In this document: piece after piece, positions 1 to 64,000 of the stretch | How positions within the stretch are numbered: the first letter of the stretch is position 1 | How the letters are laid out: each line of letters begins with the position of its first letter | Translations under genes and position numbers: made by a program | NCBI RefSeq assembly: GCF_900115155.1 | Contig: NZ_FOVM01000003.1 | Coordinates: 210,747-274,746, forward strand | Length of the DNA stretch: 64,000 nt | DNA from: Mycetocola miduiensis | GTDB lineage: Bacteria > Actinomycetota > Actinomycetes > Actinomycetales > Microbacteriaceae | Direction of reading: 5' to 3' | The notes under the pieces: generated by a model | Databases searched by the model: none | The model's input: only the letters and a program-made list of their open reading frames with translations | Told to the model about the DNA's origin: nothing

Positions 1-375
1 TGGGGCGTCGGGGTCTTCGAGTTCGAGAACGGACTGATCTCGAGCATCACCTGCGGCAACCAGGTGGACATCCCCTCGATTGCCCACCTCTGGGGTACCG
101 AGGGAAGCATCACGATCAGCAACCCGTGGCAGCCGGAGATTGGAGGCCGCACCCCCGAACTGCTCATCAAGCGAAACGACACGATCGAGTCGCGAGTCAT
201 CCCGAGCGACCGGCCGTTGTATGCGCTTGAGGTCGACACTTTCGCCGAGTACGTCCGCACCGGCTCGGTGCCGTTACCTGTAATGGACCTCGCCGATTCG
301 CTCGGCAACATGCGGGCTTTGGACAGCTGGCGCCGCGCCATCGGTCTTCGCTTTCCCACGGATGAGGAGGACTAG
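1..375 (+). CDS. Gfo/Idh/MocA-family oxidoreductase, C-terminal part (cut by window start)
   Basis: The frame is open from base 1 to a TAG at 373-375, so only about the last 124 residues are present. The visible part reads as the C-terminal alpha/beta domain of Gfo/Idh/MocA NAD(P)-dependent sugar or inositol dehydrogenases: strands around GVFEFENGLISSITCGNQVD, the WGTEGSITISNPW segment, and the closing pattern EVDTFAEYVRTG followed by a helix with DLADSLGNMRALDSWRRAIG. The Rossmann half and the catalytic EKP motif lie off the window. It ends four bases before the next gene, so the two are probably co-transcribed. The position in a sugar locus supports oxidation of a sugar or cyclitol. The exact substrate cannot be read from this part. 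Confidence 0.85.
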   Translation, partial: WGVGVFEFENGLISSITCGNQVDIPSIAHLWGTEGSITISNPWQPEIGGRTPELLIKRNDTIESRVIPSDRPLYALEVDTFAEYVRTGSVPLPVMDLADSLGNMRALDSWRRAIGLRFPTDEED

Positions 376-379
376 GAAA

Positions 380-1366
380 ATGCAGTTTGGAACCATTCCC
401 GGAGTGCCCGTTCCTGTGTCGAGGCTGGTCATGGGCACCGCTGCCATGTCGATCGACGCCCGCAAAGACGCGTTCGCCCTGCTCGACGAATACGTCCGGC
501 TGGAGGGAAACACGCTCGACACTGCCGCCATCTATGGGATCGACCGCTCGTGCGAGCGGGTCGTGGGCGAGTGGATCACTCGCAGCGGTATCCGTGACCG
601 ACTATCAATCATCGCAAAGGGCGCGTGCTCGACGTCGGCCGACCCGGAATTGGTCACGAGTGACCTCGTCCGTTCGCTGGAGGAGCTCCGAATCGAGACC
701 GCGGACGTGTATATGATGCACCGCGACAACCCGTCGATCCCCGCGGGTGAGTTCGTGGAAGTGATGAACGAGCACGTCGCGGCCGGCCGCATCCGCGCCA
801 TCGGTGGCTCCAACTGGCTCCCTCACCGGATTGAGGAGGCCAATGCGTACGCCGCTGAGCACGGCCTCGTCGGGTTCACGGTCAGCAGCCCGAACTTCTC
901 GCTCGCCCTCTGGAACGAGGCGACCTGGACGGACTGCTACAGCGCGTCGGATCTGCCGACTCGCCGCTGGTACGAGGAGCGTGATTTGTCGCTCTTCGCC
1001 TGGTCCAGTCAGGCGAGCGGCTTCTTCACCGGCCGATTCGACCGCGCTGACGCTGTGAACCCCGCCCTCGCGGATGTCGTGCGGGTGTGGTTCAACGATG
1101 AGAACTTCGCACGCCGGGAGCGCGCCGAGGAGACCGCCGCTCAGCGAGGGGTGTCCGCCACCGAGATTGCGCTGGCGTTCGTGCTTTCACAACGCTTCAG
1201 CGCCTTCGCCCTTATCGGCCCTCAAACGATCGACGAGCTCCGCTCCTCCATGGCGGCTGCAGACCTCGTCCTCACTCCGGAGGAGTGCGCCTACGTGAAC
1301 CTGGAGTCGGACCGCTGCTCCACGGGATGGGATTCGACGGCCGAGTTCAGTGGTCAGCGTTCCTAG
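380..1366 (+). CDS. Aldo/keto reductase
   Basis: This is a 328-residue cytoplasmic NADPH-dependent oxidoreductase of the aldo/keto reductase (TIM-barrel) superfamily. The catalytic tetrad is visible as D47 (NTLDTAAIYG), Y52, K80 (SIIAKG) and H114 (YMMHRDNP). The nucleotide-binding C-terminal segment appears as LIGPQTIDELRSSM near residue 287. I chose the ATG at 380 because GAGGAGG lies just before it and because an upstream ATG at 362 would overlap the previous gene. It follows the Gfo/Idh gene by four bases, so the pair likely forms one unit that oxidises or reduces the same sugar-derived compound. This is a generic member of the family and the substrate is unknown. Confidence 0.9.
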   Translation: MQFGTIPGVPVPVSRLVMGTAAMSIDARKDAFALLDEYVRLEGNTLDTAAIYGIDRSCERVVGEWITRSGIRDRLSIIAKGACSTSADPELVTSDLVRSLEELRIETADVYMMHRDNPSIPAGEFVEVMNEHVAAGRIRAIGGSNWLPHRIEEANAYAAEHGLVGFTVSSPNFSLALWNEATWTDCYSASDLPTRRWYEERDLSLFAWSSQASGFFTGRFDRADAVNPALADVVRVWFNDENFARRERAEETAAQRGVSATEIALAFVLSQRFSAFALIGPQTIDELRSSMAAADLVLTPEECAYVNLESDRCSTGWDSTAEFSGQRS

Positions 1367-1406
1367 AAGACTGCTGAAGAAGGTACTTGGTTGCGAGCGT
1401 CTACGC

Positions 1407-1433
1407 GGCCTCCCAATTGGTAAGACGGAGGCC
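1407..1433. terminator. Candidate terminator between convergent genes
   Basis: GGCCTCC at 1407-1413 pairs with GGAGGCC at 1427-1433 around a 13-base loop. It sits between the ends of the aldo/keto reductase (+) and the alpha-toroid gene (-), where a shared terminator is expected. No T-run follows, which is common in high-GC actinobacteria. Confidence 0.4.
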
Positions 1434-1486
1434 GGGCCTGTGGCCGCGGCCCCCGTCTCGCCGTTCAATGTCGCGTCAACCGCGAC

Positions 1487-3823
1487 TCAGGCTCCTTGGC
1501 CCGTCGCCCCCAGGATCCGACGGATTTCGGAGAACTCGATCGTGCCGAAGGTGTTGCGGAGGGTGTCCAGACCATAGAGGGCTTGGGCGTTGACGAGCCC
1601 GTTGCACGTGTCGTTGTCGTCGCCCTTCTTCTTGTTCACCGCTCCTGAAAAGGCGGTCTTCTCGGGAGCGCTCAGCCAGTATGACGTCATGTAGCCCTCG
1701 CACTGGATGCCCGGTGCGGCGTAGCCGAGCATGTTGCCGGGGATGGAGAGCCCATACTGCATGCCGGCGAGCACGATCTCGACGATGTCGACGAGGTCCG
1801 GCTCCTCGGCGGCTTGCGCGATGTCGAGCATGTCGCCGACGAATTCGAGGAACTCGTCGTCCACGTAGCCGCCCCCTGGGATGGCGTCGCAGACCGCCCA
1901 GCCGGTGCTCCGGAATCCACCGACGTCGAGCAGGGACCCCTTGGGGAAGGGCACGTCCCACAGGAACAGCCACGAACTCAGGACCTTCGCCGCTTTGAGC
2001 GCTGCGCCGAGGTGACGCTGGTCGCCGCCAAGCTTGTACGCCATGATGAGTGACCGCATGGCGAACATGACCCCTACTGAGTCGATCTTCACCGACTTGA
2101 TGTGCGACGTGTCGTTGAGGCCGCCGCAGTAAAGGATACCGGGGACGAAGGTGTCAGTGATGTAGTCGGCCGCACGGAGCGCGGCCTGCTTGTACTCAGC
2201 CTTGCCGGTGATCCGGTGCAGAGCCGCGAGCACCTCTATCGGGAAGATCGTGCCTGATCGCTGCTCGACGGAGGACTTACCGAACCACTCGACAGGGTTG
2301 GTGAGTCCCTCCCCCTCCGGTGAGTACCCGCGGAACCAAGCGCCGTCCTCTCCTTGCGCGGCCAGGAGAAAGGCTCCGAACCGCTCCCCCGCCGCTAGCC
2401 ACTGGCTCTGATCGATGCCGTGGCGGGACTCCTCCTCATACGCGAGAAGGAGGGGGAAGATGGACTCACACATCGTGCGCGTGTAGTTGCCCGGCACAGT
2501 GCGCAAGGTCCGGGCGATTGGCCCGAGGGCTTTGGTCATCTGGCTGCCAAGGTACGCCAGTGCCTCCGAATCGTCGTCCGAGTACTGGAATGGCAGAAGA
2601 ATGCCCGTGAACCACCGGACGAAGTCCTTGCTTTGCGTGTCATAGATGCCTTCGGAGAATCCATTCTCGGCTTGCATCTCACGCACGAAGAAGTCGAGGA
2701 CCTTCCGAGCACGCTCCGTCCAGAGCGGCGCATCTTCGCGGTAGCCGCGGCGGATCGCGTTGAGGGCGTGGAGCGCTTGGGCGCCGGTGAAACCGAACTC
2801 GATGAGCGAGCCGAGGGTCTCGCCCTTCCGAGGCGAGAAGTGCGTCATGTAACCGGCCGGACGCTTCGGGTCCACCTCTGCGTCCCAGTCCTTGAAGTAG
2901 AGCTGGGTGAGAAGGAAGCGGTGTCGCTCGAGTTCTTCCATGGGTAGGGGAAGCTCGGCGGGGCGTGTTTGCAGGCGCGCGATCTGCCGCTGCGTGACGC
3001 TCCAGATGGCCTCCGTCAGGTCCTCGGCGAAGAACGTTCGCAACTCGTACTCGACGACGGCGGTGCGACCTTCCCTGATCGGCAGGAACCCGGCCCATCC
3101 ACGACCGCTGGTCTCCAGGCTGAAGGTGACTTCCTCACCGAAAGGGTATCCCGCCCGAAGCGCAAGGGGCTCACCCTCACGTGAGTCGATGCCGAGGGAG
3201 CCGATGTCCGAGTCGCTGATGACCACTCCGCTCACGAGTTCGTCATCGGAGATGGCTGAGTCGAAGGTGGGGACGCTTGTGCGAGCCAGACTGAAGCCCT
3301 GATTTTCCTGCGGCAGGTAGGCAAGGACGGCTAGGTGCCCGTTGCGGTCGTCGCGGTACTCCTGGACGTAGCCGCCCAGGTAGTCCTCTTTGCCGTCGAG
3401 GTCCGTGTCGTTGCGGTTGTATAGGGCACCTGTTACGTAGAACTGCCAGTCCGCCTGCTGTGCAGGCACCGTGCTTTCGACTACGAGCTCGGCGCGGACC
3501 CCGGCAGCGGAGCCTGCCGTCGGAATCGAGATCGAACGGCTCACCTGCACGCTGTCACCCTCGGACGAGGGTGACCAGCGGTCCAGCACGACGACGCGGG
3601 TACCGTCGGGAAGAACGGTGTCCAGCCGGCCGAGGCTCGCCTCCTCGTCTTGCTCGACGGAGTCGTATGCGCGGGCGGTAACGACGCCGTCATCGGTGAT
3701 GAGGCGGACGGGCGTCGAAGTTGCGAAGAGTCCGGCGTCACCGGAGCCGAGTTGCAGCCCAGTGCCGTTCTCCGCATCGAAGGGCGTCACTGCGAGTCCG
3801 GTCGCGGTTTCGAAGTTAGTCAT
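1487..3823 (-). CDS. Large alpha-toroid (six-hairpin glycosidase-like) protein, uncharacterised
   Basis: This 778-residue protein has no confident family name. Residues roughly 1-280 look beta-rich, with many short strands and calcium-like Asp/Asn turns (for example YNRNDTDLDGKEDYLGGYV). Residues roughly 300-770 are a run of helical hairpins typical of an (alpha/alpha)6 toroid, with aromatic and acidic loop positions such as FSEGIYDTQSKDFVRWFTG and GAWFRGYSPEGEG. That layout is shared by several glycoside hydrolase and lyase families. No signal peptide is seen from the chosen ATG (start MTNFETATGLAV, reached by AGAAAG upstream), so it should act in the cytoplasm on an imported oligosaccharide. 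Reading further upstream gives only a poor Cys/Ser-rich extension. It lies 61 bases downstream of xylA on the same strand, which suggests a xylo- or related oligosaccharide. Function is inferred from fold style and context only. Confidence 0.7.
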   Translation of the reverse strand: MTNFETATGLAVTPFDAENGTGLQLGSGDAGLFATSTPVRLITDDGVVTARAYDSVEQDEEASLGRLDTVLPDGTRVVVLDRWSPSSEGDSVQVSRSISIPTAGSAAGVRAELVVESTVPAQQADWQFYVTGALYNRNDTDLDGKEDYLGGYVQEYRDDRNGHLAVLAYLPQENQGFSLARTSVPTFDSAISDDELVSGVVISDSDIGSLGIDSREGEPLALRAGYPFGEEVTFSLETSGRGWAGFLPIREGRTAVVEYELRTFFAEDLTEAIWSVTQRQIARLQTRPAELPLPMEELERHRFLLTQLYFKDWDAEVDPKRPAGYMTHFSPRKGETLGSLIEFGFTGAQALHALNAIRRGYREDAPLWTERARKVLDFFVREMQAENGFSEGIYDTQSKDFVRWFTGILLPFQYSDDDSEALAYLGSQMTKALGPIARTLRTVPGNYTRTMCESIFPLLLAYEEESRHGIDQSQWLAAGERFGAFLLAAQGEDGAWFRGYSPEGEGLTNPVEWFGKSSVEQRSGTIFPIEVLAALHRITGKAEYKQAALRAADYITDTFVPGILYCGGLNDTSHIKSVKIDSVGVMFAMRSLIMAYKLGGDQRHLGAALKAAKVLSSWLFLWDVPFPKGSLLDVGGFRSTGWAVCDAIPGGGYVDDEFLEFVGDMLDIAQAAEEPDLVDIVEIVLAGMQYGLSIPGNMLGYAAPGIQCEGYMTSYWLSAPEKTAFSGAVNKKKGDDNDTCNGLVNAQALYGLDTLRNTFGTIEFSEIRRILGATGQGA

Positions 3824-3884
3824 TTGTTCGCTTTCTAGGAAGGATGGAGACAAGAGGAGAAGTTGAGAGAGACAAGGAGCCGAT

Positions 3885-5075
3885 TCAGCGCGCCCCGAGC
3901 AAATGCTCGGTGGCGAGCTGCTGCAAGCGCACGAACCCAAATCCCTTGCCGTTCAAGTAGGCGGACGCGTCGAAGTCCTCGAAAGCAGAGCGGTCGCCGA
4001 GGAGGTCGTCGTAGCTCTCGTGTTCGCCCAACGTCGGTTGTGCGAGCTGGGGTGCCTTGGCAGCTTCCAGTGCCTCCCGCACCTCCGGGTCAGCACGGAA
4101 CGCGGCCGCCCGCTCCTTGAGGAGCAGGTAGTTGCGCATGTTTGCACGCGCGGACTCCCAGACGCCCGCCTCGTCCTCGGTGCGGCTTGGCTTATAGTCG
4201 AAGTGGCGCGGGCCGTCATAGGAGCGTCCGCCCTGAACGCCCCCGTTCTCCAGCAGATCTACGAGAGCGAACGCGTCGTAGAGGTCGCCGTGGCCAAAGA
4301 CGAGGTCCTGGTCGTACTTGATACCCCGCTGGCCATTGAGGTCGATGTGGAAGAGTTTCCCCTGGTAGAGCGCCTGGGCGATGCCGGCAGTGAAGGACAA
4401 CCCAGCCATCTGCTCATGCCCGGTTTCCGGGTTGATGCCGACCAAATCCGGACGATCGAGGGTCTGAATGAACGCCATCGCGTGGCCGAGCGTAGGCAGC
4501 AGGATATCGCCGCGGGGCTCGTTCGGCTTCGGCTCGATTGCGAAGCGGATGTCATAGCCTTTGTCGGTGACGTAGTCGCCCAGCAGATTGACGGCCTCGC
4601 GGTATCGTTCCAACGCGACACGGACGTCCTTCGAATGGGCGTACTCCGCCCCGTCACGGCCACCCCACATGACGTAAGTCTTGGCGCCGAGCTCGGCCGC
4701 GAGGTCGACGTTCCTCAGCACTTTCCGCAGCGCGAACCGGCGCACCGAACGGTCGTTGGAGGTGAAGCCACCGTCCTTGAACACCGGGGCGCTGAACAGG
4801 TTGGTCGTGACCATGGGAACAATCAGCCCGGTGTCGGCCAGGACCTGCTTGAACCGGTCGACCTCCCCTTGCCGGACCTCGTCCGACGCACCGAAGGGGA
4901 ACAGGTCGTCGTCGTGGAAGGTCACCCCGTACGCGCCGAGCTCGGCCAGCTTCTCCACGGCATGGACCGTATCGAGTTGCTTGCGCGTTGGACCGCCGAA
5001 GGGATCGGCACCGTTGTAGCCGACCGTCCACAGGCCGAAGGAGAATTTGTCGTCTCGGGAAGGCGTAAGTGTCAT
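3885..5075 (-). CDS. xylA: Xylose isomerase
   Basis: This 396-residue enzyme interconverts D-xylose and D-xylulose, the first step of bacterial xylose use, as a cytoplasmic metal-dependent tetramer. Family landmarks are all visible: W16-G19 near the N-terminus, the ring-opening pair H54/D57 in [10 protein letters not shown], the metal-site motif [19 protein letters not shown] with the metal-binding His, and the second metal site in [15 protein letters not shown]. Length and the short C-terminal arm match the class I (Actinoplanes/Streptomyces) enzymes. The ATG at 5075 has AGGA five bases upstream. It is transcribed away from the LacI regulator, with the alpha-toroid protein downstream in the same operon. 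No xylulokinase is in view. Confidence 0.97.
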
Positions 5076-5126
5076 TTTTGTCCTAAAGGTAGGGGCATTC
5101 GCCGTTGAATCGAGCGGCTGGTAGGC

Positions 5127-5149
5127 GGAGCGGGCGGACCGCCCACTCC
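5127..5149. promoter_or_regulatory. Near-perfect 23-bp palindrome in the xylA/lacI-type divergent region
   Basis: GGAGCGGGCGG at 5127-5137 mirrors CCGCCCACTCC at 5139-5149 around a central A, with one mismatched pair. It lies midway between the divergent starts of xylA (5075) and the LacI-type regulator (5200), where a shared operator is expected. It could also simply form an RNA hairpin in one of the leaders. Confidence 0.4.
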
Positions 5150-5177
5150 CCTTCCTGCAGCCGCGACCAGCGAAACA

Positions 5178-5191
5178 CTTAACCGCATAAG
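5178..5191. promoter_or_regulatory. Candidate LacI-family operator
   Basis: CTTAACCGCATAAG is an imperfect inverted repeat centred on CG. LacI-family proteins typically bind such AT-rich half-sites around a central CG. It ends eight bases before the regulator start, so binding would block the regulator's own translation start region and possibly the divergent promoter. Confidence 0.3.
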
Positions 5192-5199
5192 ATGCAATA

Positions 5200-6240
5200 G
5201 TGACTCACGAAACATCAGGCCAGGAGATCGCCAGCCGCCCTCGAATCGGTGACATCGCGCGAGCTGCCGGGGTGTCCACAGCGGCCGTGTCTTACGCTCT
5301 GAACAACCGGGCCGGTGTGTCCACCCAGACCCGAGACCGAATTCTGGATGTGGCCGCCCGCCTCGGTTGGTCCCCGCACGACGCCGCCCGGCGGCTGTCG
5401 TCTGCCCGTTCCGAGACAATTGGCATGGTCATCGGGCGTTCAGCCGAGGTGGTGGCGACCGAGCCGTTCTTCGGTTCTTTCACGGCCGGAGTGAGCGAGG
5501 TTTTGTCAGGGGAGAGCCATTCCCTCACGCTGCAAGTGGTTCCCGATGTCGATGCCGAGATGTCGACCCTGGAGAAGTGGTGGGCCAGGAGGACCGTCGA
5601 CGGCGTCCTCCTGCTGGACCCGCGCGCCGCCGATCCAAGAATTCGCCTCGTCGAGAAGCTCGGCATGCCCACCGTGGTTGCGGGAGGCCCCGTCGCGAAC
5701 GCCTCTGTCACATCAATCTGGACCGACGACGAGGCCGGCATGCGTGAGGCCGTCGCCCACCTGCTCGCTCTCGGCCACCGACGCTTCGCGAGGATAAGCG
5801 AGTCAGGGACACTGCTCCACAGCATGACCCGAACTGGAGCGATGGTCGGGGCACTTCGGGAGGCAGGGCTCCCCAAGCCGACGGTGTTCGAGCTGGACGA
5901 CACACCGGATTCTGCCGAGACACTCACCCATCGCCTGCTCGACCAGCAGGTACGGCCGAGTGTCATCCTCTGCGACAACGACCTCGTCGGGATTTCCGTT
6001 CTCTCGACACTGCACGAACGGGGACTCGACGTGCCGCGCGACATCTCGGTCATGGTGTGGGATGACTCTCTCCTCTGTCAGCGAATGAGCCCAAGCCTTT
6101 CCGCCATGCGGCGCGACGTCCTGAGCTACGGGGCGCAGTCCGCGCGAGCTCTGCTCCGTATGGTGCGCGGGGCGGCACCGTCCGTCGAGCTGCACAGCGT
6201 CCCCTCGTTCATAGCCCGCGCGAGTACCGGCCCCGCGTGA
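5200..6240 (+). CDS. LacI-family transcriptional regulator
   Basis: A 346-residue one-component sugar sensor. The N-terminal helix-turn-helix and hinge are clear at residues about 15-70 ([20 protein letters not shown], then [18 protein letters not shown]). The rest is a periplasmic-binding-protein-like effector domain, including [21 protein letters not shown] near residue 255 and the ending typical of the family. The start is a GTG. It is divergent from xylA, so it most likely represses the xylA operon and itself, releasing on a xylose-type sugar. The effector is inferred from position only. Confidence 0.92.
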
Positions 6241-6425
6241 GCATCCTCTCGGTCGACCGCTGCTGCTATCCACCCGACCCACGAATTGAGTCTCGCGTGA
6301 GCAAAGGCCAGGAGGCTGAGACGCCACACATCTCTAGGGCTACGCGGCGAAGGAATCAGAATTGCAGTCTGACTCTTGACCAGTGACAGCAGGTCGACGG
6401 CACCCGAACCAGCGCGTACGAACTG

Positions 6426-6467
6426 AAGCGCAGCTTCCTGGTCCCGTTGGACCAGGAAGCTGCGCTT
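6426..6467. terminator. Bidirectional terminator-like hairpin (19-bp perfect stem)
   Basis: AAGCGCAGCTTCCTGGTCC at 6426-6444 is followed by loop CGTT and its exact reverse complement up to 6467. It lies in the 331-base gap between the convergent LacI-type gene and osmC, and would stop transcription from both sides. The rest of the gap (6241-6425 and 6468-6571) shows nothing else I can support. Confidence 0.6.
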
Positions 6468-6571
6468 AGCGCGATGGGGACTTCGCTGACGAACGCGGCG
6501 TATTGGAACGGCAACGCGACGACACTTCCACGCCCGGCGCCTGGAAGGCGCAGATCCTCGGCTGGGCTGTG

Positions 6572-7048
6572 TCAGGCGCGGACGAGGGCGTTGTTAGTCC
6601 AGTTGGTGGCGACCTCCACGCCGGCGCGGACGAACAGTTGGGTGAGCGGGCATCTCCGAGCAACCTCAGCAACGAACTCGTCGAACGCGGCGTCGTCCAG
6701 CTCGGTCTCGACCTCAACGGTAAGAACAACCTTGGAGAAGTTCGCGTTGCCGTCTGCACCGAAGACGAGCACCGAGTTGTCGAGTTCTGCCTCGACACGG
6801 CCGTTGAACTCTCCGAGCACAATGCCCTGCCCGAGGGCAACGATCTTGGAGGTCACCTGGTTACAGGAGACGAACGCTCCAAGAACGTAGTCGAGGGGAC
6901 TTGGTGCACTGTCGGTTCCTCCGAACGCGGGATGGCCCTCTGCGCGGATTGAGTGGTCGCTTCCTTCGATGGAGATCTCTTGGAGAACACCCTCCCCTTT
7001 TCCATGAAGATTGAATTCGATGATGGAACCTTTGGTGTGCAGCGGCAT
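6572..7048 (-). CDS. OsmC/Ohr-family peroxide-defence protein
   Basis: A 158-residue cytoplasmic thiol peroxidase-like protein of the OsmC family, which reduces organic hydroperoxides in related members. The two redox cysteines are in place: one in the long helix (LGAFVSCNQVTSKIVA, residue about 62) and one in the short motif ARRCPLTQ (residue about 132). The domain order of N-terminal strands, central helix and C-terminal strands matches the family. The ATG at 7048 is preceded by AAGGAG at good spacing. It is a monocistronic gene facing the LacI gene end. Confidence 0.88.
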   Translation of the reverse strand: MPLHTKGSIIEFNLHGKGEGVLQEISIEGSDHSIRAEGHPAFGGTDSAPSPLDYVLGAFVSCNQVTSKIVALGQGIVLGEFNGRVEAELDNSVLVFGADGNANFSKVVLTVEVETELDDAAFDEFVAEVARRCPLTQLFVRAGVEVATNWTNNALVRA

Positions 7049-7135
7049 GCCGATCTCCTTCGAGTGTTGGTATTTCTTGTGAGCCTAAGGTGCCGGCCCG
7101 AGGAGAAACACGAATATGACGCTCTAAGACGAACC

Positions 7136-7190
7136 CATCGAGGCGGACTCTTGGAAGTAAAGGATTCCGATCAGTGCGATGGCGGCAGTG
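7136..7190 (-). pseudogene. 55-bp fragment of an SMR (EmrE-type) transporter gene
   Basis: Bases 7136-7190 match 36390-36444 at 54 of 55 positions (only 7181 G versus 36435 A). At 36.4 kb this stretch encodes the C-terminal half of the third helix and the following loop of an intact SMR multidrug transporter. Here it has no reading context, and similarity stops abruptly on both sides. It is therefore a relic or recombination scar, not a gene. Confidence 0.7.
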
Positions 7191-7260
7191 CTGCTCCGTC
7201 GCACACCTTCACGCGGGACTTACTCGGCCGGTAGTGATGCCCACCCTCAGCCGGCGAAGC

Positions 7261-7462
7261 TACGACGAGGCGCCGGTGTGCCCTCTGTTTCTGTTCGGAC
7301 GAAAACAGGACCTCGCCTACCAGCAGGAGGTCGCGGGAAATCCGGCCAAGCGGCATCGCGTGCGGTTCTACCCCGGTGCACAGCGATCCCGACGTACGAG
7401 TGGATGTGATCGCGGACTTCTCCGCGGGGTATCACTCGCGCAACGGCGGAGGTGACAGCATC
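7261..7462 (+). pseudogene. Broken LssY C-terminal-domain-like gene fragment
   Basis: In one plus frame 7261-7380 reads CPLFLFGRKQDLAYQQ, then NPAKRHRVRFY, which resembles the core of LssY C-terminal domains (membrane-associated proteins often next to PAP2/DedA genes). In another frame 7376-7462 reads DPDVRVDVIADFSAGYHSRN followed by GGGD, which resembles the later part of the same domain. The middle is missing and the frame is shifted, so this looks like a decayed gene. The rest of the 644-base gap between osmC and the next gene (7049-7135 and 7463-7692) holds nothing I can identify. The family assignment is from memory of the motif. Confidence 0.4.
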
Positions 7463-7692
7463 CGCGTCCTCCTTCCACGCAGGTCCCCTAGATGGGGTGA
7501 TTCGCTCCCGAATTTCCGTGCAGAGCCGTATTGGGCAGTTCCTACCGTTTCCGGTGGCCCCAGCAGAGAAACCCTCAGCGGGACGTTGACCTCAAGCGGA
7601 TCTATCTGCAGACGGTCCGGTATCTGGACCAATTGAACTGTCGATGGTGATCGTGCAGTCGCGAGGCTTCACGCGAGCCGCGTGGTCCTCAG

Positions 7693-8736
7693 TTACCGTG
7701 CTTGGGGATCCTTTTTGCGCAGGTCGTCCGCGACGCTGATGAGCACCTTTCCGGTGACTCCGTGTTCAACGGCATCGTGAGCGGATGCCGTGTCCTCGAG
7801 TGAGAACCACGTCAGGGGCAGCCCGGCTTCCGCGCCCACGGGGAGAGCACCCGCCTCGAGCGCGGCAGTGATGTCTTCCGCGGCGACGGTGAGTGCCTCC
7901 CGCCCCACGGTGTAGAGCAGCAGTCCTTGCCAGCGAACGTTCTTCGCATAGCTGGTCGTGATCGGAGCGGTGAACTCGTCACCGTTGTTGTTCGCGTAGT
8001 ACGCGATGCTGCCGTGGTTGGCGAGCACCTCGACATCGAGCGCAGCGTTCTGAGCGGGCGCGACTTCGACAACGTGGTCGACACCGCCTGGAGCGACGGA
8101 ATACACCTTGGCCGAGAGCTCGCCATCCGGGTACTGAAAAACGTGATGAGCGCCCGCGGCGCGGGCGAGTGCCGCCTTGTCGTCGTTGCTCACCGTGGCA
8201 ATCACGGTGGCACCCGCCCATACCGCCAGTTGGATCGCGGCGTGCCCGACGGCCCCTGCTCCGCCCTGCACCAGCACCACACGGTCGTCGAGGGCGGCGG
8301 GTGCGAGACGCGCCGGGCCGAACTCGTGCACCGTGAGCGCACGGTGGGCGGTCATCGCGGGAACGCCCAGGCTGGCGGCGACGTCGAACTCGATGCTGTC
8401 GGGCAGGCGGACGACTCGGCTTGCCGGCACGACCGTGAACTCCTGCGCTGTCCCCGTCGGACGCTGGTGGGCGGCGAGGAAGATCCACACACGGTCGCCG
8501 ATCCTCAGATCTTCGACGTCCGAGCCGACAGCATCGACGACCCCGGCGCCATCCTGGTTCGGGACAACCTCTCCGAACTCGGCGGGCTTGCGCGCGCGGG
8601 CCTTCCAATCCGTCGGGTTGACGCCGGACACGGCGACACGGACTCGGACCTCATCCGGGCCGGGCGTGGCGGGCGCGCGTTCGGCGAGTTCGAGGACGGA
8701 CGAAGGGCCGGAACGTGAGTAAATGATGGCTCGCAT
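7693..8736 (-). CDS. Zinc-independent quinone oxidoreductase (medium-chain dehydrogenase)
   Basis: A 347-residue NADPH-dependent quinone reductase or enone reductase of the medium-chain dehydrogenase superfamily. The N-terminal GroES-like domain is visible (PGPDEVRVRVAVSGVNPTDW, then NQDGAGVVDAVGSDV). The Rossmann fold carries VLVQGGAGAVGHAAIQLA near residue 150, the NADPH-binding GxGxxG variant of the zeta-crystallin group. The zinc-binding cysteines of alcohol dehydrogenases are absent. It stands alone between two relic-rich stretches. The substrate is unknown and detoxification of quinones or unsaturated carbonyls is the usual role. Confidence 0.9.
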   Translation of the reverse strand: MRAIIYSRSGPSSVLELAERAPATPGPDEVRVRVAVSGVNPTDWKARARKPAEFGEVVPNQDGAGVVDAVGSDVEDLRIGDRVWIFLAAHQRPTGTAQEFTVVPASRVVRLPDSIEFDVAASLGVPAMTAHRALTVHEFGPARLAPAALDDRVVLVQGGAGAVGHAAIQLAVWAGATVIATVSNDDKAALARAAGAHHVFQYPDGELSAKVYSVAPGGVDHVVEVAPAQNAALDVEVLANHGSIAYYANNNGDEFTAPITTSYAKNVRWQGLLLYTVGREALTVAAEDITAALEAGALPVGAEAGLPLTWFSLEDTASAHDAVEHGVTGKVLISVADDLRKKDPQAR

Positions 8737-8974
8737 GATGGGTCCAAGGATCGGGCGGCGGCGAGTATTCCCGTGACCCTTCTCGTGGAGGTAGGGAGGT
8801 TCGGATCCGGCGCGCGAGACGGTGACGGCCGCACAAGACGCAGCTCATGAATGTCCCTCACCGATGGTGTCGGCGACGTGGACGGACACTCCCCGACGCG
8901 AACTCGACCGGTCGAGGTTGAGAGGAGCGCACTGCGCCGCCACGGGTCAGCGCTGCCGTCCGGGGAGATCCCAC

Positions 8975-9102
8975 CGACAGGCAGATCTCTTAAGTTCAAT
9001 ATTGCGTTCTTCAGCCGCTTCGATGAAAACGGCCTCATTGTCGACGAGCGCCGCTACTACGACGTTTTGAACCAGCTCGAGCAGCTCGGTCTCGCCGAGT
9101 GA
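8975..9102 (+). pseudogene. C-terminal remnant of a SnoaL-like ester cyclase
   Basis: The plus frame ending at a TGA near 9102 closes with IAFFSRFDENGLIVDERRYY and then DVLNQLEQLGL. This is the usual C-terminal beta-hairpin and tail of SnoaL-like polyketide-cyclase or ester-cyclase proteins. The first 80 or so residues expected for the fold are missing, and the upstream part of the frame is unrelated, low-quality sequence. It is best read as a truncated gene. Bases 8737-8974 show nothing else. Confidence 0.5.
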
Positions 9103-9147
9103 CCGCCTCCAGACCGATACGGGGCTCAATATGACCGCTTTCCGACG

Positions 9148-9390
9148 TTGAGCACAACCCCGCCCTGGACCGGCAGGGTGCCGGTCGACGACACGGCTCT
9201 CGCCGTCACCGATTCAGGGGGCTCGGGGCCCTCCGTGGTCTACCTCAACGGACAGTTCGCCACCCAAGGCTATTGGCGGCGGGTCATCGCCGAGCTGGGG
9301 TCGGGCTGGCGGCACCTCACCTACGACGAGCGTGCCCGCGGGCGGAAGTCGGGGCGTTCTGCGGACTATTCGTTCGAGGCAAGATTTGAA
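9148..9390 (+). pseudogene. N-terminal fragment of an alpha/beta hydrolase
   Basis: From a TTG at 9148 the frame encodes about 77 residues typical of an alpha/beta-hydrolase N-terminus: VVYLNGQFATQGYWRRVIAE with the oxyanion region, then HLTYDERARG before the first crossover helix. Similarity stops near SADYSFEA. The frame then runs antisense into the 3' end of the FtsX-type permease, ending at 9429. The catalytic Ser, Asp and His are all missing, so the product cannot be active. It is a deletion remnant joined to the exporter locus. Confidence 0.6.
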
Positions 9391-9394
9391 GGTT

Positions 9395-11512
9395 TCATTC
9401 CCGACGGTTGTTTTCTGAGGACCGCATGATCGTGTTGCCGACGCGTGCCGCGAGCAGGATCGAGACCACGACCATCAGACCAGTGGCGGCGAGTGCTATT
9501 CCCAGGAGGGAGTCGGGCCAGCTGAGTGATCGTGAGGAAAGGCTCGTGATGAGCATGTATGCGGTGAACCACCCGAGGAAGACAGCGGGCGCCAGAATGC
9601 TGAGCAGGGGGACGAGAGTCTCCCAGGAAATGATTCTTGCTAACGTATTTCGGGGCATGCCCATGAGCTGCAGCAAACTCAGAGTGCGCTTCCGGTCATA
9701 GAGCGCAGCCGTGGTTGCAATCGCGAGGACTGCCGCGGTGAGGAAGGTGACGAGGACAATCGCCAGGCGCCCAATCTCGGCGAACTGCGTCGCGAGGTCA
9801 CTGTCTGTGTCGACTACATGCTCGGCACGTGTCCACACGCCTGCCGAACGATCGACGCCCTCGAAGGTCAGCAAGGCGGTTCGGGCTTCTTCGATGGAGG
9901 GAGCCCGACTATCGGTCTGCGCGATGATGTCGTTGATGCGCAGGCCGTCGAGCGTGGAAATGGTTGCTTCGTGTAAGGCCGGACCGTCGGGCGCGAGCGA
10001 GTAGATGCCGCCGGTCAGTTCGCCGATGTCGCCAGCGAAAGCGTGGTTGGTCAGCATCCGTGCATCGTCGCCTGCGATGTAAATCCCTTCACCATCGGTG
10101 TAGGTGAAGTGCACGCTGGTGATTCCGGAGACTCGGCTGAGGCGCTCCTTGACCGACGCACCTGCGATGTCGGTGTCCAGTTTGACGTTCGCAGCGACAG
10201 CGTTCTCGGGCAGGAGCGGCTCCGAGGTGTACGAGCCTGCGCTCCCGCTGGCGGATGCTGAGAACGCGAAGACACTGATCAGGAACGTCGCTGCGACGAG
10301 CCCCGCAACCGACCGGAACCCGGCTCGGGGTGTACGGACAATGCGGCGGGAGGCGATGACGGCGTCGCCGGCCTGAGCGAGGCGCGCGAACCACGTCCCC
10401 GTCAGCCAGGTGAAGTACGGGCCCGCGATCAGAAGTCCCATCGCGATCAAAGCGAAGCTCGCGACGATCGGGATAACGAGCGGCACCGGAATCTGCCCAG
10501 CGAACGTTTTAACCAGGAAGAACAAGCCTAGACCCGCCAGCAGCGGGATCACCCGCGCGAAGCGGGGGGCGGCCTCGAACACAGCCTGCGACGTCGCGCT
10601 GCTGCCGGTGCGCCGGGCACTTCGTAGGGCTGCCACGACAGCTCCAATGACCACGGCAACCGCGACGACGAGGACCACCGTGTTCGACACGGCGAGATCG
10701 TCGGCAATGAGTCGTTCGCCCGCGACGGGGAGGAGCGCGAGCAGAGGGCGCAAGGCAAAGAATCCGCCCACGCCGAGTGCCGCGCCAAGGACGGCGGTTC
10801 CTGCCGCCTCGGCCAGGGCAACTCGCTTCACCAGCTTTCTGGGTGCGCCGATCGTTCGCAGCGTCTGCCACCGCTCAGCTCGTGCTGCCGACCCCAAGGT
10901 GGTGGACACGGCCACGAGCAGGAAAGCGGGAATGAGGACGGCCAGTGCGCCGACCAGCGCGATCGTCTGATAGTTCTGATTGCCCCCGTAAGCGCCGGCG
11001 TAAAAGCTGTCCACCACTCCGGCGGATAACAGTGCCGAGACCCCCTCAGGTGTCCCGCCTACGACAACCACGAGCGAGTCCGGACTAGCCAGAAGGCTCT
11101 CCGGGATCGTGCCGACCTGTTCACCGTAGCGGTCCTGCAGTTGCGTCGAGGGCGTGTTCTTGATCAGTTCAGTGAGCGCCGGCGAGGCCTTGTATGTGCC
11201 CGGGGTCGGGACTTCCATACCGGGAAGCACCGCTTGTGCGTGGGCCGGTGCGGCGATATCGAGTCGATCGATCCGTTCGCCGCCGAAGATGTCGTCCGAT
11301 CGTGCCGCGATAGTGTCATCGGTCGTCGCGGTGCTCAGGTCGTTCACGGCCGGCTGAAGCCAAGAGGAGCGAATGTCGCGGGTCTCCAGCGCGTTCGCGC
11401 CTGCGACGAGCAGCAGCGCGAGTAACACACCGATGGCTACCCCGACAACGATGCCTGCGAGGCGCACCCAGTTGCCACGTGTGCCGAATATGAGAAGACG
11501 AAGCACCCCCAT
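9395..11512 (-). CDS. ABC transporter permease, FtsX/MacB type
   Basis: A 705-residue integral membrane protein with two FtsX domains. An N-terminal membrane segment (VRLAGIVVGVAIGVLLALLL) is followed by an extracytoplasmic region, a block of three helices near residues 185-310, paired helices near 315-370, another single helix and extracytoplasmic domain, and a final three-helix block ending near residue 700. This is the layout of permeases in peptide or lipid exporters and antibiotic-resistance pumps rather than importers. Its ATG overlaps the ATPase stop by one base (TGATG), so the two are translated as a unit. The PadR gene is first in the operon. The substrate is unknown, and an antimicrobial or cell-envelope compound is plausible. 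Confidence 0.88.
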   Translation of the reverse strand: MGVLRLLIFGTRGNWVRLAGIVVGVAIGVLLALLLVAGANALETRDIRSSWLQPAVNDLSTATTDDTIAARSDDIFGGERIDRLDIAAPAHAQAVLPGMEVPTPGTYKASPALTELIKNTPSTQLQDRYGEQVGTIPESLLASPDSLVVVVGGTPEGVSALLSAGVVDSFYAGAYGGNQNYQTIALVGALAVLIPAFLLVAVSTTLGSAARAERWQTLRTIGAPRKLVKRVALAEAAGTAVLGAALGVGGFFALRPLLALLPVAGERLIADDLAVSNTVVLVVAVAVVIGAVVAALRSARRTGSSATSQAVFEAAPRFARVIPLLAGLGLFFLVKTFAGQIPVPLVIPIVASFALIAMGLLIAGPYFTWLTGTWFARLAQAGDAVIASRRIVRTPRAGFRSVAGLVAATFLISVFAFSASASGSAGSYTSEPLLPENAVAANVKLDTDIAGASVKERLSRVSGITSVHFTYTDGEGIYIAGDDARMLTNHAFAGDIGELTGGIYSLAPDGPALHEATISTLDGLRINDIIAQTDSRAPSIEEARTALLTFEGVDRSAGVWTRAEHVVDTDSDLATQFAEIGRLAIVLVTFLTAAVLAIATTAALYDRKRTLSLLQLMGMPRNTLARIISWETLVPLLSILAPAVFLGWFTAYMLITSLSSRSLSWPDSLLGIALAATGLMVVVSILLAARVGNTIMRSSENNRRE

Positions 11513-12231
11513 CAGACTGCGCTCTCGAGAGCCGGGCTCGTGACGCTGCCGTCACGGATGAAGATCTCACGGTCACTATAGGCCGCGACTCGTGCGTCGT
11601 GTGTGACGATCACGAGAGTGGTGCGCGTGCTCCGCGCCACGTCGGTGAGGGTCTCCATCACCCTCTCCGCGGTCAGAGAGTCCAACGAGCCAGTGGGCTC
11701 GTCCGCGAAGAGCACCGCCGGTGCATTCACGAGGCCGCGGGCCAGGGCAACGCGTTGCGCCTGCCCACCCGAGAGTTCCGAAGGAAGGCGACGTTCCATG
11801 CCTGCGAGCCCGAGACGTTCCAGCCACGAGTGCGCCTGCACGAGAGCTCTCGCACGCCTTGTGCCTCCGAGCATCAGCGGCAACGCCACATTGTCCTCGG
11901 CGCTGAGTTCTGGCAGCAACTGCCCGAACTGGAACACGAACCCCAATCGAGTGAGCCGGAACAAGGAGCGCTGATCCTCACTGAGGTCACTGATCCGCGT
12001 GTCACCAATGGTCACCTCCCCGGTGTCGGGAGTGATCACTCCCGCGAGGCAATGCAGCAGCGTCGATTTTCCGGACCCGGAAGGACCCATCACCGCGACG
12101 ATCTCGCCTTGGCGGATGGTGACATCCACGCCGCGAAGCGCATGTGTCTGCCCGTGGTGCTTCTCAAGCCCGCGGGCGGTGATAAGTGCCGGTGCAACCC
12201 GCGGGGGGCCTATGTGTTCGAGTTGTGTCAT
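11512..12231 (-). CDS. ABC transporter ATP-binding protein (MacB/LolD type)
   Basis: A 239-residue ATPase that powers the FtsX-type permease. The Walker A motif GPSGSGKST, the Q-loop (VFQFGQLLPELS), the signature LSGGQAQR, the Walker B LFADEPTG with the SLDS D-loop, and the switch His in VIVTHD are all intact. I start it at the ATG 12231, which overlaps the PadR stop by four bases (ATGA). A start at 12282 would add 17 poor residues overlapping the regulator. Spacing and overlap indicate one operon: PadR, ATPase, permease. Confidence 0.93.
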   Translation of the reverse strand: MTQLEHIGPPRVAPALITARGLEKHHGQTHALRGVDVTIRQGEIVAVMGPSGSGKSTLLHCLAGVITPDTGEVTIGDTRISDLSEDQRSLFRLTRLGFVFQFGQLLPELSAEDNVALPLMLGGTRRARALVQAHSWLERLGLAGMERRLPSELSGGQAQRVALARGLVNAPAVLFADEPTGSLDSLTAERVMETLTDVARSTRTTLVIVTHDARVAAYSDREIFIRDGSVTSPALESAV

Positions 12232-12749
12232 GCCAATGTCTCCTTGAGATTCGTGAGTCGTGCTTCCGCCATATCGATCCACCGGATGTCCGCTTCGACG
12301 CGCAGGAGCGCATGGTCGTACGCGAGCACATCAAGCAGCGCGGCGTTCTGTTTGGCTCGGGTGAGTTGCCTCATCGCATTCAGCAGGGCGCTGCGCTGAG
12401 CGTTGAGGATTCGCGTGACGTCCTCGTCAAGAAGAAGAGCGATTACAACCTTTGCGAACAGATTCGTGCGCGACACACTTGCGTCTGCGTCCGTCGTCTT
12501 CAGCCACTCGATGACGCGTTTTCGACCGTCAGGCAGAATCCGGTACTGCTTCCTGGACGGACCCGATCCGTCCTCGACACCCACCATTTCGACCAGGTCA
12601 TCACGGGCAAAACGGGCAAGCATCGCATACACCTGGCCATACGCCAGAGGTCTTGCGCCGCCGAAGTGCTCGTCATAAAGCTGCTTCAGCTCATACCCAT
12701 GTCCCGGCCGTGCCTCCACGAGGCCCAGGAACGCCAGAGAAGTATCCAT
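12228..12749 (-). CDS. PadR-family transcriptional regulator
   Basis: A 173-residue regulator. The winged helix-turn-helix spans residues about 5-85 (FLGLVEARPGHGYELKQLYD, then GQVYAMLARFARDDLVE). The C-terminal helical dimerisation domain follows (residues about 95-170). The ATG at 12749 follows almost directly on a perfect TATAC-N7-GTATA repeat, and no Shine-Dalgarno is obvious, so the message may be near-leaderless. It is the first gene of the exporter operon. PadR proteins of this arrangement usually repress their own operon and release when the exported drug binds. Confidence 0.9.
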   Translation of the reverse strand: MDTSLAFLGLVEARPGHGYELKQLYDEHFGGARPLAYGQVYAMLARFARDDLVEMVGVEDGSGPSRKQYRILPDGRKRVIEWLKTTDADASVSRTNLFAKVVIALLLDEDVTRILNAQRSALLNAMRQLTRAKQNAALLDVLAYDHALLRVEADIRWIDMAEARLTNLKETLA

Positions 12750-12758
12750 ACACAACAC

Positions 12759-12775
12759 TATACACTTCGCGTATA
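12759..12775. promoter_or_regulatory. Candidate PadR operator
   Basis: TATAC (12759-12763) and GTATA (12771-12775) form a perfect inverted repeat with seven bases between, ten bases upstream of the PadR start. Position and symmetry fit autorepression of the exporter operon. The remaining bases up to 13064 show no further motif. I looked for a TPP-type riboswitch ahead of the next importer and did not find one. Confidence 0.45.
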
Positions 12776-13064
12776 CGCTCAGTGAATAGCTTGGACTTGC
12801 GGATAGTGCGGCAGTCAAGAAACCTCCGTTTCAGGGCGTCCTCCACGGTCATAGAACAAAAGGATCGCAATCGCGTAGAGCGCTCCCCCGCGTTCCACGA
12901 GCATCAAACCCGTACCGACGACGCATCGATGTCGCGTGGCTCAAACGACGACCGATGTAACTGTCTAGTCCGCCTGCAGGAGTTACACGAGCGAAACCGT
13001 CGAGCAATTGGCGGGCAATGTCACGGCTCCACACTGATGTCATCCCACGACACTGAGGTGAGAG

Positions 13065-13865
13065 ATGACGATTACAGCTCCAGCACCGCACAGCACCCAG
13101 CAATCCGACCTGACGGTCACCAACCTGACCCGTATCTTCACGGCGCCCGACGGAACCGAAACGCGCGCCCTCGTCGACGCGTCGTTCACCGCGAAGCCCG
13201 GCGAGTTTCTGTCGATCATCGGTCCGAGCGGCTGCGGCAAGAGCACCCTGTTCAACGCGGTCGCCGGACTCGACCAGCCGACGTCCGGTGACATCTCGAT
13301 CAACGGCAGCCCGATCGTCGGCCAGCAGGGCCACGTCGGCTACCTGCTGCAGAAAGACCTGCTCCTCCCCTGGCGCTCGGTACTCGGCAACGTCACCATC
13401 GGACTCGAAGTCTCCGGCGTTTCCAAGAAACGCGCCAACGAGATCGCACTGCCGATGCTGCAGGCATACGGACTCGGCGAGTTCGTGAACCACCGCCCCG
13501 ACCAGCTCTCCGGCGGCATGCGGCAACGCGCCGCCCTCCTCCGCACCATTCTGTTCAACCGCGACGTCATCCTCCTCGATGAGCCATTCGGCAAGCTCGA
13601 TGCCCAGACCCGCGCCACCATGCAGGAGTGGCTGCTCGACCTCTGGGACGACTTCCAGAAGACCGTCGTCTTCGTCACCCACGACATCGACGAGGCCATC
13701 TACCTCTCCGACCGCATCATCGTGATGTCACCGCGACCCGGCCGGATCATCGCCGAGCTGCCGGTGGATCTGGACCGTCCGCGCAAACCGGCGGTCGTGA
13801 CATCCGCCCGCTTTATCGATTTGAAAACCGAAATCCTCGACCTTCTCGCCACCGGACAGAACTGA
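13065..13865 (+). CDS. ABC importer ATPase, SsuB/TauB/ThiZ type
   Basis: A 266-residue ATP-binding subunit of the nitrate/sulfonate/taurine/NMT1 importer group. Walker A (GPSGCGKST), Q-loop (GYLLQKDLLLPWR), signature (LSGGMRQRAAL), Walker B (VILLDEPFGKLDA) and switch His (VTHDIDEAI) are all present, as is the subfamily-specific IIVMSPRPGRI near the C-terminus. The ATG at 13065 follows GAGGTGAGAG. It is the first gene of an operon with the permease nine bases downstream and the binding lipoprotein after that. Confidence 0.93.
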   Translation: MTITAPAPHSTQQSDLTVTNLTRIFTAPDGTETRALVDASFTAKPGEFLSIIGPSGCGKSTLFNAVAGLDQPTSGDISINGSPIVGQQGHVGYLLQKDLLLPWRSVLGNVTIGLEVSGVSKKRANEIALPMLQAYGLGEFVNHRPDQLSGGMRQRAALLRTILFNRDVILLDEPFGKLDAQTRATMQEWLLDLWDDFQKTVVFVTHDIDEAIYLSDRIIVMSPRPGRIIAELPVDLDRPRKPAVVTSARFIDLKTEILDLLATGQN

Positions 13866-13874
13866 GGCACCGCC

Positions 13875-14756
13875 GTGAGCACAATCGAACTCGAGAAACC
13901 CATCACCGCTACCGCCCAGGTCGGTGCAGCGATGGTCGCCCTCTCCGACCTGCCGAGACGCGCGCCACGGGTGCGCAGCCGGCAGCTCTTCCCGAGCGAG
14001 CCGAAGGGCTGGCTCGTCGCCACCCTCGCCGCCGGCATCGTCATCGCATTGTTCGCCGCCTGGCAGCTGCTCGCCGATGCCGACGTCGTCGACACCTTCT
14101 TCTGGTCAAAGCCCAGCATGGTGTGGGAGTCAGCGGTGATCGCGTTCTCCAACGGCACCATGCTCGGCGACACGCTCTTCACCTTCACCTCAACGATCGC
14201 CGGCTTCGTGCTCGGTGTCGTCGGCGGCGCGGTGATCGGTCTCTCGTTCTGGTGGTCGAGGCTCTACGCCCGCACCTCAGAACCGCTGCTCATCGCGGTC
14301 GAGGCGATGCCCAAGCTCGCCCTCGCTCCGATGATCGTGCTCGCGCTCGGCATCGGAATCGAGTCGAAGATCGCCATGGCCACGGCGCTCGTGATCATCA
14401 TCCAGGTGCTCAACACGCACACCGCGGTCCGCGCGGTCGACCGTGACCTGCAGACACTGCTCTACTCTCTCGGCGCGAGCCGCTGGCAGGTGTTCACCAA
14501 GGTGGTCGTGCCGTCAACAATCTCATCGATTGTCGCGAGCTTCCGGGTGAGCATCGGCCTCGCACTCACCGGTGCGATCGTCGGCGAGTACATCGGCTCA
14601 CAAGAGGGCCTCGGCAAGATGATCCAGTTCGCGGCGTCGAGCTTCGACATCTCACTGATCTGGGTCGGGGTCTTCACACTCGGCATCCTCTCGTTTGTGC
14701 TTTACCTCGCCGTGCTTCTGCTCGAGAAGCTGCTGCTCCGCGCCATCCGCGGCTAA
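13875..14756 (+). CDS. ABC importer permease, SsuC/ThiX type
   Basis: A 293-residue inner-membrane permease with about six helices and the binding-protein-dependent transport signature. The EAA loop contacting the ATPase is seen around RDLQTLLYSLGASRWQVF near residue 200, followed by VVPSTISSIVASFRVSIG. The start is GTG. Between the ATPase and the lipoprotein, it completes an importer for a small anionic or heterocyclic solute. Confidence 0.92.
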   Translation: MSTIELEKPITATAQVGAAMVALSDLPRRAPRVRSRQLFPSEPKGWLVATLAAGIVIALFAAWQLLADADVVDTFFWSKPSMVWESAVIAFSNGTMLGDTLFTFTSTIAGFVLGVVGGAVIGLSFWWSRLYARTSEPLLIAVEAMPKLALAPMIVLALGIGIESKIAMATALVIIIQVLNTHTAVRAVDRDLQTLLYSLGASRWQVFTKVVVPSTISSIVASFRVSIGLALTGAIVGEYIGSQEGLGKMIQFAASSFDISLIWVGVFTLGILSFVLYLAVLLLEKLLLRAIRG

Positions 14757-14802
14757 TCCCCTCATCCCCCGTGTGATCCACCCCCTTCTACAGGAGAGCT
14801 CC

Positions 14803-15804
14803 GTGAAAAAGACCGTTCTATCCACCCTGGCCGCGCTTTCGACGGTTGCCGTATTGAGCGGATGCTCCGCGTCAGCCGCCGGTGAAACCTCCGATTCCGA
14901 AGGTCTCACCAAGATCATGATCGCCGAACCCGTGCACGGCGTCGGCTACCTGCCGCTCTACGCGGCCATGAAAAACGGCTACTTCGAAGACGCCGGGCTC
15001 GACGTCGAAATCACCACCCTCACCGGAGGTGCCCACGTCAATGCCGTGCTCAGCGGCGACGCCTGGGGCTTCATCGGTGGGCCCGAATCAGGAGCCATCG
15101 CCAACGCGAAGGGCGCCGAGCTCGTCACCATCGCGGGCGTCGTCAACAAGGCGAACATCTACTGGACGGCGGCGACCGACGTCGAGATCGACCCCGACGA
15201 CCTGGCCGGCTCGCTCAAGGGCAAGAGCATAGCGATCGGCCGACACGGCGGATCACCCGAGATCATTTCGCTCTACCTCATGCAGCAGTTTGGCATCGAC
15301 CCGGCCGACATGGTGATCACGAACAACGACCAGTCTGGTTCCGAGATCGCCCTCGTCGAGGCCGGCAAGGCCGACATCGCGGTGACCACCGAACCGGTGC
15401 TCGGCCAGGGCATCACCGAGGGCATCTGGACCGAACCAATCGTCAACGTTCCGGCTGAACTCGGTGACTTCGCCTACTCTTCCATCGTCATCGACTCGAA
15501 GACCACGAAGGAGGACCCAGACACCGTCAAGGCGTTCACCGCCGCGCTCGGCAAGGGCATGGACTTTGTCCTCACCGACAAGGAGGGCACCGCCAAGCTC
15601 GCCGCCACCGAATTCCCGACCATGACCGCCGATGTGCTCCAGCCCACCCTTGACCGGGCCTACGCCGACGAACTCTGGGACGGCATCGACATCTCCGACG
15701 AGGGCATCCAACTCGACCTCGACGTCTCCCGCGCGGCCGGGCTGCTCGTCGACGACGGAAAGGTGACCGTCGAGTCACTGCTTGACCGTTCCTTTATGCC
15801 GTAA
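14803..15804 (+). CDS. ABC importer substrate-binding lipoprotein, NMT1/THI5 type
   Basis: A 333-residue lipoprotein. The GTG start follows CAGGAGAGCT. The signal peptide ends in the lipobox LSGC (residues about 18-21), so the protein is anchored outside the membrane. The mature part has the periplasmic-binding fold of the SsuA/NMT1/THI5 group, with GVGYLPLYAAMKNGYFEDAG at the start of the first lobe, then IGRHGGSPEIISLYLMQQFG. THI5/NMT1-like members bind pyrimidines, riboflavin precursors, sulfonates or nitrate. The adjacent RutB-like hydrolase makes a pyrimidine-derived or ureido solute the best guess, but that is inference. Confidence 0.92.
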   Translation: MKKTVLSTLAALSTVAVLSGCSASAAGETSDSEGLTKIMIAEPVHGVGYLPLYAAMKNGYFEDAGLDVEITTLTGGAHVNAVLSGDAWGFIGGPESGAIANAKGAELVTIAGVVNKANIYWTAATDVEIDPDDLAGSLKGKSIAIGRHGGSPEIISLYLMQQFGIDPADMVITNNDQSGSEIALVEAGKADIAVTTEPVLGQGITEGIWTEPIVNVPAELGDFAYSSIVIDSKTTKEDPDTVKAFTAALGKGMDFVLTDKEGTAKLAATEFPTMTADVLQPTLDRAYADELWDGIDISDEGIQLDLDVSRAAGLLVDDGKVTVESLLDRSFMP

Positions 15805-15854
15805 GCACTCGCATCCGCTCCTCATTTTTTTCGAACACGAACAGGACACGAATA

Positions 15855-16499
15855 ATGACGCACTTTCCCTTTCGCTATGACCCCGCACACACGGCCCTCA
15901 TCGTGGTCGATGTGCAGAACGACTTCTGCTCACCCGACGGATCGCTCGCCGGCGTCGGCAACGACGTCTCGGCCGCCGTGGAGATGGTGCCGCGCCTGCA
16001 GGGCCTGATAGAGAACGCGCGTGAGGTCGGCATGCCCGTGGTGTTCATCCAGACCATCCATGACGAGACCAACGACTCGCCGCAGTGGCTCGGCCGCGTC
16101 GATGCCGGTCCGGGCACCGAGCGTCCGGGCATCACTTGCCGCACCGGCAGTTGGGGTGGCGAGTTCTACGAGGTGGCGCCGCAACCCGGTGACCACGTCG
16201 TGATCAAGTACCGCTACAGCGCGTTCATCGGCACCAACCTCGAGATCCTGCTGCGCACACTGGGCGTTCAGTCGCTGCTTTTCACCGGAGTCGCCACCGA
16301 GATCTGTGTCGAGTCGAGCCTGCGCGATGGCCTGTTCGCGGACTACTGGGTGAGCCTCGTCGAGGACTGCGCGGCGTCGTACAGCCAGGCCGCACACGAC
16401 GCATCGGTGTCGGTGGTCGGCAAGCAGTTCGGCACAGTCACCACGAGCACCGAGCTCGCGTCGATCTGGGCGCCGGCTCAGGCACTCGCCGTCGCGTAA
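15855..16499 (+). CDS. Isochorismatase-like cysteine hydrolase, RutB-like
   Basis: A 214-residue cytoplasmic amidohydrolase. The catalytic triad of the family is visible as D19 (VVDVQNDF), K118 (VIKYRYSAF) and C151 (VATEICVESSLRDG), with the cis-peptide GVATE. Overall similarity is to ureidoacrylate/N-carbamoyl amidohydrolases such as RutB and to related pyrimidine or nicotinamide-type amidases. It lies 50 bases after the importer lipoprotein, so it likely hydrolyses the imported compound, releasing ammonia or a carbamoyl group. Confidence 0.9.
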   Translation: MTHFPFRYDPAHTALIVVDVQNDFCSPDGSLAGVGNDVSAAVEMVPRLQGLIENAREVGMPVVFIQTIHDETNDSPQWLGRVDAGPGTERPGITCRTGSWGGEFYEVAPQPGDHVVIKYRYSAFIGTNLEILLRTLGVQSLLFTGVATEICVESSLRDGLFADYWVSLVEDCAASYSQAAHDASVSVVGKQFGTVTTSTELASIWAPAQALAVA

Positions 16500-16566
16500 C
16501 ACCCGATCGAAACCGCACCACGCCTCCCGTACCACGCCTCCCGCACCACTCGAAAGGACGACAGCC

Positions 16567-17976
16567 GTGACGACCCAACCCCGGTCACGGACGATTATCG
16601 CGACTGTCGTCCTCGGAACGGTGCTCAACCCCCTCGATGGCTCGATGATGGCGGTGGCGCTCCCCTCCATCCGCGACAGTTTCGCGGCAACGGCGGCGAG
16701 CGCCACCTGGCTCATCACCGTCTACTACCTGGCCGGGGCCGTCGCCCAGCCCATCATGGGCCGCATCGCCGACCTGCTCGGAGCTCGTCGTGTCTTCGTC
16801 GGCGGGCTCCTTCTTGTCGCCTTGGCTTGCTCTCTCGCCCAGTTCGTTCCCACGATCGAATGGCTCATCGCACTGAGGCTCGTGCAGGCTGTCGGCTCCT
16901 CGGTCGCTTTTCCGGCCGGCCTCATCATCGTTCGGCGCAGTTTGCTCGCCGATCCCGACGCCTCTGCTCGCGCCGTTGGATCGATCACCTGGATAAACTC
17001 CCTCGCCGCCGTCGCCGGACCACTCGTCGGCGGCGCCATGGTGCAGCTGCTCGGCTGGCGCGGCCCGTTCGTCTTTGGCATCCCCTTCGCGCTGCTCGGC
17101 GCCATCATCGCGATGGTCACACTACCGCGAGACTCGGAAGTCGAAAAGGTTCCGAGCACTACGGGGTTATGGACGAGAACGGATGCCCTCGGAGCGGTCC
17201 TTCTCGGAACCGCGATCGCTGCGCTCCAAGTTGGCATCGTCGGACTCGCGAACCCCGCGATGCTTCTCTGGTTCGGTGCGTTCGCGATCGCCCTCGTACT
17301 GCTGGTCGTTCGTGAGAAGCGTGCCGCCTACCCCTTCATCGACTCCCGCGTTCTGTTCGCGGATCCGAAAACACCCGTCGTTCTGGTGCAGTACCTTCTC
17401 GCGAACTTCACCTTCTTCGCGGTGATCGTATCGCTCCCGACCTGGCTGCAACTCGCGCACAACCTCCAGCCGGTGCAAAGCGGACTCGTCACCTTCCCCA
17501 TCGCCGTCATCGGCGTCACCATCACCCTCCTGCTGAGCCGGTTCGTCTACGGAGGCCACGGCCAGCACATCCTCGTCGGCATGGCCTGCCTGTCCCTCGG
17601 CGGAGCCGTCGCCCTGTCCTTCCTAACCCCGGCCACTCCCCTGCTCGCCGCGGCTCTGTTCGCCGTCGCCGCGGCGTCGCCGAACAACCTCACGACGCTC
17701 ACTCTGCAGAGCTCCCTCTACCAACGGGTGAACTCGGCTGCGACCGGAGCCGCGACCGGACTTTTCCAGACGTTCCGTTACGTCGGAGCGACGCTCGCGT
17801 CGACGGTTGTTGGGCTCAACCTCCACTCAACAGACCCGGCTGAGTTGACCGTGGGTATGCGCAACGTCATGCTTTGCGCTGTGGCAGCTGGAGGACTGGC
17901 ACTTGTGATCGCCCTCCTCCTCCGACCGGGGACCGCGCCAGAGACTCAATCGGTCATCGCTCCGGTAGAAAGTTAG
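16567..17976 (+). CDS. MFS transporter, DHA2 (EmrB/QacA-like) family
   Basis: A 469-residue membrane transporter with about 14 predicted helices. Motif A is clear in GRIADLLGARRVF between helices 2 and 3. Membrane segments start with IIATVVLGTVLNPLDGSMMA, in which the Asp in helix 1 is typical of DHA2 pumps. The GTG start follows AAAGGACGACAGCC. Members are proton-driven drug or metabolite exporters. It lies 67 bases after the hydrolase and two bases before the CGNR regulator, so it belongs to the same expression unit and may export a product or excess of the imported solute. Confidence 0.88.
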   Translation: MTTQPRSRTIIATVVLGTVLNPLDGSMMAVALPSIRDSFAATAASATWLITVYYLAGAVAQPIMGRIADLLGARRVFVGGLLLVALACSLAQFVPTIEWLIALRLVQAVGSSVAFPAGLIIVRRSLLADPDASARAVGSITWINSLAAVAGPLVGGAMVQLLGWRGPFVFGIPFALLGAIIAMVTLPRDSEVEKVPSTTGLWTRTDALGAVLLGTAIAALQVGIVGLANPAMLLWFGAFAIALVLLVVREKRAAYPFIDSRVLFADPKTPVVLVQYLLANFTFFAVIVSLPTWLQLAHNLQPVQSGLVTFPIAVIGVTITLLLSRFVYGGHGQHILVGMACLSLGGAVALSFLTPATPLLAAALFAVAAASPNNLTTLTLQSSLYQRVNSAATGAATGLFQTFRYVGATLASTVVGLNLHSTDPAELTVGMRNVMLCAVAAGGLALVIALLLRPGTAPETQSVIAPVES

Positions 17977-17978
17977 CC

Positions 17979-18566
17979 ATGGACGCAACACGCACTCCCC
18001 TCAGCGGGTCGCACCGCGACCGCGTTGTGCTCGCCGCGATAGAGCTGGTCAACGCGCTCGCTCCGGGTCACGAGCATGGGCACGTATTCGCGCCTGGACT
18101 TTCGCCAGTGGACGTCGCGAATACGGCAAACGCCGCGTTCGCGGGCTTTTCCGACAACCAATCCGACTTTGAGCCAAGTGACGCGCGAGAAACTCTTGCT
18201 CTTGCCCTCTCGCTTCAACGCATTTTTTTCGCCCTTGGGTCCCAGCGTGTGCCAGAGGCGATCGCCCTCCTGAACATGTTGCTCGGCAAATACCCTTCTG
18301 CCCTGCACCTCTCGGTCGATGAACCGTGGTCACTGCACTATCACGACCACACGCTGCCGGCCCATGCCGGATGGACCACGGGTAGCGCGGCGGCGCTCGC
18401 GTCCTTCGTCTCGTCGGGGCACTGGGCATATTTGGGCACCTGCGAGGCAATCGCCTGCGATCGAGTGTTCCTGGACGTCACTCGTAACACGTCGCGACGA
18501 TTCTGTTCGGTGCGCTGTCAGAACCGCGAGAAGGTGCGGGCATTCCGTCGACGACGCGAATACTGA
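17979..18566 (+). CDS. CGNR zinc-finger (ABATE domain) protein
   Basis: A 195-residue protein with an N-terminal ABATE-type region (residues about 1-140, RDRVVLAAIELVNALAPGHE) and a C-terminal CGNR-like zinc finger. The finger reads CEAIACDRVFLDVTRNTSRR then FCSVRCQNREKV. The usual CGNR tetrapeptide is CQNR here, which preserves the Cys and Asn-Arg. This family is treated as putative stress-linked transcription regulators of actinobacteria. The ATG lies two bases after the MFS stop, so it probably regulates or is co-expressed with the importer-hydrolase-MFS set. No direct evidence of DNA binding is visible beyond the finger. Confidence 0.85.
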   Translation: MDATRTPLSGSHRDRVVLAAIELVNALAPGHEHGHVFAPGLSPVDVANTANAAFAGFSDNQSDFEPSDARETLALALSLQRIFFALGSQRVPEAIALLNMLLGKYPSALHLSVDEPWSLHYHDHTLPAHAGWTTGSAAALASFVSSGHWAYLGTCEAIACDRVFLDVTRNTSRRFCSVRCQNREKVRAFRRRREY

Positions 18567-18602
18567 CCTCGCAGAACACCGAAACGGCGAGGGTCCGTTG
18601 AG

Positions 18603-19448
18603 TCAGGTCCTGTTCCTGGTCGAGCTCGCGGCAATCGCTGTCAGCTCTCCCCTCGACCGAGCGCCCGCTTTGCGGAGCAGATTCGACACGTGGAACTTGA
18701 CGGTGTTGTCGCTGATGCCCAATTGATCCGCGATCGCACGATTGCGCGCTCCCGATGCCACCAGGCGGAGCACATCGCGCTCCCGCGGGCTGAAGACCAC
18801 CGAGTCCTCGAGCGGCTCGGCTTCTGCCGGAGGGTCGAGCGGGAGCCGAATGTCGAGGGATGTCCCCCAGCCTGTCGTCGACGACACCTCCAGGTCGCCG
18901 TCGAGAACAGCGACCCGTTCGGCGATGGGCCTGAGCGCGTCGTCGTGGGCGCTGATCTCGCCCTGACCGTCGTCGCGGATGCCGATGAGCAAGTTGAGTC
19001 CATCGCAGTCCCACTGGATGCGCACCCGTTTCGCCTCCTCCTGGTCGACAAGCGCGAGCACCGCGCTGCGAACGATCGCGCGAGCCGCATGAGCCACCTC
19101 CCCCGGCAGCGCCCGCCCGCCGGTCGGCGGTTCGACGAACTGCACGTCCAGGCCGCCGAAGCGCGCGAGCGGACGAAGGTCGGAACGGAGCCGGGCGAAC
19201 GCCCCATCCACCGGCTCCAGCATGGTGCCCAGCTGTTGGTCGGTCGTGCTGCGTAACTCGATCAGGGCAGCGGATGCCAGATCGAGCGCCGTCGCGCGAC
19301 TTGCGCGGTCGTCCAGTCGCGTCGAACGGAGGACCGCGAGAATCGACTCGAGCGTCACAGCATGCCGATCAGCCTGCTCCGCCACCGCCTGGGCGTGCTC
19401 GAGCTGAAGCCTGCGAGAGACCGGACCAAGGGCGTTGTTGTTGCTCAT
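18603..19448 (-). CDS. Histidine-kinase-type ATPase domain fused to a LuxR helix-turn-helix
   Basis: A 281-residue cytoplasmic protein with an unusual fusion. Residues about 1-95 are helical and resemble a kinase dimerisation region, but I see no conserved phosphoacceptor His. Residues about 110-205 look like the GHKL ATPase domain of NarX/DegS-type kinases, with the G1 box IRDDGQGEIS and the G2-like ending DLEVSSTTGWGTSLDIRLPL. Residues about 215-275 are a clear LuxR/NarL DNA-binding domain (FSPRERDVLRLVASG, NRAIADQLGISDNTVKFHVS). There is no membrane segment or receiver domain. The gene is divergent from hxlB, with 100 bases between, so it may control the hxlBA pair. It may act as a one-component ATP- or ligand-sensing regulator. 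Confidence 0.85.
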   Translation of the reverse strand: MSNNNALGPVSRRLQLEHAQAVAEQADRHAVTLESILAVLRSTRLDDRASRATALDLASAALIELRSTTDQQLGTMLEPVDGAFARLRSDLRPLARFGGLDVQFVEPPTGGRALPGEVAHAARAIVRSAVLALVDQEEAKRVRIQWDCDGLNLLIGIRDDGQGEISAHDDALRPIAERVAVLDGDLEVSSTTGWGTSLDIRLPLDPPAEAEPLEDSVVFSPRERDVLRLVASGARNRAIADQLGISDNTVKFHVSNLLRKAGARSRGELTAIAASSTRNRT

Positions 19449-19548
19449 CGCTTCAACCTACCCGCCCAACCTGTACCTACCGCAATGGGTAGGGCCACTC
19501 CACCGCCGGGCGGGCGCGTCGCGACCCCAACCCGGCGACTATGGATAC

Positions 19549-20151
19549 ATGACTGCTGCGAACTCCGACGCATTGACGCCCTCAACACCCGGCGTGACGG
19601 CATCCCTCTCCCTCATCATGGAGGAAGTCGGTGCGACGACCGACGAGGTGATGACACACCGAGCGGACGACCTCGACGGCCTCGCCGAAACCCTCGCGAT
19701 TGCCCGGCGGATCTTCGTGCTCGGGGCGGGCCGCTCCGGCATCGCCCTGCAGATGACTGCCATGCGCCTCATGCACCTCGGCCTGACCGTGCACGTCGTC
19801 GGCGATGTGACCACGCCGGCGATCGGCCCTGGCGACGTGCTGCTGACGGCAAGCGGCTCGGGAACGACGACATCGATCGTTCGTGGGGCGGATGCCGCGG
19901 TGAAGGCCGGCGCCAGCGTCACCGTCATCACGACAGCCGCAGAGTCGCCGTTGGCCGCACTCGCCACCGCCGTCGTGGTCGTGCCGGCCGCGGGAAAACT
20001 GGACCGTTCCGGCAACGTTTCTACGCAGTACGCGGGCGGCCTGTTCGAGCAGACCGTCATGCTGCTCGGCGACGCCGTGTTCCACAGCCTCTGGCTGCGT
20101 TCGGGGCGGAGCGCAGACGAGCTCTGGCCCCGGCACTCGAATCTTGAATGA
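19549..20151 (+). CDS. hxlB: 6-phospho-3-hexuloisomerase
   Basis: A 200-residue SIS-domain isomerase converting D-arabino-3-hexulose 6-phosphate to fructose 6-phosphate, the second step of the ribulose monophosphate (RuMP) route. The SIS fold is evident: GAGRSGIALQMTAMRLMHLG for the phosphate-binding loop, then LLTASGSGTTTSIVRGADAA and the closing helix with FEQTVMLLGDAVFHSLW. The ATG at 19549 is chosen because earlier in-frame starts give unrelated N-terminal residues. hxlA follows after 52 bases. The pair fixes formaldehyde onto ribulose 5-phosphate, or runs backwards to make pentose phosphate. Confidence 0.93.
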   Translation: MTAANSDALTPSTPGVTASLSLIMEEVGATTDEVMTHRADDLDGLAETLAIARRIFVLGAGRSGIALQMTAMRLMHLGLTVHVVGDVTTPAIGPGDVLLTASGSGTTTSIVRGADAAVKAGASVTVITTAAESPLAALATAVVVVPAAGKLDRSGNVSTQYAGGLFEQTVMLLGDAVFHSLWLRSGRSADELWPRHSNLE

Positions 20152-20203
20152 CACCGCCTCCGTGCATACACGAAGGCTCGCACCACAACCAGAAAGAGAC
20201 ACC

Positions 20204-20827
20204 ATGAAGTTGCAGTTCGCCATGGACACCCTGACCACCGAAGCAGCGCTCGAGCTCGCCGCTGCCGCCGCGCCGCACGTCGACATCCTCGAACTCGGCA
20301 CGCCGCTCATCAAGAGCGCAGGCTTGTCGGCCATCACCGCCGTGAAGGCTGCGCACCCAGACAAGATCGTGTTTGCCGACCTCAAGACGATGGACGCTGG
20401 TGAGCTCGAGGCCGACATCGCGTTCGCCGCAGGCGCTGACCTCGTCACTGTTCTCGGCGTCGCCGGTGACAGCACCATCACGGGAGCGGTGAAAGCCGCG
20501 AAGAAGCATGGCAAAGGCATCGTCGTCGACCTGATCGGTGTTGCCGACAAGCCGGCCCGTGCCCGCGAGGTCGTCGCCCTCGGCGCCGAGTTCGTCGAGA
20601 TGCACGCCGGGCTCGACGAGCAGGCTGAAGAGGGCTTCACATTCGCCACCCTCCTGCGTGACGGAGAAGCATCCGGTTCGCCGTTCTCGGTCGCCGGCGG
20701 AATCAATGCGTCGACTATCGCCTCCGTCCAGGCATCCGGTGCCCAGGTTGCCGTCGCTGGCGGAGCCATCTATGGCGCCCCGGATGTCGGCGCCGCTGCC
20801 GCGGAATTGCGCGCCGCGATCGTCTAG
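20204..20827 (+). CDS. hxlA: 3-hexulose-6-phosphate synthase
   Basis: A 207-residue TIM-barrel aldolase of the orotidine-decarboxylase superfamily, condensing formaldehyde with ribulose 5-phosphate. The superfamily signature D-x-K-x-x-D appears as D59-K61-D64 in FADLKTMDAGE. Other active-site positions are D8 and E30 (DILELGTPLI), with the phosphate-binding ends VAGGIN and GGAIYGAPD. The ATG at 20204 follows AGAAAGAGA. It is the second gene of the hxlBA unit and is followed by a strong hairpin terminator. Confidence 0.95.
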   Translation: MKLQFAMDTLTTEAALELAAAAAPHVDILELGTPLIKSAGLSAITAVKAAHPDKIVFADLKTMDAGELEADIAFAAGADLVTVLGVAGDSTITGAVKAAKKHGKGIVVDLIGVADKPARAREVVALGAEFVEMHAGLDEQAEEGFTFATLLRDGEASGSPFSVAGGINASTIASVQASGAQVAVAGGAIYGAPDVGAAAAELRAAIV

Positions 20828-20840
20828 ACCGAGTCGGTGT

Positions 20841-20877
20841 CCGCATGGGTTCGCGGAACACCCGCGAACCCATGCGG
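20841..20877. terminator. Strong hairpin terminator after hxlA
   Basis: CCGCATGGGTTCGCGG at 20841-20856, loop AACAC, then the exact 16-base reverse complement to 20877. It lies 13 bases after the hxlA stop and between convergent genes, so it can serve both. No T-run follows. Confidence 0.7.
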
Positions 20878-20977
20878 TCTGATCCTGTCGCGGCAAAGCC
20901 GCTGCCAAGTTGTGGGAATGACTGAAGCGAAGCCTGTGATTGCATGGCGATCCGCTACCTACGTCGGCTGTTCACGC

Positions 20978-23347
20978 TCATATCTTCACGTCCAGCGCTG
21001 CGCGCACGATGCTGTCGGTGTCTATGCCGTGGTGCCGGTAGACGTCGTCGATGTCGCCGGACTGTCCGAAGCCCGACACCCCTAGATTCCGGGCAGGTAC
21101 GTTGTTGATGCTGGAGAGGAACGCGAGAGTGTGCGGGTGTCCGTCGATTACTGTCACCTGCGGGACAGCACGGCCGACCGGGAAGACTTGGTCGAGGATC
21201 CACGACGGCCCTTCACCGAGCCCGCGCCGCGCTTGCAAGGCCTCGAACAACAGGCCCGGGCTCGTAACGCACACCACCTCGGCCGCCACGCCCTGGTCGG
21301 CGAGTCGGTCAGCCGCCGCGAGTGCCTCGGGAACCAGTGCGCCCATCGTCGCGATCTGGACCGCTGGCTGGTCGACCGCGCGCAAAACGTATGCACCGGC
21401 CACCACATGACGGCGGCGGCGCTCTCGAGCCGCCGGATCCTCGGGCACTGCGGCGAGCTTTTGATCGATCGGTTTCGTCGAGAGGCGCAGGTACGCCGAC
21501 TTACCGCCGGGCCGTCCGAGCTGTCCCATCGCAGCTAGTAACGCCCATTCAACATCGACGACGAAGGCGGGCTCGTAGCTCAGGCATTCAGGTTGTTCGA
21601 GCCCGATCGACGGTGTCTTGATGGACTGATGCGCGCCGCCTTCGGGGGCGAGCGTGACACCCGACGGCGTCCCGACGAGAATGGATTGGCCTCCCGCGTA
21701 CATGCCGTACGACCATGGCTCCAGCGCGCGCTCGACGAACGGATCGTAAATTGTGCCGATCGGGAACAGAGTCTCGCCCCAGCGGCTCCACGTGGCTCCG
21801 AGCTCGCTGATGAGACCAACAAGGTTCACCTCTGCGATGCCGAGTTCGATGTGCTGGCCGGACGGACGCTCGCGCCAGTGCAGCATTGTTTCACGGTCGT
21901 CGTCGAACCAGTCGCGGCGTTCTTCGGTCGACCACACACCGACTTTGTTGATCCAGCCAGCGAGGTTCGTGCTCGAGCTCACGTCTGGGCTCACCGTCAC
22001 GACACGACGGGCGGCCTCAGGGGCGACCCGAGTGAGGTCGAGGAGGGCGCGGCCGAGGGCTGCTTGAGTGGTGGCGATACCCGTGGGTGTCCGGCCCAGG
22101 TCGGTCGGCACCTCCGGGGGGGCACTTGTCTGGATCGTGGGACGCTCGAGGCGCTCGGCCGCGGCTGTGCAGATCAGACCAGCGGCAGAATCCACCGTGA
22201 AGCGCGACCATGGCGCCGCAGCGTTCTCGCCGAGCGACGCTGCGAGCTGCTCGTACTGCTCGACTGAGAGCAGCGAGGAGTGGTTCTGTGGGTGCCCTTC
22301 GAGCGGCAGGCCATGCCCCTTGACGGTGTAAGCGATGATGACGCTCGGCCGCGTGTCGTCAATCTCGGCGTAGGCACGGCGAAGCGCGTCGATGTCGTGG
22401 CCGCCGAGGTTGCGGATCGCGGCGAGAAGGGTCGGGTCGTCAACATCCGCGATAAGCGCGCCAATGGCCGCAGCGTCTACACCGGCGCCTGGCAGCCGCT
22501 GGCGTAGGTCATCTGCGGCACAACGTAGCAGCCGCTGGTATTCAGGATTCGACATCTCCAGAAGCCGACGGCGGAGGCTGTCGCCTCCTGGTCGTGCCAT
22601 CAGGCTCTCGAGCCTACGGCCAAAGCGGACGGTGATCACCTGCCAACCGGCCGCATCGAAGAGCTTCTCGATCTTGCCAGCAGCAATATTCGGGACGACA
22701 CGGTCGAGCGACTGGCGGTTGAGGTCGACGATCCAGACGATTTCACCTAGGTCCTGCACCGAAGCATCAAGCACCGCTTCCCAGATCGCACCCTCGTCAA
22801 GTTCGGCGTCGCCCACCAACGAGTATTGCCGGCCCCGGTTCGGACAACCGGTGAGCGTTTCGGTGTAGCGACGAGACATCGCGCCCCAGATCGGAGCAGT
22901 CGAACCGATCCCCACGGATCCCGTCGAATAGTCCGCGGCGTCAGGGTCTTTCGTGCGGCTCGGATAGCTCTGCAGCCCACCAAACTGACGCAGAGTCGTC
23001 AAGTACTCCTCGCCAAGCTGACCGGTCAAGTAGTTGATCGCATGAAGTACGGGAGAGGCGTGCGGCTTGACCGACACGCGGTCTTCAGCCCGCAACTGCT
23101 CAAACCAGAGCGAGGTCATGATCGTGGTCATCGACGCGCTCGACGCCTGGTGCCCGCCGACCTTAACGCCGGAGGTGTTGGGGCGGACTTTGTTGGCGTG
23201 ATGGACGATCGACGTGGCCAGCCAGAGAACGCGCTTCTCGATCTGTTGAAGGGCGATGTCACGCTCCGCGCTCTCTATCAAGGCGGCGGGTGTCGTCATC
23301 AAGGCGGCGGGTGTCGTCGGTGAATAGGAAAGGGCAGTGATGTTCAT
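20978..23347 (-). CDS. TPP-dependent enzyme, AceE (E1)/transketolase-like
   Basis: A 789-residue cytoplasmic thiamine-diphosphate enzyme with the homodimeric E1/transketolase plan. The TPP/Mg motif begins GDAELDEGAIWEAV (residues about 179-192) and ends with the metal-binding Asn in VDLNRQSLD (residue about 210). The pyrimidine domain with the catalytic Glu is seen at IELGIAEVNLVGLISELG near residue 500, and a transketolase C-terminal domain follows. The 2-oxoacid versus sugar-phosphate substrate cannot be decided here. Segments such as HASPVLHAINYLTGQL and GLQSYPSRTKDP look closer to AceE. The N-terminus contains a tandem 7-residue repeat, so the start could be 23347 or 23299. It is divergent from the Lrp/AsnC gene and convergent with hxlA. 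Confidence 0.85.
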   Translation of the reverse strand: MNITALSYSPTTPAALMTTPAALIESAERDIALQQIEKRVLWLATSIVHHANKVRPNTSGVKVGGHQASSASMTTIMTSLWFEQLRAEDRVSVKPHASPVLHAINYLTGQLGEEYLTTLRQFGGLQSYPSRTKDPDAADYSTGSVGIGSTAPIWGAMSRRYTETLTGCPNRGRQYSLVGDAELDEGAIWEAVLDASVQDLGEIVWIVDLNRQSLDRVVPNIAAGKIEKLFDAAGWQVITVRFGRRLESLMARPGGDSLRRRLLEMSNPEYQRLLRCAADDLRQRLPGAGVDAAAIGALIADVDDPTLLAAIRNLGGHDIDALRRAYAEIDDTRPSVIIAYTVKGHGLPLEGHPQNHSSLLSVEQYEQLAASLGENAAAPWSRFTVDSAAGLICTAAAERLERPTIQTSAPPEVPTDLGRTPTGIATTQAALGRALLDLTRVAPEAARRVVTVSPDVSSSTNLAGWINKVGVWSTEERRDWFDDDRETMLHWRERPSGQHIELGIAEVNLVGLISELGATWSRWGETLFPIGTIYDPFVERALEPWSYGMYAGGQSILVGTPSGVTLAPEGGAHQSIKTPSIGLEQPECLSYEPAFVVDVEWALLAAMGQLGRPGGKSAYLRLSTKPIDQKLAAVPEDPAARERRRRHVVAGAYVLRAVDQPAVQIATMGALVPEALAAADRLADQGVAAEVVCVTSPGLLFEALQARRGLGEGPSWILDQVFPVGRAVPQVTVIDGHPHTLAFLSSINNVPARNLGVSGFGQSGDIDDVYRHHGIDTDSIVRAALDVKI
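23277..23318. repeat. Perfect 21-bp tandem duplication inside the TPP-enzyme gene
   Basis: Bases 23277-23297 are repeated exactly at 23298-23318. On the minus strand this adds seven codons (a second TPAAL-type segment) near the N-terminus without breaking the frame. It looks like a recent slippage event. Confidence 0.85.
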
Positions 23348-23511
23348 GGGAGACCTTCGGCGCTGAAGAGAACGTTGTCCACGGGGCGAACGGGTGTGCG
23401 CCGCCGGAATAGCTGTGCGGCAGATCTTGTGGACCGAGCCGTGTTACGCGAGCTTGAAACAGAGCCACGCACGAGTGTTTTGACTTGCAATCTGACCACT
23501 CCTGACGATCA

Positions 23512-23549
23512 TGCGCAACACACGATGCGTGAATTGCGCAGGTTGCGCA
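23512..23549. promoter_or_regulatory. Candidate Lrp/AsnC operator repeats
   Basis: TGCGCAA (23512-23518) and TTGCGCA (23534-23540) are inverted, and a second TTGCGCA follows at 23543-23549. They lie 37-74 bases before the regulator's GTG and between the divergent TPP-enzyme and Lrp genes. Repeated half-sites like this fit binding by an octameric Lrp/AsnC protein. Confidence 0.45.
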
Positions 23550-23585
23550 CTACGCTGGGGTACCGATCGAGACGGAGTGATCATT

Positions 23586-24110
23586 GTGGACACAGCACGG
23601 CGGGCCGACGACATCGACGCTGCACTTCTTCGTGCGCTCATCGCAAATCCGGATGCTACGAACCTCGCGCTTGCCGAGGCGACTGGGCTAGCTCGAAACA
23701 CAGTCAGGGCCCGGCTGGCGCGATACGCCGCCGAAAAGTCTCTGCGGTCCTTTGAACGTCGCCTCGATCCAGCATTTCTCGGCTTTCCATTGGAAGCGTT
23801 CATTCTCACGACGGTCAAGCAACGCAAGCTCAGCGCCATTTCGGGGACTCTCGCCGAGATTCCCGAGGTTGTTCAGGTGCACGGCCTCGCTGGAGTGGCT
23901 GACCTGCTCGTGCACGTTGTGGCGCGAGACGCCGAGGACCTCTACAGAATTGCCGGTCACATACTCGACATTGATGGCGTCAAGCGGACCACCACCGGCC
24001 TGGTAATGGGCGAGTTCGTTGAACACCGGATCGCACAACTCATCGGAGCGGATTCAACGGGATCTCGGCCGGCCGGGCCACGACGTGCCCCTCCACTCCC
24101 CCATCGATGA
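23586..24110 (+). CDS. Lrp/AsnC-family transcriptional regulator
   Basis: A 174-residue regulator. The N-terminal helix-turn-helix (residues about 8-55) contains DIDAALLRALIANPDATNLA and the recognition part ATGLARNTVRARLARY. The C-terminal RAM effector domain (residues about 70-150) contains SGTLAEIPEVVQVHGLAGVA and DLLVHVVARDAEDLYRI. I prefer the GTG at 23586, because an upstream ATG at 23511 would add a Cys-rich tail overlapping the operator repeats. It is divergent from the TPP-enzyme gene and most likely controls it in response to an amino or keto acid. Confidence 0.9.
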   Translation: MDTARRADDIDAALLRALIANPDATNLALAEATGLARNTVRARLARYAAEKSLRSFERRLDPAFLGFPLEAFILTTVKQRKLSAISGTLAEIPEVVQVHGLAGVADLLVHVVARDAEDLYRIAGHILDIDGVKRTTTGLVMGEFVEHRIAQLIGADSTGSRPAGPRRAPPLPHR

Positions 24111-24313
24111 AAAGCGCGGCGTCAAAGTGTTCTCCGACTCAGGCCATTCTCGCCAGGACCCAGGCATCGGAAGACAGGTAATCGCCCTGACATGAACCAC
24201 ACCTCGCTACGCCATCGAGGCCCGGGCTTCATCATCGCCACACCCATAGGTGGCGCGCGAAGCCGCGTTCCAATGCGAAGCACCTTGAACCCGCCGGACC
24301 CCCACAAGGTCGA

Positions 24314-24337
24314 GTAGGCCGGCTTTCGCTCGCCTAC
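24314..24337. terminator. Candidate terminator in the gap after the Lrp gene
   Basis: GTAGGC (24314-24319) pairs with GCCTAC (24332-24337), with a further GC-rich inner part. It is followed by the pyrimidine-rich CTCTTCTTCTTTCT, as in a plus-strand terminator. A second hairpin (AGCACGG...CCGTGCT, 24485-24512) lies further on. The rest of the 547-base gap 24111-24589 shows no gene I can support. Confidence 0.35.
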
Positions 24338-24589
24338 CCACTCTTCTTCTTTCTGGCATTCACTCGCTTCGTCGGCCTTCGAGCAGACTGCGGTATCGAT
24401 CCCCCATGACTTCCGGAGGCATTAGTCCTATCGCGTGGATGGGCGTATCCGGATCCTTACCGTCTTAGGGCGGCGGAGACGTAGAGCACGGAGCGGATAT
24501 CGCCCGTGCTGGTCTGACCATTCGCTGCCTCGGACGCGAGTCAGCGATTCGCTGGTCATGCGAGAAAACGGTTGCCTATAACAAAACTG

Positions 24590-24631
24590 TTGACAGATCT
24601 CGAACCCGTCTTCCATAATGGTCCAACCATT
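24590..24631 (+). promoter_or_regulatory. Sigma-70-type promoter overlapped by a GntR-type operator
   Basis: TTGACA at 24590-24595 and CATAAT at 24614-24619 with an 18-base spacer form a clear promoter ahead of the M24 gene. AATGGT-CCA-ACCATT at 24617-24631 is a perfect 15-bp palindrome of the TGGT-N3-ACCA type bound by FadR-subfamily GntR proteins, and it covers the end of the -10 box. The operon's last gene is such a regulator, so autorepression of the whole operon is the natural reading. A ribosome site AAAGGAG lies just before the ATG at 24658. Confidence 0.6.
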
Positions 24632-24657
24632 GGTCATATCAAAACAAAGGAGTTTCG

Positions 24658-25875
24658 ATGCTTCACACCGACGTGCAGGACATCACTGTTGACGAATATC
24701 GGGGGCGAGTCGCCAAGACTCAGGCGAAAATGTCTGAAGAGGGCTACGACCTGCTTCTGGCTTGGTCGGACAGCTATCGGATGAGCAATGTTCGTTGGCT
24801 CGCGAATTACCGCGCGTTCGACGGCGTGTTCCCCTACCCGGCCATGGTCGTGCTACCGCAAAAGGGCGATCCGATCCTTCTGGCTGAAGGCAGCCTGGTC
24901 AGTTACGCGCAGGACTGCACCTGGATGAATGACGTCCGAGGAATCCGCCAGCAGCTCGCGAATGTCCTTCGTGAGTACGCGGCTTCAGGCACGGTGCGCA
25001 CGGTCGCGATCGCGGGTTACAAGTACCTAGCGGCTGAGTTCCTGGACATCATCAAAGCATCCCTCCCTGATTCCATCGAAATCGTGCCGACCGGCTTCCT
25101 CGACTACTTCAAATCGATCAAGAGCGAGGCCGAGATTCGCAACATGGCCGTCGCCGGTCGCTTGGCAGACATTGGCATCGAGGCTGTGCGCCAGAACACT
25201 TACGAAGGGGTTTCCGAGCGAGAGCTTGCTCGGGCCGCATACGCGGCAATGTACGCCAACGGAGCCGACACTTCATCGTTCGACATCATGGTGCAGACCG
25301 GCGAGAACTCCGCGAACTACTTCCTCGCGCACCCAACTGACCGCAAGCTCCAACACGGCGAGACCATCCTTATCGACATGGGCTGCCGCTACAACGGGTA
25401 CTCGTCCGACATGGCGCGCGGCGTCTCTTTCGGCCCGGTCTCGAGGGACGCACAGCGAATGCAAGAAACCTGCTTGGAAGCGTGGCAGGCGGGATACGAC
25501 GCCCTGCGTGTCGGGATGACTGGCGAGGAAGCGGACGTCGCCGCCGACGACATAATCCGCGCCGCGGGTTACAGCCACTCCGCGGGCGAGGGACGCGGTT
25601 GCGCGCACGGAACCGGGATGGACCCGGAAGAGGAAGGCCCCGTGATCGGTCCTGGTAGCGATTGGGTTTTGACGGCAAATCAGAGTTTTGCCTTCGAGGT
25701 AACCCTCCTGCTCCCGGGCATTGGAGGGACCCGCATCGAGGACGTCGTGATCCTCCGTGAAGAGGGTGCTCAGTCTTTGACCCACTACGACTACGTCAAC
25801 AACTGGGATTGGGTGACCAAGCCGGCTGACGCTCCTGTCATCCCGAAGCTCAACCACCCCATCGAGCTTCCTTAA
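24658..25875 (+). CDS. M24-family metallohydrolase (creatinase/Xaa-Pro peptidase-like)
   Basis: A 405-residue protein with the two-domain pita-bread layout. An N-terminal creatinase-like domain (residues about 1-150) precedes a C-terminal M24 domain. All five dinuclear metal ligands of the peptidase branch are present: D240 (ILIDMG), D251 (SSDMARG), H317 (CAHGTGMD), E347 (AFEVTLL) and E361 (RIEDVV). It should therefore be a metal-dependent peptidase or amidohydrolase rather than a metal-free creatinase. It is the first gene of the operon, five or more bases before a ribose-type ABC importer, so the imported solute may carry a cleavable amide or prolyl bond. The substrate is not known. Confidence 0.9.
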   Translation: MLHTDVQDITVDEYRGRVAKTQAKMSEEGYDLLLAWSDSYRMSNVRWLANYRAFDGVFPYPAMVVLPQKGDPILLAEGSLVSYAQDCTWMNDVRGIRQQLANVLREYAASGTVRTVAIAGYKYLAAEFLDIIKASLPDSIEIVPTGFLDYFKSIKSEAEIRNMAVAGRLADIGIEAVRQNTYEGVSERELARAAYAAMYANGADTSSFDIMVQTGENSANYFLAHPTDRKLQHGETILIDMGCRYNGYSSDMARGVSFGPVSRDAQRMQETCLEAWQAGYDALRVGMTGEEADVAADDIIRAAGYSHSAGEGRGCAHGTGMDPEEEGPVIGPGSDWVLTANQSFAFEVTLLLPGIGGTRIEDVVILREEGAQSLTHYDYVNNWDWVTKPADAPVIPKLNHPIELP

Positions 25876-25894
25876 CGAAATGGGAGCCGCAGAC

Positions 25895-26665
25895 ATGAAC
25901 GCGGTTGTTCTGGAGTTGAAAGACATCAGTAAGTCTTTCGGTGCAGTGAACGCTCTCACTGGAGTCGACCTGACGGTTCACGCGGGCGAGGTGGTCGCGC
26001 TGGCTGGCGACAACGGAGCTGGCAAGTCGACCCTGGTGAAGATCATCACCGGTGTCCATGCGCCCTCGAGCGGTAGCATGAAGATCAACGGCAAGCTCGT
26101 TCATTTCAACACGCCGAAAGAAGCAGCCAACGCAGGGGTGGCTGCGGTCTACCAGGATCTCAGCCTGTGTGACAACCTCAGCGCCGCGGCAAACCTCATG
26201 CTCGGCCAAGAGCCACGTAGGCGCGGCTGGCGAGCTTGGCTGGGCATGATTGACACCGACGCCATGCACGTCAAAGCGAGGACGGCGTTATCTGACCTCG
26301 GGATCAGAACCCTGGCGAGCACGGAAACACTTGTGAGCTTTCTCTCGGGTGGACAGCGGCAAGCAATCGCAATTGTTCGCGCATCGCTGGAGGAGGCGAA
26401 CATCATCGTCCTCGACGAGCCGACTGCGGCCCTCGGTGTGCGCGAACGAGACCTCGTCTACTCCCTGATCGAGAAACTCAAGTCATCGGGATACGGGATC
26501 GTCCTGATCTCGCACTCCGTGCCCGAAATCCTACGGCTCGCTGATCGGGTGTCGGTGCTCAGACTTGGCCGCATTGCGACGACCCTCGTAGGCGCGGAGA
26601 TGGAGGGCGATGCGATCGTCTCGGCCATCACTGGATCGAAGGTAGAAGAAGGTGAGAAGGTATGA
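25895..26665 (+). CDS. Ribose-type ABC importer ATPase (single nucleotide-binding domain)
   Basis: A 256-residue ATPase of the carbohydrate-uptake (CUT2) branch, with one domain rather than the usual RbsA/XylG double domain. Walker A (GDNGAGKST), Q-loop (VAAVYQDLSLCDNLSAAANL), signature (LSGGQRQAI), Walker B (IIVLDEPTAALGV) and switch His (VLISHSVPEI) are all intact. The start at 25895 has GGGAG upstream; an ATG at 25880 would add five residues. It overlaps the permease start by four bases. Single-domain members must dimerise to form the ATPase pair. Confidence 0.92.
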   Translation: MNAVVLELKDISKSFGAVNALTGVDLTVHAGEVVALAGDNGAGKSTLVKIITGVHAPSSGSMKINGKLVHFNTPKEAANAGVAAVYQDLSLCDNLSAAANLMLGQEPRRRGWRAWLGMIDTDAMHVKARTALSDLGIRTLASTETLVSFLSGGQRQAIAIVRASLEEANIIVLDEPTAALGVRERDLVYSLIEKLKSSGYGIVLISHSVPEILRLADRVSVLRLGRIATTLVGAEMEGDAIVSAITGSKVEEGEKV

Positions 26666-27939
26666 CGACGACCGCTCTAGATTCACGGCTCGCCCCTTCG
26701 GCGGCCAAACCCGTCGAAGGCTTCTCGAATCAGGCGTACTCCATGAGGCGTGAGAACGGGGGCTACAATCCGGTCCCCGGTCTGGTGGCCCTCGCGATCA
26801 TCTACGTGTTCTTCGCAGCTGTTGCGCCAGTGATGCTGGGGAGCTTCACACTCCAGAGCATCGTGCTGTCCATGGTGAGCTACGGGTTCGTCGCTCTCGG
26901 TGTTGTGCTCGTGCTCACTCTCGGTGAGATCGACCTCTCTGTCGGTTCGGTCGCGGGTCTCGCATCCGCGGTCACGGGCACGCTCCTCCAAGTGATGCAC
27001 TTCCCCTGGTGGGTCAGCATCATCGCGGGAATCGCGGCAGGGATGGCGGCCGGCGTCATACAGGGTCTCCTCGTAACCAAACTTGCCGTTCCCTCGTTCG
27101 TTATCACTTTGGGCGGTTTGCTTAGTTGGCAAGGATTGCAGCTGATGATCCTGAATGACACCACGCTGAATGTCGTTAGCGACGAGTTGGATGTCATCGG
27201 CAGCGGAGTCGTAACTCAGCCTGTCAGCTGGTTTCTTGCACTCGTGGTGGTCGTGGTCTGCGGCCTCGAGCGATTCGTTCCCTTGATAAGAAAGGGAGCG
27301 TCCTCAGATGCATGGCTACGGCGTGGCGCTGCGGTAGCGGGCATCGCGATTGCAGCGTTCGGTTGCGTCGCTCTCTTTAGCCGAGGCAGCGGTGTACCGA
27401 TGGTCTTGTGGATCTTCGCGGGGCTAGTTGGTCTTATGGGATTTATTCTCCAGAAGACGCGTGTTGGTCGAGCCGTGTACGCGGTCGGCGGCAATCGGGA
27501 GGCAGCACGCCGTGCCGGATACCGCCCCGATTTGGTGCGAGTGGTCGTGTTCGGTCTCTCCGGTGGATTTGCCGCACTCGGCGGTGTGTACATCACAGCC
27601 CGCGGAGGAACCGCGGACACCTTGACCGGCAGCGGCAGCCTCGTCCTGATAGCCATCGCTGCGGCCGTCATCGGTGGGTGCAGCCTTTTCGGCGGCCGCA
27701 GTTCACCTTGGGCCGCGTTCATCGGAGCCGCCGTGCTGGCGACCCTGGTTCAAGGTCTCAACATCACCAATCAGGGCGCGGATCTCCAGCTGATCCTTCA
27801 GGGTGCGATCCTCGTTGCAGCCGTCGCGGTCGACGCTATCTTGCGCCGACGCATTGCAAACCGCACTTCCGCACCGTCGCGTTCATGGCTCAGCCGGCGC
27901 TTTGGACGCGGTGATCGACCGGCACCAACACAACAATGA
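26662..27939 (+). CDS. Ribose/xylose-type ABC importer permease
   Basis: A 425-residue CUT2 permease (RbsC/XylH-like) with about ten helices. Typical segments are ALGVVLVLTLGEIDLSVGSV near residue 80, FVITLGGLLSWQGLQL near 160, VGRAVYAVGGNREAARRAGY near 270 and the final LLIAIAA-type helix before LFGGRSSP. The length and the long central helix region are closer to XylH than RbsC. It overlaps the ATPase by four bases. The C-terminal tail is basic and cytoplasmic. Confidence 0.92.
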   Translation: MTTTALDSRLAPSAAKPVEGFSNQAYSMRRENGGYNPVPGLVALAIIYVFFAAVAPVMLGSFTLQSIVLSMVSYGFVALGVVLVLTLGEIDLSVGSVAGLASAVTGTLLQVMHFPWWVSIIAGIAAGMAAGVIQGLLVTKLAVPSFVITLGGLLSWQGLQLMILNDTTLNVVSDELDVIGSGVVTQPVSWFLALVVVVVCGLERFVPLIRKGASSDAWLRRGAAVAGIAIAAFGCVALFSRGSGVPMVLWIFAGLVGLMGFILQKTRVGRAVYAVGGNREAARRAGYRPDLVRVVVFGLSGGFAALGGVYITARGGTADTLTGSGSLVLIAIAAAVIGGCSLFGGRSSPWAAFIGAAVLATLVQGLNITNQGADLQLILQGAILVAAVAVDAILRRRIANRTSAPSRSWLSRRFGRGDRPAPTQQ

Positions 27940-27990
27940 CCGAGGCAACACCATCCACCTGAAGCACCTTCACTATAGAGAGGAACAACG

Positions 27991-29124
27991 ATGTTTTTCA
28001 CAAGAGGTTCACGCCCCCCGAAAGCCCACCTGCTCGTCCGCACGCTGGCGGTTGTACTGGGAACTACGGCACTGCTAGCGACGTCAGGATGTGGCGCCAT
28101 CATCGCCGAGGAGGGCACCGGGAAGAACGACAACTCCGGGGACGACACCAAAGTCGTGGCTATGTTGATGTCAGACAGCACCACCTCACGCTGGTTCCAA
28201 GTCGACGTTCCCAACGTCACCGATGCGCTTGAAGAGATCGATCCGGAGGCAAAGGTGATCTCGTTCAACGCGGAGAGCTCACCCGACACGCAGCTCTCTC
28301 AAGCTCGTACGGCGATCGCGCAGGGAGCAAAGGTTCTGATCGTCGTGTCCGTGGACCCGACCTCGGCAGGCGCAATCGTGGACCTTGCGCATGAAAATGA
28401 TGTACAGGTGATTGCGTACGTGCACCAGATCACCGAGGCGCCGATTGACTATTTCGTGGGTTTCGATCCCATTGCCATCGGAAACCAGGAGGGACAATTC
28501 GTCGCTGATAACACCAAATCAGGTGACAACATCGTCCTGATCAACGGATGGGAAGCAACCTCGCTCGCGCACGTGTTCCGTGAAGGGTACCTGGAGGTCC
28601 TGCAGCCACTGTTCGACAGCGGTGAGCGAACCTTGATTGGCGAGGCATTCACTCCCGAGTGGCTCGCGTCAGAGGCTCAGTCGCAGATGGACGCATTCCT
28701 CGCGCAGTCCGGCAACGACGTCCAGGCGGTGCTCTCAGAAAACGATCAGATGGCGGGCGGCGTAATCGCATCGCTGAAGACCGCAGGGCTCGAAGGAAAG
28801 GTCATGGTTACCGGCCTCGACGCAGAGCCCGCCGCGCTCCAGCGAATTCTGTTGGGCACTCAGGCAATGACCATCTACCCCGCCTTCAAGACCGAGGCGA
28901 CCAATGCCGCAACCATCGCCGCAGCGATCCTCAATGGTGAGACACCGGATGAATCTTTGTTCGGCGGTGAAGCCGTCGATACGATCGACGGTGAAACGGC
29001 GCCGTGGGCCGTCACTGAGACTGTCGTCGTCACAAAGGAGAACATGCAGGTCGTCGTGGATGATGGATATATCAGCCTCGATACCCTGTGCAACGGAGTG
29101 CCTGCCGAGGGCGTCTGCGGTTAG
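27991..29124 (+). CDS. Sugar-type ABC substrate-binding lipoprotein
   Basis: A 377-residue lipoprotein of the type 1 periplasmic-binding fold (XylF/RbsB group). The signal peptide ends in ATSGCG (lipobox Cys near residue 34), followed by an acidic linker. The mature part carries DTQLSQARTAIAQGAKVLIV and the hinge region ending with the usual DAEPAALQRILLGTQAMTIY. The ATG at 27991 follows AGAGAGGAACAACG. It completes the importer with the two preceding genes. Binding residues are not readable with confidence, and the first-lobe aromatic WFQVD suggests a sugar-like solute. Confidence 0.92.
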   Translation: MFFTRGSRPPKAHLLVRTLAVVLGTTALLATSGCGAIIAEEGTGKNDNSGDDTKVVAMLMSDSTTSRWFQVDVPNVTDALEEIDPEAKVISFNAESSPDTQLSQARTAIAQGAKVLIVVSVDPTSAGAIVDLAHENDVQVIAYVHQITEAPIDYFVGFDPIAIGNQEGQFVADNTKSGDNIVLINGWEATSLAHVFREGYLEVLQPLFDSGERTLIGEAFTPEWLASEAQSQMDAFLAQSGNDVQAVLSENDQMAGGVIASLKTAGLEGKVMVTGLDAEPAALQRILLGTQAMTIYPAFKTEATNAATIAAAILNGETPDESLFGGEAVDTIDGETAPWAVTETVVVTKENMQVVVDDGYISLDTLCNGVPAEGVCG

Positions 29125-29192
29125 TCGAGAATGCGTCCTGGGGCCGGGATAACATGACCGGCCCCGGGACCCCGCCGCTAAGGAGAATGAGC

Positions 29193-30104
29193 ATGACCGA
29201 GCGCAACACCGAGTCAGAGGCGGAACCACAGCCCTTCATCGGGTTCTCGCAGTTCGTGATGAATCATCCCTTCCGCATCGCCAATGTTGAGACGATCAAG
29301 GAAGCGGCTCGACGGGCCGGCGCTCGTATCGTCGTGACAGACGCAGAGGGCAGCGCGGAAGTGGAAGCTCAGAACGTGCAGTGGATGCTTGATCAGGGGG
29401 TCGATGCTGTGATCATCAGCAGCCTGTCGGGAGCGGAATCCCATGAAATGTACCGCCGTGTCGCCGAAACGGGCACACCACTGATTATCTTCGCAAGCGG
29501 GCTGCCTTCCGATGAATATGACGTGCCGTACACGACTTACGTTGGGTCGAACGAAAAATGGGTGGGGGCACAGGCAGCTGAGTACATAGGCAAACGGCTT
29601 GGAGTCAGCGGCGGTAAGATCGTCGTGCTCTACGGACCGATGGAGTCCTCGAACGCTCGGCTGCGCGGTAGCGGATTCAAGCTCGAACTCGAACGATCGT
29701 ATCCGCAGGTGGAGATCACCGGGCACCTAACAGGCGACTGGCTACGTGACTCGGCGTTCGAGCTGATGACGCAATACTTGACTCAGCATCCGCACGTGGA
29801 TGCAGTGTTCGCCGAGAACGATGAGATGGCGCTCGGGGCGATGGACGCTTTGGTCCGTTGGGATCCCCATGCGAGTACTTTCATCGTCGGCGTGGATGGT
29901 CAACAGGCCGCATTGTGTGAGATATGGTCAGGCGGACCCTTCGCAATGACAGTTCGAACCGAGTTTGATGGCGACGCCGCCGTTCATGCGGCCATCGACG
30001 CACTGCGTGGTCGGGACGTGCCGAGTCGCATTGAGTTGGCGGCGTCAGTGATCACAGTCAAGAATATCGACCAGTTCCTGCACCAGCGCCGGACGACATG
30101 GTGA
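29193..30104 (+). CDS. Second substrate-binding-like protein without a signal peptide
   Basis: A 303-residue type 1 periplasmic-binding fold protein. After about 12 polar residues the first strand begins at once (PFIGFSQFVMNHPFRIANVE), so there is no signal peptide, lipobox or membrane segment. There is also no helix-turn-helix as in LacI regulators. The usual features follow: VDAVIISSLSGAESHEMYRR, HVDAVFAENDEMALGAMDAL, and GGPFAMTVRTEFDGDAAVHA. I chose the ATG at 29193 because AAGGAG lies seven bases before it. It lies 68 bases after the secreted binding protein and 13 bases before the GntR gene. A cytoplasmic solute sensor or carrier is the simplest idea. A mis-annotated start is unlikely, since no hydrophobic stretch lies upstream. 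Confidence 0.88.
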   Translation: MTERNTESEAEPQPFIGFSQFVMNHPFRIANVETIKEAARRAGARIVVTDAEGSAEVEAQNVQWMLDQGVDAVIISSLSGAESHEMYRRVAETGTPLIIFASGLPSDEYDVPYTTYVGSNEKWVGAQAAEYIGKRLGVSGGKIVVLYGPMESSNARLRGSGFKLELERSYPQVEITGHLTGDWLRDSAFELMTQYLTQHPHVDAVFAENDEMALGAMDALVRWDPHASTFIVGVDGQQAALCEIWSGGPFAMTVRTEFDGDAAVHAAIDALRGRDVPSRIELAASVITVKNIDQFLHQRRTTW

Positions 30105-30117
30105 GAGGAGAATCACG

Positions 30118-30870
30118 ATGACCGAGAGCCATGCGTCCGGGGCCGGCGACAACTTGGACCCTACCGAGAACGGAGGCGACATCCAGGAGGTCCGTCGTGT
30201 GCGCTCGTTCGAGGGGATCGTCGACCAGATACGCCGGGCTATCTTCAGCGGTCGATACTTGCCTGGCAGCCGTTTTGCGTCCGAGCGAGATCTGGCCAAA
30301 CAGCTTGGCGTGAGCCGGACTACACTGCGCGAGGCGCTTCGCGCCCTGGAGTCTGAGGGTCTAGTGGAAGTGCGCTTGGGAAGCGGGGGCGGCATCTTCG
30401 TCTCCAAACCGAGCGCAGCGCGGGTCGGTAAAGCCTTGGACTCGATGCTCGTTCTGCGGCGGACAAACCAGTGGGAGATCGAGGAGTTCAGGCGCGATTT
30501 CGAGTCTCAGAACGCTTCACTCGCTGCGCGCCGAGCGACTCACGAGGACATGGAAGTGATCTCCAACAGCCTTAATCGTCTCCGCGCGGCTATGGGCGCC
30601 AGCGGGCCACCTTCTGGGCAGCTCGATCGGCTCACCGGGGATGTCCATATAGCCATTGCCGCGGCGACCCACAACGACGTCCGTCTGTCGATCATGATGG
30701 CCCTAATCCGGGCGACCTCGCGTGTCCTGGCTCAGCGACCGAACTCCCGCACACGTCGCGTCTATGCCCACGCACTCGCCGACTATGAGGATATAGTTGC
30801 CGCCATCGCGCTTCCAGACCCCGATCGGGCCGCGGCTCTAATGCTGCAGCGTCTCAATCACATCTCATAG
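30118..30870 (+). CDS. GntR-family (FadR subfamily) transcriptional regulator
   Basis: A 250-residue regulator with an N-terminal winged helix (residues about 25-95: FEGIVDQIRRAIFSGRYLPG, DLAKQLGVSRTTLREALRAL, then VRLGSGGGIFV) and an all-helical FCD domain (residues about 105-245). FCD metal ligands of the usual D/H-H-H pattern are plausible (D176 in LTGDVHIAIAAATHND and following His). It closes the operon that starts at 24658 and probably binds the palindrome at 24617-24631, repressing the operon until the imported solute or its breakdown product is present. Confidence 0.92.
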   Translation: MTESHASGAGDNLDPTENGGDIQEVRRVRSFEGIVDQIRRAIFSGRYLPGSRFASERDLAKQLGVSRTTLREALRALESEGLVEVRLGSGGGIFVSKPSAARVGKALDSMLVLRRTNQWEIEEFRRDFESQNASLAARRATHEDMEVISNSLNRLRAAMGASGPPSGQLDRLTGDVHIAIAAATHNDVRLSIMMALIRATSRVLAQRPNSRTRRVYAHALADYEDIVAAIALPDPDRAAALMLQRLNHIS

Positions 30871-31006
30871 ACCTAACGCGCGGAATCGTCCTCGAGCGCA
30901 GTGATAACTTGAGCCGTGGTACCGCGTTGGCGCTGATCGGCCATTCGCTTCCAATCAATTAAGCCGGTACTGGTCTGTTGGGCCGTGGACGGTCACCACT
31001 CAGCTC

Positions 31007-31606
31007 TTGACCGGGCTTCCATCGACGCCGGACCCATTGGTAGCGCAGGGCCTCCTCGAGACGCAGCGCGGCCGCGGCGGAGGTTCGTTCGTGCGCGAGC
31101 AGTGGACGTCGACGTCGAACGCGTCGGTGCACCGCACTCTCAGCGGGCGCTGGAACGAAATGCGCGACACCTGCGAGGCGGTAAGCCGCTTGCACGGCAC
31201 CATTGCCCGAGCCGCGGCGGAGAACCGCACGGACGATGACATCGAGCGGATACGCGAGCGCCTGCAGGCCTTCCGGCTCGCGGAGTCTGGGCTCCAGTCG
31301 CAGAAGGCCGACGAACTGCTGCACATCGCAATCAGCGACGCCGCCCACAACGCGACCCTGCAGTCGGTGCTTGTGGAACTCGAGTCGCGCGTAAGCATCT
31401 CGGCCCCCGCACACCTCTGGGGCGAACCCGGCGGCATGCGCCAGATGGAAGCCCGCGCTCTCATCGACCACGAGAACCTGGTCACCGCTATCTGCAACGC
31501 CCAGCCGGATGCCGCCAGCGCGATCGCACGTGAGCACGCCCGCATCGACCTCGAGCTGCTCGAGGCAGCGCTTCACCGGGCGGGTGCACCGCTCGACAGC
31601 ATGTAA
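31007..31606 (+). pseudogene. GntR/FCD regulator lacking its DNA-binding domain
   Basis: From about 31030 the plus frame matches the end of a GntR wing (LVAQGLLETQRGRGGGSFV) followed by a complete FCD helical domain to 31606. The helix-turn-helix before it is missing, and the upstream bases are unrelated. A protein begun at 31007 would be about 199 residues with an effector domain only. It is most likely a truncated gene, though a regulatory half-protein cannot be excluded. The 136 bases before it show nothing else. Confidence 0.7.
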
Positions 31607-31760
31607 CAGATGCCACAGCGGGCGGTGCCACTTTCGCCGCGTCGATCGTGTACTGGGAGAACTCCCGCACATCCGTTGCCGAATGGGTTCCACGGTTGCG
31701 CCGAAGGGCGGTCGGCTGGAGGGCGGCGATTACCGACGCGATCGTACCGAATTCGATTCC

Positions 31761-31776
31761 GACGGCCTTCGCCGTC
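31761..31776. terminator. Short GC-rich hairpin at the end of the GSP17M-like gene
   Basis: GACGGC-CTTC-GCCGTC at 31761-31776 forms a six-pair stem with a tetraloop, touching the minus-strand stop codon. It fits a terminator for the stress-gene pair upstream. Bases 31607-31760 show nothing else. Confidence 0.4.
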
Positions 31777-32311
31777 AGAGGTCTCCGTCCCGGGTCGCCG
31801 AGTCGTTCTTCGAATCCGACGAATCGGGCCCTTCGCCATGCAAAATGCGCAGTGCATCCCGCGCCCAGGCAGTGTCCACGAGGACCTCGTAACGGGTGGC
31901 GCGCAGCGTCGCGGCCGAGACGAAGTTCCGCTGGCTACTCATGAGCGCGTAGCTAATCGCGCCGATGACACCACCGATGATCGCACCGGCGATCAACCCG
32001 TAGAGGGCCAGAAGAAGTCCTGCAACGAGGGGAGTCAGCCAGCTGAAGAGGGTGAACAGCCAGCAGATCAGCAAGCCTGTGAGCGCTCCGCCGAGGGCAC
32101 TGCGACCGACCGCCGACCACAGCGTGAGACGCCCGGTGACATGCTCGACCCACTGCAGATCGTCCCCGACGATTCGTGTATGCTCCACGGGGAAGTCCCG
32201 GTCCGCCAGCCTCTTGACGATGGCTTCCGCTTCGCGGTAATCATTCACCACCGCCAGAACCTGGCTGTCATGCCCCACGTCGGGCGAAGACGACGTTCCT
32301 GAAACTGTCAT
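31775..32311 (-). CDS. General stress protein 17M-like membrane protein
   Basis: A 178-residue protein. Residues about 15-75 resemble the GSP17M/YflT-like domain (VLAVVNDYREAEAIVKRLAD, then HTRIVGDDLQWVEHVTGRLT). Two adjacent glycine-rich membrane segments follow, about residues 72-120 (GGALTGLLICWLFTLFSWL and LVAGLLLALYGLIAGAIIGG). The acidic tail is cytoplasmic. Proteins of this kind are common next to heat-shock genes in actinobacteria, and the role in stress is by family only. It starts seven bases after the Hsp20 stop, so they are an operon. Confidence 0.8.
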   Translation of the reverse strand: MTVSGTSSSPDVGHDSQVLAVVNDYREAEAIVKRLADRDFPVEHTRIVGDDLQWVEHVTGRLTLWSAVGRSALGGALTGLLICWLFTLFSWLTPLVAGLLLALYGLIAGAIIGGVIGAISYALMSSQRNFVSAATLRATRYEVLVDTAWARDALRILHGEGPDSSDSKNDSATRDGDL

Positions 32312-32318
32312 GTCGAAA

Positions 32319-32765
32319 TCACCGGCTCACGGGAACATCGGAGGAGGCGGCAGCCGCGTCGTCAGAGGACGAGCTGATTGTCACCTTGCGGGGCTTGCTC
32401 GACTCGTCCACTGGAATCTTCAGGACGAGCACACCGTCGCGGAGCACGGCTGACAGCCGTTGGCTATCGAGACTGTCCCCGAGATAGAGCTGCCGGACGA
32501 ATTCGCCCCGGGGGCGTTCGTCGATAAGCAGCTCGTCATCCGGTCCGCGCAACCCCTTTCGGCGAGCACGTATCGAGACGACGTTGCGCTCGACCCTGAC
32601 ATCGATGTCGTCGTTGGAGACGCCAGGCAGGTCGATTGCGACCGTGTACTCGTCGCCGTGCCGGAACGCTTCGATCGGCACCGCCCACGTGCGTCTGTTC
32701 TGGGGCAGGCTTTGCTCGACAGCTCGCTCCACATCCCGGATCGTGTCGAACCCCATCAACGTCAT
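32319..32765 (-). CDS. Hsp20/alpha-crystallin small heat-shock protein
   Basis: A 148-residue chaperone that binds unfolding proteins. The alpha-crystallin domain covers residues about 28-125: PIEAFRHGDEYTVAIDLPGV, then DIDVRVERNVVSIRARRKG, and the L-x-x-x-L strand near DGVLVLKIPVDESSKPRKVT. The C-terminal tail is Ser/Ala/Asp-rich and includes a possible I-x-I-like VPV. The ATG at 32765 follows AGGAGG. An in-frame extension to 32993 is a poor leader and was rejected. I saw no HAIR or CIRCE repeat upstream. Confidence 0.92.
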   Translation of the reverse strand: MTLMGFDTIRDVERAVEQSLPQNRRTWAVPIEAFRHGDEYTVAIDLPGVSNDDIDVRVERNVVSIRARRKGLRGPDDELLIDERPRGEFVRQLYLGDSLDSQRLSAVLRDGVLVLKIPVDESSKPRKVTISSSSDDAAAASSDVPVSR

Positions 32766-33273
32766 GATTCCTCCTGATTGCTGGTTGGCTGGATGCCGGC
32801 CGACTGGCAGCTGCTTCGGCGGTCTCGTTCGTCGGCTGAACTGATTCGCCGGCTGGACCCGTGAAAAGAGCCAACGCGGGAATTGCACCACAGTCTGGCC
32901 CGGATTTGGAGGGGGGTCATCGGTCTGGGTGGACAGGACTGCGCTCGCGGAACTGACCCATTGTGACAAGTCCGATGCGGACCGGGGATCCACGGACCTG
33001 CAGTTGCGGCGAACCCCGTCAGCGCTGCGGCACCCCCCTGTCGACCGGTCGTGATGGACTGGACCGGATGACCAGTTGACCGCCCGCCGACGGCCGTCCG
33101 CCTGGGCTGCAAACGGTGGGACCTGGCGATTGCGCTAGGCGGCGCATCCATCGGCAATGTTCTGCCATCGCAGGCCGATACGGCGAGTCGGGCCGGCGCG
33201 TAGCGTGAGCGGTCGTGGGCGCGGCGGTCGCCGCGACCCGATTCGTCGAAATTCCGATACCGAGGAGCCGTTC
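32766..33273. other. 508-base gap between the divergent Hsp20 gene and a hypothetical gene
   Basis: No coding frame with convincing composition is seen. The stretch should hold the promoters of the divergent hsp20 and 33274 genes. I could not find a confident -35/-10 pair or operator by eye. Confidence 0.5.
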
Positions 33274-33660
33274 ATGGCCAGCGAAATCCAGCCGACACCG
33301 ATCGAAACAGAGTTCATCGCGGCTGTCCAGTCAGGTCCGTTGACGCAGGTCGAAGTGATCGAGGCGACCGATGGCGCAGGGCTGGTCGTCACTGCAGTTG
33401 CGGTCGACCCGGAGACTGGCGGCGATGTGCCGGTCGGCATCGCCCTCGATCCCGACGGTGCCGCGTTCGTCGTGACGATCGCGCGCGAGGAGATCATCAT
33501 CCCGCTGGACGAGTCCTCGGAGCAGGCGTCCTCCTCGAAAGATTCGAGGCACATCGAACCCCTCCGGAAGCTTCACGAACTCGCCACCGGGCTGGAGCAG
33601 GAGGCGAAAGGAAAGGCGCGACAGCTCGCCGAGCGGCTGCGGCGGAAGCGGGACAGCTAA
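33274..33660 (+). CDS. Hypothetical small acidic protein
   Basis: A 128-residue cytoplasmic protein I do not recognise. Residues about 1-80 are strand-rich and acidic (PIETEFIAAVQSGPLTQVEV, ALDPDGAAFVVTIAREEIII). The C-terminal third is a charged helix with a basic end (LHELATGLEQEAKGKARQLA, then LRRKRDS). The ATG at 33274 follows GAGGAGCC. It stands next to stress genes. No membrane segment, signal or metal motif is seen. Confidence 0.65.
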   Translation: MASEIQPTPIETEFIAAVQSGPLTQVEVIEATDGAGLVVTAVAVDPETGGDVPVGIALDPDGAAFVVTIAREEIIIPLDESSEQASSSKDSRHIEPLRKLHELATGLEQEAKGKARQLAERLRRKRDS

Positions 33661-33820
33661 TCTGATACGGGCATGCAGTGACCGCCGCCCCCTCCATAGC
33701 TGTCTCGACGCTGACAAACCGAGGGCACGAGCACGCTGCCTCACCGCTGTGTGGCGAAACCACGGAACCTGGGCAGACAGGAGCCTCGGTGAAGATGTGC
33801 GTCGCGTGACCATGGCAACG

Positions 33821-33859
33821 CGCGTAGCCTTCTTCTATCGACGCGTAGCCTTCTATCGA
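33821..33859. repeat. Imperfect tandem direct repeat just before the PucR/CdaR gene
   Basis: CGCGTAGCCTTCTTCTATCG at 33821-33840 (followed by A) is repeated at 33842-33859 with one TCT triplet missing. It ends 14 bases before the regulator's ATG and may affect its translation start. The rest of 33661-33820 shows nothing. Confidence 0.6.
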
Positions 33860-33873
33860 GAGGTGGTCACGGG

Positions 33874-35562
33874 ATGGGCGGCTCAGACCCCACCAGCGCG
33901 GGAGCGCCGGTCTCTGACGGCGGCCCGCACTCGTGGCTGTATCGAATCTTCCTGGCGGGGTCGGAGATGTTCGAGCGCCCGACCCCCAGCGACACGTTCC
34001 GCATCGCGAGCAACACGGTCGCCGCGATCTCGGCCTGCACGGTGATCGCCACCTACACCGTCGAACAGGGGCGTCTGCGCAGGTTCTCCGGCGCGCCCGA
34101 CGCGAAGCTGGATCTCCTGGTGGAGGCCGCCGATTATGCCGACGGCGTTCTCCCGAGCACGGACGGCGCTTGGCGGTACGCCCTCTTCCTCGCCGGCAAT
34201 TCGGTTCAGCACGGGTGTCTCGTCATCCGGTCGCAGTTACCGCCGTCCAGCGATGAGCTGTTCCTTCTGAGCGCACTCGCAAAACCGACGGGAGCCGCGC
34301 TAGCGACCTCCGAGTTGCTCCTTCGCGAGCGCCGCCGGACTGCCGAGCTCCGAAAGCACAGTGAAGCTCAGGCCGACATGAATCAGGCGATGTCGAGCAC
34401 GATTCAGCGGCTCGGGGCGCGGCAGCGCGTCCGCGATTCGTTCGCGACAGCCGTGGCCTCCGGCGGGGGTGAGACCGCGATCCTGGAGGCGCTCCGCGCG
34501 CTGACCGGACGGCCCGCGGTGCTTCAGGACTCCTTCGGCGACGAGCGGGCACGAGCCGCCCCCGAGGACCAGCGAGGGCCGAGAGCGGCTCTCGAGCAAG
34601 ACGACACTTTGCCGACGACCGACCGGGCCGTTCAGGAGTGGTGCGCGTCCGCCGTCCGCTCGAACGGCCAACTCCTCGGTTTCGTCGGCATACTCGATGC
34701 GGACCACACCGTGACGGACGACGATCGGATCGCGTTGGAGTATGCGAGCACTTCCCTCGCGATTGAGCTTAGCCATCGCCGGAATCTGGCTGAGATCGAA
34801 CTGCGCCTCGGACGGGACCTTGCCGCCGATCTGGTGTCGGGAGCGGACGCCGAAGGATCACGGATCCGCGCTGAGGCACTCCATTACGACCTTGGCCAGC
34901 CTCAGCGAGTCGTGCTCGCCTCGTGGGTGCTCCCTTCCCCGAAGGGAATCCAGACCGGTGCAGCACTCCGGCAAGCGCTCACGGCGCTGCAGGTCCCGGC
35001 GCTGGTCTCGCAGTATCGAGACTCGTCGCATCGGGACTCGGCCATGGCCGTCGTCGCGGACGATCGAAACCGGTCCGGGCTTTACGAGCAGCTCGCAATC
35101 GCCTTCGGCAGCCCGAAGGGGTCGATCGGAGTCGGAGGACGCTGCTCCGTGGCTGACTTGCCGACATCGTTCGCACAGGCGCGCAGAGCCCTGCGGATCC
35201 GAACCGAGTCGCGGGAACCGTACGGGCTCAGCAATCACGACGATCTCGGCCTGCTCCGGATACTGGACAGCAGCGACGGCGGTGCGGAAGTGGAGAGCTT
35301 CGTGCAGGAGTGGCTCGGCGTCCTCCTCGATCACGACCGGGTGCACCACTCCGAGCTCGTGCACACTCTGAGCGTGCACCTGGACTCCGGCGGGAACTAC
35401 GACCGCACGGCCGCGGCCTTGATCGTCCACCGGAGCACCGTCCGGTATCGGCTGGGCCGTATCGGCGAGTTGACCGGTCGCGACCTGTCCGATCCAGACA
35501 CCCGGTTCCACCTGCACGTCGCGACGCGCGCCTCCGCGGCGGTTCGTGGCGGCTCGCTTTGA
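33874..35562 (+). CDS. CdaR/PucR-family transcriptional regulator with GAF-like sensor
   Basis: A 562-residue regulator. Residues about 30-300 carry GAF-like sensor folds (FRIASNTVAAISACTVIATY early on, then LLGFVGILDADHTVTDDDRI). Residues about 305-430 form the GGDEF-like linker of CdaR proteins. The C-terminal PucR-type helix-turn-helix is clear near residues 495-555 (HSELVHTLSVHLDSGGNYDR, HRSTVRYRLGRIGELTGRDL). A GGTCACGGG lies before the ATG. It is the only gene on its strand here, so its target is unknown. The SMR and amine-catabolism genes downstream on the other strand are candidates. Confidence 0.88.
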   Translation: MGGSDPTSAGAPVSDGGPHSWLYRIFLAGSEMFERPTPSDTFRIASNTVAAISACTVIATYTVEQGRLRRFSGAPDAKLDLLVEAADYADGVLPSTDGAWRYALFLAGNSVQHGCLVIRSQLPPSSDELFLLSALAKPTGAALATSELLLRERRRTAELRKHSEAQADMNQAMSSTIQRLGARQRVRDSFATAVASGGGETAILEALRALTGRPAVLQDSFGDERARAAPEDQRGPRAALEQDDTLPTTDRAVQEWCASAVRSNGQLLGFVGILDADHTVTDDDRIALEYASTSLAIELSHRRNLAEIELRLGRDLAADLVSGADAEGSRIRAEALHYDLGQPQRVVLASWVLPSPKGIQTGAALRQALTALQVPALVSQYRDSSHRDSAMAVVADDRNRSGLYEQLAIAFGSPKGSIGVGGRCSVADLPTSFAQARRALRIRTESREPYGLSNHDDLGLLRILDSSDGGAEVESFVQEWLGVLLDHDRVHHSELVHTLSVHLDSGGNYDRTAAALIVHRSTVRYRLGRIGELTGRDLSDPDTRFHLHVATRASAAVRGGSL

Positions 35563-35614
35563 ACGCCCTCATAAATCGGATGTGCGCATGGCGAATGCAA
35601 GCCTGGAGCGGCCT

Positions 35615-35638
35615 CCTTCTCCGTCGGCGGAGAGAAGG
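35615..35638. terminator. Candidate terminator after the CdaR-like gene
   Basis: CCTTCTCCG and CGGAGAGAAGG (35615-35638) can form a stem with one bulge, 53 bases after the stop. The rest of the 368-base gap 35563-35930 has no gene I can support. A minus-strand open frame there is low quality. Confidence 0.4.
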
Positions 35639-35930
35639 CTTCATAGCGTTGGGCTTGGGAGATCCCCGCTCATCTCTCGGATCGCTGTCGTGACCCGAGC
35701 GGACTCATTTTGCCCACGGTCCGTGCAAACGGCCGGCAGGAAGAAGTCCACCTCACGATCGCTCAACGTGACGACGGGAGGGATGGAGGGGTTGACCCGC
35801 TGATTCGGACCGTGCAACTTCGCCCGAGACCGTGGACGTCGGGGCGGAAGTGGGTTCTCGTAGTTGGAATGGCGTGCGCTGACTCCGCCAGTTGCGCTAT
35901 GCACGTGAACCGTTCGTTCGGAGATTTCTC

Positions 35931-36320
35931 TCACGGGCTGATCTGTGCTGACCTCGCCCGTTCGGGAAGGTTCACTGCAACGACACCGACAATGATCAGG
36001 CCAATTCCTGCCCCTTTGAGCACGGTCGCTTCCTCTCCCAGTAAGGCAATACCAATCGCAGCAACAGCTGCCGTACCCGCCCCCGACCACACCGCGTAGG
36101 CGACCCCGAGTGGAATGCGCCCGAGACAACGAGAAAGCAAGAAATAGCTCATCGCGTAGAGAATAAGGACCACCCCGCTGGGCACCGGCAGGGTAAACGT
36201 TTGAGTGGTCGGGAGCAGGCTGGTCGCCACAACTTCCAGCGCGATTGCGCCGAATAAAAGCAGCCAACTGGTTGCCAGGCGTGGACCCAGGACCGGTGTA
36301 TCACGTGTCACTTCGCTCAT
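35931..36320 (-). CDS. Small multidrug resistance (SMR) transporter subunit
   Basis: A 129-residue four-helix membrane protein of the DMT/SMR family, acting as a proton-coupled antiporter for cations or guanidinium-type compounds. The essential membrane Glu is present in helix 1 (LLLFGAIALEVVATSLL, residue about 28). Helix 3 has the signature GVAYAVWSGAGTAAVAAIG. It has an extended N-terminus and C-terminal tail compared with its partner. The ATG directly follows the partner's stop, so they are co-translated and likely form a heterodimer as in EbrAB or YkkCD. Confidence 0.92.
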   Translation of the reverse strand: MSEVTRDTPVLGPRLATSWLLLFGAIALEVVATSLLPTTQTFTLPVPSGVVLILYAMSYFLLSRCLGRIPLGVAYAVWSGAGTAAVAAIGIALLGEEATVLKGAGIGLIIVGVVAVNLPERARSAQISP

Positions 36321-36641
36321 TCAGGCTACGCCTCCAAGGTTGAGCACAACGACGCCGGCGACGATGCACAGGATTCCGCCGATTTTTTTCATCGAGGCGG
36401 ACTCTTGGAAGTAAAGGATTCCGATCAGTGCGATAGCGGCAGTGCCGATCCCAGCCCAGAGAGCGTAGGTGATCCCCAACTCAAGAGTTCGTAACGTCTG
36501 CGCCAAGAAATAGAAGGCAACTACATAGAGGGAAGCGACCGCGATGCTGGGCGCAAGCCGACGAAAACCTTCAGTGCGGGGTAGCACGGCAGTGGCAACA
36601 ACTTCTGCGGCGATGGCGAGACCCAACAATATCCACGTCAT
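36321..36641 (-). CDS. Small multidrug resistance (SMR) transporter subunit, EmrE-like
   Basis: A 106-residue four-helix SMR protein of canonical length. The essential Glu is E13 in helix 1 (ILLGLAIAAEVVATAVLP), and the signature is GITYALWAGIGTAAIALIG. The ATG at 36641 has GGGAGCAGAA upstream. An ATG at 36683 would add a basic leader and was rejected. Part of this gene (36390-36444) recurs almost exactly at 7136-7190. A guanidine riboswitch, common before such pairs, is not evident upstream. Confidence 0.93.
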   Translation of the reverse strand: MTWILLGLAIAAEVVATAVLPRTEGFRRLAPSIAVASLYVVAFYFLAQTLRTLELGITYALWAGIGTAAIALIGILYFQESASMKKIGGILCIVAGVVVLNLGGVA

Positions 36642-36833
36642 TTCTGCTCCCTTACGTACAAACCTTCGTTGCTCCACTGCCACCTATCTACCGCTGGGCT
36701 CCGCCTTCGCTTCCCCTTCGCCAAGTTGCGGATCGGCACCGCAAGAAGAGGACGGGAGCTGGGCCACGTCACCTGCCGCTACCGTCCTATCCTGGTCAGC
36801 GGGTGGCGCCCAGAAACGAACGTCGACGCTAAC

Positions 36834-38240
36834 CTAGCGTCCGCTAACCGCATCTGCGATCCGGGCCGCTATATGCGTGCGGGGATTGGCGGTCTCGTAT
36901 TCGCGTCGATCTGCGAACCGGTATGCCGAATAGAGTGTCGAGGCGCCGATCCACCGCAGCGGTTCCATTTCCCAGTTTCTCGCCCTGTGATTGACCCAGG
37001 GAAGAGCCGTCAGCGCAGTCTGTTCGCCAAGTATCAAGTCACGCACGGTCCGCGCGGCGAGATTCGTGCCGCTTAGGCCGTGTCCGACATAGCCGCCAGC
37101 GGTAGCGATCCCGGCGGCAGGGTCGTAGGTCACAGCCGCCGACCAGTCGCGAGGCACACCGAGGACTCCCGACCAGGAGTGATGCAGGCGGGTTCGGCCA
37201 AGTCCGGGGAACAGCTCTCTGAGCCGCGTCGCAAGCTGGCCGATCGCCTTCTGAGCCGTCTTCCCATCCCTATCAAAGCTTGATGCGAAGTTGTACGGGA
37301 CCCCCCGGCCGCCGAGGGCGATCCGACCATCAGCGGTGCGCTGGACGTACGCGAAGCTGTGCGCCATGTCACCGAGCAACTCAGCGCCATTCCAGCCGAC
37401 GGAATCCAGTTCGGAATCACTAAGGCGTTCGGTGACGATCATGCTGCTATTCATCGGCAGGAGCCGACGCCTCTGTCCCGGGAGAGAACTCGTGTAGCCC
37501 TCCACTGCCTGAACGATGTTCCGAGCGCCCACTTCTCCTTTGTCTGTGGTGACGACGTGTGGGCTGATGGCCGTCACCGTTGTGCCTTCGTATATCCGGA
37601 CCCCAGCGCGCTCCGCCGCGGCCGCGATGCCCTGGACGTAGTGCATGGGGTGCACGCGGGCGCAATGAGGGGTCCAGTACGCGCCAAGGGCGCCACGGAC
37701 TCGGACGCGGTCCGAGAGCTCTGCCGGACTCAACTCGAACAAGTCGTCGTCACCCCAGCCGTTCTGACGCAGCGACTTGAGATTGGAGCGCATCCGTGTG
37801 AGTTGAGCCGGGTTGGTTGCCACATGGATGAGACCGTCCTTGTCGACGTGCTCGCCAAACCCTTCTGCATTGGCCACGCGGACAGATTCGTCAACGGCGC
37901 CGAACATCTCTCGCTGGAGGGCGATAGCGCTGGCATGCCCGCCTTCACGTGCATAGTGCCGGAACAATCCCGCCGGTTTCGCGCTCATCCAGCCGCCATT
38001 GCGGCCTGAAGCGCCGAATCCGACGAACTCCTGCTCCAGAACCGCAATCGTCAACGTGGGGTCGCTCTGCTTCAAGTAGTAGGCAGTCCAGAGCCCTGTT
38101 AAGCCTGCGCCAACAATGGCCACGTCAACCTCTATCGGTCCCGTCAGCGCGGAACGAACAGATGGGCGGCCGGAGTCGCGCAGCCAGTACGAGACTCCCC
38201 CGTTGGCGAAGGTGTTGCTGAGTCCTTGGATATTGCTCAC
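36834..38240 (-). CDS. FAD-dependent amine/amino-acid oxidoreductase (DAO, PuuB-like)
   Basis: A 468-residue flavoenzyme of the D-amino-acid-oxidase fold. The dinucleotide motif is VDVAIVGAGLTGLWTAYYLK near residue 40, followed by FGASGRNGGWMSAK, which is typical of gamma-glutamylputrescine oxidase and glycine/sarcosine-type enzymes. The C-terminal flavin contact appears as GYVGHGLSGTNLAARTVRDL. A GTG at 38240 with GGAA upstream is preferred; a GTG at 38282 would add 14 residues. It closes the minus-strand amine cluster after a 115-base gap. The most likely role is oxidation of an amine or N-substituted amino acid to an aldehyde and ammonia or amine. Confidence 0.88.
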   Translation of the reverse strand: MSNIQGLSNTFANGGVSYWLRDSGRPSVRSALTGPIEVDVAIVGAGLTGLWTAYYLKQSDPTLTIAVLEQEFVGFGASGRNGGWMSAKPAGLFRHYAREGGHASAIALQREMFGAVDESVRVANAEGFGEHVDKDGLIHVATNPAQLTRMRSNLKSLRQNGWGDDDLFELSPAELSDRVRVRGALGAYWTPHCARVHPMHYVQGIAAAAERAGVRIYEGTTVTAISPHVVTTDKGEVGARNIVQAVEGYTSSLPGQRRRLLPMNSSMIVTERLSDSELDSVGWNGAELLGDMAHSFAYVQRTADGRIALGGRGVPYNFASSFDRDGKTAQKAIGQLATRLRELFPGLGRTRLHHSWSGVLGVPRDWSAAVTYDPAAGIATAGGYVGHGLSGTNLAARTVRDLILGEQTALTALPWVNHRARNWEMEPLRWIGASTLYSAYRFADRREYETANPRTHIAARIADAVSGR

Positions 38241-38355
38241 CAGAGGTTCCTGTCTTCCTCGATTTGTCCCGCCCACGTTCACGGTGGAGTGCGTTCATTG
38301 GGGTGCCGCGCAGGCCCTCATCGGTCGCCCGTGGGGGCCTGCGCCGTGCAGTCTG

Positions 38356-39774
38356 CTACGCGAGGATTCTCGCTTTGCGGCGCTGATAAGTGAGTTTCAT
38401 CAGCACGATGTAGACCAGCATCGTCGTTGCCACCGCGGGCAGAGTGGCGGTGGTGTATGGGAACACCGGGGCGGACGTGAAGGTGATCGGGTCGAGGATC
38501 AAGAAGAAGACCACCATGCCGACAGCAAGGCTGATGAAGCCGACGAGATTGAACCCGCCGGTGTACCAGTATGCCGATCCACGTGAGTCGCTAAACAGAC
38601 CATCGATGTCGAGCTGCTGCCTGCGGACGATGAAATAGTCCGCTATCTGCAGCCCGCAGAGTGGCCCGAAGACAACGGCGGAGAGCGTCAGGAAGGTACC
38701 GAAGTTCTCGTAGAACGGTTCAGCCGCGAACACGATGACGGCAATCGAGACAATCACAGACACCCCGGTCGCGCGACGCCAACTCAGCCTCGCATCGATC
38801 GAGGGCTGCTGCTTCAATGCCAGGGCAGCGGTGTAGACACCGACCATTGTCGTTCCTATGTTGGAGATGATGACAAAGGCGAATGCCGGCAGCGCTAAAG
38901 CGAGGCCCCCCATTTGGAAGAGCCCAGCGATCGGGTTTCCAGCGGATCCAGGAAAGAGCAGTTCGGAATAGAGACCGATCAGGCAGATGATCGCGACGGC
39001 CAAACCAAGTCCGAGAACCACCGGGAGGATGGACTTTCGAGTGCCTTTGTTGAAGCGGCTCATGCCCCCGACATATGGCCACCAAGACAACGCTGTGGCG
39101 AGCATCAGTTCGATTCCCGTTGTGTAGTCGAGGATGGGGTTGTCACTCGCGAAGGCGGGTTGGGCAGCGAACAGTTTCTCGAACCCGAGGGAGGCGACGA
39201 TCGCAATGATGACCATGAGGCCTAGTGCGATCACCGACGTCGCCACGATCGGGCCGACCCGCCGAAGGATGCCAGGGCCGCGGCTAATGAAGAGGAACAC
39301 GACGACAAGACACACGATGCTGGTCGCACCTTGCACTATCCATGACAGCTCCGCTGGGATCAAATCGAGCGCAACAGCAAGGTACGCCGCCGATTTTCCG
39401 CTGAGGATCATGAGGGTTGTGCCCCATCCGATCGTGAACAGGAAGATCAGGGCGACGCTGACGCGTGATCCGCGGTTACCGAACACGACTCGGGTCGATC
39501 GCACCGCTTCGAGTCCGTATCGGGTGGCCATCGGCACGGTCGCGAGCCAGACCAGGAACATGCCGGCGAGCATGGCGGCTGGCATGACGATTGTGCCCTT
39601 GCCGGCCGGCAGGTAATAGGCCACGTAGGCACCGATGATGAAACACCAGGTGGCCACGGCGGCCTGTGCGGAGCTGAAGAACAGTGTTCTGGGCTTCCAC
39701 TGTCGCTCGCTGGACAGCAGCGGGAGTGACCCTTCGGTGCCGGAGACCGAAACTCCATCCATGGATGTTGTCAC
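38356..39774 (-). CDS. NCS1-like (purine/cytosine permease family) transporter
   Basis: A 472-residue membrane protein with about 12 helices and the LeuT-like fold of nucleobase-cation symport permeases. Early markers are SSAQAAVATWCFIIGAYVAY and LVWLATVPMATRYGLEAVRS. Later come LATALSWWPYVGGMSRFN (helix 6 region) and FGPLCGLQIADYFIVRRQQL. In this group members import nucleobases, hydantoins, allantoin, thiamine precursors or amines. The setting among amine oxidases favours an amine or N-heterocycle. I start at the GTG 39774, which overlaps the preceding small gene's stop by four bases with GGGTGG upstream. Confidence 0.88.
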   Translation of the reverse strand: MTTSMDGVSVSGTEGSLPLLSSERQWKPRTLFFSSAQAAVATWCFIIGAYVAYYLPAGKGTIVMPAAMLAGMFLVWLATVPMATRYGLEAVRSTRVVFGNRGSRVSVALIFLFTIGWGTTLMILSGKSAAYLAVALDLIPAELSWIVQGATSIVCLVVVFLFISRGPGILRRVGPIVATSVIALGLMVIIAIVASLGFEKLFAAQPAFASDNPILDYTTGIELMLATALSWWPYVGGMSRFNKGTRKSILPVVLGLGLAVAIICLIGLYSELLFPGSAGNPIAGLFQMGGLALALPAFAFVIISNIGTTMVGVYTAALALKQQPSIDARLSWRRATGVSVIVSIAVIVFAAEPFYENFGTFLTLSAVVFGPLCGLQIADYFIVRRQQLDIDGLFSDSRGSAYWYTGGFNLVGFISLAVGMVVFFLILDPITFTSAPVFPYTTATLPAVATTMLVYIVLMKLTYQRRKARILA

Positions 39775-39977
39775 AGGAACCACCCCACAATCAGCGCGCC
39801 GATGGGCAAGACAACGGTGAGGATGATGAGCGGCAGATACTGGCGGCCGTGGAGCTTCGGTTCGAGGGCGTTGGAGTGCCACTCTCTGAGGCGAGTCTGC
39901 ATCTCGCGTTGATAGATGTCGGCGGTGATGTTCGAGACGGTGGTTGTTGTGATGGCGTCGGCGTTATGAATGCTCAT
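39771..39977 (-). CDS. 68-residue single-helix membrane peptide coupled to the NCS1-like permease
   Basis: A small protein with a polar N-terminal half (residues 1-44, including REMQTRLREWHSNALEPKL) and one C-terminal membrane helix (LPLIILTVVLPIGALIVGWF). I do not recognise a family. It starts two bases after the monoamine oxidase stop, and its TGA overlaps the permease GTG, so all three are translationally linked. By analogy with small helper subunits of other solute symporters, it may assemble with the permease, but that is inference. Confidence 0.75.
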   Translation of the reverse strand: MSIHNADAITTTTVSNITADIYQREMQTRLREWHSNALEPKLHGRQYLPLIILTVVLPIGALIVGWFL

Positions 39978-39979
39978 GA

Positions 39980-41317
39980 TCAGCCCTGTTCGACGAGCAG
40001 GTCGGCGTCGGCGTCCGCCGAGGCGGCGTGGAGTTTCTCGTTTGATTGGGCGGCTGCGCGAGCCCCGGATTCGATGGCACCATCGAACCAGCCGGCCCAT
40101 CCGGACGCTAGATCGGAGTTGCCGAAGAAGACGCGACCGTGGGGCTGCTGCAGCGCCTGCGAGTGGGCGATGACCTGTCCAGGGCGGTACGCCATCCAGG
40201 TCCCGTTGGAGAATTTGTCGTTGTTCCAGTCGTGAGAGTCTGAATCGAGCACTTCGATACCCGGGAGAAATTCTTGGACAGCGCGCGTGACTGCTTCGAG
40301 GTCGCTGCCGTCGAGGTCTGCCTCAGCGGACGCGAAGCCACACAGGTAGCTCCCCTCGTCCGTCGTGTATTCCGTGGCGAGCCATTTCAAAGTTGTGTGT
40401 ATGCCTACCCCAAAGAATGCCTCGTCCTGTTTGGGTACGAGCGCCCAGATTTTCACAGACTCGCCGGCTTGCTTTTCGGTCGCCATCGCTTGGTGTGAAT
40501 AGGGCAGGGAGGGGCTGAAGTCTATCCGTTCCCACGTGTTGATCGGCGCGGTGACGATGACGTGTTTCGCCGTGTACTGGGTGCCGTCCTCGGCGGTTAC
40601 CACGACGTGGTCGCCATGGTCCCTGACCTGTCTGACGTCGACGTTGTACTCAACTCGGAGCTGCTGGTCGTGCAGTATTCGCTCGATCAGTACCCCGGTT
40701 CCGCCGACGATTTTGTCCACCAGGAAGAGGTACCAGCCGACGGCGCTGCCGAAACCCGTGTTCCACGACAGGACGTGCAGGGCGGACAGTTTGTCTGGAT
40801 AGGCACCGAAGTAGAACGCGGGCCACGCAAGGATGAAATCACGGACACGGTCTGGAAGGTCGAAGCGGTCCACGTAGTCGCTGAACGGGATGTCGAGATC
40901 TTCAAGTCCGGGTTGTCCGAGCGGCTCTTCATAGAAGCGAATGCGGTCTGAGTCCGAGTCGATGCGCGCGATCACTCGCTCAAGAGCCGGCCAGTCTGAG
41001 GCGGGAAACGGGAATGGGGCGTTGATGATTTCTCCGCCGATGCCCCAGCCGAATTTGTCGTAGGTGGGGCTCTGAAACAGCTCGAGTCCATAGCGTTCGA
41101 TCTCAGCTTTGACGTAGCGCTGTTGATCGGGTGCAATCCAGGTGCCGCCGAACTCGAGTGCCTTCTCCTTGCCACGGAAGTGCTTGTACCACGTGCGTCC
41201 GCCGAGACGGTCTCGCCCTTCCAAGACCAGCACAGAGTGGCCGGCTTCGGCCGAATCTCTCGCAGCGGTGGCACCGGCAAAACCGGCGCCGATCACAATA
41301 ACATCAACTGACTCCAT
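39980..41317 (-). CDS. Flavin monoamine oxidase family protein
   Basis: A 445-residue FAD enzyme of the monoamine oxidase/putrescine oxidase family. The N-terminal nucleotide motif is VIVIGAGFAGATAARDSAEA, with the GG doublet motif as GRDRLGGRTWYKHFRG. The C-terminal FAD motif appears as GRVFFGNSDLASGWAGWFDG then AIESG. The ATG at 41317 has GGAGAACTGTCA upstream. It sits between the aldehyde dehydrogenase and the small membrane peptide, so amine to aldehyde to acid is the evident flow. Confidence 0.9.
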   Translation of the reverse strand: MESVDVIVIGAGFAGATAARDSAEAGHSVLVLEGRDRLGGRTWYKHFRGKEKALEFGGTWIAPDQQRYVKAEIERYGLELFQSPTYDKFGWGIGGEIINAPFPFPASDWPALERVIARIDSDSDRIRFYEEPLGQPGLEDLDIPFSDYVDRFDLPDRVRDFILAWPAFYFGAYPDKLSALHVLSWNTGFGSAVGWYLFLVDKIVGGTGVLIERILHDQQLRVEYNVDVRQVRDHGDHVVVTAEDGTQYTAKHVIVTAPINTWERIDFSPSLPYSHQAMATEKQAGESVKIWALVPKQDEAFFGVGIHTTLKWLATEYTTDEGSYLCGFASAEADLDGSDLEAVTRAVQEFLPGIEVLDSDSHDWNNDKFSNGTWMAYRPGQVIAHSQALQQPHGRVFFGNSDLASGWAGWFDGAIESGARAAAQSNEKLHAASADADADLLVEQG

Positions 41318-41403
41318 TGACAGTTCTCCATTCGGGTTGAGGGCGCTTTTGTGCCCGGGTACTGAGTTGAAAATGTGGGTCGAGCGTATAGCCCGGTGCG
41401 GAA

Positions 41404-42957
41404 TTACCAGGCTTCTTCGTCCTGGTACGGGAACCACCAGAAGTCCTGTACGGAGGCGGTGGGGTCAACCATGACGAGCTTCGTGTGCCGGAAGGTGTCC
41501 AGGCCCTCGGCCCCGAGCTGCCGACCGATACCGGAAAGCTTGCGGCCGCCGAATGGGCCGGCATCGTTGTCGAGGAGGGGTGCGTTGACCCACACCATCC
41601 CGGTGACCAGCTCACGCTGGGCCCGGTCGATTTCGACGATGTCGGTCGAGTACAGCGTCGCTCCCAAACCAAATGGGGAGTTGTTCGTCAGTTCGATCGC
41701 CTCGTCGAAGCTGGATACCTTGTATACAGGAGCAATCGGTCCGAACACTTCCTGGGTGTACAGGTCCATGCCGGTGTTGCAGCCCTCGATGATCGTCGGA
41801 GTGAAGAAGTAGCCGTCGGCGAGGTCGCCGCCGAGCTCAGGGCGAGAGCCGCCGATGACGATTCGTGCACCCTGTTCCACCGCGCGCGCCAACAGCGATT
41901 CGATTCGCGCGCGTTCGTTCCGGTTCTCCATGGGGCCGATGTCGACACGATCGAGGCCGTGACCGATACGCAGCTGCTGGACGTTTCGAACGAAAGCCGT
42001 CATGAAATCGTCGTAAACATCCTCATGAACCAGGATTTTCTCTGCAGAGGTGCAGACCTGTCCACAGTTGAGGAACGCCGCGAATGTTGCAGCTTGCGCG
42101 GCTACCTCGATCGGCGCCGACGGCATAACGATGAAGGAGTCGCTTCCGGATGCTTCGATCAAGAAGGGTTTGAATGTGTCCGCGCATGCCCTCGCCACCG
42201 CACGCCCGGTCGGAACGCTTCCGGTGAATGCCACCATATGAGTATCCGGGTGCGCGACGAGGTGTTTGGCTGCTTCGGCGCCACCAGGCAGGCACTGAAC
42301 GAGTCCGGGGTCAAGCGCTTCGAAAGCCTGCATGAAGGCCAAGGTGGTGAGACTCGCGTTTTCAGAAGGCTTGACGACGACCGAGTTGCCGGCGGCCAGC
42401 GCCGCTGCGGCAGACCACATGAGCAAAAGGATGGGAAAGTTGGCGGGGAGGACGATCACGACCGTGCCCATGGCCTCTTTGATCGTGAAATGGGTCTGAC
42501 CGGCGACGGCTGTTCCATGGATTGATCCAATGGAGTGTCGACCGATTTCGGCGTAGTAGTCGAGTGCAGACGCGGCCCAGCCGATCTCGTCGACAGATTC
42601 TTTGAATGGCTTCCCGGTCTCGAGCGTCATGATCTCGGCCACCAGACGCGCTCGCTGGCGCATGGAGGTAGCAACTTCATGCAGCAGTTCAGCCCGCACC
42701 AACGCGGTACGTGCGTTCCACATCTGTTGGGCTGTGTTCGCAGCGGTGATGACCGACTCGATCTGAGCGATGGTCGGGTCGACGAAGCTGCCGAGCGGCC
42801 TCATCGTGGCGGGATCGAGAACGATCTCTCGTCGTGCCCCACTTGCAGCTGTGAGACCACCGACACCGTAATACTGGTCGGACACGGACTCAAGGATCTG
42901 AGCGGCTCCGTCTGAGGGGCTCATCTCGAGGGGCGACACGGGTGTAGTAGACGACAT
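41404..42957 (-). CDS. NAD(P)-dependent aldehyde dehydrogenase
   Basis: A 517-residue enzyme oxidising an aldehyde to the acid. Catalytic residues are C302 (FLNCGQVCTS), E268 (FLIEASGSDS), N173 (VLPANFPI) and K196 (VVKPSEN). The usual LELGG around the Glu reads LIEASGSD here, which is seen in divergent subfamilies. The ATG at 42957 is used; upstream in-frame starts reach into the gap. It should accept the aldehyde made by the neighbouring amine oxidases. The 241 bases upstream (42958-43198) may hold a promoter, but I could not define one. Confidence 0.92.
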   Translation of the reverse strand: MSSTTPVSPLEMSPSDGAAQILESVSDQYYGVGGLTAASGARREIVLDPATMRPLGSFVDPTIAQIESVITAANTAQQMWNARTALVRAELLHEVATSMRQRARLVAEIMTLETGKPFKESVDEIGWAASALDYYAEIGRHSIGSIHGTAVAGQTHFTIKEAMGTVVIVLPANFPILLLMWSAAAALAAGNSVVVKPSENASLTTLAFMQAFEALDPGLVQCLPGGAEAAKHLVAHPDTHMVAFTGSVPTGRAVARACADTFKPFLIEASGSDSFIVMPSAPIEVAAQAATFAAFLNCGQVCTSAEKILVHEDVYDDFMTAFVRNVQQLRIGHGLDRVDIGPMENRNERARIESLLARAVEQGARIVIGGSRPELGGDLADGYFFTPTIIEGCNTGMDLYTQEVFGPIAPVYKVSSFDEAIELTNNSPFGLGATLYSTDIVEIDRAQRELVTGMVWVNAPLLDNDAGPFGGRKLSGIGRQLGAEGLDTFRHTKLVMVDPTASVQDFWWFPYQDEEAW

Positions 42958-43198
42958 TGTCTTTCCTTTGGTTCGGTCGTGAGGTGTTACTGGATGATTC
43001 AAGTGGACTATCGCCAGGTACCGAATCGTACCCAGATATGAATTATTCGAATTTGTTGGGCTTGAGACTGAAACGTCTGACGACGCGTCCTGTCTTGGGG
43101 GCTCGCTCAGGTGGCCATTACCGTGCACTTGACAGCGAGGTACAGAATCGGGGCGAATATCTCCTCGCGGGAGACCGCACTGTCTGTCCGGGCGCCGG

Positions 43199-43546
43199 TC
43201 ATACGCCCACAACCGTTGTGTAGGACTTGATGATCGTTTTCCGGATCACCCAACGACCACGCCATCCGGCTTCGAGATACACGGTGGTGCCGGCAATCAA
43301 CGGAATCCTCGAGCCGTCATCGCGGACGAGCTCTCCCTCACCCTCGATCACGTGGAAGTATTCCTCGTATCCCTCGTGGTTGGTTGTAAACGCGCCGGGT
43401 GTCGAATACCAGAGTCCGAACTCGGCGGCTTTCGTGCTGTGCAAGGTCAGGGTGCTTGCCGTTGGTGAGCCAGATGTGACGCGGTCGGCGGCGATTTCCG
43501 CAGGTTCCGGCCACGTGATCTCGGCGACGTTATGGATGACGTTCAT
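43199..43546 (-). CDS. Cupin-domain protein (cupin_3-like)
   Basis: A 115-residue single-cupin protein of the group that includes EutQ and ureidoglycine aminohydrolase-type domains. The two cupin motifs are visible: [20 protein letters not shown] with [10 protein letters not shown], then [19 protein letters not shown]. The metal-binding His/Glu set is only partly kept. It overlaps the upstream flavin oxidase by four bases. A role in handling an amine-derived intermediate is possible. Confidence 0.82.
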
Positions 43547-44814
43547 GCGGAGCTCCTTGCTGGCGCGGGGTTGGATTGGTTTTTGAGCTGAGCGTGCACT
43601 CGCTCCGCGGCGCGTTCTCCACTACGAATCGCTCCTTCCATGAGTCCTGTGAATTCAGCGTCGGCGTACTCTCCCGCCCAAAAGACGTTCTTGATGGGTT
43701 GTTCGAGGACGTTGGCCGGAAATCGGCTGAGGCCTTCTCCTGGAGCATGGGCGGAGTATGCTCCGCGGGAGAGCGGGTCCTCCGACCAGATGGTGGTCAG
43801 GATTTCGGCCTCTGCTGCAATCTCAAGTTCTGGGCGAAGTCGGCGGACCTGTTCAGCCCACCTTTTCGGCGAGTTCAGGACGCCGGCACGGTCGATTGCT
43901 TCTTTGGATCCCATGAATCCGTTGAGCACGGGGGCGACTGCTCCGGTGGCGTCGAGTGCCGTCCAGGTCCAGTACCGATCACGCACGGACATTACGGCGC
44001 TGGAGTGTGGGACTGCTACGAGCGGAACGTGCAGTTTGACGGCGTGGCCCTGAACGACACCACGAAGAGCCTCCTCCCGCGCCGAATTCGAAGGGAGAGT
44101 GATGGTGGCGGGATCTTTCACCACGGCAAGTGGAAGTGCAACGACGACAGCGTCGAAAGTTTCGCTGCCGGCCCCGTCTGCGACGCGGACACCACCGCCC
44201 TCCAGGTTCTCGACGTGAAGCACGCTCGATCCGAAGCGGATGGTATCGCCGAGCCGCTCGGCCATGATGTCGGGAAGTTGCTGATTGCCGCCCGCCACCC
44301 GCCAACTCGGCTTGGGTTCGAACGCAGCGATGCTTTCAAGCGAAGTCGCCGTCACTGCGTGCGCGCTCACCGCCGTCGAAATCTCAATCCTTGCTCGCAG
44401 CGCCTCGATCACGTCGCGCTGACCCCGGAGCCGCGAGATTACCTCTTCGGCTGAAGGCGCTCCACCAAGCCTGTCGGCGACTGCGACAGCGACACGGCCG
44501 AGAGCCACGATGTCGTCAGTGGTGACCGCGGGATAGTCGCCCGGCTCCCGAACGTAGTAGCTCATACCGGTGTCCACGAGTTCAAGTCCTGCTTCGACCA
44601 GGAGTCGTCGCATTGAGGAGTAGCCATCGAGGATGAACTCGGCTCCGCGTTCCACCACATACTCGCGTCCGTCCACGCCGACGGAATCTGACCAGACCCG
44701 GCCACCCGCGCGACTCCGAGCTTCGTAGACTGTTACATCCTCGCCCGACTTCGCCAACTGCCTCGCTGCGGCGAGGCCAGCCAGGCCGGCTCCCAGAACT
44801 GCAACCCGTTTCAA
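43543..44814 (-). CDS. FAD-dependent amine oxidase (second MAO-type)
   Basis: About 423 residues with the monoamine-oxidase fold: [20 protein letters not shown] at the very start, [13 protein letters not shown], and the C-terminal [20 protein letters not shown] flavin motif. The start is uncertain. A TTG at 44814 gives the usual N-terminus, while a GTG at 44865 adds 17 polar residues; neither has a strong ribosome site. It is the first gene of the minus-strand cluster, divergent from PucR at 44953. Two MAO-type and one DAO-type enzyme in one cluster suggests stepwise oxidation of a polyamine or several amines. Confidence 0.85.
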
Positions 44815-44952
44815 TTCAACGACCCAACCTTCCGATGATTCGTCTTCCTCGCGACGACGCTGCACCCAAGCTAGGGCGAGCTTCCGCCGCAGCGGAATTA
44901 GCCCTCGATAAGAATTCAGGGCGTGAATTGAACTTGCGTATATAGTTGCGCA

Positions 44953-46371
44953 ATGGCCACCGAAGTCCTTACCGTCGCAGATCTCATCGCTACTGCCAGC
45001 CTCGACACGAGCCTGTTGGCGGGCGGAGACGGCCGGTCTCGCGAAGTACTGTGGGCACACAGCTGTGAGATGCCGGATCCGGAACAGTGGCTGGGCCCGA
45101 ATGAACTGCTCATGACCGTGGGATTGTGCGTACCGCGGAAAGCAAACGAACAAGCGTCGTTCGTAGCAAGGCTCGACGACGCCGGCCTGGCCGGCATGAT
45201 GATCGGTGATCACGAAACGGCGCCCCCGATCACGGCTAAGATGCTTGCCGAGGCCGATCGCCGAGGCTTCCCGGTGCTGCTGGCTGGGTCACGCACTCCT
45301 TACGCGGTGATCGCCCGTCACGTCGCGGCCGCCAACTCCACCAATCAGACCCTCCAGGTGTTGAAGCTGAGCAAGCTCTACAATCTGGCTGCATACGCCG
45401 ATGATGACGCCGCCGCGCTGGTGCGCGCCATTAGCTCATTCCTCGGGGTCGATATCGAAGTATTTGACTCAGCCTCCGGCTTGCGTGTCCTGTCTTCAGC
45501 CCACGACGGGGAATCCGCTCGGGCTACAACCCACACGTCCCGGCGCTCGTACCCTCTCGAGGGCCATCACGCGGCAGAGTTGAAGCTGTCCGAGTACGCC
45601 GGGGAAGAACTTGATAGCTTCATCCTGGTTCATCTTCTGAAGGTGATGGAGGTTACTGTCGACCGGATCCTCGACGCAGCTGATCGCCGGGCGAAGGAAT
45701 CCGCAGAGATCATGCTTTCGCTTCTCAATGGGGTAATTCCTTCTGATATCGGCGCGTTCATTGCGCCGCATTTGCCTTCAGACGGCTTTCGGTTAGTAGC
45801 TTTTCCCCGCGCGGATGAAGCGGCGGTCGCGCGAGCAGCCGCATCATCGAAATTGCCCGTGATCGTCGGTGCGGGTCGGGTATATCATCTCGCTCTGGTC
45901 CCCGTTGATGCGATGGCCGATTTCCGGGAACAGGTTCAGGGGGCGGCTGGGCAGGCAGGCATCTCGTCTATCTTCTCTGACTATCACGACACTCGCACAG
46001 CCGCGGTTGAAGCCGGCAACGTACTGGCCGCAGGCCAGCTCTCCACGCGCGCCTGGACCGAATTTGAGGGGTTCTCCGTATCGGTACTCACGCGGTCGCA
46101 CCGGGAAGCAACCGACATAGTCGCGGGCGTGTTGGGGCCACTTGCGGAGGACTCGGCCCGTGCCACGATGCTGCGGGAAACACTCTTCGCTTACCTGCGA
46201 CACGACCGCAAGTGGCGCGAAGCAGCGGAGGAACTCGCAATCCATCGGCAGACTCTGTCGTACCGACTCGGCAAGATTGAGGAAGCGACCAGTCTTAGCC
46301 TCTCCAAGACAGCGGATTTGTCCTCCAGTTGGATCGCATATCAGGCCTGGCTGGCAACACACCCAAGCTAA
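44953..46371 (+). CDS. PucR-family transcriptional regulator
   Basis: A 472-residue regulator. The N-terminal purine-catabolism-type domain spans residues about 5-125 ([20 protein letters not shown], then [19 protein letters not shown]). A GGDEF-like middle follows. The C-terminal PucR helix-turn-helix is at about residues 405-465 ([38 protein letters not shown]). It is divergent from the amine-oxidation cluster, with about 140 bases between, and most likely activates it on the imported amine or heterocycle. Confidence 0.92.
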
Positions 46372-46408
46372 TCGGAATCGTCCTCGCAAATGCGCCCGGC
46401 CAGAGCCG

Positions 46409-47044
46409 CTACTCCGGAAATAGCGCCGATTGCAACGGTTCCACAGTGCCGAGCCCCATCGCAAGAACGGCATCGGCGGTGGCGCGAACGAGCGGCGCGA
46501 ACGAGTCCGGGTGTCTCGTCTCAGAATCAAAAACGAAAGTCGTCGTGCCCAGGCGGGCACCGCAGTACTGGATGATCCCGTGCTCGATCTGATTCCTCAG
46601 CGAAGATTCGTAGCCATGTCGTGCGTATCCTTCAGCGTCTCCTGAGGCGATGGGCACCAGGTGGATGGTCAACCGTTTCATCATCGGCGTCGACCCCGTC
46701 GCCCGGCCGTAGCTGAATGCCCACCCGTTACTGAAGACTCGGTCGACCCATCCCTTCAGCAATGCGGGCATCGACCACCAATACACAGGAAACATCAGAA
46801 CTAGGTTGTCTGCCCGCTCGATGCGCGCCTGCTCCGCGATGACGTCTGCGGGATAGCCACCACCATCGCGGTAGGCGGCGTGGTCGCGCGCGGTGAATCG
46901 GGGGTCGAACCCCTCCGCAGCCAGATCCACGACTTCAGCACTCGCGCCAGAACTCAATCTGGTCAAGTCATCGCGGAGCTCCTTCGCGAGGTGGTGACTG
47001 AGTGAGCCGGGGATTGGGTGGGCTACGACGATGAGGGTATGCAC
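46409..47044 (-). CDS. NAD(P)H:quinone oxidoreductase, flavodoxin-like fold
   Basis: A 211-residue FMN/FAD flavoprotein of the MdaB/NQO1-like family. The N-terminal flavodoxin phosphate loop is VVAHPIPGSLSHHLAKELRD. The isoalloxazine region shows VLMFPVYWWSMPALLKGWVD followed by RVFSNGWAF. It reduces quinones by two electrons, protecting against oxidative cycling. The gene converges with the PucR gene, and the 37 bases between them hold no clear hairpin. Residues up to the TGA at 46409 fit the family length. Confidence 0.9.
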   Translation of the reverse strand: MHTLIVVAHPIPGSLSHHLAKELRDDLTRLSSGASAEVVDLAAEGFDPRFTARDHAAYRDGGGYPADVIAEQARIERADNLVLMFPVYWWSMPALLKGWVDRVFSNGWAFSYGRATGSTPMMKRLTIHLVPIASGDAEGYARHGYESSLRNQIEHGIIQYCGARLGTTTFVFDSETRHPDSFAPLVRATADAVLAMGLGTVEPLQSALFPE

Positions 47045-47100
47045 TATCGTTCTCCTTCCGACGGGCAGTGGCAGGGCGACATGCCAAAGGTGTGTTCGAC

Positions 47101-47389
47101 CCCGCGGGCGTTACCGCTTGATTGCGCTCTGTGCCTTCGCGTTCCTGACGATCTGCTCGTCGAAAGTCCCCAAACGATGCGACGGTAGCGATCTCGGCCC
47201 ATAGCTCCAGATCTGCAAGGACGATCAAAACCAATCCAACCGCAACAGGCGCGCCTGAAGCCCACGCGAGGAACGGCTCACCTCATCTGTGATCCCCGAC
47301 GGTTCTGGATATTGCAGCGTGGCTCCGAAACCAATGCCGAGTACGCCGAGACCGACGCCCAACACGCCCTCTGCACTGATCTTCGCCAT
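47101..47389 (-). pseudogene. Small two-helix membrane protein, apparently frameshifted
   Basis: From an ATG at 47389 the minus strand reads AKISAEGVLGVGLGVLGIGF (one membrane helix), then leaves the hydrophobic frame and stops at 47225. A second frame from about 47279 continues WASGAPVAVGLVLIVLADLE, a second helix with a charged tail. Together they would make one small two-helix protein, so a single frameshift is likely. Neither half has a recognised family. Confidence 0.35.
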
Positions 47390-47677
47390 GGCCCCATTGT
47401 GACTTATCCCGACGACGATCCCTCTGCTCTCGGACGGGTCTTGGACGGGATTCCGTTCCGCGCAAGAAACAGCCTCGACAGAAACTTGGTTCTATCGGGG
47501 CATTTGTGGTCGGGCTGACTGGGTCTGGTATGCAGCCCAAAGAAGCTGAACCGCGCTGCCGCGCCGTGCTCGCGCACTGTGATCGCGACCTCAAGACGGC
47601 ACGGGACACTCCGTCCCCATGCCGCCCGTGGCCGCCACGACGGAGGCCCCCAGCTTCCGACGGTGCTCAGCGACGAA

Positions 47678-47715
47678 CGGGAACACCCCGAGGCTCGAGA
47701 CTCGGGGCGTTCCCG
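47678..47715. terminator. Hairpin terminator upstream of the surface-protein genes
   Basis: CGGGAACACCCCGAG (47678-47692) pairs with CTCGGGGCGTTCCCG (47701-47715) with one mismatch, followed by TTTCC. It would end plus-strand transcription before the surface-protein pair. The stretch 47390-47898 contains no convincing gene. Confidence 0.5.
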
Positions 47716-47832
47716 TTTCCCGCCGTGACAGTTCAGCGGAACACCGGACGAGATCCTCGAGTACGCCAAGCGACGTTGACGCATTCGTCTTCGCCGATCC
47801 AGGCGGATTCGACGTCCCGAACGGGGGCGAGC

Positions 47833-47857
47833 GGGTACTGACGAGCGGTCAGTACCC
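47833..47857. other. Ten-pair hairpin in the leader of the first surface-protein gene
   Basis: GGGTACTGAC, loop GAGCG, then GTCAGTACCC, ending 41 bases before the ATG at 47899. It could be an operator (it has dyad symmetry) or an RNA stability element. No family can be named. Confidence 0.35.
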
Positions 47858-47898
47858 TCGTCAGGACGCGCACCGCGCTGTCCGCCCGAAAGGACCCC

Positions 47899-50019
47899 AT
47901 GCGCGCTCTCCGCCGTTCTCCTGCCCGCTCCCTCCGCCTCGCCGCCGTCGCGATTGCAGGTGTTGTAGCGCTGGGAGGGCTCCTCGCGGTCCCGGCCACG
48001 GCCGTTGCCGCGGGCACGCTCCACCTCGACCAGGCAAACGACGACACCGGCGCCGCTGGTCCGATGGCCGCAGCGTACGGCGACATCTCTCAGACCTTCG
48101 TTGCTGGGTCCTCTGGAGCGCTCTCGCGGGTCGAGATCTACGAGTACTGGTACGGCTGGGACGCGCAGACCCTCTCGATCTACCCCGCAAACGGCTGGGG
48201 CGGCGCCGACCAGTCGCAGCCGCCGCTCGCGACCACGCCGGTGACCGGCTCGGGCGGTCCCGCCTGGATCACGTCTGACTTCGCGGAACCAGCACAGCTC
48301 GTGGCGGGCCAGAAGTACGCCTTGGTGCGCAACGGTCCCGGCCAGATGCTGACGACCGGCGACCGCTACCCGAGCGGTAACCCGAATGTCGGCTCCGAAG
48401 ACATGGACTGGATCTTCCGGACATACCTGGACTGGAGCGCCCGGATCAGTGGCGGACCGGGTACGGTCACCGTGCCGGTCGGGTCCGCGTACTCGTCGAC
48501 CTACGCCCTCTCTGGCACGCCGAACCCTGCACTCGCGGTCGTGGCCGGCGCGCTGCCGCCCGGCCTCACCCTGACCGCTGACGGCATCGCCGGGACGCCC
48601 ACCGCCACCGGCACCTACGACTTCACGGTGCGGGCCTCGAACGCCGACGGCGCCGCCACGACGACGGGAAGCATCACGGTGCGTCCGCGCATCGCCCCCG
48701 CCGTGCCGTCCGCGATCACCGTCGCGCCGGCACGCGACTCCGCCCTCGTCTCCTGGACGACCGGCGACCCCGGGGACGACGCCGCGACCTTCACGGTCAC
48801 CGCGTCGCCCGGCGGCGCATCGTGCACGACGACGGGCAGCGCCTGCACGGTCGAGGGTCTCGACGCTGGCGCGGCGTACTCCTTCAGCGTGACGGCTTCG
48901 TCGGCCGCGGGCACGACGACACCGACCGCACCGGTCGCCGCTACGACCACCGACGTGCCGCTCGCACCGACCGGCCTCGTCGCGACGGGCACCGACGGCG
49001 GCGTCCACCTCGCGTGGCAGGCCGCCGTCGAGCGGGGCGCTCCAGTCGCCGGCTACCGCGTCGAGGTCTTCGACGGCTCCGGCTGGATCGTCGTCCATGA
49101 CGCTCCGGACACCTCCGCCGATGTCACCGGGCTCGTTAACGGCACCGAGTACCGCTTCCGCGTCTCGGCGGACTCGATCGATGGCCGCAGCGACTCCGCA
49201 CTCGCGCAAGCGGTGCCGGTCGGTCCCGCGTCCGCGCCCACCGCCCTGTCGGCCGTTAGCGGTCCTGGTTCGGCGGTGCTGAGCTGGTCGAACCCTGCAG
49301 ACGACGGCGGCTCCGACGTCCTCGGTTACGAAGTCGAGCACCGGACCGTCGGCGGGGATTGGACGCCCGCTCTGAGCAGCGCGTCCTCCCCCGCGACCGT
49401 GACGGGGCTCGTCGACGGCACCGCGTACCAGTTCCGCATCCGCGGGGTCTCCGCGGCTGGTCCGGGCTCGTGGACGACCGACCCGGGCGTCGCCAACACG
49501 GTGCAGCCCTTCACGTTCACGGGTGCGTTCACGGGAGACTTCTCCGGCAGCGACCGCATGGTCCGCACCGGCGCTCCGGTCGTGTTCTACGCGACCGGCT
49601 TGCCCGTCGGCGCGACCGTCGTGCTCGAACTGCACTCGTCACCCCTCGTGCTCGCGACGAGCACCGTGGGCGCCGACGGCGAGGTGCACATCAGCACGTC
49701 GCTGCCCGCCAACGCGGAGATCGGTGAACACCGACTTGTGGCCACCATCTCGGGCGACGACCTCGCATCCCAGTCTCTGTCATCAAACCCGTTCGCGGTC
49801 GCCCTCATGGTCGCTGCCCCAATCGACGGAACGGACCCGACCGACGGGACCAACCAGGACGGAACCGCGACGGCCGGCACCGACCCGACCGGAACCGGAT
49901 CCCGCCTGGCCTACACAGGCTCCGCCGGCACCCAGGACGCCCTGGTGCTCGCGTTGGCACTGCTCGCAGTCGGCGGCGTGCTGACCACCGTGCGTCGCCA
50001 GCGCACCCTGCGGCGCTGA
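47899..50019 (+). CDS. LAxTG-anchored surface protein with fibronectin type III domains
   Basis: A 706-residue cell-wall protein. An N-terminal signal peptide (RLAAVAIAGVVALGGLLAV, cleavage near AVA-AG, about residue 38) precedes a beta-rich domain with aromatic repeats (residues about 40-190), a putative Ig-like He_PIG domain (GTPTATGTYDFTVRASN), and three fibronectin type III domains (about 265-535). A further beta domain and a Thr/Asp/Gly linker follow. The end is a sorting signal: LAYTG near residue 673, a hydrophobic helix and the tail RRQRTLRR. LAxTG is the class E sortase recognition form, so the protein should be linked to the wall. The ATG follows AAAGGAC. The second surface gene starts 39 bases later. 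Confidence 0.88.
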   Translation: MRALRRSPARSLRLAAVAIAGVVALGGLLAVPATAVAAGTLHLDQANDDTGAAGPMAAAYGDISQTFVAGSSGALSRVEIYEYWYGWDAQTLSIYPANGWGGADQSQPPLATTPVTGSGGPAWITSDFAEPAQLVAGQKYALVRNGPGQMLTTGDRYPSGNPNVGSEDMDWIFRTYLDWSARISGGPGTVTVPVGSAYSSTYALSGTPNPALAVVAGALPPGLTLTADGIAGTPTATGTYDFTVRASNADGAATTTGSITVRPRIAPAVPSAITVAPARDSALVSWTTGDPGDDAATFTVTASPGGASCTTTGSACTVEGLDAGAAYSFSVTASSAAGTTTPTAPVAATTTDVPLAPTGLVATGTDGGVHLAWQAAVERGAPVAGYRVEVFDGSGWIVVHDAPDTSADVTGLVNGTEYRFRVSADSIDGRSDSALAQAVPVGPASAPTALSAVSGPGSAVLSWSNPADDGGSDVLGYEVEHRTVGGDWTPALSSASSPATVTGLVDGTAYQFRIRGVSAAGPGSWTTDPGVANTVQPFTFTGAFTGDFSGSDRMVRTGAPVVFYATGLPVGATVVLELHSSPLVLATSTVGADGEVHISTSLPANAEIGEHRLVATISGDDLASQSLSSNPFAVALMVAAPIDGTDPTDGTNQDGTATAGTDPTGTGSRLAYTGSAGTQDALVLALALLAVGGVLTTVRRQRTLRR

Positions 50020-50058
50020 GCTGATCCGGCCGCGGTTCGCTAATTTCAGGGGAGCAGT

Positions 50059-53000
50059 TTGAGATTTCGTGTTGCGCGCGAGCGCCACTTGCCGTCCGAG
50101 CATCAGCATGGCGTGAAGGGGAACCGCTGGCAGGGGGGCCTGAAGCGAGTTGTCGGCGGCTTCGCAACTGTCGCCATCCTTGCGTCTTCACTCGTCATCT
50201 TTGGTGTTGCTGCCCCTGCGGCAGCGGCAGACCCGTTCTCTTGTACGCCGGGCTCGATATACGTTCAAAGCTCAACAGAGGTGCGCGAATTTACGGTGAA
50301 CGTGCAGGGCGGCGCTCCCGGAAACGGCGGCACCCTCAGCTCCACTGGCCTCGGCTCCAACCACTCGGACAACGGCCTCGGCATTTCGGCAAATGGCCGC
50401 TACGCCTATACAGTGACGAACTCGGCAGGCAACAAGACGCTCGCGAGGCACGACCGTGTCACCAATGAGACCACTCGGACGTCGTTCGATCTCGACTCCG
50501 CGGTACTGCGCGGTGCGGTGCACCCAACCACCGGGGTCTACTACTTCGGGAGCAATACCGCCAACAGCGGCATCAACCTCTACGCGTGGAATGAGAGCAC
50601 CACGCCGCAGAGCGCTGTTCAGGTCGGCACTCTCCGCCCTGCGACCGGCAGCAGTGCCTTCGGTGCAAACGGCGACATGGCGTTCAGCGCTTCCGGCCAG
50701 CTTGTCCTCGTTGCGGATCGATACATCTACTCGGCAGACATCCCACAGTCCCTGGCCTCGAGCTCCGCGACGATCGGCGCGAAGCAGGTGCACGATATGG
50801 GTTCTACCGTCCAAGGCAACGGCATCGCCTTCGGCAACCTGGGTCATATCTTCGTTTCTGCGACAAACGGCGGCAGCCGCATCATCGAGGTCGACCTCGC
50901 ACGCGGCCAAACAATCAACGAGACAAGCATCGGCAGTTTCTCACCGACCGACATGTCCAGCTGCACGTTTCCGAACACTCTGACGTTGAAAAAGGATGTG
51001 CCGGGTGGACGCCATGCTGCAACCGACCAATTCGGGCTCCGCATCCAGTCACCGGACGGATACCAGGTTGCGCAGACCAACGCCACCACTACAGGCAATC
51101 AGCCTGGTCTTCAGCCTGACTATGCGGGCCCGGTCTTCACCAACCAGGGTGATTCCTTCGATCTCACCGAATCGGCATCCGGCACGACAGTTCTGAGCCG
51201 TTACGACACGTCATTGCGATGTGATCAGTCGAATTCTGACGGTACAACGACACCCGTTGCGGTGAGTTCATCGAACGTGGTGATACAGCCCGCAGGCGCC
51301 CGAGGCACCGAGGTGGTTTGTACCTTCTCAAACGACCGACTTGCTCCCAGCATGGAGCTGCGCAAAACCTCCGACCCAGCCGACGGCTCTCCGGTAAGCG
51401 CCGGGCAAACGATCACATACACGGTCGAGGCAGAAAACACCGGCAACACAGTGCTCGACCCCGTCGAGATCGCGGACAACCTCGCAGGCGTCGTCGCGTA
51501 CTCGGAGTACTCGGATGATGTCACCACCGAGATCGACGGATCCGAGGTCACCGCGGGCGCCGCCACCATCACCGGTAATGACCTCACATGGAACGGTGTT
51601 CTCGAGCCGGGCCAGGTCGTCTCGATCACCTACTCGGTCATCGTGAACGATGGCGTCGAGGGTGAGCGCATCGCCAACAGCGTGACATCCTCGGGCACTC
51701 CACCCGCGCCGTTTGATCCCATCGTTCCTCCGGCAGTGACGACCGAACACCGAGTCGCCGGATTCTCCCTCACAAAGACGGCCAACCCAGCATCGGGGAC
51801 CGTCGTGGAACCCGGGCAGGTCATCGAATACACCGTGGCCGGCACGAACGCAGGCGACGCCGCGCTCAACCCGGTGACGATCACAGACAACCTGGCCGAC
51901 GTGCTCGACCACGCGGAATACAACGACGACATCACAACTGAGATTGACGGGACTGAACTGACCGCAGGCTCAGCCGCCCTCTCGGAAAACAACCTCGCGT
52001 GGGCTGGCTCATTGCAAGCCGGGCAAACCGTGATAATCACGTACTCGGTGACCGTCGACGAAGACACCTCCGGCGAAGTCCTGAACAACACCGCCTCCGG
52101 CTCCGCGACCCCGACCACCCCGAATCCGACGGACCCCACCGGTCCCCAAATCCCGGGCGAACCCATCTCACCTCCTGCCGTCACGACCGAACACCCCGTG
52201 ATCGGATCCGGCTTCACTTTGAGTAAGTCGGCCACGCCGGCGTCGGGCACGGCGGTTCGGGCGGGTGACAGCATCGAATACACGATCACTGGTACGAACA
52301 CCGGCGACACCGACCTCGATCCTGCTGAGATCGTTGATGACCTCTCGGCGGTTCTTGAGGACGCGGAGTACAACGATGATGTCGTGGTCAGTCGCGGCGC
52401 GGCGGAGATCGTCAACGAGACGCTCACCTGGACCGGCTCGATCCCTCGGGGGCAGTCGGTAACCATCACCTACAGCGTCACGGTTGACGCGGGCGTGGAG
52501 ACTGCGCTTTTGAGGAACGTGGCGACCGGGAAAGCCACGCCGCAGGTTCCGCAGGACCCGACAGACCCGGACAGCCCGACGAACCCGGGCGTTCCGGTTA
52601 CGCCGCCGCCGGCCGAGACGGCGCACCCGGTGGTGGACACTGGTTTTGAGGTCGCGAAGTCGGCTGATCCCGCGTCGGGAACCGCGGTTAAGGCTGGCGA
52701 CACGATGGAGTACACCGTCATCGGCACGAACACCGGCAACACGGTGCTTGATCCTGCGTCAATCACCGACGACCTGTCGGCCGTGCTCACCGCAGGTCAG
52801 TACAACGGCGATGTGACGGCCACCGTCGGCACCGCCGAGGTCCAGGGCACTACCTTGAGCTGGAGCGGCATGCTCGCCCCTGGCGCCGCCGTCGTGATCA
52901 CCTACACGGTGACCGTCAACGATGACGCGACCGGTGTGCTGTTGTCGAACACCGTCGGCGGTGAAGCGACACCGCTGATCCCGGAGGATCCGACCGACCC

Positions 53001-55251
53001 TGACAGTCCGACCAACCCGGGTCAGCCTCTGACGCCGCCGAAGGTGACGACCGAGCACCCGGTGGCCAACCCCGGCTTCGAGATCATCAAGTCGGCGGAC
53101 CCGGCGACGGGCGCCCGGGTGGATCCCGGCAGCGTAATCGCATACACCGTGACCGGCACGAATACGGGTGATACCGTGCTCAGTCCCGCCGCAATCACGG
53201 ACAACCTCGCCGGTGTGCTCGCGAACGCCGAATACAACGATGATGTCGCCGCTTCGCGGGGGGCTGTCGAGGTGACGGGGAAGACCCTCCGTTGGGCCGG
53301 TGCGCTCACCCCGGGCCAGGACGTTGTGATCACCTACTCGGTGACCATCAACGCCGATGCCGGTGGCGAAATCATTACCGACTCGGTGACCGGCCAGGCG
53401 ACTCCGCTGATGCCTGAGGACCCGAGCGACCCGAACAGCCCGACGAAACCCGGTCTGCCGGTGTTCCCGCCCGCGGTGACAACCGAGCACCCGGTCAACG
53501 AGCCCGGTTTCACGTTCTCCAAGTCCGTCAACCCGGGCTCGGGAACCGCGGTGGATCCCGGTCAGGTGCTCACTTACACCGTGACGGGCACCAACACCGG
53601 CGAGACGGCGCTGACTCCGGTCGACGTCGTCGATGACCTGTCGGGTGTGCTTGAGTACGCCTCCTACAACGGCGACGCCGCCGCGACGATCAACGGAGGC
53701 GTAGCTTCGGCTCCGGTCGTCGTCGGCAACGAGCTCGCTTGGGCTGGTTCGCTTGAGGTGGGCCAGGCAGTCACGATCACATACTCGGTGACGGTGAGGC
53801 TTGACGCTGTGGGCGAGACGCTCGAGAACTCGGCGACAGGTGCCGCGACCCAGCCCGGCGGTCTGGGGATCACGCCTCCGCCCGCCACCACCACGAACCC
53901 GGTGAACGTGCCTGGGTTCTCGGTGTCGAAGAGCGCAAATCCTCAGACCGGTACCGCCGTCGATCCCGGCAGCATCATCACCTACACCGTGACCGGTGTG
54001 AATACGGGTGAGACCGCGCTTGATTCTGTTGAGATCACCGACGATCTGTCGGGTGTGCTCGTTCACGCTGAGTACAACGGCGACGCCGTCGTGACCATTG
54101 CAGGCGGGTCCGCCTCAGCACCCGAAATTGAAGGCGACGAGCTCACGTGGACGGGTGCGCTCGAGGTCGGCCAGACCGTTACGATCACCTACTCGGTGGC
54201 TGTGAACGGTGACGCCGGCGGGAATGTACTCGAGAATATCGCGAGCGGCAGCGCGAGCCCTCCGGGCGGCGTACCACCCATCGAGACGCCTCCGGCGACC
54301 ATCGAACATCCGGTCCACGAGTCCGGATTCGAACTCACCAAAACGGCCAATCCGGTATCGGGCAGCCACGTCGACCCAGGCAGTGTCATCACCTACACGG
54401 TGACGGGCATCAACACTGGAGAGACGGCGCTCGACCCAGCGACGATCACCGATGATCTCTCGGAAGTGCTCACGCACGCTGAGTACAACGGCGATGCGTC
54501 CGCGACAACGAGGGGCATACCGGTGTCGGTACCTACGGTAGCGGGCGATGAGATTCTCTGGTCAGGCGCCCTGGCAATCGGCGAGCGTGTCACGATTACC
54601 TACTCGGTCACTGTAAACGGCGACGCCGGCGGCGAAGCCATCACGAACGTGGCGACAGGCGTCGCGATGCCCCCCGGCAACGAGGAGCTCACACCACCTT
54701 CGGTGACCACCGAGCACCCCGTCGGCGAGCCCGGCTTCACGTTTGAAAAGACCTCGAACCCCGCCTCCCGCACCTCGGTCGCCACGGGAAGTAGAGTGAC
54801 GTACACACTCACCGGCGTGAATACCGGCGAGACCGGCCTCGACGAGGTCGTCATCACCGACGACCTCAGCGACATACTGCGTTACGTCAAGTTCAACAAC
54901 GATGTGGTGAGCACAGTCGGAGACAGCAACGTCACCCGACCGGTCCTGAACGGCATGGAGCTGACCTGGGTCGGAAGCCTCGCCCAGGGCGAGAGCGTCA
55001 CGATCACCTACTCGGTGACCGTCAACGACGATGCCGCGGGGAAGACGTTGAAGAACGTGGCCGTCGCGTCAGCGACGCCTCCCGGTGGTGAAACGATCAC
55101 GACTCCGCCGAGCGTAACCGACCACCCCGTGCTGACAGCGCTTGCGATGACCGGTGCGCAGATCTTCCCTTGGGTTCTGACCCTTGGCGTGGCGCTCCTG
55201 CTCAGCGGCGGAGTGCTGATATTGCTGCGTCGCCGTAACGGCACAGCATAA
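50059..55251 (+). CDS. Giant LAxTG-anchored surface protein with nine DUF11-type repeats
   Basis: A 1730-residue wall protein. The TTG start follows AGGGGAGCAG. A long signal peptide (core FATVAILASSLVIFGVAAPA, to about residue 56) precedes a beta-rich N-terminal domain (residues about 57-310) and a prealbumin-like domain (TLTLKKDVPGG onward, to about 430). Nine repeats of 135-150 residues follow, each of the pattern KSANPxSGTxVxPGxxIxYT, VTGxNTGxTxLDP, ITDDLSxVL, xYNGD and VTITYSVTVN. The sorting signal LAMTG (about residue 1696), one membrane helix and RRRNGTA end it. It is likely an extended stalk or adhesin. The repeats share conserved Asp/Asn turns that could bind calcium. It probably forms an operon with the preceding surface gene. 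Confidence 0.9.
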   Translation: MRFRVARERHLPSEHQHGVKGNRWQGGLKRVVGGFATVAILASSLVIFGVAAPAAAADPFSCTPGSIYVQSSTEVREFTVNVQGGAPGNGGTLSSTGLGSNHSDNGLGISANGRYAYTVTNSAGNKTLARHDRVTNETTRTSFDLDSAVLRGAVHPTTGVYYFGSNTANSGINLYAWNESTTPQSAVQVGTLRPATGSSAFGANGDMAFSASGQLVLVADRYIYSADIPQSLASSSATIGAKQVHDMGSTVQGNGIAFGNLGHIFVSATNGGSRIIEVDLARGQTINETSIGSFSPTDMSSCTFPNTLTLKKDVPGGRHAATDQFGLRIQSPDGYQVAQTNATTTGNQPGLQPDYAGPVFTNQGDSFDLTESASGTTVLSRYDTSLRCDQSNSDGTTTPVAVSSSNVVIQPAGARGTEVVCTFSNDRLAPSMELRKTSDPADGSPVSAGQTITYTVEAENTGNTVLDPVEIADNLAGVVAYSEYSDDVTTEIDGSEVTAGAATITGNDLTWNGVLEPGQVVSITYSVIVNDGVEGERIANSVTSSGTPPAPFDPIVPPAVTTEHRVAGFSLTKTANPASGTVVEPGQVIEYTVAGTNAGDAALNPVTITDNLADVLDHAEYNDDITTEIDGTELTAGSAALSENNLAWAGSLQAGQTVIITYSVTVDEDTSGEVLNNTASGSATPTTPNPTDPTGPQIPGEPISPPAVTTEHPVIGSGFTLSKSATPASGTAVRAGDSIEYTITGTNTGDTDLDPAEIVDDLSAVLEDAEYNDDVVVSRGAAEIVNETLTWTGSIPRGQSVTITYSVTVDAGVETALLRNVATGKATPQVPQDPTDPDSPTNPGVPVTPPPAETAHPVVDTGFEVAKSADPASGTAVKAGDTMEYTVIGTNTGNTVLDPASITDDLSAVLTAGQYNGDVTATVGTAEVQGTTLSWSGMLAPGAAVVITYTVTVNDDATGVLLSNTVGGEATPLIPEDPTDPDSPTNPGQPLTPPKVTTEHPVANPGFEIIKSADPATGARVDPGSVIAYTVTGTNTGDTVLSPAAITDNLAGVLANAEYNDDVAASRGAVEVTGKTLRWAGALTPGQDVVITYSVTINADAGGEIITDSVTGQATPLMPEDPSDPNSPTKPGLPVFPPAVTTEHPVNEPGFTFSKSVNPGSGTAVDPGQVLTYTVTGTNTGETALTPVDVVDDLSGVLEYASYNGDAAATINGGVASAPVVVGNELAWAGSLEVGQAVTITYSVTVRLDAVGETLENSATGAATQPGGLGITPPPATTTNPVNVPGFSVSKSANPQTGTAVDPGSIITYTVTGVNTGETALDSVEITDDLSGVLVHAEYNGDAVVTIAGGSASAPEIEGDELTWTGALEVGQTVTITYSVAVNGDAGGNVLENIASGSASPPGGVPPIETPPATIEHPVHESGFELTKTANPVSGSHVDPGSVITYTVTGINTGETALDPATITDDLSEVLTHAEYNGDASATTRGIPVSVPTVAGDEILWSGALAIGERVTITYSVTVNGDAGGEAITNVATGVAMPPGNEELTPPSVTTEHPVGEPGFTFEKTSNPASRTSVATGSRVTYTLTGVNTGETGLDEVVITDDLSDILRYVKFNNDVVSTVGDSNVTRPVLNGMELTWVGSLAQGESVTITYSVTVNDDAAGKTLKNVAVASATPPGGETITTPPSVTDHPVLTALAMTGAQIFPWVLTLGVALLLSGGVLILLRRRNGTA
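51352..55139 (+). repeat. Nine tandem DUF11-like repeats in the giant surface protein
   Basis: Repeat units begin at 51352, 51763, 52213, 52645, 53077, 53509, 53917, 54328 and 54736. Lengths in codons are 137, 150, 144, 144, 144, 136, 137, 136 and about 135. Units 3-5 are exactly 432 bases each and share the Asp-Pro-rich linker (PTDPDSPTNPG type), while units 6-9 have a shorter Gly-rich linker. Similarity at protein level is strong, and DNA identity is visibly lower. Confidence 0.88.
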
Positions 55252-55330
55252 GAGCCTTTGCCGTGCACTCGCCAGTCGTAGACCGTGGAGATCGGGATGC
55301 CCAGGTAAGCCGCCAGGTCGCCACCCAGTA
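55252..55330 (-). pseudogene. Excisionase-type helix-turn-helix fragment
   Basis: On the minus strand the residues GDLAAYLGIPISTVYDWRVH form a typical HTH_17 (excisionase/MerR-like) helix-turn-helix. No full gene surrounds them: the C-terminal side ends where the giant surface gene's 3' end begins, and the N-terminal side abuts the aldo/keto reductase fragment. A relic is likelier than a working gene. Confidence 0.4.
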
Positions 55331-55510
55331 CGACGTGCCACCGATCGCAATCGCCACAGCCTGGATCGCGCGACACCCGGCGCAGATCCAGGTCGTACTC
55401 GGCACCACGGCACCGAACGGTTAGCCGGCGCCGCACTCGGCTGCGACCTGCCGCTCACCAAGCCCCAATGGTACGAGCTGTGCCGGGCAGCAGGCCATCT
55501 GGTCCCGTAG
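55308..55510 (+). pseudogene. C-terminal fragment of a YdhF-type aldo/keto reductase, frameshifted
   Basis: The plus strand reads VATQYDVPPIAIATAWIARH then QVVLGTTAP in one frame. It continues after a one-base shift near 55427 as RLAGAALGCDLPLTKPQWYE and CRAAGHLVP, ending at TAG 55508-55510. This order is the usual end of YdhF-like aldo/keto reductases. Restoring one G near 55427 would join the two frames. The first two thirds of the enzyme are absent. Confidence 0.6.
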
Positions 55511-56497
55511 CTGCACCTTCAGCGGGACGGCAAAATCCTCGCGCCGATGCTCCCCGTCTTGGTGCCGATGCTGCGCGCCGAGGGCGGCATCGATCTCACC
55601 GACGAGCAGGCGTCGTTGTTAGCGCGGATGAGCGCCGCGACGATCGACCGGAAACTTGCCGGCGAGCGGGCGACGATGATGCCCCGGGGCCGGTCGCATA
55701 CCAAGCCGGGAACCTGGCTGAAGTCACAGATCCCGATCCGGACCTGGGCGCATTGGGATGACGCGGTCCCCGGGTTTGTGGAGATCGACCTCGTCGGTCA
55801 TGACGGTGGGATCTCGTCCGGGGAGTTTTGCTTCACCCTGACCGTGACCGATATCGCGACCGGGTGGACAGTGAACCGGTCGGTGCGCAACCGGGCGGCG
55901 AAGTGGGTATTCGAGGCGCTGATGCAGGTCACGTCTGTGTTCCCGTTCCCGATCCGCGGCATCGATTCGGATAACGGCAGCGAGTTCATCAACGAGCACC
56001 TGTTCAACTACTGCAGCGAGCAGCGGATCACCTTCACAAGGTCGCGGTCGGGGAACAAGAACGATGGTGCGCATGTCGAACAGAAGAACTGGGCGCGAGT
56101 GCGGGAACTCGTCGGATATCTCCGCTATGACACCGGCGGAGAGTTGGAGTTGCTGAACCAGATCTGGGACTTGGACCGGGTGCTCACGAACTACTTGCTG
56201 CCTCAGCAGAAGCTGCTGTTCAAGCAACGCAACGGAGCGAAGGTCACCAAGCGGTATGACCGGGCGATGACACCGCACCAGCGCGCTCTCGCCGACCCGA
56301 CCGTGGGAAAACGAGCGGTGATCGGCATGAACGCCCAGTTCAAGAAGATCAAACCGCTTGCGTTGTCACGTCGGATCGGCGCTCTCACCGGCCAGCTCGA
56401 GACGCTGTCGCTGACGAAAACCCCCGCGCCAAGAAAACCCACGGTGAACCCGACCTACAACCGTCGAATGCATAGCCACAAAGCGGAGATCTCGTAA
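55511..56497 (+). mobile_element. N-terminally truncated DDE (rve-type) transposase
   Basis: The frame begins directly after the aldo/keto reductase stop (ATG 55547 is the first start) and encodes about 316 residues of an integrase-core transposase. The catalytic D, D and E appear in PGFVEIDLVGHDGG, FPIRGIDSDNGSEF and DGAHVEQKNWARVREL. The family's N-terminal DNA-binding third is missing, so it is probably inactive. The 3' side carries two ATGAGGCAAC copies (56499-56508 and 56533-56542) that may mark the element end. I cannot name the IS family with certainty. Confidence 0.7.
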
Positions 56498-56552
56498 TGA
56501 GGCAACGTATCAACGTTCCCGGAGGTATTGACATGAGGCAACAGGGCCCTAG

Positions 56553-56642
56553 GTAACAGCAGACACCGCCCTCACCGGCGGATCGCTTCGCCACCCGGCA
56601 CGCTTCATCCGCACCCGGCCCGAGCTCACACCCGGCGGCTAA
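56553..56642 (+). pseudogene. Possible C-terminal fragment of an ATP-dependent DNA ligase
   Basis: A 29-codon frame reads ADTALTGGSLRHPARFIRTR then PELTPGG and a TAA. The GxxRHPxRFxRxRPxL pattern resembles the end of LigC/LigD-type ATP-dependent ligases. It is too short for certainty and starts at the transposase border. The rest of 56643-56832 shows nothing I can identify. Confidence 0.25.
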
Positions 56643-56832
56643 CGATATCCATCTGTCGAACCGTGATTTGGCACGCAGCTCGACGCCTGGGTTCAGACCG
56701 TCGAAGCACACGGGACTGCAATGTCAAGCACTAACGAGGAATTGCTGACCAGGAATATTGTGACTCTGCTGGGGGTCCCAGGTGAACGGAACTCCCATCA
56801 TGTGGTTTTCTACCTCGACAAAGGAGCACACC

Positions 56833-57297
56833 ATGACCTCTCGACCGGCAAACACACCATCGACCCGTACCCGGCGAGCACCCGTGCAGCTGGCGGCACT
56901 CGTCTTTGGAATTGTCTTCGTCCTCGTCGGCATTCTCGGTTTCATTCCCGGAGTGACGACGAACTACGATGCGCTGCTCTTTGCGGGCAATGACTCAGGA
57001 GCCCTCCTGCTCGGCGTCTTCCAGGTGTCGATCCTGCACAACATCGTCCACCTCTTGTTCGGCGTCGCCGGTATCGTACTGTCACGCAAGTTCTCCGGTG
57101 CCAGAAACTTCCTGATCTGGGGCGGCGTGATCTACTTCGTCCTCTGGATCTACGGCCTCTTCGTTGCGGGCATGGATACCGCGGCGAACATCGTCCCGCT
57201 CAACAACGCGGACAACTGGCTGCACCTCGTGCTCGCGATCGCGATGGTCGCCCTCGGGCTGCTTCTCGGTCGTCGCGAGGCCACCACCCGCCGCTGA
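56833..57297 (+). CDS. DUF4383 membrane protein
   Basis: A 154-residue integral membrane protein with four helices: VQLAALVFGIVFVLVGILGF, LLLGVFQVSILHNIVHLLFG, NFLIWGGVIYFVLWIYGLFV and WLHLVLAIAMVALGLLLG. The HNxVH motif (residues about 77-81) and the DNWLHLxLAxxM segment are the family's hallmarks. The ATG follows AAAGGAGCACACC. Function is unknown. DUF4383 is an actinobacterial family often seen in stress- and metal-linked loci. It precedes DUF2243 by 12 bases. Confidence 0.9.
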   Translation: MTSRPANTPSTRTRRAPVQLAALVFGIVFVLVGILGFIPGVTTNYDALLFAGNDSGALLLGVFQVSILHNIVHLLFGVAGIVLSRKFSGARNFLIWGGVIYFVLWIYGLFVAGMDTAANIVPLNNADNWLHLVLAIAMVALGLLLGRREATTRR

Positions 57298-57309
57298 GCG
57301 AGCCGCTGA

Positions 57310-57777
57310 ATGAACCATTCGACCGGCTCCCGGCGGAACCTCCTGTCGGGTGTTCTGCTCGGGGTCGGGATCGCGGCGTTCGTCGACGAGACGGTGTTCC
57401 ACCAGATTCTGCACTGGCATCACTTTTTCGACCGCTCAACGCCTGCTGCCGGGCTGGTTTCCGACGGGATCTTCCATGCGTTCGGGTGGTTCGCCACCGT
57501 GGCGGCGCTGTTCCTGTTCGCCGACCTGCGTCGCCAGGGACGGCTGGACTGGACGCGCTGGTGGGGCGGCATCCTGCTCGGCGCCGGCTTGTTCCAGCTA
57601 TACGACGGCACGGTGCAGCACAAGCTCCTCGGCCTGCACCAGATCCGCTACGACGTGGACCTGCTCCCCTACGACCTCGCCTGGAACATCGTCGCCGTCC
57701 TTCTGACAGCGGCGGGGACCGCCCTTGTCCTCCGGGCCCGCCGGAGCCCGGCGCGGGCAGAGGCCGGCCGTGCATAA
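57310..57777 (+). CDS. DUF2243 membrane protein
   Basis: A 155-residue four-helix membrane protein. The family pattern is clear: GVLLGVGIAAFVDETVFHQI with LHWHHFFDRST, then GIFHAFGWFATVAALFLFAD, a helix around WGGILLGAGLFQLYDGTVQH, and a closing helix. The His clusters (HQILHWHH, QHKLLGLHQIR) suggest metal binding. It overlaps the CtaG-like gene by eight bases and follows DUF4383 closely. The function is not established. Confidence 0.9.
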   Translation: MNHSTGSRRNLLSGVLLGVGIAAFVDETVFHQILHWHHFFDRSTPAAGLVSDGIFHAFGWFATVAALFLFADLRRQGRLDWTRWWGGILLGAGLFQLYDGTVQHKLLGLHQIRYDVDLLPYDLAWNIVAVLLTAAGTALVLRARRSPARAEAGRA

Positions 57778-58555
57778 CCACAGCGGCGGCATCTCGCTCG
57801 CCGATTTCGTCAGCCTCTTCCTTCTCACCACCATTGCCTTCTATCTTGCCGCCGCGCTGCGCCCGAGCACCCGCCCGCGGTGGCCGAGACATCGCATCAT
57901 CTTCTGGATCACCGGATGTCTCGTCGCGGCGTTGAGTGTGCAAGTCGCGATCGCGAACCACGACGATTTCGCCAGTCACGCCATCGCCCACGTCGGCCTC
58001 GGTATGCTCGCTCCGCTGCTTCTGATGCTGTCAGCGCCGGTCACTCTCGCGCTTCGTTCCTTGAGCCCGATTCCCGCGAGGCGGTTGGCCCGGATGCTGA
58101 GGAGCCGACCGGTTCGCTTTGTGACGCATCCGGTCACAGCCGCCATCCTCTACATCGGCGGGCTCTGGCTGCTCTACGCGGGCGGTCTATACCCGCGTAT
58201 CCACGAAAACGGGTTCCTGTTCGCCGTGGTCCACGTGCACGTTTTCGCGTCGGGCTACCTCTTCTCGGCCGCTATCGCCGGCGTGGACCCGAACCCTCAC
58301 CGCGCTCGCTTCTTGACCCGAGCGATCGTGCTCTGCGCTGTCATGGCCGGTCACAGCATCCTGTCAAAGCACGTCTTTGGGAATCCGCCCGCAGGTGTTC
58401 CCGATGCCGCGGCCGAAGTGGGGAGCATGGTCATGTACTACGGCGGCGATGTGGTCTCGGTCGCCCTCGTCGTCCTGCTCTGCGCCGAATGGTACCGGCA
58501 GGCCGGGCACGCGCGGAACCATGCCCGGCTCGTGCGACGGCCGTCACCGATCTGA
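57770..58555 (+). CDS. Cytochrome c oxidase assembly protein, CtaG-like
   Basis: A 261-residue membrane protein with about seven helices of the caa3-type CtaG family, which delivers copper or aids cytochrome oxidase assembly. Visible parts are the first helix (LADFVSLFLLTTIAFYLAAA), a central HVGLGMLAPLLLMLSAPVTL segment with the conserved His, and HVHVFASGYLFSAAIAGVDP. The GTG start lies inside the end of DUF2243. The pairing with two His-rich membrane proteins supports a metal-handling unit, though no oxidase subunit is in view. Confidence 0.9.
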   Translation: MHNHSGGISLADFVSLFLLTTIAFYLAAALRPSTRPRWPRHRIIFWITGCLVAALSVQVAIANHDDFASHAIAHVGLGMLAPLLLMLSAPVTLALRSLSPIPARRLARMLRSRPVRFVTHPVTAAILYIGGLWLLYAGGLYPRIHENGFLFAVVHVHVFASGYLFSAAIAGVDPNPHRARFLTRAIVLCAVMAGHSILSKHVFGNPPAGVPDAAAEVGSMVMYYGGDVVSVALVVLLCAEWYRQAGHARNHARLVRRPSPI

Positions 58556-58654
58556 CGACTTGCTCGGCCTCGGCCTCGCCTCGCCACGCGAACGGGTGAT
58601 TCTTGATGAATCCGCTGCGAAGCGGAAATTTGGCCGCCAACGACTGGCCCGTCA

Positions 58655-59698
58655 TCACAAACGCAACGTCGAGTTCCCTCTTCCAAATTTCACGCGAAGC
58701 ACAGTGGTCGAGTTTGCTGCCCTCTTCAGGCGGGAGCCACCGTATTTCGCGCCTCCGAGCATCCATGCACCCACAGCCAGCCAGACGCAGATCGCGCGCT
58801 CCAGCAGCCACGCAGGCGCCCACAGAGCACTCGTTACCGGAAACACCTGTGCCCCACCGGAACGCTGTCTGCCCACTTCGGCCAGCGTGAGGCGCATTGC
58901 GGCAAATCCGGCAAGGCGACCCGGTCGACGCATGCTCCACACCAGTAACGGCAGAAGGGCCAGTTCGAGAACGAGCCGGGCCGGCTGCGCGAAATCGTCA
59001 TATGCCTGCCGAACTCGCTGGCGGGCGAAGTGACCAAAGGCCGGCGGTATGCGTCCGACGTAGAGATCGTCGACGCACCGCACACGCCCGCCGCCGGCAC
59101 GAATTGTACGAATGAGCTCGAGGTTCTCGAACAGGACGTCACCGTCATACCCGCCGAGGGAGAGCAGGAGGTCCCGGTTCACGCCGAGCGTGCCCGGATA
59201 GTCGGACGCCACCGCCCGGTTGAGCAAGCTGCGAGCGGTGTCCCAGCGCGCGTGCCAGGGAAGCACCGTGAAATAGTTCTGCGGACGAACGAGATCGGCA
59301 CTGTGCAGCTCGGCCACCATCCGCTCGAGGCCGCGGCGGTCATAACGAACATCGTCATCGGCGAGGATCACCTTGGGGTGACGCGCGAGGCGGATGCCGG
59401 TGAGCACGCCGGCGACTTTTCCGTTCCGCATGGTCGGACCGTCGGGCCGAATATGGCGAACAAGATTCCTCCAAAGCGCGTGGTGCGCTGCAAAAACCGG
59501 CCCGGGTGACCCGTCCACGATCGTGACGTCGAGATATTCAGAAATGGTGAGCAAGTAGTCGGTGAGCTGGATCATCTCACCCGCGCGGTGGTTCGCCCAC
59601 TTCAGCGGGAGGACGTACTCGGCCTCCAGCCAGTCGTCGTTGTGCTCGTCCTCAAAGGACGTCGCTACCGCGGGCCCCACGTCGACGCGTGTGCTCAT
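58655..59698 (-). CDS. Family 2 glycosyltransferase (membrane-linked)
   Basis: A 347-residue GT-A-fold transferase. The metal-binding DxD-like motif is VILADDDVRYDRRGLERMV near residue 115. The N-terminal part has YLDVTIVDGSPGP, the typical nucleotide-sugar loop. GTLGVNRDLLLSLGGYDGDV with FENLELIRTIRAGG matches the acceptor region. Two hydrophobic stretches near residues 250-325 may be membrane helices. The ATG at 59698 is preferred over a TTG at 59734. No other polysaccharide genes are nearby, so the acceptor is unknown. Confidence 0.85.
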   Translation of the reverse strand: MSTRVDVGPAVATSFEDEHNDDWLEAEYVLPLKWANHRAGEMIQLTDYLLTISEYLDVTIVDGSPGPVFAAHHALWRNLVRHIRPDGPTMRNGKVAGVLTGIRLARHPKVILADDDVRYDRRGLERMVAELHSADLVRPQNYFTVLPWHARWDTARSLLNRAVASDYPGTLGVNRDLLLSLGGYDGDVLFENLELIRTIRAGGGRVRCVDDLYVGRIPPAFGHFARQRVRQAYDDFAQPARLVLELALLPLLVWSMRRPGRLAGFAAMRLTLAEVGRQRSGGAQVFPVTSALWAPAWLLERAICVWLAVGAWMLGGAKYGGSRLKRAANSTTVLRVKFGRGNSTLRL

Positions 59699-59878
59699 GC
59701 CGACACAGTCATCGAAGTGCGGGCATACGGTCAACCCCTTGCCAGAAGACCCGGCCCGCTCGGGAACGCCAGTAGTTGATCGGATATTCCCTCGCTGTCA
59801 ACACGCGTAAGGACGGCTGAGCGGCTTGCGGGCGGCAACTGAGTTTAATCAGCGGGTTGGCACCCGAACCGGGAGACC

Positions 59879-59917
59879 GAGAAGTCCCGGCGGATCTGAC
59901 GACCCACCGGGACTCTT
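59879..59917. terminator. Hairpin next to the tRNA-like fragment
   Basis: GAAGTCCCGGCGG and CCACCGGGACTCTTC (59881-59917) pair through a core AGTCCCGG/CCGGGACT with weaker outer pairs. Read on the minus strand it lies just after the tRNA-like 3' end, the usual place of a tRNA terminator. Confidence 0.4.
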
Positions 59918-59918
59918 C

Positions 59919-59965
59919 GCGCTGGTGATTCGAACACGCGACCCCTTGGAGGTTCAGGCCCTATT
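59919..59965 (-). other. tRNA 3'-end-like fragment, possible old attachment site
   Basis: On the minus strand the bases GGGGTCGCGTGTTCGAATCA followed by CC form a T-arm-like element (TTCGAAT loop). The stem is broken on the 3' side, and no D-arm, anticodon arm or acceptor can be folded upstream. It looks like the end of a tRNA left by integration or excision. I could not assign an amino acid. Confidence 0.3.
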
Positions 59966-60488
59966 TTGGTCCTTGCCGAATGTCTTCGAAAACTCGCGGA
60001 TTCCCATGTGTTTACAGGGAACCGGGCGGTTCACTGCTTCCGATTGTACGCGGACAAATCCGGTCGGTCACGGTTGTTTTTGATGGGTAAATGATGGGCG
60101 TCCGAACGAACCAGTCGAGTGCAAGTTGGGGAGCCGCATCAACCTCGGTAGCTCCCCTCCCCCGCTGGCCCGACAAACACGGTTCGCTGCCGCCCAGCTT
60201 CCAAACGGCGAAGCCCAGGGCACCAAAACCTGCTGAGTCAGCGGAGGGGCGGGTGGATCTGCTCATCGCCCTGATCGTCTCCGCGACGACCGCGAGACTA
60301 CTCGGAAATCCAGCGCGCTGAGTGTTACCAGAATCCAGAATGCGTGTGAGTCAGGCCGAAGGGCCGCACCCTTCCAGCAAGCGTCTGCGAGCAGCTCGAT
60401 TGTCTGTCGCTTGCGGAGACAGGCACATCGGACGAAGAAGCGATGGGTTACGCCGAATCGGGGAACAGTCAGTTGCTACCGTGGCTTC

Positions 60489-61109
60489 ATGTCTCACGAA
60501 TCTGCCGCCACCGACGTTCCCGCACTACCTCCCCTTCGGTGGACCGGCGAGGACGGAGATGCCCACTTCGATCCCGACACGTCGAGGCTCACGCTCGTGT
60601 CTGCTTCGGGCGTTGACTGGACAAATGATGCGTTCGGTGCGGAGCATCAACATAACGCCACGGCCCTGGCTTTCGAAGCCCCCGATGAATTCACGTTCTC
60701 GGCCCGCGTCAGCGTGGTAGGTCAGCGCTCGACATTCGATGCGGGAGCACTCGCGATTTGGGCTGATCGCGACCATTGGGCGAAGCTCTGTTTTGAGTTC
60801 TCACCCCAAGCTCAAGCGATGGTGGTCAGCGTCGTGACCGCCGACGGTTTCTCCGACGACGCCAATTCATCGGTGGTGGAGGCGGATGCGGTGTACCTTC
60901 GCCTGACGCGCATTGGTTCGGGTTGGGCATTCCACGAGTCGCGTGATGGAGCCACATGGCATTTCGTTCGCCAATTCCGTATGACCTTCCCAGAACCACC
61001 TCTCGTAGGGTTCCTTGCACAAGCACCGATGGGTGCAGCGTGTACCGCAGTGTTCGATCGAATAGCTTTCGCCTTGACCGTCCCCCACGATCTGCGCGAC
61101 GGCACCTGA
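60489..61109 (+). CDS. DUF1349 (concanavalin-like) protein
   Basis: A 206-residue cytoplasmic beta-sandwich protein of the DUF1349 family (related to yeast Ree1). Typical strands are VDWTNDAFGAEHQHNATALA, TFSARVSVVGQRSTFDAGAL, WAKLCFEFSPQAQAMVVSVV and VYLRLTRIGSGWAFHESRDG with the closing VGFLAQAPMGAACTAVFDRI. The ATG at 60489 is chosen over an upstream ATG that adds a basic leader. It converges with the DUF4432 gene and may bind a sugar or polysaccharide, by fold only. Confidence 0.88.
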   Translation: MSHESAATDVPALPPLRWTGEDGDAHFDPDTSRLTLVSASGVDWTNDAFGAEHQHNATALAFEAPDEFTFSARVSVVGQRSTFDAGALAIWADRDHWAKLCFEFSPQAQAMVVSVVTADGFSDDANSSVVEADAVYLRLTRIGSGWAFHESRDGATWHFVRQFRMTFPEPPLVGFLAQAPMGAACTAVFDRIAFALTVPHDLRDGT

Positions 61110-61216
61110 CCGCCGGTCCCAGAACTGCTCCCGCCCCAAGCAATCAAAGCCGGTTCGCCACTTCATCTCGACCGAGGTCGCCCGGGTGCTCCACCGGTTT
61201 CGTTGACGTTCTGTCC

Positions 61217-62260
61217 CTACAGATCGTCGATCTTCAGATCCGCATGGGCGGCAATCGGGAGAAGTGACATGCGGGTGCGGTACGTGCGAGTCTCGCCGGG
61301 TGCGAGCGTGATGAGTTCGCCGGTTTGACTTGCTTCCGCACGCCCGTCGTCTCGGGACGTCGACGGCTCGATTCCGAGGACGTTGACTCCAGGGCTGGGG
61401 TCCCGCCATGCCACGAGCAGCGGGAAGGTCTCCGCGGTCCATTCGATCGAGAACGCAACGCCCCGGTGAGGGGCCGTGACGGTCAGGGCCCCGGTCGGGC
61501 CGCTCCGCGCATAGGTAACGCTCTCGTCGACGACATGCTCCGCAACATCCAGTCGCATCGTGTCGAGCGGATCGGCAACCCCTCCCCCACGGAGCGCGAA
61601 CGCTGCAGCGTCCGTCGACAGCGAGGATCCCGCGTCGATGAGCGGGTATCCGAGATTGATGTGGTGGCGATACATATGCCCGGCCTCGACGAATCCGTCG
61701 TTGGTGACAACGTCGTGCACTTCGATGACCGGGCGATCGCACCACGCGCGGATGATGCGGGTCAGTCGCAAGGTCGGCGCGCCCAGCGCTGCTTCGACCA
61801 CGTCACCAGTGATTTCGACGAGTGGTCCTGAAACGTCGGCGCCGAACCGCCATGTCACATTTTCGGCGGGAGTGTGGCCGATGCGCCCGTGGAGGCCATA
61901 CTCGATCCCGTCGACGGTGGAGGGCATTCCGGTGGAGGCGAGCCCACACGTGGTAATCAGTCCGCCACCGAAGGTGCGGGTCCAGTTAGCGCCGGCGGGC
62001 TCGTAGCGTGTTGAGGCGACCCGGCCGCGTTGAGTGCTCCACGCCAAGGGCATGTTCAAAGCATCGGCCCACCCGATGTCCATCGCACGGTCAAGAAGCA
62101 CCTCGAACGAGACACCTCGGGGGTTCCGCACGATAAGAACAGGAGAGCCGGCACCCGGCCCATCGGTGAGTTCCGCGCGATCCACCCGAACGAGCTGGGT
62201 TGGGCTACCGACGCGTCGCCTGGCGTCCTCGCCCATGATCGGTGACGAGGAGCTGCGCAT
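61217..62260 (-). CDS. DUF4432 aldose-1-epimerase-like protein
   Basis: A 347-residue galactose-mutarotase-fold protein. Landmarks are RNPRGVSFEVLLDRAMDIGW near residue 45, ARxxxFGGGLITTCGL (active-site-like region, with YGLHGRIGHTPAENV after it), HMYRHHINLGYPLID and a final GETRTYRTRMSL. The paired His in YRHHINLGYP fit a sugar-binding epimerase pocket. The ATG at 62260 overlaps the permease stop by one base (TGATG). It ends the ribose-type transporter operon, so it likely acts on the imported sugar. Confidence 0.9.
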   Translation of the reverse strand: MRSSSSPIMGEDARRRVGSPTQLVRVDRAELTDGPGAGSPVLIVRNPRGVSFEVLLDRAMDIGWADALNMPLAWSTQRGRVASTRYEPAGANWTRTFGGGLITTCGLASTGMPSTVDGIEYGLHGRIGHTPAENVTWRFGADVSGPLVEITGDVVEAALGAPTLRLTRIIRAWCDRPVIEVHDVVTNDGFVEAGHMYRHHINLGYPLIDAGSSLSTDAAAFALRGGGVADPLDTMRLDVAEHVVDESVTYARSGPTGALTVTAPHRGVAFSIEWTAETFPLLVAWRDPSPGVNVLGIEPSTSRDDGRAEASQTGELITLAPGETRTYRTRMSLLPIAAHADLKIDDL

Positions 62261-63273
62261 CAGCCGGCTCCTCGCACTTCGGCGGCCGACCGGCGCCGAG
62301 CACCGACCGCTACGGCGATAACGAGCACGGCGCCGGTGACGATGTACTGCCAGTAGGAGGAGACGCCCAGCATGTTCAGAGACTTGGACAGGACGGCGAA
62401 CAACATGGCGCCGATAACGGTTCCGAAGACGGTTCCTCGCCCTCCCCGTAACGACGTGCCTCCAACAACGACAGCGGCGATGACGCCCATTTCGATGCCT
62501 GTGGCCATGTTTGCTTCGGCGGATGACAGCCTGCCAGCCATGAACACGCCGGCGAGGGCGAAGCAGGCGCCAGCGACCATGAATACGACCACCTTGCTTT
62601 GATTCACTCGCATACCGGCCAGTTCCGCAGCGCGCTGGTTTGATCCCATTGCGCGCAGCGTGCGACCGAACGATGTGCGGTACAGCAAAGAGTACGTCAG
62701 CACCGCGAGCACGATGAGTGTCAGGAACGGGTACGGCAGAAAGCCGATGGAGTCGGTCGTCAGCGCGCGAAAGTTCGACGACGTGACGGTGACAACTTTC
62801 CCCCCAGTCCAGATGAAGGAGGCGCCAAGGAACAGGTAGAGCGTGCCGAGCGTCGCGATGAACGGCGCAATCTTGACGTACGTGACCAGCAGCCCATTGA
62901 CCAGGCCGAGGATCGCACCGATCACGACTGCGAGAAGTATCGCCATTCCGATGTTGGTATAAGGCAGGACCGTTCCAACGGCGATAGCGCTGACAGCGAT
63001 GACGCCGGCGACCGAGAGGTCGAGCAGACCGGCAGTGATCAGCAGGACCATTCCGCATGCTGCAATTCCGACGAAGGCGGTTTCGAACAGGATGTTCTGA
63101 ATGTTGCCCGCGCCGAAGAACGAAGGTTTGATCAGTCCGACGACGATGAATGCGACGGCGACAACGACGACGAGGTACTGGTGCGAGAGAAAACTGAGGA
63201 TGGTTGAGGTCACCGACGACGTGGGCGCTGTCCGTGTGGTCTCAGGTTCGGTGATGGCTGATGTAGTGGTCAC
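62260..63273 (-). CDS. Ribose-type ABC permease, RbsC-like
   Basis: A 337-residue CUT2 permease with about nine helices. Typical parts are GIAACGMVLLITAGLLDLSV with AGVIAVSA, IGAILGLVNGLLVTYVKIAP then FIATLGTLYLFLGASFIW, and SFGRTLRAMGSNQRAAELAG with MRVNQSKVVVFM. It overlaps the upstream permease by four bases and the downstream epimerase-like gene by one. With the second permease it may form a heterodimeric membrane channel. The ATPase and binding protein should lie beyond the window. Confidence 0.92.
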   Translation of the reverse strand: MTTTSAITEPETTRTAPTSSVTSTILSFLSHQYLVVVVAVAFIVVGLIKPSFFGAGNIQNILFETAFVGIAACGMVLLITAGLLDLSVAGVIAVSAIAVGTVLPYTNIGMAILLAVVIGAILGLVNGLLVTYVKIAPFIATLGTLYLFLGASFIWTGGKVVTVTSSNFRALTTDSIGFLPYPFLTLIVLAVLTYSLLYRTSFGRTLRAMGSNQRAAELAGMRVNQSKVVVFMVAGACFALAGVFMAGRLSSAEANMATGIEMGVIAAVVVGGTSLRGGRGTVFGTVIGAMLFAVLSKSLNMLGVSSYWQYIVTGAVLVIAVAVGARRRSAAEVRGAG

Positions 63274-64000
63274 GCCACTCTCCCTTCAAAGACGCGACGA
63301 ACGGCCGCTCGCTGCGCGCTGTCGACGCTGAGCGCGAAGACCAGGAGGACGCCGAGCGCGATGTACTGGTAGAACGAGGGGACGTTCAACAGGTTCAGAC
63401 CGGCGTTGATCATCGCCAGCAACAGCGACGCCAGGAATGTGCCAACGATATTGCCTCGTCCGCCGGCCATGCTCGTACCACCGAGGACGACCACGGCGAT
63501 CGCCTGCAGTTCGAGACCGGTGCTCAGCGAGCCGTTGACGCTGCCGAGTTGGCTGGCCAGGAGAACTCCGGCGAGACCAGCCGTGGCTCCGGCGGCGATG
63601 TAGGCGATGAGCTGGATGCGCTTGACGTTGATGCCGCTGTCGGTGGCAGATTCGGGGCTGCCCCCAACGGCGACGAGGTGTTTGCCGAACCGCATCTTCT
63701 CCAGAACGAACCAGAACCCGGCTCCGACGAGCACAGAGAGAATGAAGGGTACAGGAATACCGAACAGTGACGACGTCGCGATGGAACGAAACGCTGTGTC
63801 GGTGATCATGACGGGGGCGCCATCGGTGAAGAGCAGAGCCACCCCTCGGTAGATCCCCAAGGTGGCGAGGGTCGCGATAAAGGCGGGGACCCGGAACTTC
63901 GTCACGATCACGCCATTGAGCAGTCCGAGGACGATCGCCGCGGCGATGCCGGACAGAATGCCGGGCACAAGGCCCCACGCATTGACGGACACCGCAACCA
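63270..64000 (-). CDS. Ribose-type ABC permease, partial (cut by window end)
   Basis: About 243 C-terminal residues of a second CUT2 permease; its 5' end is beyond base 64000. The frame stays open to the edge, and the GTG at 63992 is internal, not a start. Visible parts are GILSGIAAAIVLGLLNGVIV then PAFIATLATLGIYRGVALLF, and KHLVAVGGSPESATDSGINV with GGRGNIVGTFLASLLLAMIN. It overlaps the next permease by four bases (ATGA), so both are one operon. Confidence 0.9.
   Translation of the reverse strand, partial: VAVSVNAWGLVPGILSGIAAAIVLGLLNGVIVTKFRVPAFIATLATLGIYRGVALLFTDGAPVMITDTAFRSIATSSLFGIPVPFILSVLVGAGFWFVLEKMRFGKHLVAVGGSPESATDSGINVKRIQLIAYIAAGATAGLAGVLLASQLGSVNGSLSTGLELQAIAVVVLGGTSMAGGRGNIVGTFLASLLLAMINAGLNLLNVPSFYQYIALGVLLVFALSVDSAQRAAVRRVFEGRVA

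What the first reader, a model, noticed from the sequence alone, without database searches (positions are those of the whole stretch)
24590..30870. Compact M24 hydrolase + ribose-type importer + two binding proteins + GntR operon of unknown substrate
Seen: six plus-strand genes with short gaps or overlaps, one strong promoter, one GntR-type palindrome over the -10 box, and a FadR-type GntR gene at the end. Known: CUT2 importers take sugars, and M24 enzymes cleave amides or Xaa-Pro bonds. Inferred: the imported solute combines a sugar-like or polar part with an amide that the M24 enzyme opens. I know of no named pathway with exactly this gene set.
Basis: partly seen in the sequence, partly recalled or inferred. 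Interest (0 to 1): 0.62.

Follow-up and report, generated by a model that had tools for sequence, protein, structure and literature searches.

The report
Sugar-acid operon with re-tooled peptidase
Six genes form an apparently self-regulated bacterial operon that imports a small solute and processes it with a protein that looks like a peptidase but has probably been re-tooled for sugar-acid breakdown, so its substrate and chemistry are still open and testable.

Summary
Six plus-strand genes (24658-30870) follow one strong promoter with a FadR-type operator on the -10 box. I add a second operator 109 bp upstream. Both recur at 110 bp spacing in a contig titled Microbacteriaceae, and one recurs in a Solirubrobacterales contig. 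There M24 (73-74%), the signal-less binding protein (47-48%) and GntR (41%) persist while the importer differs.

The M24 protein is probably not an ordinary Xaa-Pro peptidase. It belongs to a small clade (9 rows, support 100/99) with a GMDPEE motif in place of the prolidase HE motif. Histidines at four prolidase columns are replaced with one exception, and one of five metal ligands varies. All 9 rows lie beside genes of carbohydrate transport or metabolism families. Distant members (35-37%) sit in hexuronate loci (glucuronate isomerase or UxuA, UxuB-family dehydrogenase, IolB-type isomerase).

Best reading: an inducible import-and-first-step operon for a sugar-acid-like solute, with M24 as a non-peptidase enzyme on a hexuronate-type conjugate. 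Substrate and chemistry are unproven, and the window's own genome shows no UxaC, UxuA or IolB match. New variant of a known kind.

The parts
24510..24520 (.).
   Evidence: one of only two TGGTNNNACCA in the window; paired site at 110 bp spacing in L043; the same 11-mer at L044:1049
24590..24619 (+). Promoter TTGACA-18-CATAAT
   Evidence: 11 of 12; same hexamers and spacing in L043
24619..24629 (.). Operator TGGTCCAACCA overlapping the -10 box
   Evidence: identical 11-mer in L043; fits the FadR-subfamily TKGT-3 nt-ACMA boxes (passages of PMC4494728)
24658..25875 (+). M24-fold enzyme of the GMDPEE clade, 405 aa
   Evidence: Pfam PF00557 1.2e-43; clade support 100/99; residue comparison
25880..26665 (+). 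CUT2-type single-domain ABC ATPase (start may be 25895)
   Evidence: Pfam PF00005; nearest NCBIfam AraG/YtfR/RbsA; the 25 families shown of 189 are all below cut-off
26662..27939 (+). CUT2 permease, 425 aa
   Evidence: PF02653 2e-33; GguB 189 bits against cut-off 450
27991..29124 (+). Exported binding protein SBP1, XylF-like, probable lipoprotein (by reading)
   Evidence: PF13407; xylF 207 bits against cut-off 390; alignment to 3m9w
29193..30104 (+). Binding protein SBP2 without visible signal sequence, RbsB/YtfQ-like
   Evidence: PF13407; 47-48% relative, also without visible signal, in the Solirubrobacterales M24 locus; that genome scores 612 bits and is the only one of 316 Actinomycetota genomes above 152
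30118..30870 (+). FadR-subfamily GntR regulator (HTH + FCD)
   Evidence: PF00392, PF07729; 41% to the divergent GntR of L044

Best explanation
This is a substrate-inducible operon for taking up and opening one sugar-acid-like solute. The GntR protein holds the promoter shut from one operator on the -10 box, probably with help from a second operator 109 bp upstream, until a small ligand releases it. SBP1, the permease and the ATPase import the solute. SBP2 stays in the cytoplasm and binds the same or a related ligand, as a sensor or buffer. The M24 protein does the first step. It keeps the pita-bread fold and, in the window, all five metal ligands, but prolidase histidines are replaced, so it is probably a re-tooled enzyme in the way creatinase, DoeA or DddP are, most likely splitting a C-N or other bond of a hexuronate-type conjugate so that the sugar acid can enter central metabolism. 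Shown: gene set, operator sequences, clade, residue changes, company of sugar-family genes. Inferred: repression, cooperation of the two sites, cytoplasmic place and role of SBP2, and the chemistry.
For: Gene content and promoter. Operators shared by three actinobacterial loci and otherwise absent from the window. M24 + GntR + SBP2 kept in L044 while the importer differs. SBP2: 1 of 316 genomes above 152 bits, the one with the M24 gene. Clade 100/99. Metal ligands D240, D251, H317, E361 in 9 of 9; E347 is E in 4, V in 3, K in 2. Company: L078 has UxaC (glucuronate isomerase 505 bits, cut-off 387), a UxuB-family dehydrogenase (323, below cut-off 603), IolB (278, cut-off 205), GntK and TRAP subunits. 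L041/L042 have UxuA (L042 copy 404, cut-off 200), a UxuB-family dehydrogenase (417, below 603), IolB (334, cut-off 205) and an MHS symporter (430, cut-off 443). L045-L047 have an MHS-type symporter and an IolB-family gene (246, 251, 245 bits). L067 has binding proteins, Gfo/Idh/MocA and a TIM-barrel isomerase. Control: efp/nusB/aroQ motifs in 18 of 28 canonical-motif M24 loci, 0 of 9 clade loci. KduI, of the IolB Pfam family, facilitates hexuronate conversion in E. coli (abstract of PMC3578941).
Against: The window's genome (listed 100% complete) has no UxaC, UxuA or IolB match, and neither the window operon nor L044 carries a hexuronate enzyme. So the hexuronate link rests on 35-37% relatives, and on the 60% Paenibacillus relatives through IolB alone. 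L078 has both UxaC and an IolB-type gene, so IolB is not simply a replacement. UxaC loci of the L043 and L044 genomes lack the operator. The window M24 keeps all five metal ligands, and it and L043 carry a His at 225, two residues from a prolidase His column, so hydrolysis of an amide or even a peptide is not excluded. DddP, DoeA and creatinase were not aligned residue by residue with the clade. No ligand or activity is known.
Confidence: 0.48

Rival explanations
1. Uptake of a plain sugar (xylose or ribose-like) with an ordinary intracellular prolidase carried along in the operon.
For: Best named relatives of the importer parts are XylF/RbsB/GguB/AraG. M24 best PDB matches by score are prolidases. 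The window protein keeps all five metal ligands and has H225 near a prolidase His column.
Against: The listed equivalog cut-offs are missed. His at columns 223, 224, 313, 324 in 25, 21, 25, 27 of 28 canonical-motif M24s is replaced in the clade with a single exception, L041 at 313 (the outgroup was selected for H or Y at 324). At the place of the Asp-Arg pair of XylF/RBP, SBP1 reads V-H and SBP2 A-S (the pair's role is recalled). No sugar kinase or isomerase in the operon.
Confidence: 0.15
2. Uptake of an amide or other N-containing polar solute that is not a sugar acid (creatine-like, ectoine-like, amidated cyclitol), with M24 as amidohydrolase.
For: Creatinase and DoeA are M24-fold non-peptidases acting in catabolism (recalled). 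A DoeA structure has the highest TMq among the 50 listed matches (0.74). DoeA NCBIfam models match nearly end to end at 71-74 bits.
Against: DoeA cut-offs of 575-613 bits are not met. Neighbouring genes across the clade are of carbohydrate families. The model is poor around the active site (pLDDT under 50 at 308-333), so its TM ranking means little.
Confidence: 0.22
3. The M24 protein is a lyase or other non-hydrolase (as DddP is), acting on a uronate-type carbon skeleton rather than splitting an amide.
For: DddP lyases are M24-fold enzymes with a binuclear metal site (passages of PMC4108388). The clade lost prolidase histidines and E347 is V or K in 5 of 9 rows. IolB-type isomerases next door in 5 of 9 rows (3 of them closely related Paenibacillus) could take an aldehyde product.
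Against: No direct evidence of elimination chemistry; no DddP sequence was compared; the window and L044 lack the IolB partner, and L043's contig and genome show none.
Confidence: 0.15

Closest known systems
Xaa-Pro dipeptidase (PepQ-type M24B)
   Same: Pita-bread fold, Creatinase_N domain, D240/D251/H317/E347/E361 in the window protein
   Different: Prolidase histidines replaced at four columns, HE to PEEE, separate clade, no efp/nusB/aroQ motif nearby
Ectoine hydrolase DoeA and creatinase
   Same: M24-fold catabolic non-peptidases (recalled); a DoeA structure has the top TMq of the 50 listed
   Different: DoeA cut-offs unmet; different gene company; residues not compared one by one
DddP DMSP lyase
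   Same: M24 fold used for a non-peptidase reaction (passages)
   Different: No DddP sequence compared here
CUT2 importers (XylFGH, Rbs, YtfQ, GguAB/ChvE)
   Same: Family of each part
   Different: Below the listed equivalog cut-offs; single-domain ATPase; second binding protein without visible signal
Hexuronate loci (UxaC/UxuAB; GarD branch)
   Same: Distant clade members sit in loci with UxaC or UxuA and a UxuB-family gene; a related, non-clade M24 sits in a Leisingera GarD locus
   Different: The window operon has none of these enzymes and its genome has no UxaC or UxuA match

Membership tests
M24 fold family | Peptidase_M24 profile over the catalytic domain | tested here: met
   149.7 bits, cut-off 23; fold search E down to 3.5e-22
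Xaa-Pro dipeptidase | Five metal ligands | tested here: met
   All five in the window protein; E347 not kept in 5 of 9 clade rows
Xaa-Pro dipeptidase | Histidines at the columns where canonical M24B rows have them | tested here: not met
   Columns 223, 224, 313, 324: His in 25, 21, 25, 27 of 28 outgroup rows; in the clade 0, 0, 1 (L041), 0 of 9. Outgroup picked by a motif asking for H or Y at 324. The window and L043 have a His at 225, two residues off
Xaa-Pro dipeptidase | Activity on Xaa-Pro | not testable with these tools
   Needs an assay
Ectoine hydrolase DoeA | NCBIfam cut-off | tested here: not met
   73.6 against 575 and 71 against 613 bits
Creatinase | Direct comparison of creatine-binding residues | not tested
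   Only distant PDB match 1chm, 80 bits with the clade profile
CUT2 sugar importer | ATPase + BPD_transp_2 permease + Peripla_BP_4 protein in one operon | tested here: met
CUT2 importer of a named sugar | Equivalog cut-off for xylose, ribose and others | tested here: not met
   families listed there: for example xylF 206.9 against 389.55
FadR-subfamily GntR | GntR HTH + FCD domain and a TKGT-3 nt-ACMA site at the promoter | tested here: met
   binding itself not tested
Hexuronate catabolic operon | UxaC/UxuA/UxuB in the operon or genome | tested here: not met
   None in the operon; no UxaC or UxuA match in G000; UxuB and uronate dehydrogenase were not searched in G000

The most novel reading that the evidence does not exclude
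The GMDPEE clade is an unrecognised carbohydrate-active branch of the M24 fold: a metal enzyme that frees or transforms hexuronate-type acids from a conjugate, recruited in three phyla with different importers (CUT2, TRAP, MHS) and repeatedly paired with IolB-type isomerases. In the actinobacterial branch a cytoplasmic solute-binding protein works with the GntR repressor as an internal sensor of the same solute.
Probability: 0.33. Interest if true: 0.7.

Novelty: new variant of a known kind. Interest (0 to 1): 0.5.

Why it matters
Many M24 genes are annotated as Xaa-Pro peptidases by homology alone (the plasmid hits listed show examples). A clade with altered active-site residues that keeps company with sugar genes would change that annotation for its members and would point to a missing first step in the use of sugar-acid conjugates. 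The conserved signal-less binding protein next to a GntR repressor offers a defined case for asking what cytoplasmic solute-binding proteins do.

Tried and rejected
Ordinary prolidase: judged unlikely on residues, tree and neighbourhood. Ectoine hydrolase: cut-offs unmet. Inositol pathway: the IolB link suggested it, but the window's genome and the L043 and L044 genomes (MAGs, so possibly incomplete) have no IolB match, and the three Paenibacillus genomes hold another IolB of 367-372 bits elsewhere against 245-251 for the M24-linked copies. Regulon link between the operator and the UxaC loci of the L043 and L044 genomes: none found. Viral contigs: no relatives of SBP2 or M24. The SBP2 model was poor (mean pLDDT 64.1) and was not searched. 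An early idea that SBP2 has two extra arginines against the ribose-binding protein was weakened: the R28 region aligns with an Arg of a YtfQ-type protein. Other M24 hits in Bacillota (G982, G1070) are prolidases by motif, and G1244 M24s are a different branch. Plasmid searches: the window M24 matched 459 records at 1e-5, of which I opened two (H1, H2); the L041 M24 at 1e-30 found only the two Paraburkholderia records; the L067 M24 at 1e-25 found 7 records, of which I opened two (H55, H59). H59 (Bacillus badius, prolidase motif) lies beside oligopeptide-transporter genes. Neighbourhoods of the other plasmid hits were not examined. Papers: nothing on M24 with IolB, uronate or glucuronamide function turned up (listings and abstract starts only).

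Limits of the comparisons: the 28-row outgroup is what remained of 36 length-filtered sequences (from 46 loci) after a motif filter HG.G...[HY]E; a few of them (L012, L016, L019, L030) are divergent and may not be prolidases. L042 was left out of the residue table and M24 tree as a near-copy of L041. Three Paenibacillus rows and the window/L043 pair are close kin, so nine rows are about six independent loci. Most large genome searches scored only a few candidates per genome (4, up to 6, 7), so absences are approximate.
Full report
Observation. The region 24590-30870 holds six plus-strand genes in close succession: an M24-fold protein (24658-25875), a single-domain ABC ATPase (25880 or 25895-26665), a CUT2 permease (26662-27939), an exported binding protein SBP1 (27991-29124), a second binding protein SBP2 without a visible signal (29193-30104) and a FadR-type GntR (30118-30870). 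Pfam confirms each. NCBIfam names only relatives; none of the families listed reaches its cut-off for these six (the lists for the ATPase and GntR show the best 25 of 189 and of 30). The promoter TTGACA-18-CATAAT is the best of four sites in the region.

Regulation. TGGTNNNACCA occurs twice in 64 kb (mean 0.6 in 20 Markov simulations), at 24619 on the -10 box and at 24510. In L043, a contig titled Microbacteriaceae with a 95% identical M24, both sites occur at 110 bp spacing with the same promoter; DNA homology to the window begins at 24584, just before the -35. In L044, a Solirubrobacterales contig, one site (TGGTCTGACCA at 1049) lies between the part of the divergent GntR that matches the window's (from 957 downward) and the M24 gene (from 1193); the open reading frame of that GntR runs on over it. 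The stretches upstream of the Paenibacillus, Paraburkholderia, L067 and L078 genes that I examined lack it. The site fits the FadR-subfamily boxes given in PMC4494728 (passages read). Autorepression with two cooperating sites is inferred.

Conserved core. In L044 the order is GntR (divergent), M24, two-domain ATPase, two permeases, a binding protein, a Gfo/Idh/MocA oxidoreductase, SBP2, an aldo/keto reductase. M24 is 73-74% and SBP2 47-48% identical to the window's, GntR 41%, but the importer differs: the exported binding proteins align by BLAST only over short stretches, the best 32 residues at E 0.023. Neither SBP2 has an obvious signal sequence (by reading). With the two SBP2 sequences as a profile, 6 of 316 Actinomycetota genomes matched at 1e-40, the L044 genome at 612 bits and the next at 152. 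So SBP2 seems to travel with the M24 gene rather than with a given transporter; this rests on two loci, as L043 ends inside the permease.

Rarity and spread. Matches to the M24 profile: 3 of 299 genomes of the window's family at 1e-55, including its own, the 35% relative G1538, and G1589, which may be the L043 MAG itself; 1 of 396 in the phylum draw at 1e-60; 3 of 104 Paenibacillaceae at 1e-60; 4 of 398 Bacillota at 1e-55, of which only the known Paenibacillus belongs to the clade. The five other genomes of the same genus have none at 1e-55. The operon is 60.2% GC against 63.6% for the rest of the window, in the lowest 3% of overlapping same-size windows; in L043 it is 58.8% against 64.4% upstream. 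Horizontal transfer is likely but not shown.

The M24 protein. Nine sequences (window, L043, L044, three Paenibacillus, a second P. alginolyticus gene L067, P. caribensis L041, genome G1538 in L078) form one clade, support 100/99, on a 43-row tree. All carry GMDPEE; eight read HGxGMDPEEE and L067 reads HATGMDPEED. Against 28 M24 rows with the canonical HGxGxxxHE-type motif, D240, D251, H317 and E361 are kept in 9 of 9 and E347 in 4 of 9 (V in 3, K in 2). Columns 223, 224, 313 and 324, which are His in 25, 21, 25 and 27 of the 28, are non-His in 9, 9, 8 and 9 of the nine; the exception is L041 at 313. The outgroup was chosen by a motif that asks for H or Y at 324, so that column is partly by construction. 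The window and L043 proteins have a His at 225, two residues from one of these columns, where six rows have Arg and one Leu. Residues constant in the clade and rare in the outgroup include D38, R52, D55, K152, Q213, P323 and E324, with R41 also constant but found in 5 of 28. The AlphaFold model has mean pLDDT 72.9 and is poor at 308-333; among the 50 listed PDB matches the highest TMq is a DoeA structure, 0.74, while the best E-values are prolidases. DddP shows that the fold can host a lyase (passages of PMC4108388).

Gene company. All nine clade rows, about six independent loci, lie beside genes of carbohydrate transport or metabolism families; for the window and L043 this is the CUT2 importer itself. 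L078: glucuronate isomerase (505 bits, cut-off 387), UxuB-family dehydrogenase (323, below 603), IolB (278, cut-off 205), gluconokinase, TRAP subunits, and a LacI-like gene by reading. L041/L042: UxuA (404, cut-off 200, L042 copy), UxuB-family dehydrogenase (417, below 603), IolB (334), MHS symporter (430, cut-off 443); a GntR gene follows in L041. L045-L047: MHS-type symporter, M24, a diverged IolB-family gene, then a GntR-like gene that tblastn ties to the window's in L045 and L046. L067: binding proteins, two-component genes by reading, Gfo/Idh/MocA, TIM-barrel isomerase nearest IolO but below its cut-off. Outside the clade, a Leisingera M24 sits among TRAP subunits upstream of an oxidoreductase, an aldolase, a GarR-type and a GarD gene, as annotated, and falls next to the clade at 94/99, though on a long branch. 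As a control, efp, nusB or aroQ motifs appear in 18 of the 28 outgroup loci and 0 of 9 clade loci.

Mechanism. The most economical reading is import of a sugar-acid-like solute followed by an M24 step that yields a hexuronate-type product. KduI, of the same Pfam family as IolB, facilitates the conversion of galacturonate and glucuronate in E. coli (abstract of PMC3578941), which makes IolB-type partners sensible. At the place of the Asp-Arg pair that holds sugars in XylF and RBP (roles recalled), SBP1 reads V-H and SBP2 A-S, so a plain aldose is a poor guess for the ligand.

Against. The window's genome has no IolB, UxaC or UxuA match, so the product must enter metabolism another way or be something else; UxuB and uronate dehydrogenase were not searched there. 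The UxaC loci of the L043 and L044 genomes do not carry the operator. The substrate, the chemistry and the role of SBP2 are inferences.

Verdict. The operon is real and its control region is conserved. The novelty is the M24 clade and its partner SBP2, not the importer. New variant of a known kind, interest 0.5.

Noticed in passing
window 31007-31606 (+): FCD domain of a second FadR-type regulator without a GntR helix-turn-helix match; the frame upstream reaches a stop within about 35 codons, so it looks like a truncated remnant just behind the operon.
   Followed up: partly
window 36834-43212 (-), 33874-35562 (+): FAD oxidase-like gene, NCS1-type transporter, further FAD-type protein, aldehyde dehydrogenase and a PucR regulator: a possible amine or nitrogen-compound catabolic cluster, also low in GC.
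   Followed up: no
window 13875-16499 (+): ABC permease and NMT1/THI5-type binding protein genes followed by an isochorismatase-family hydrolase; solute unknown.
   Followed up: no
window 55547-56497 (+): Integrase core domain (rve) below Pfam's gathering score by whole-protein bits 38.5 or so against 32.6 is above it: a sign of a mobile element in the window.
   Followed up: no
L084 7998-9155: Leisingera thetidis plasmid: M24 gene annotated as Xaa-Pro peptidase inside a TRAP + GarD + GarR-type + SMP-30 locus, another branch of sugar-linked M24.
   Followed up: partly
L079 9258-10418 (-) and 634-1806 (-), L080 8075-9244 (-): Three M24 genes in one Bacillota genome (G1244) whose metal Asp positions look changed; two lie by LacI-like genes and the first also by a CUT2-like importer (by reading and tblastn).
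   Followed up: partly
L045 11219-12064, L046 6075-6893, L047 11219-12025: Strongly diverged IolB paralogues next to M24 keep the SSYPPHKHD motif, while the same genomes hold another IolB of 367-372 bits elsewhere.
   Followed up: partly
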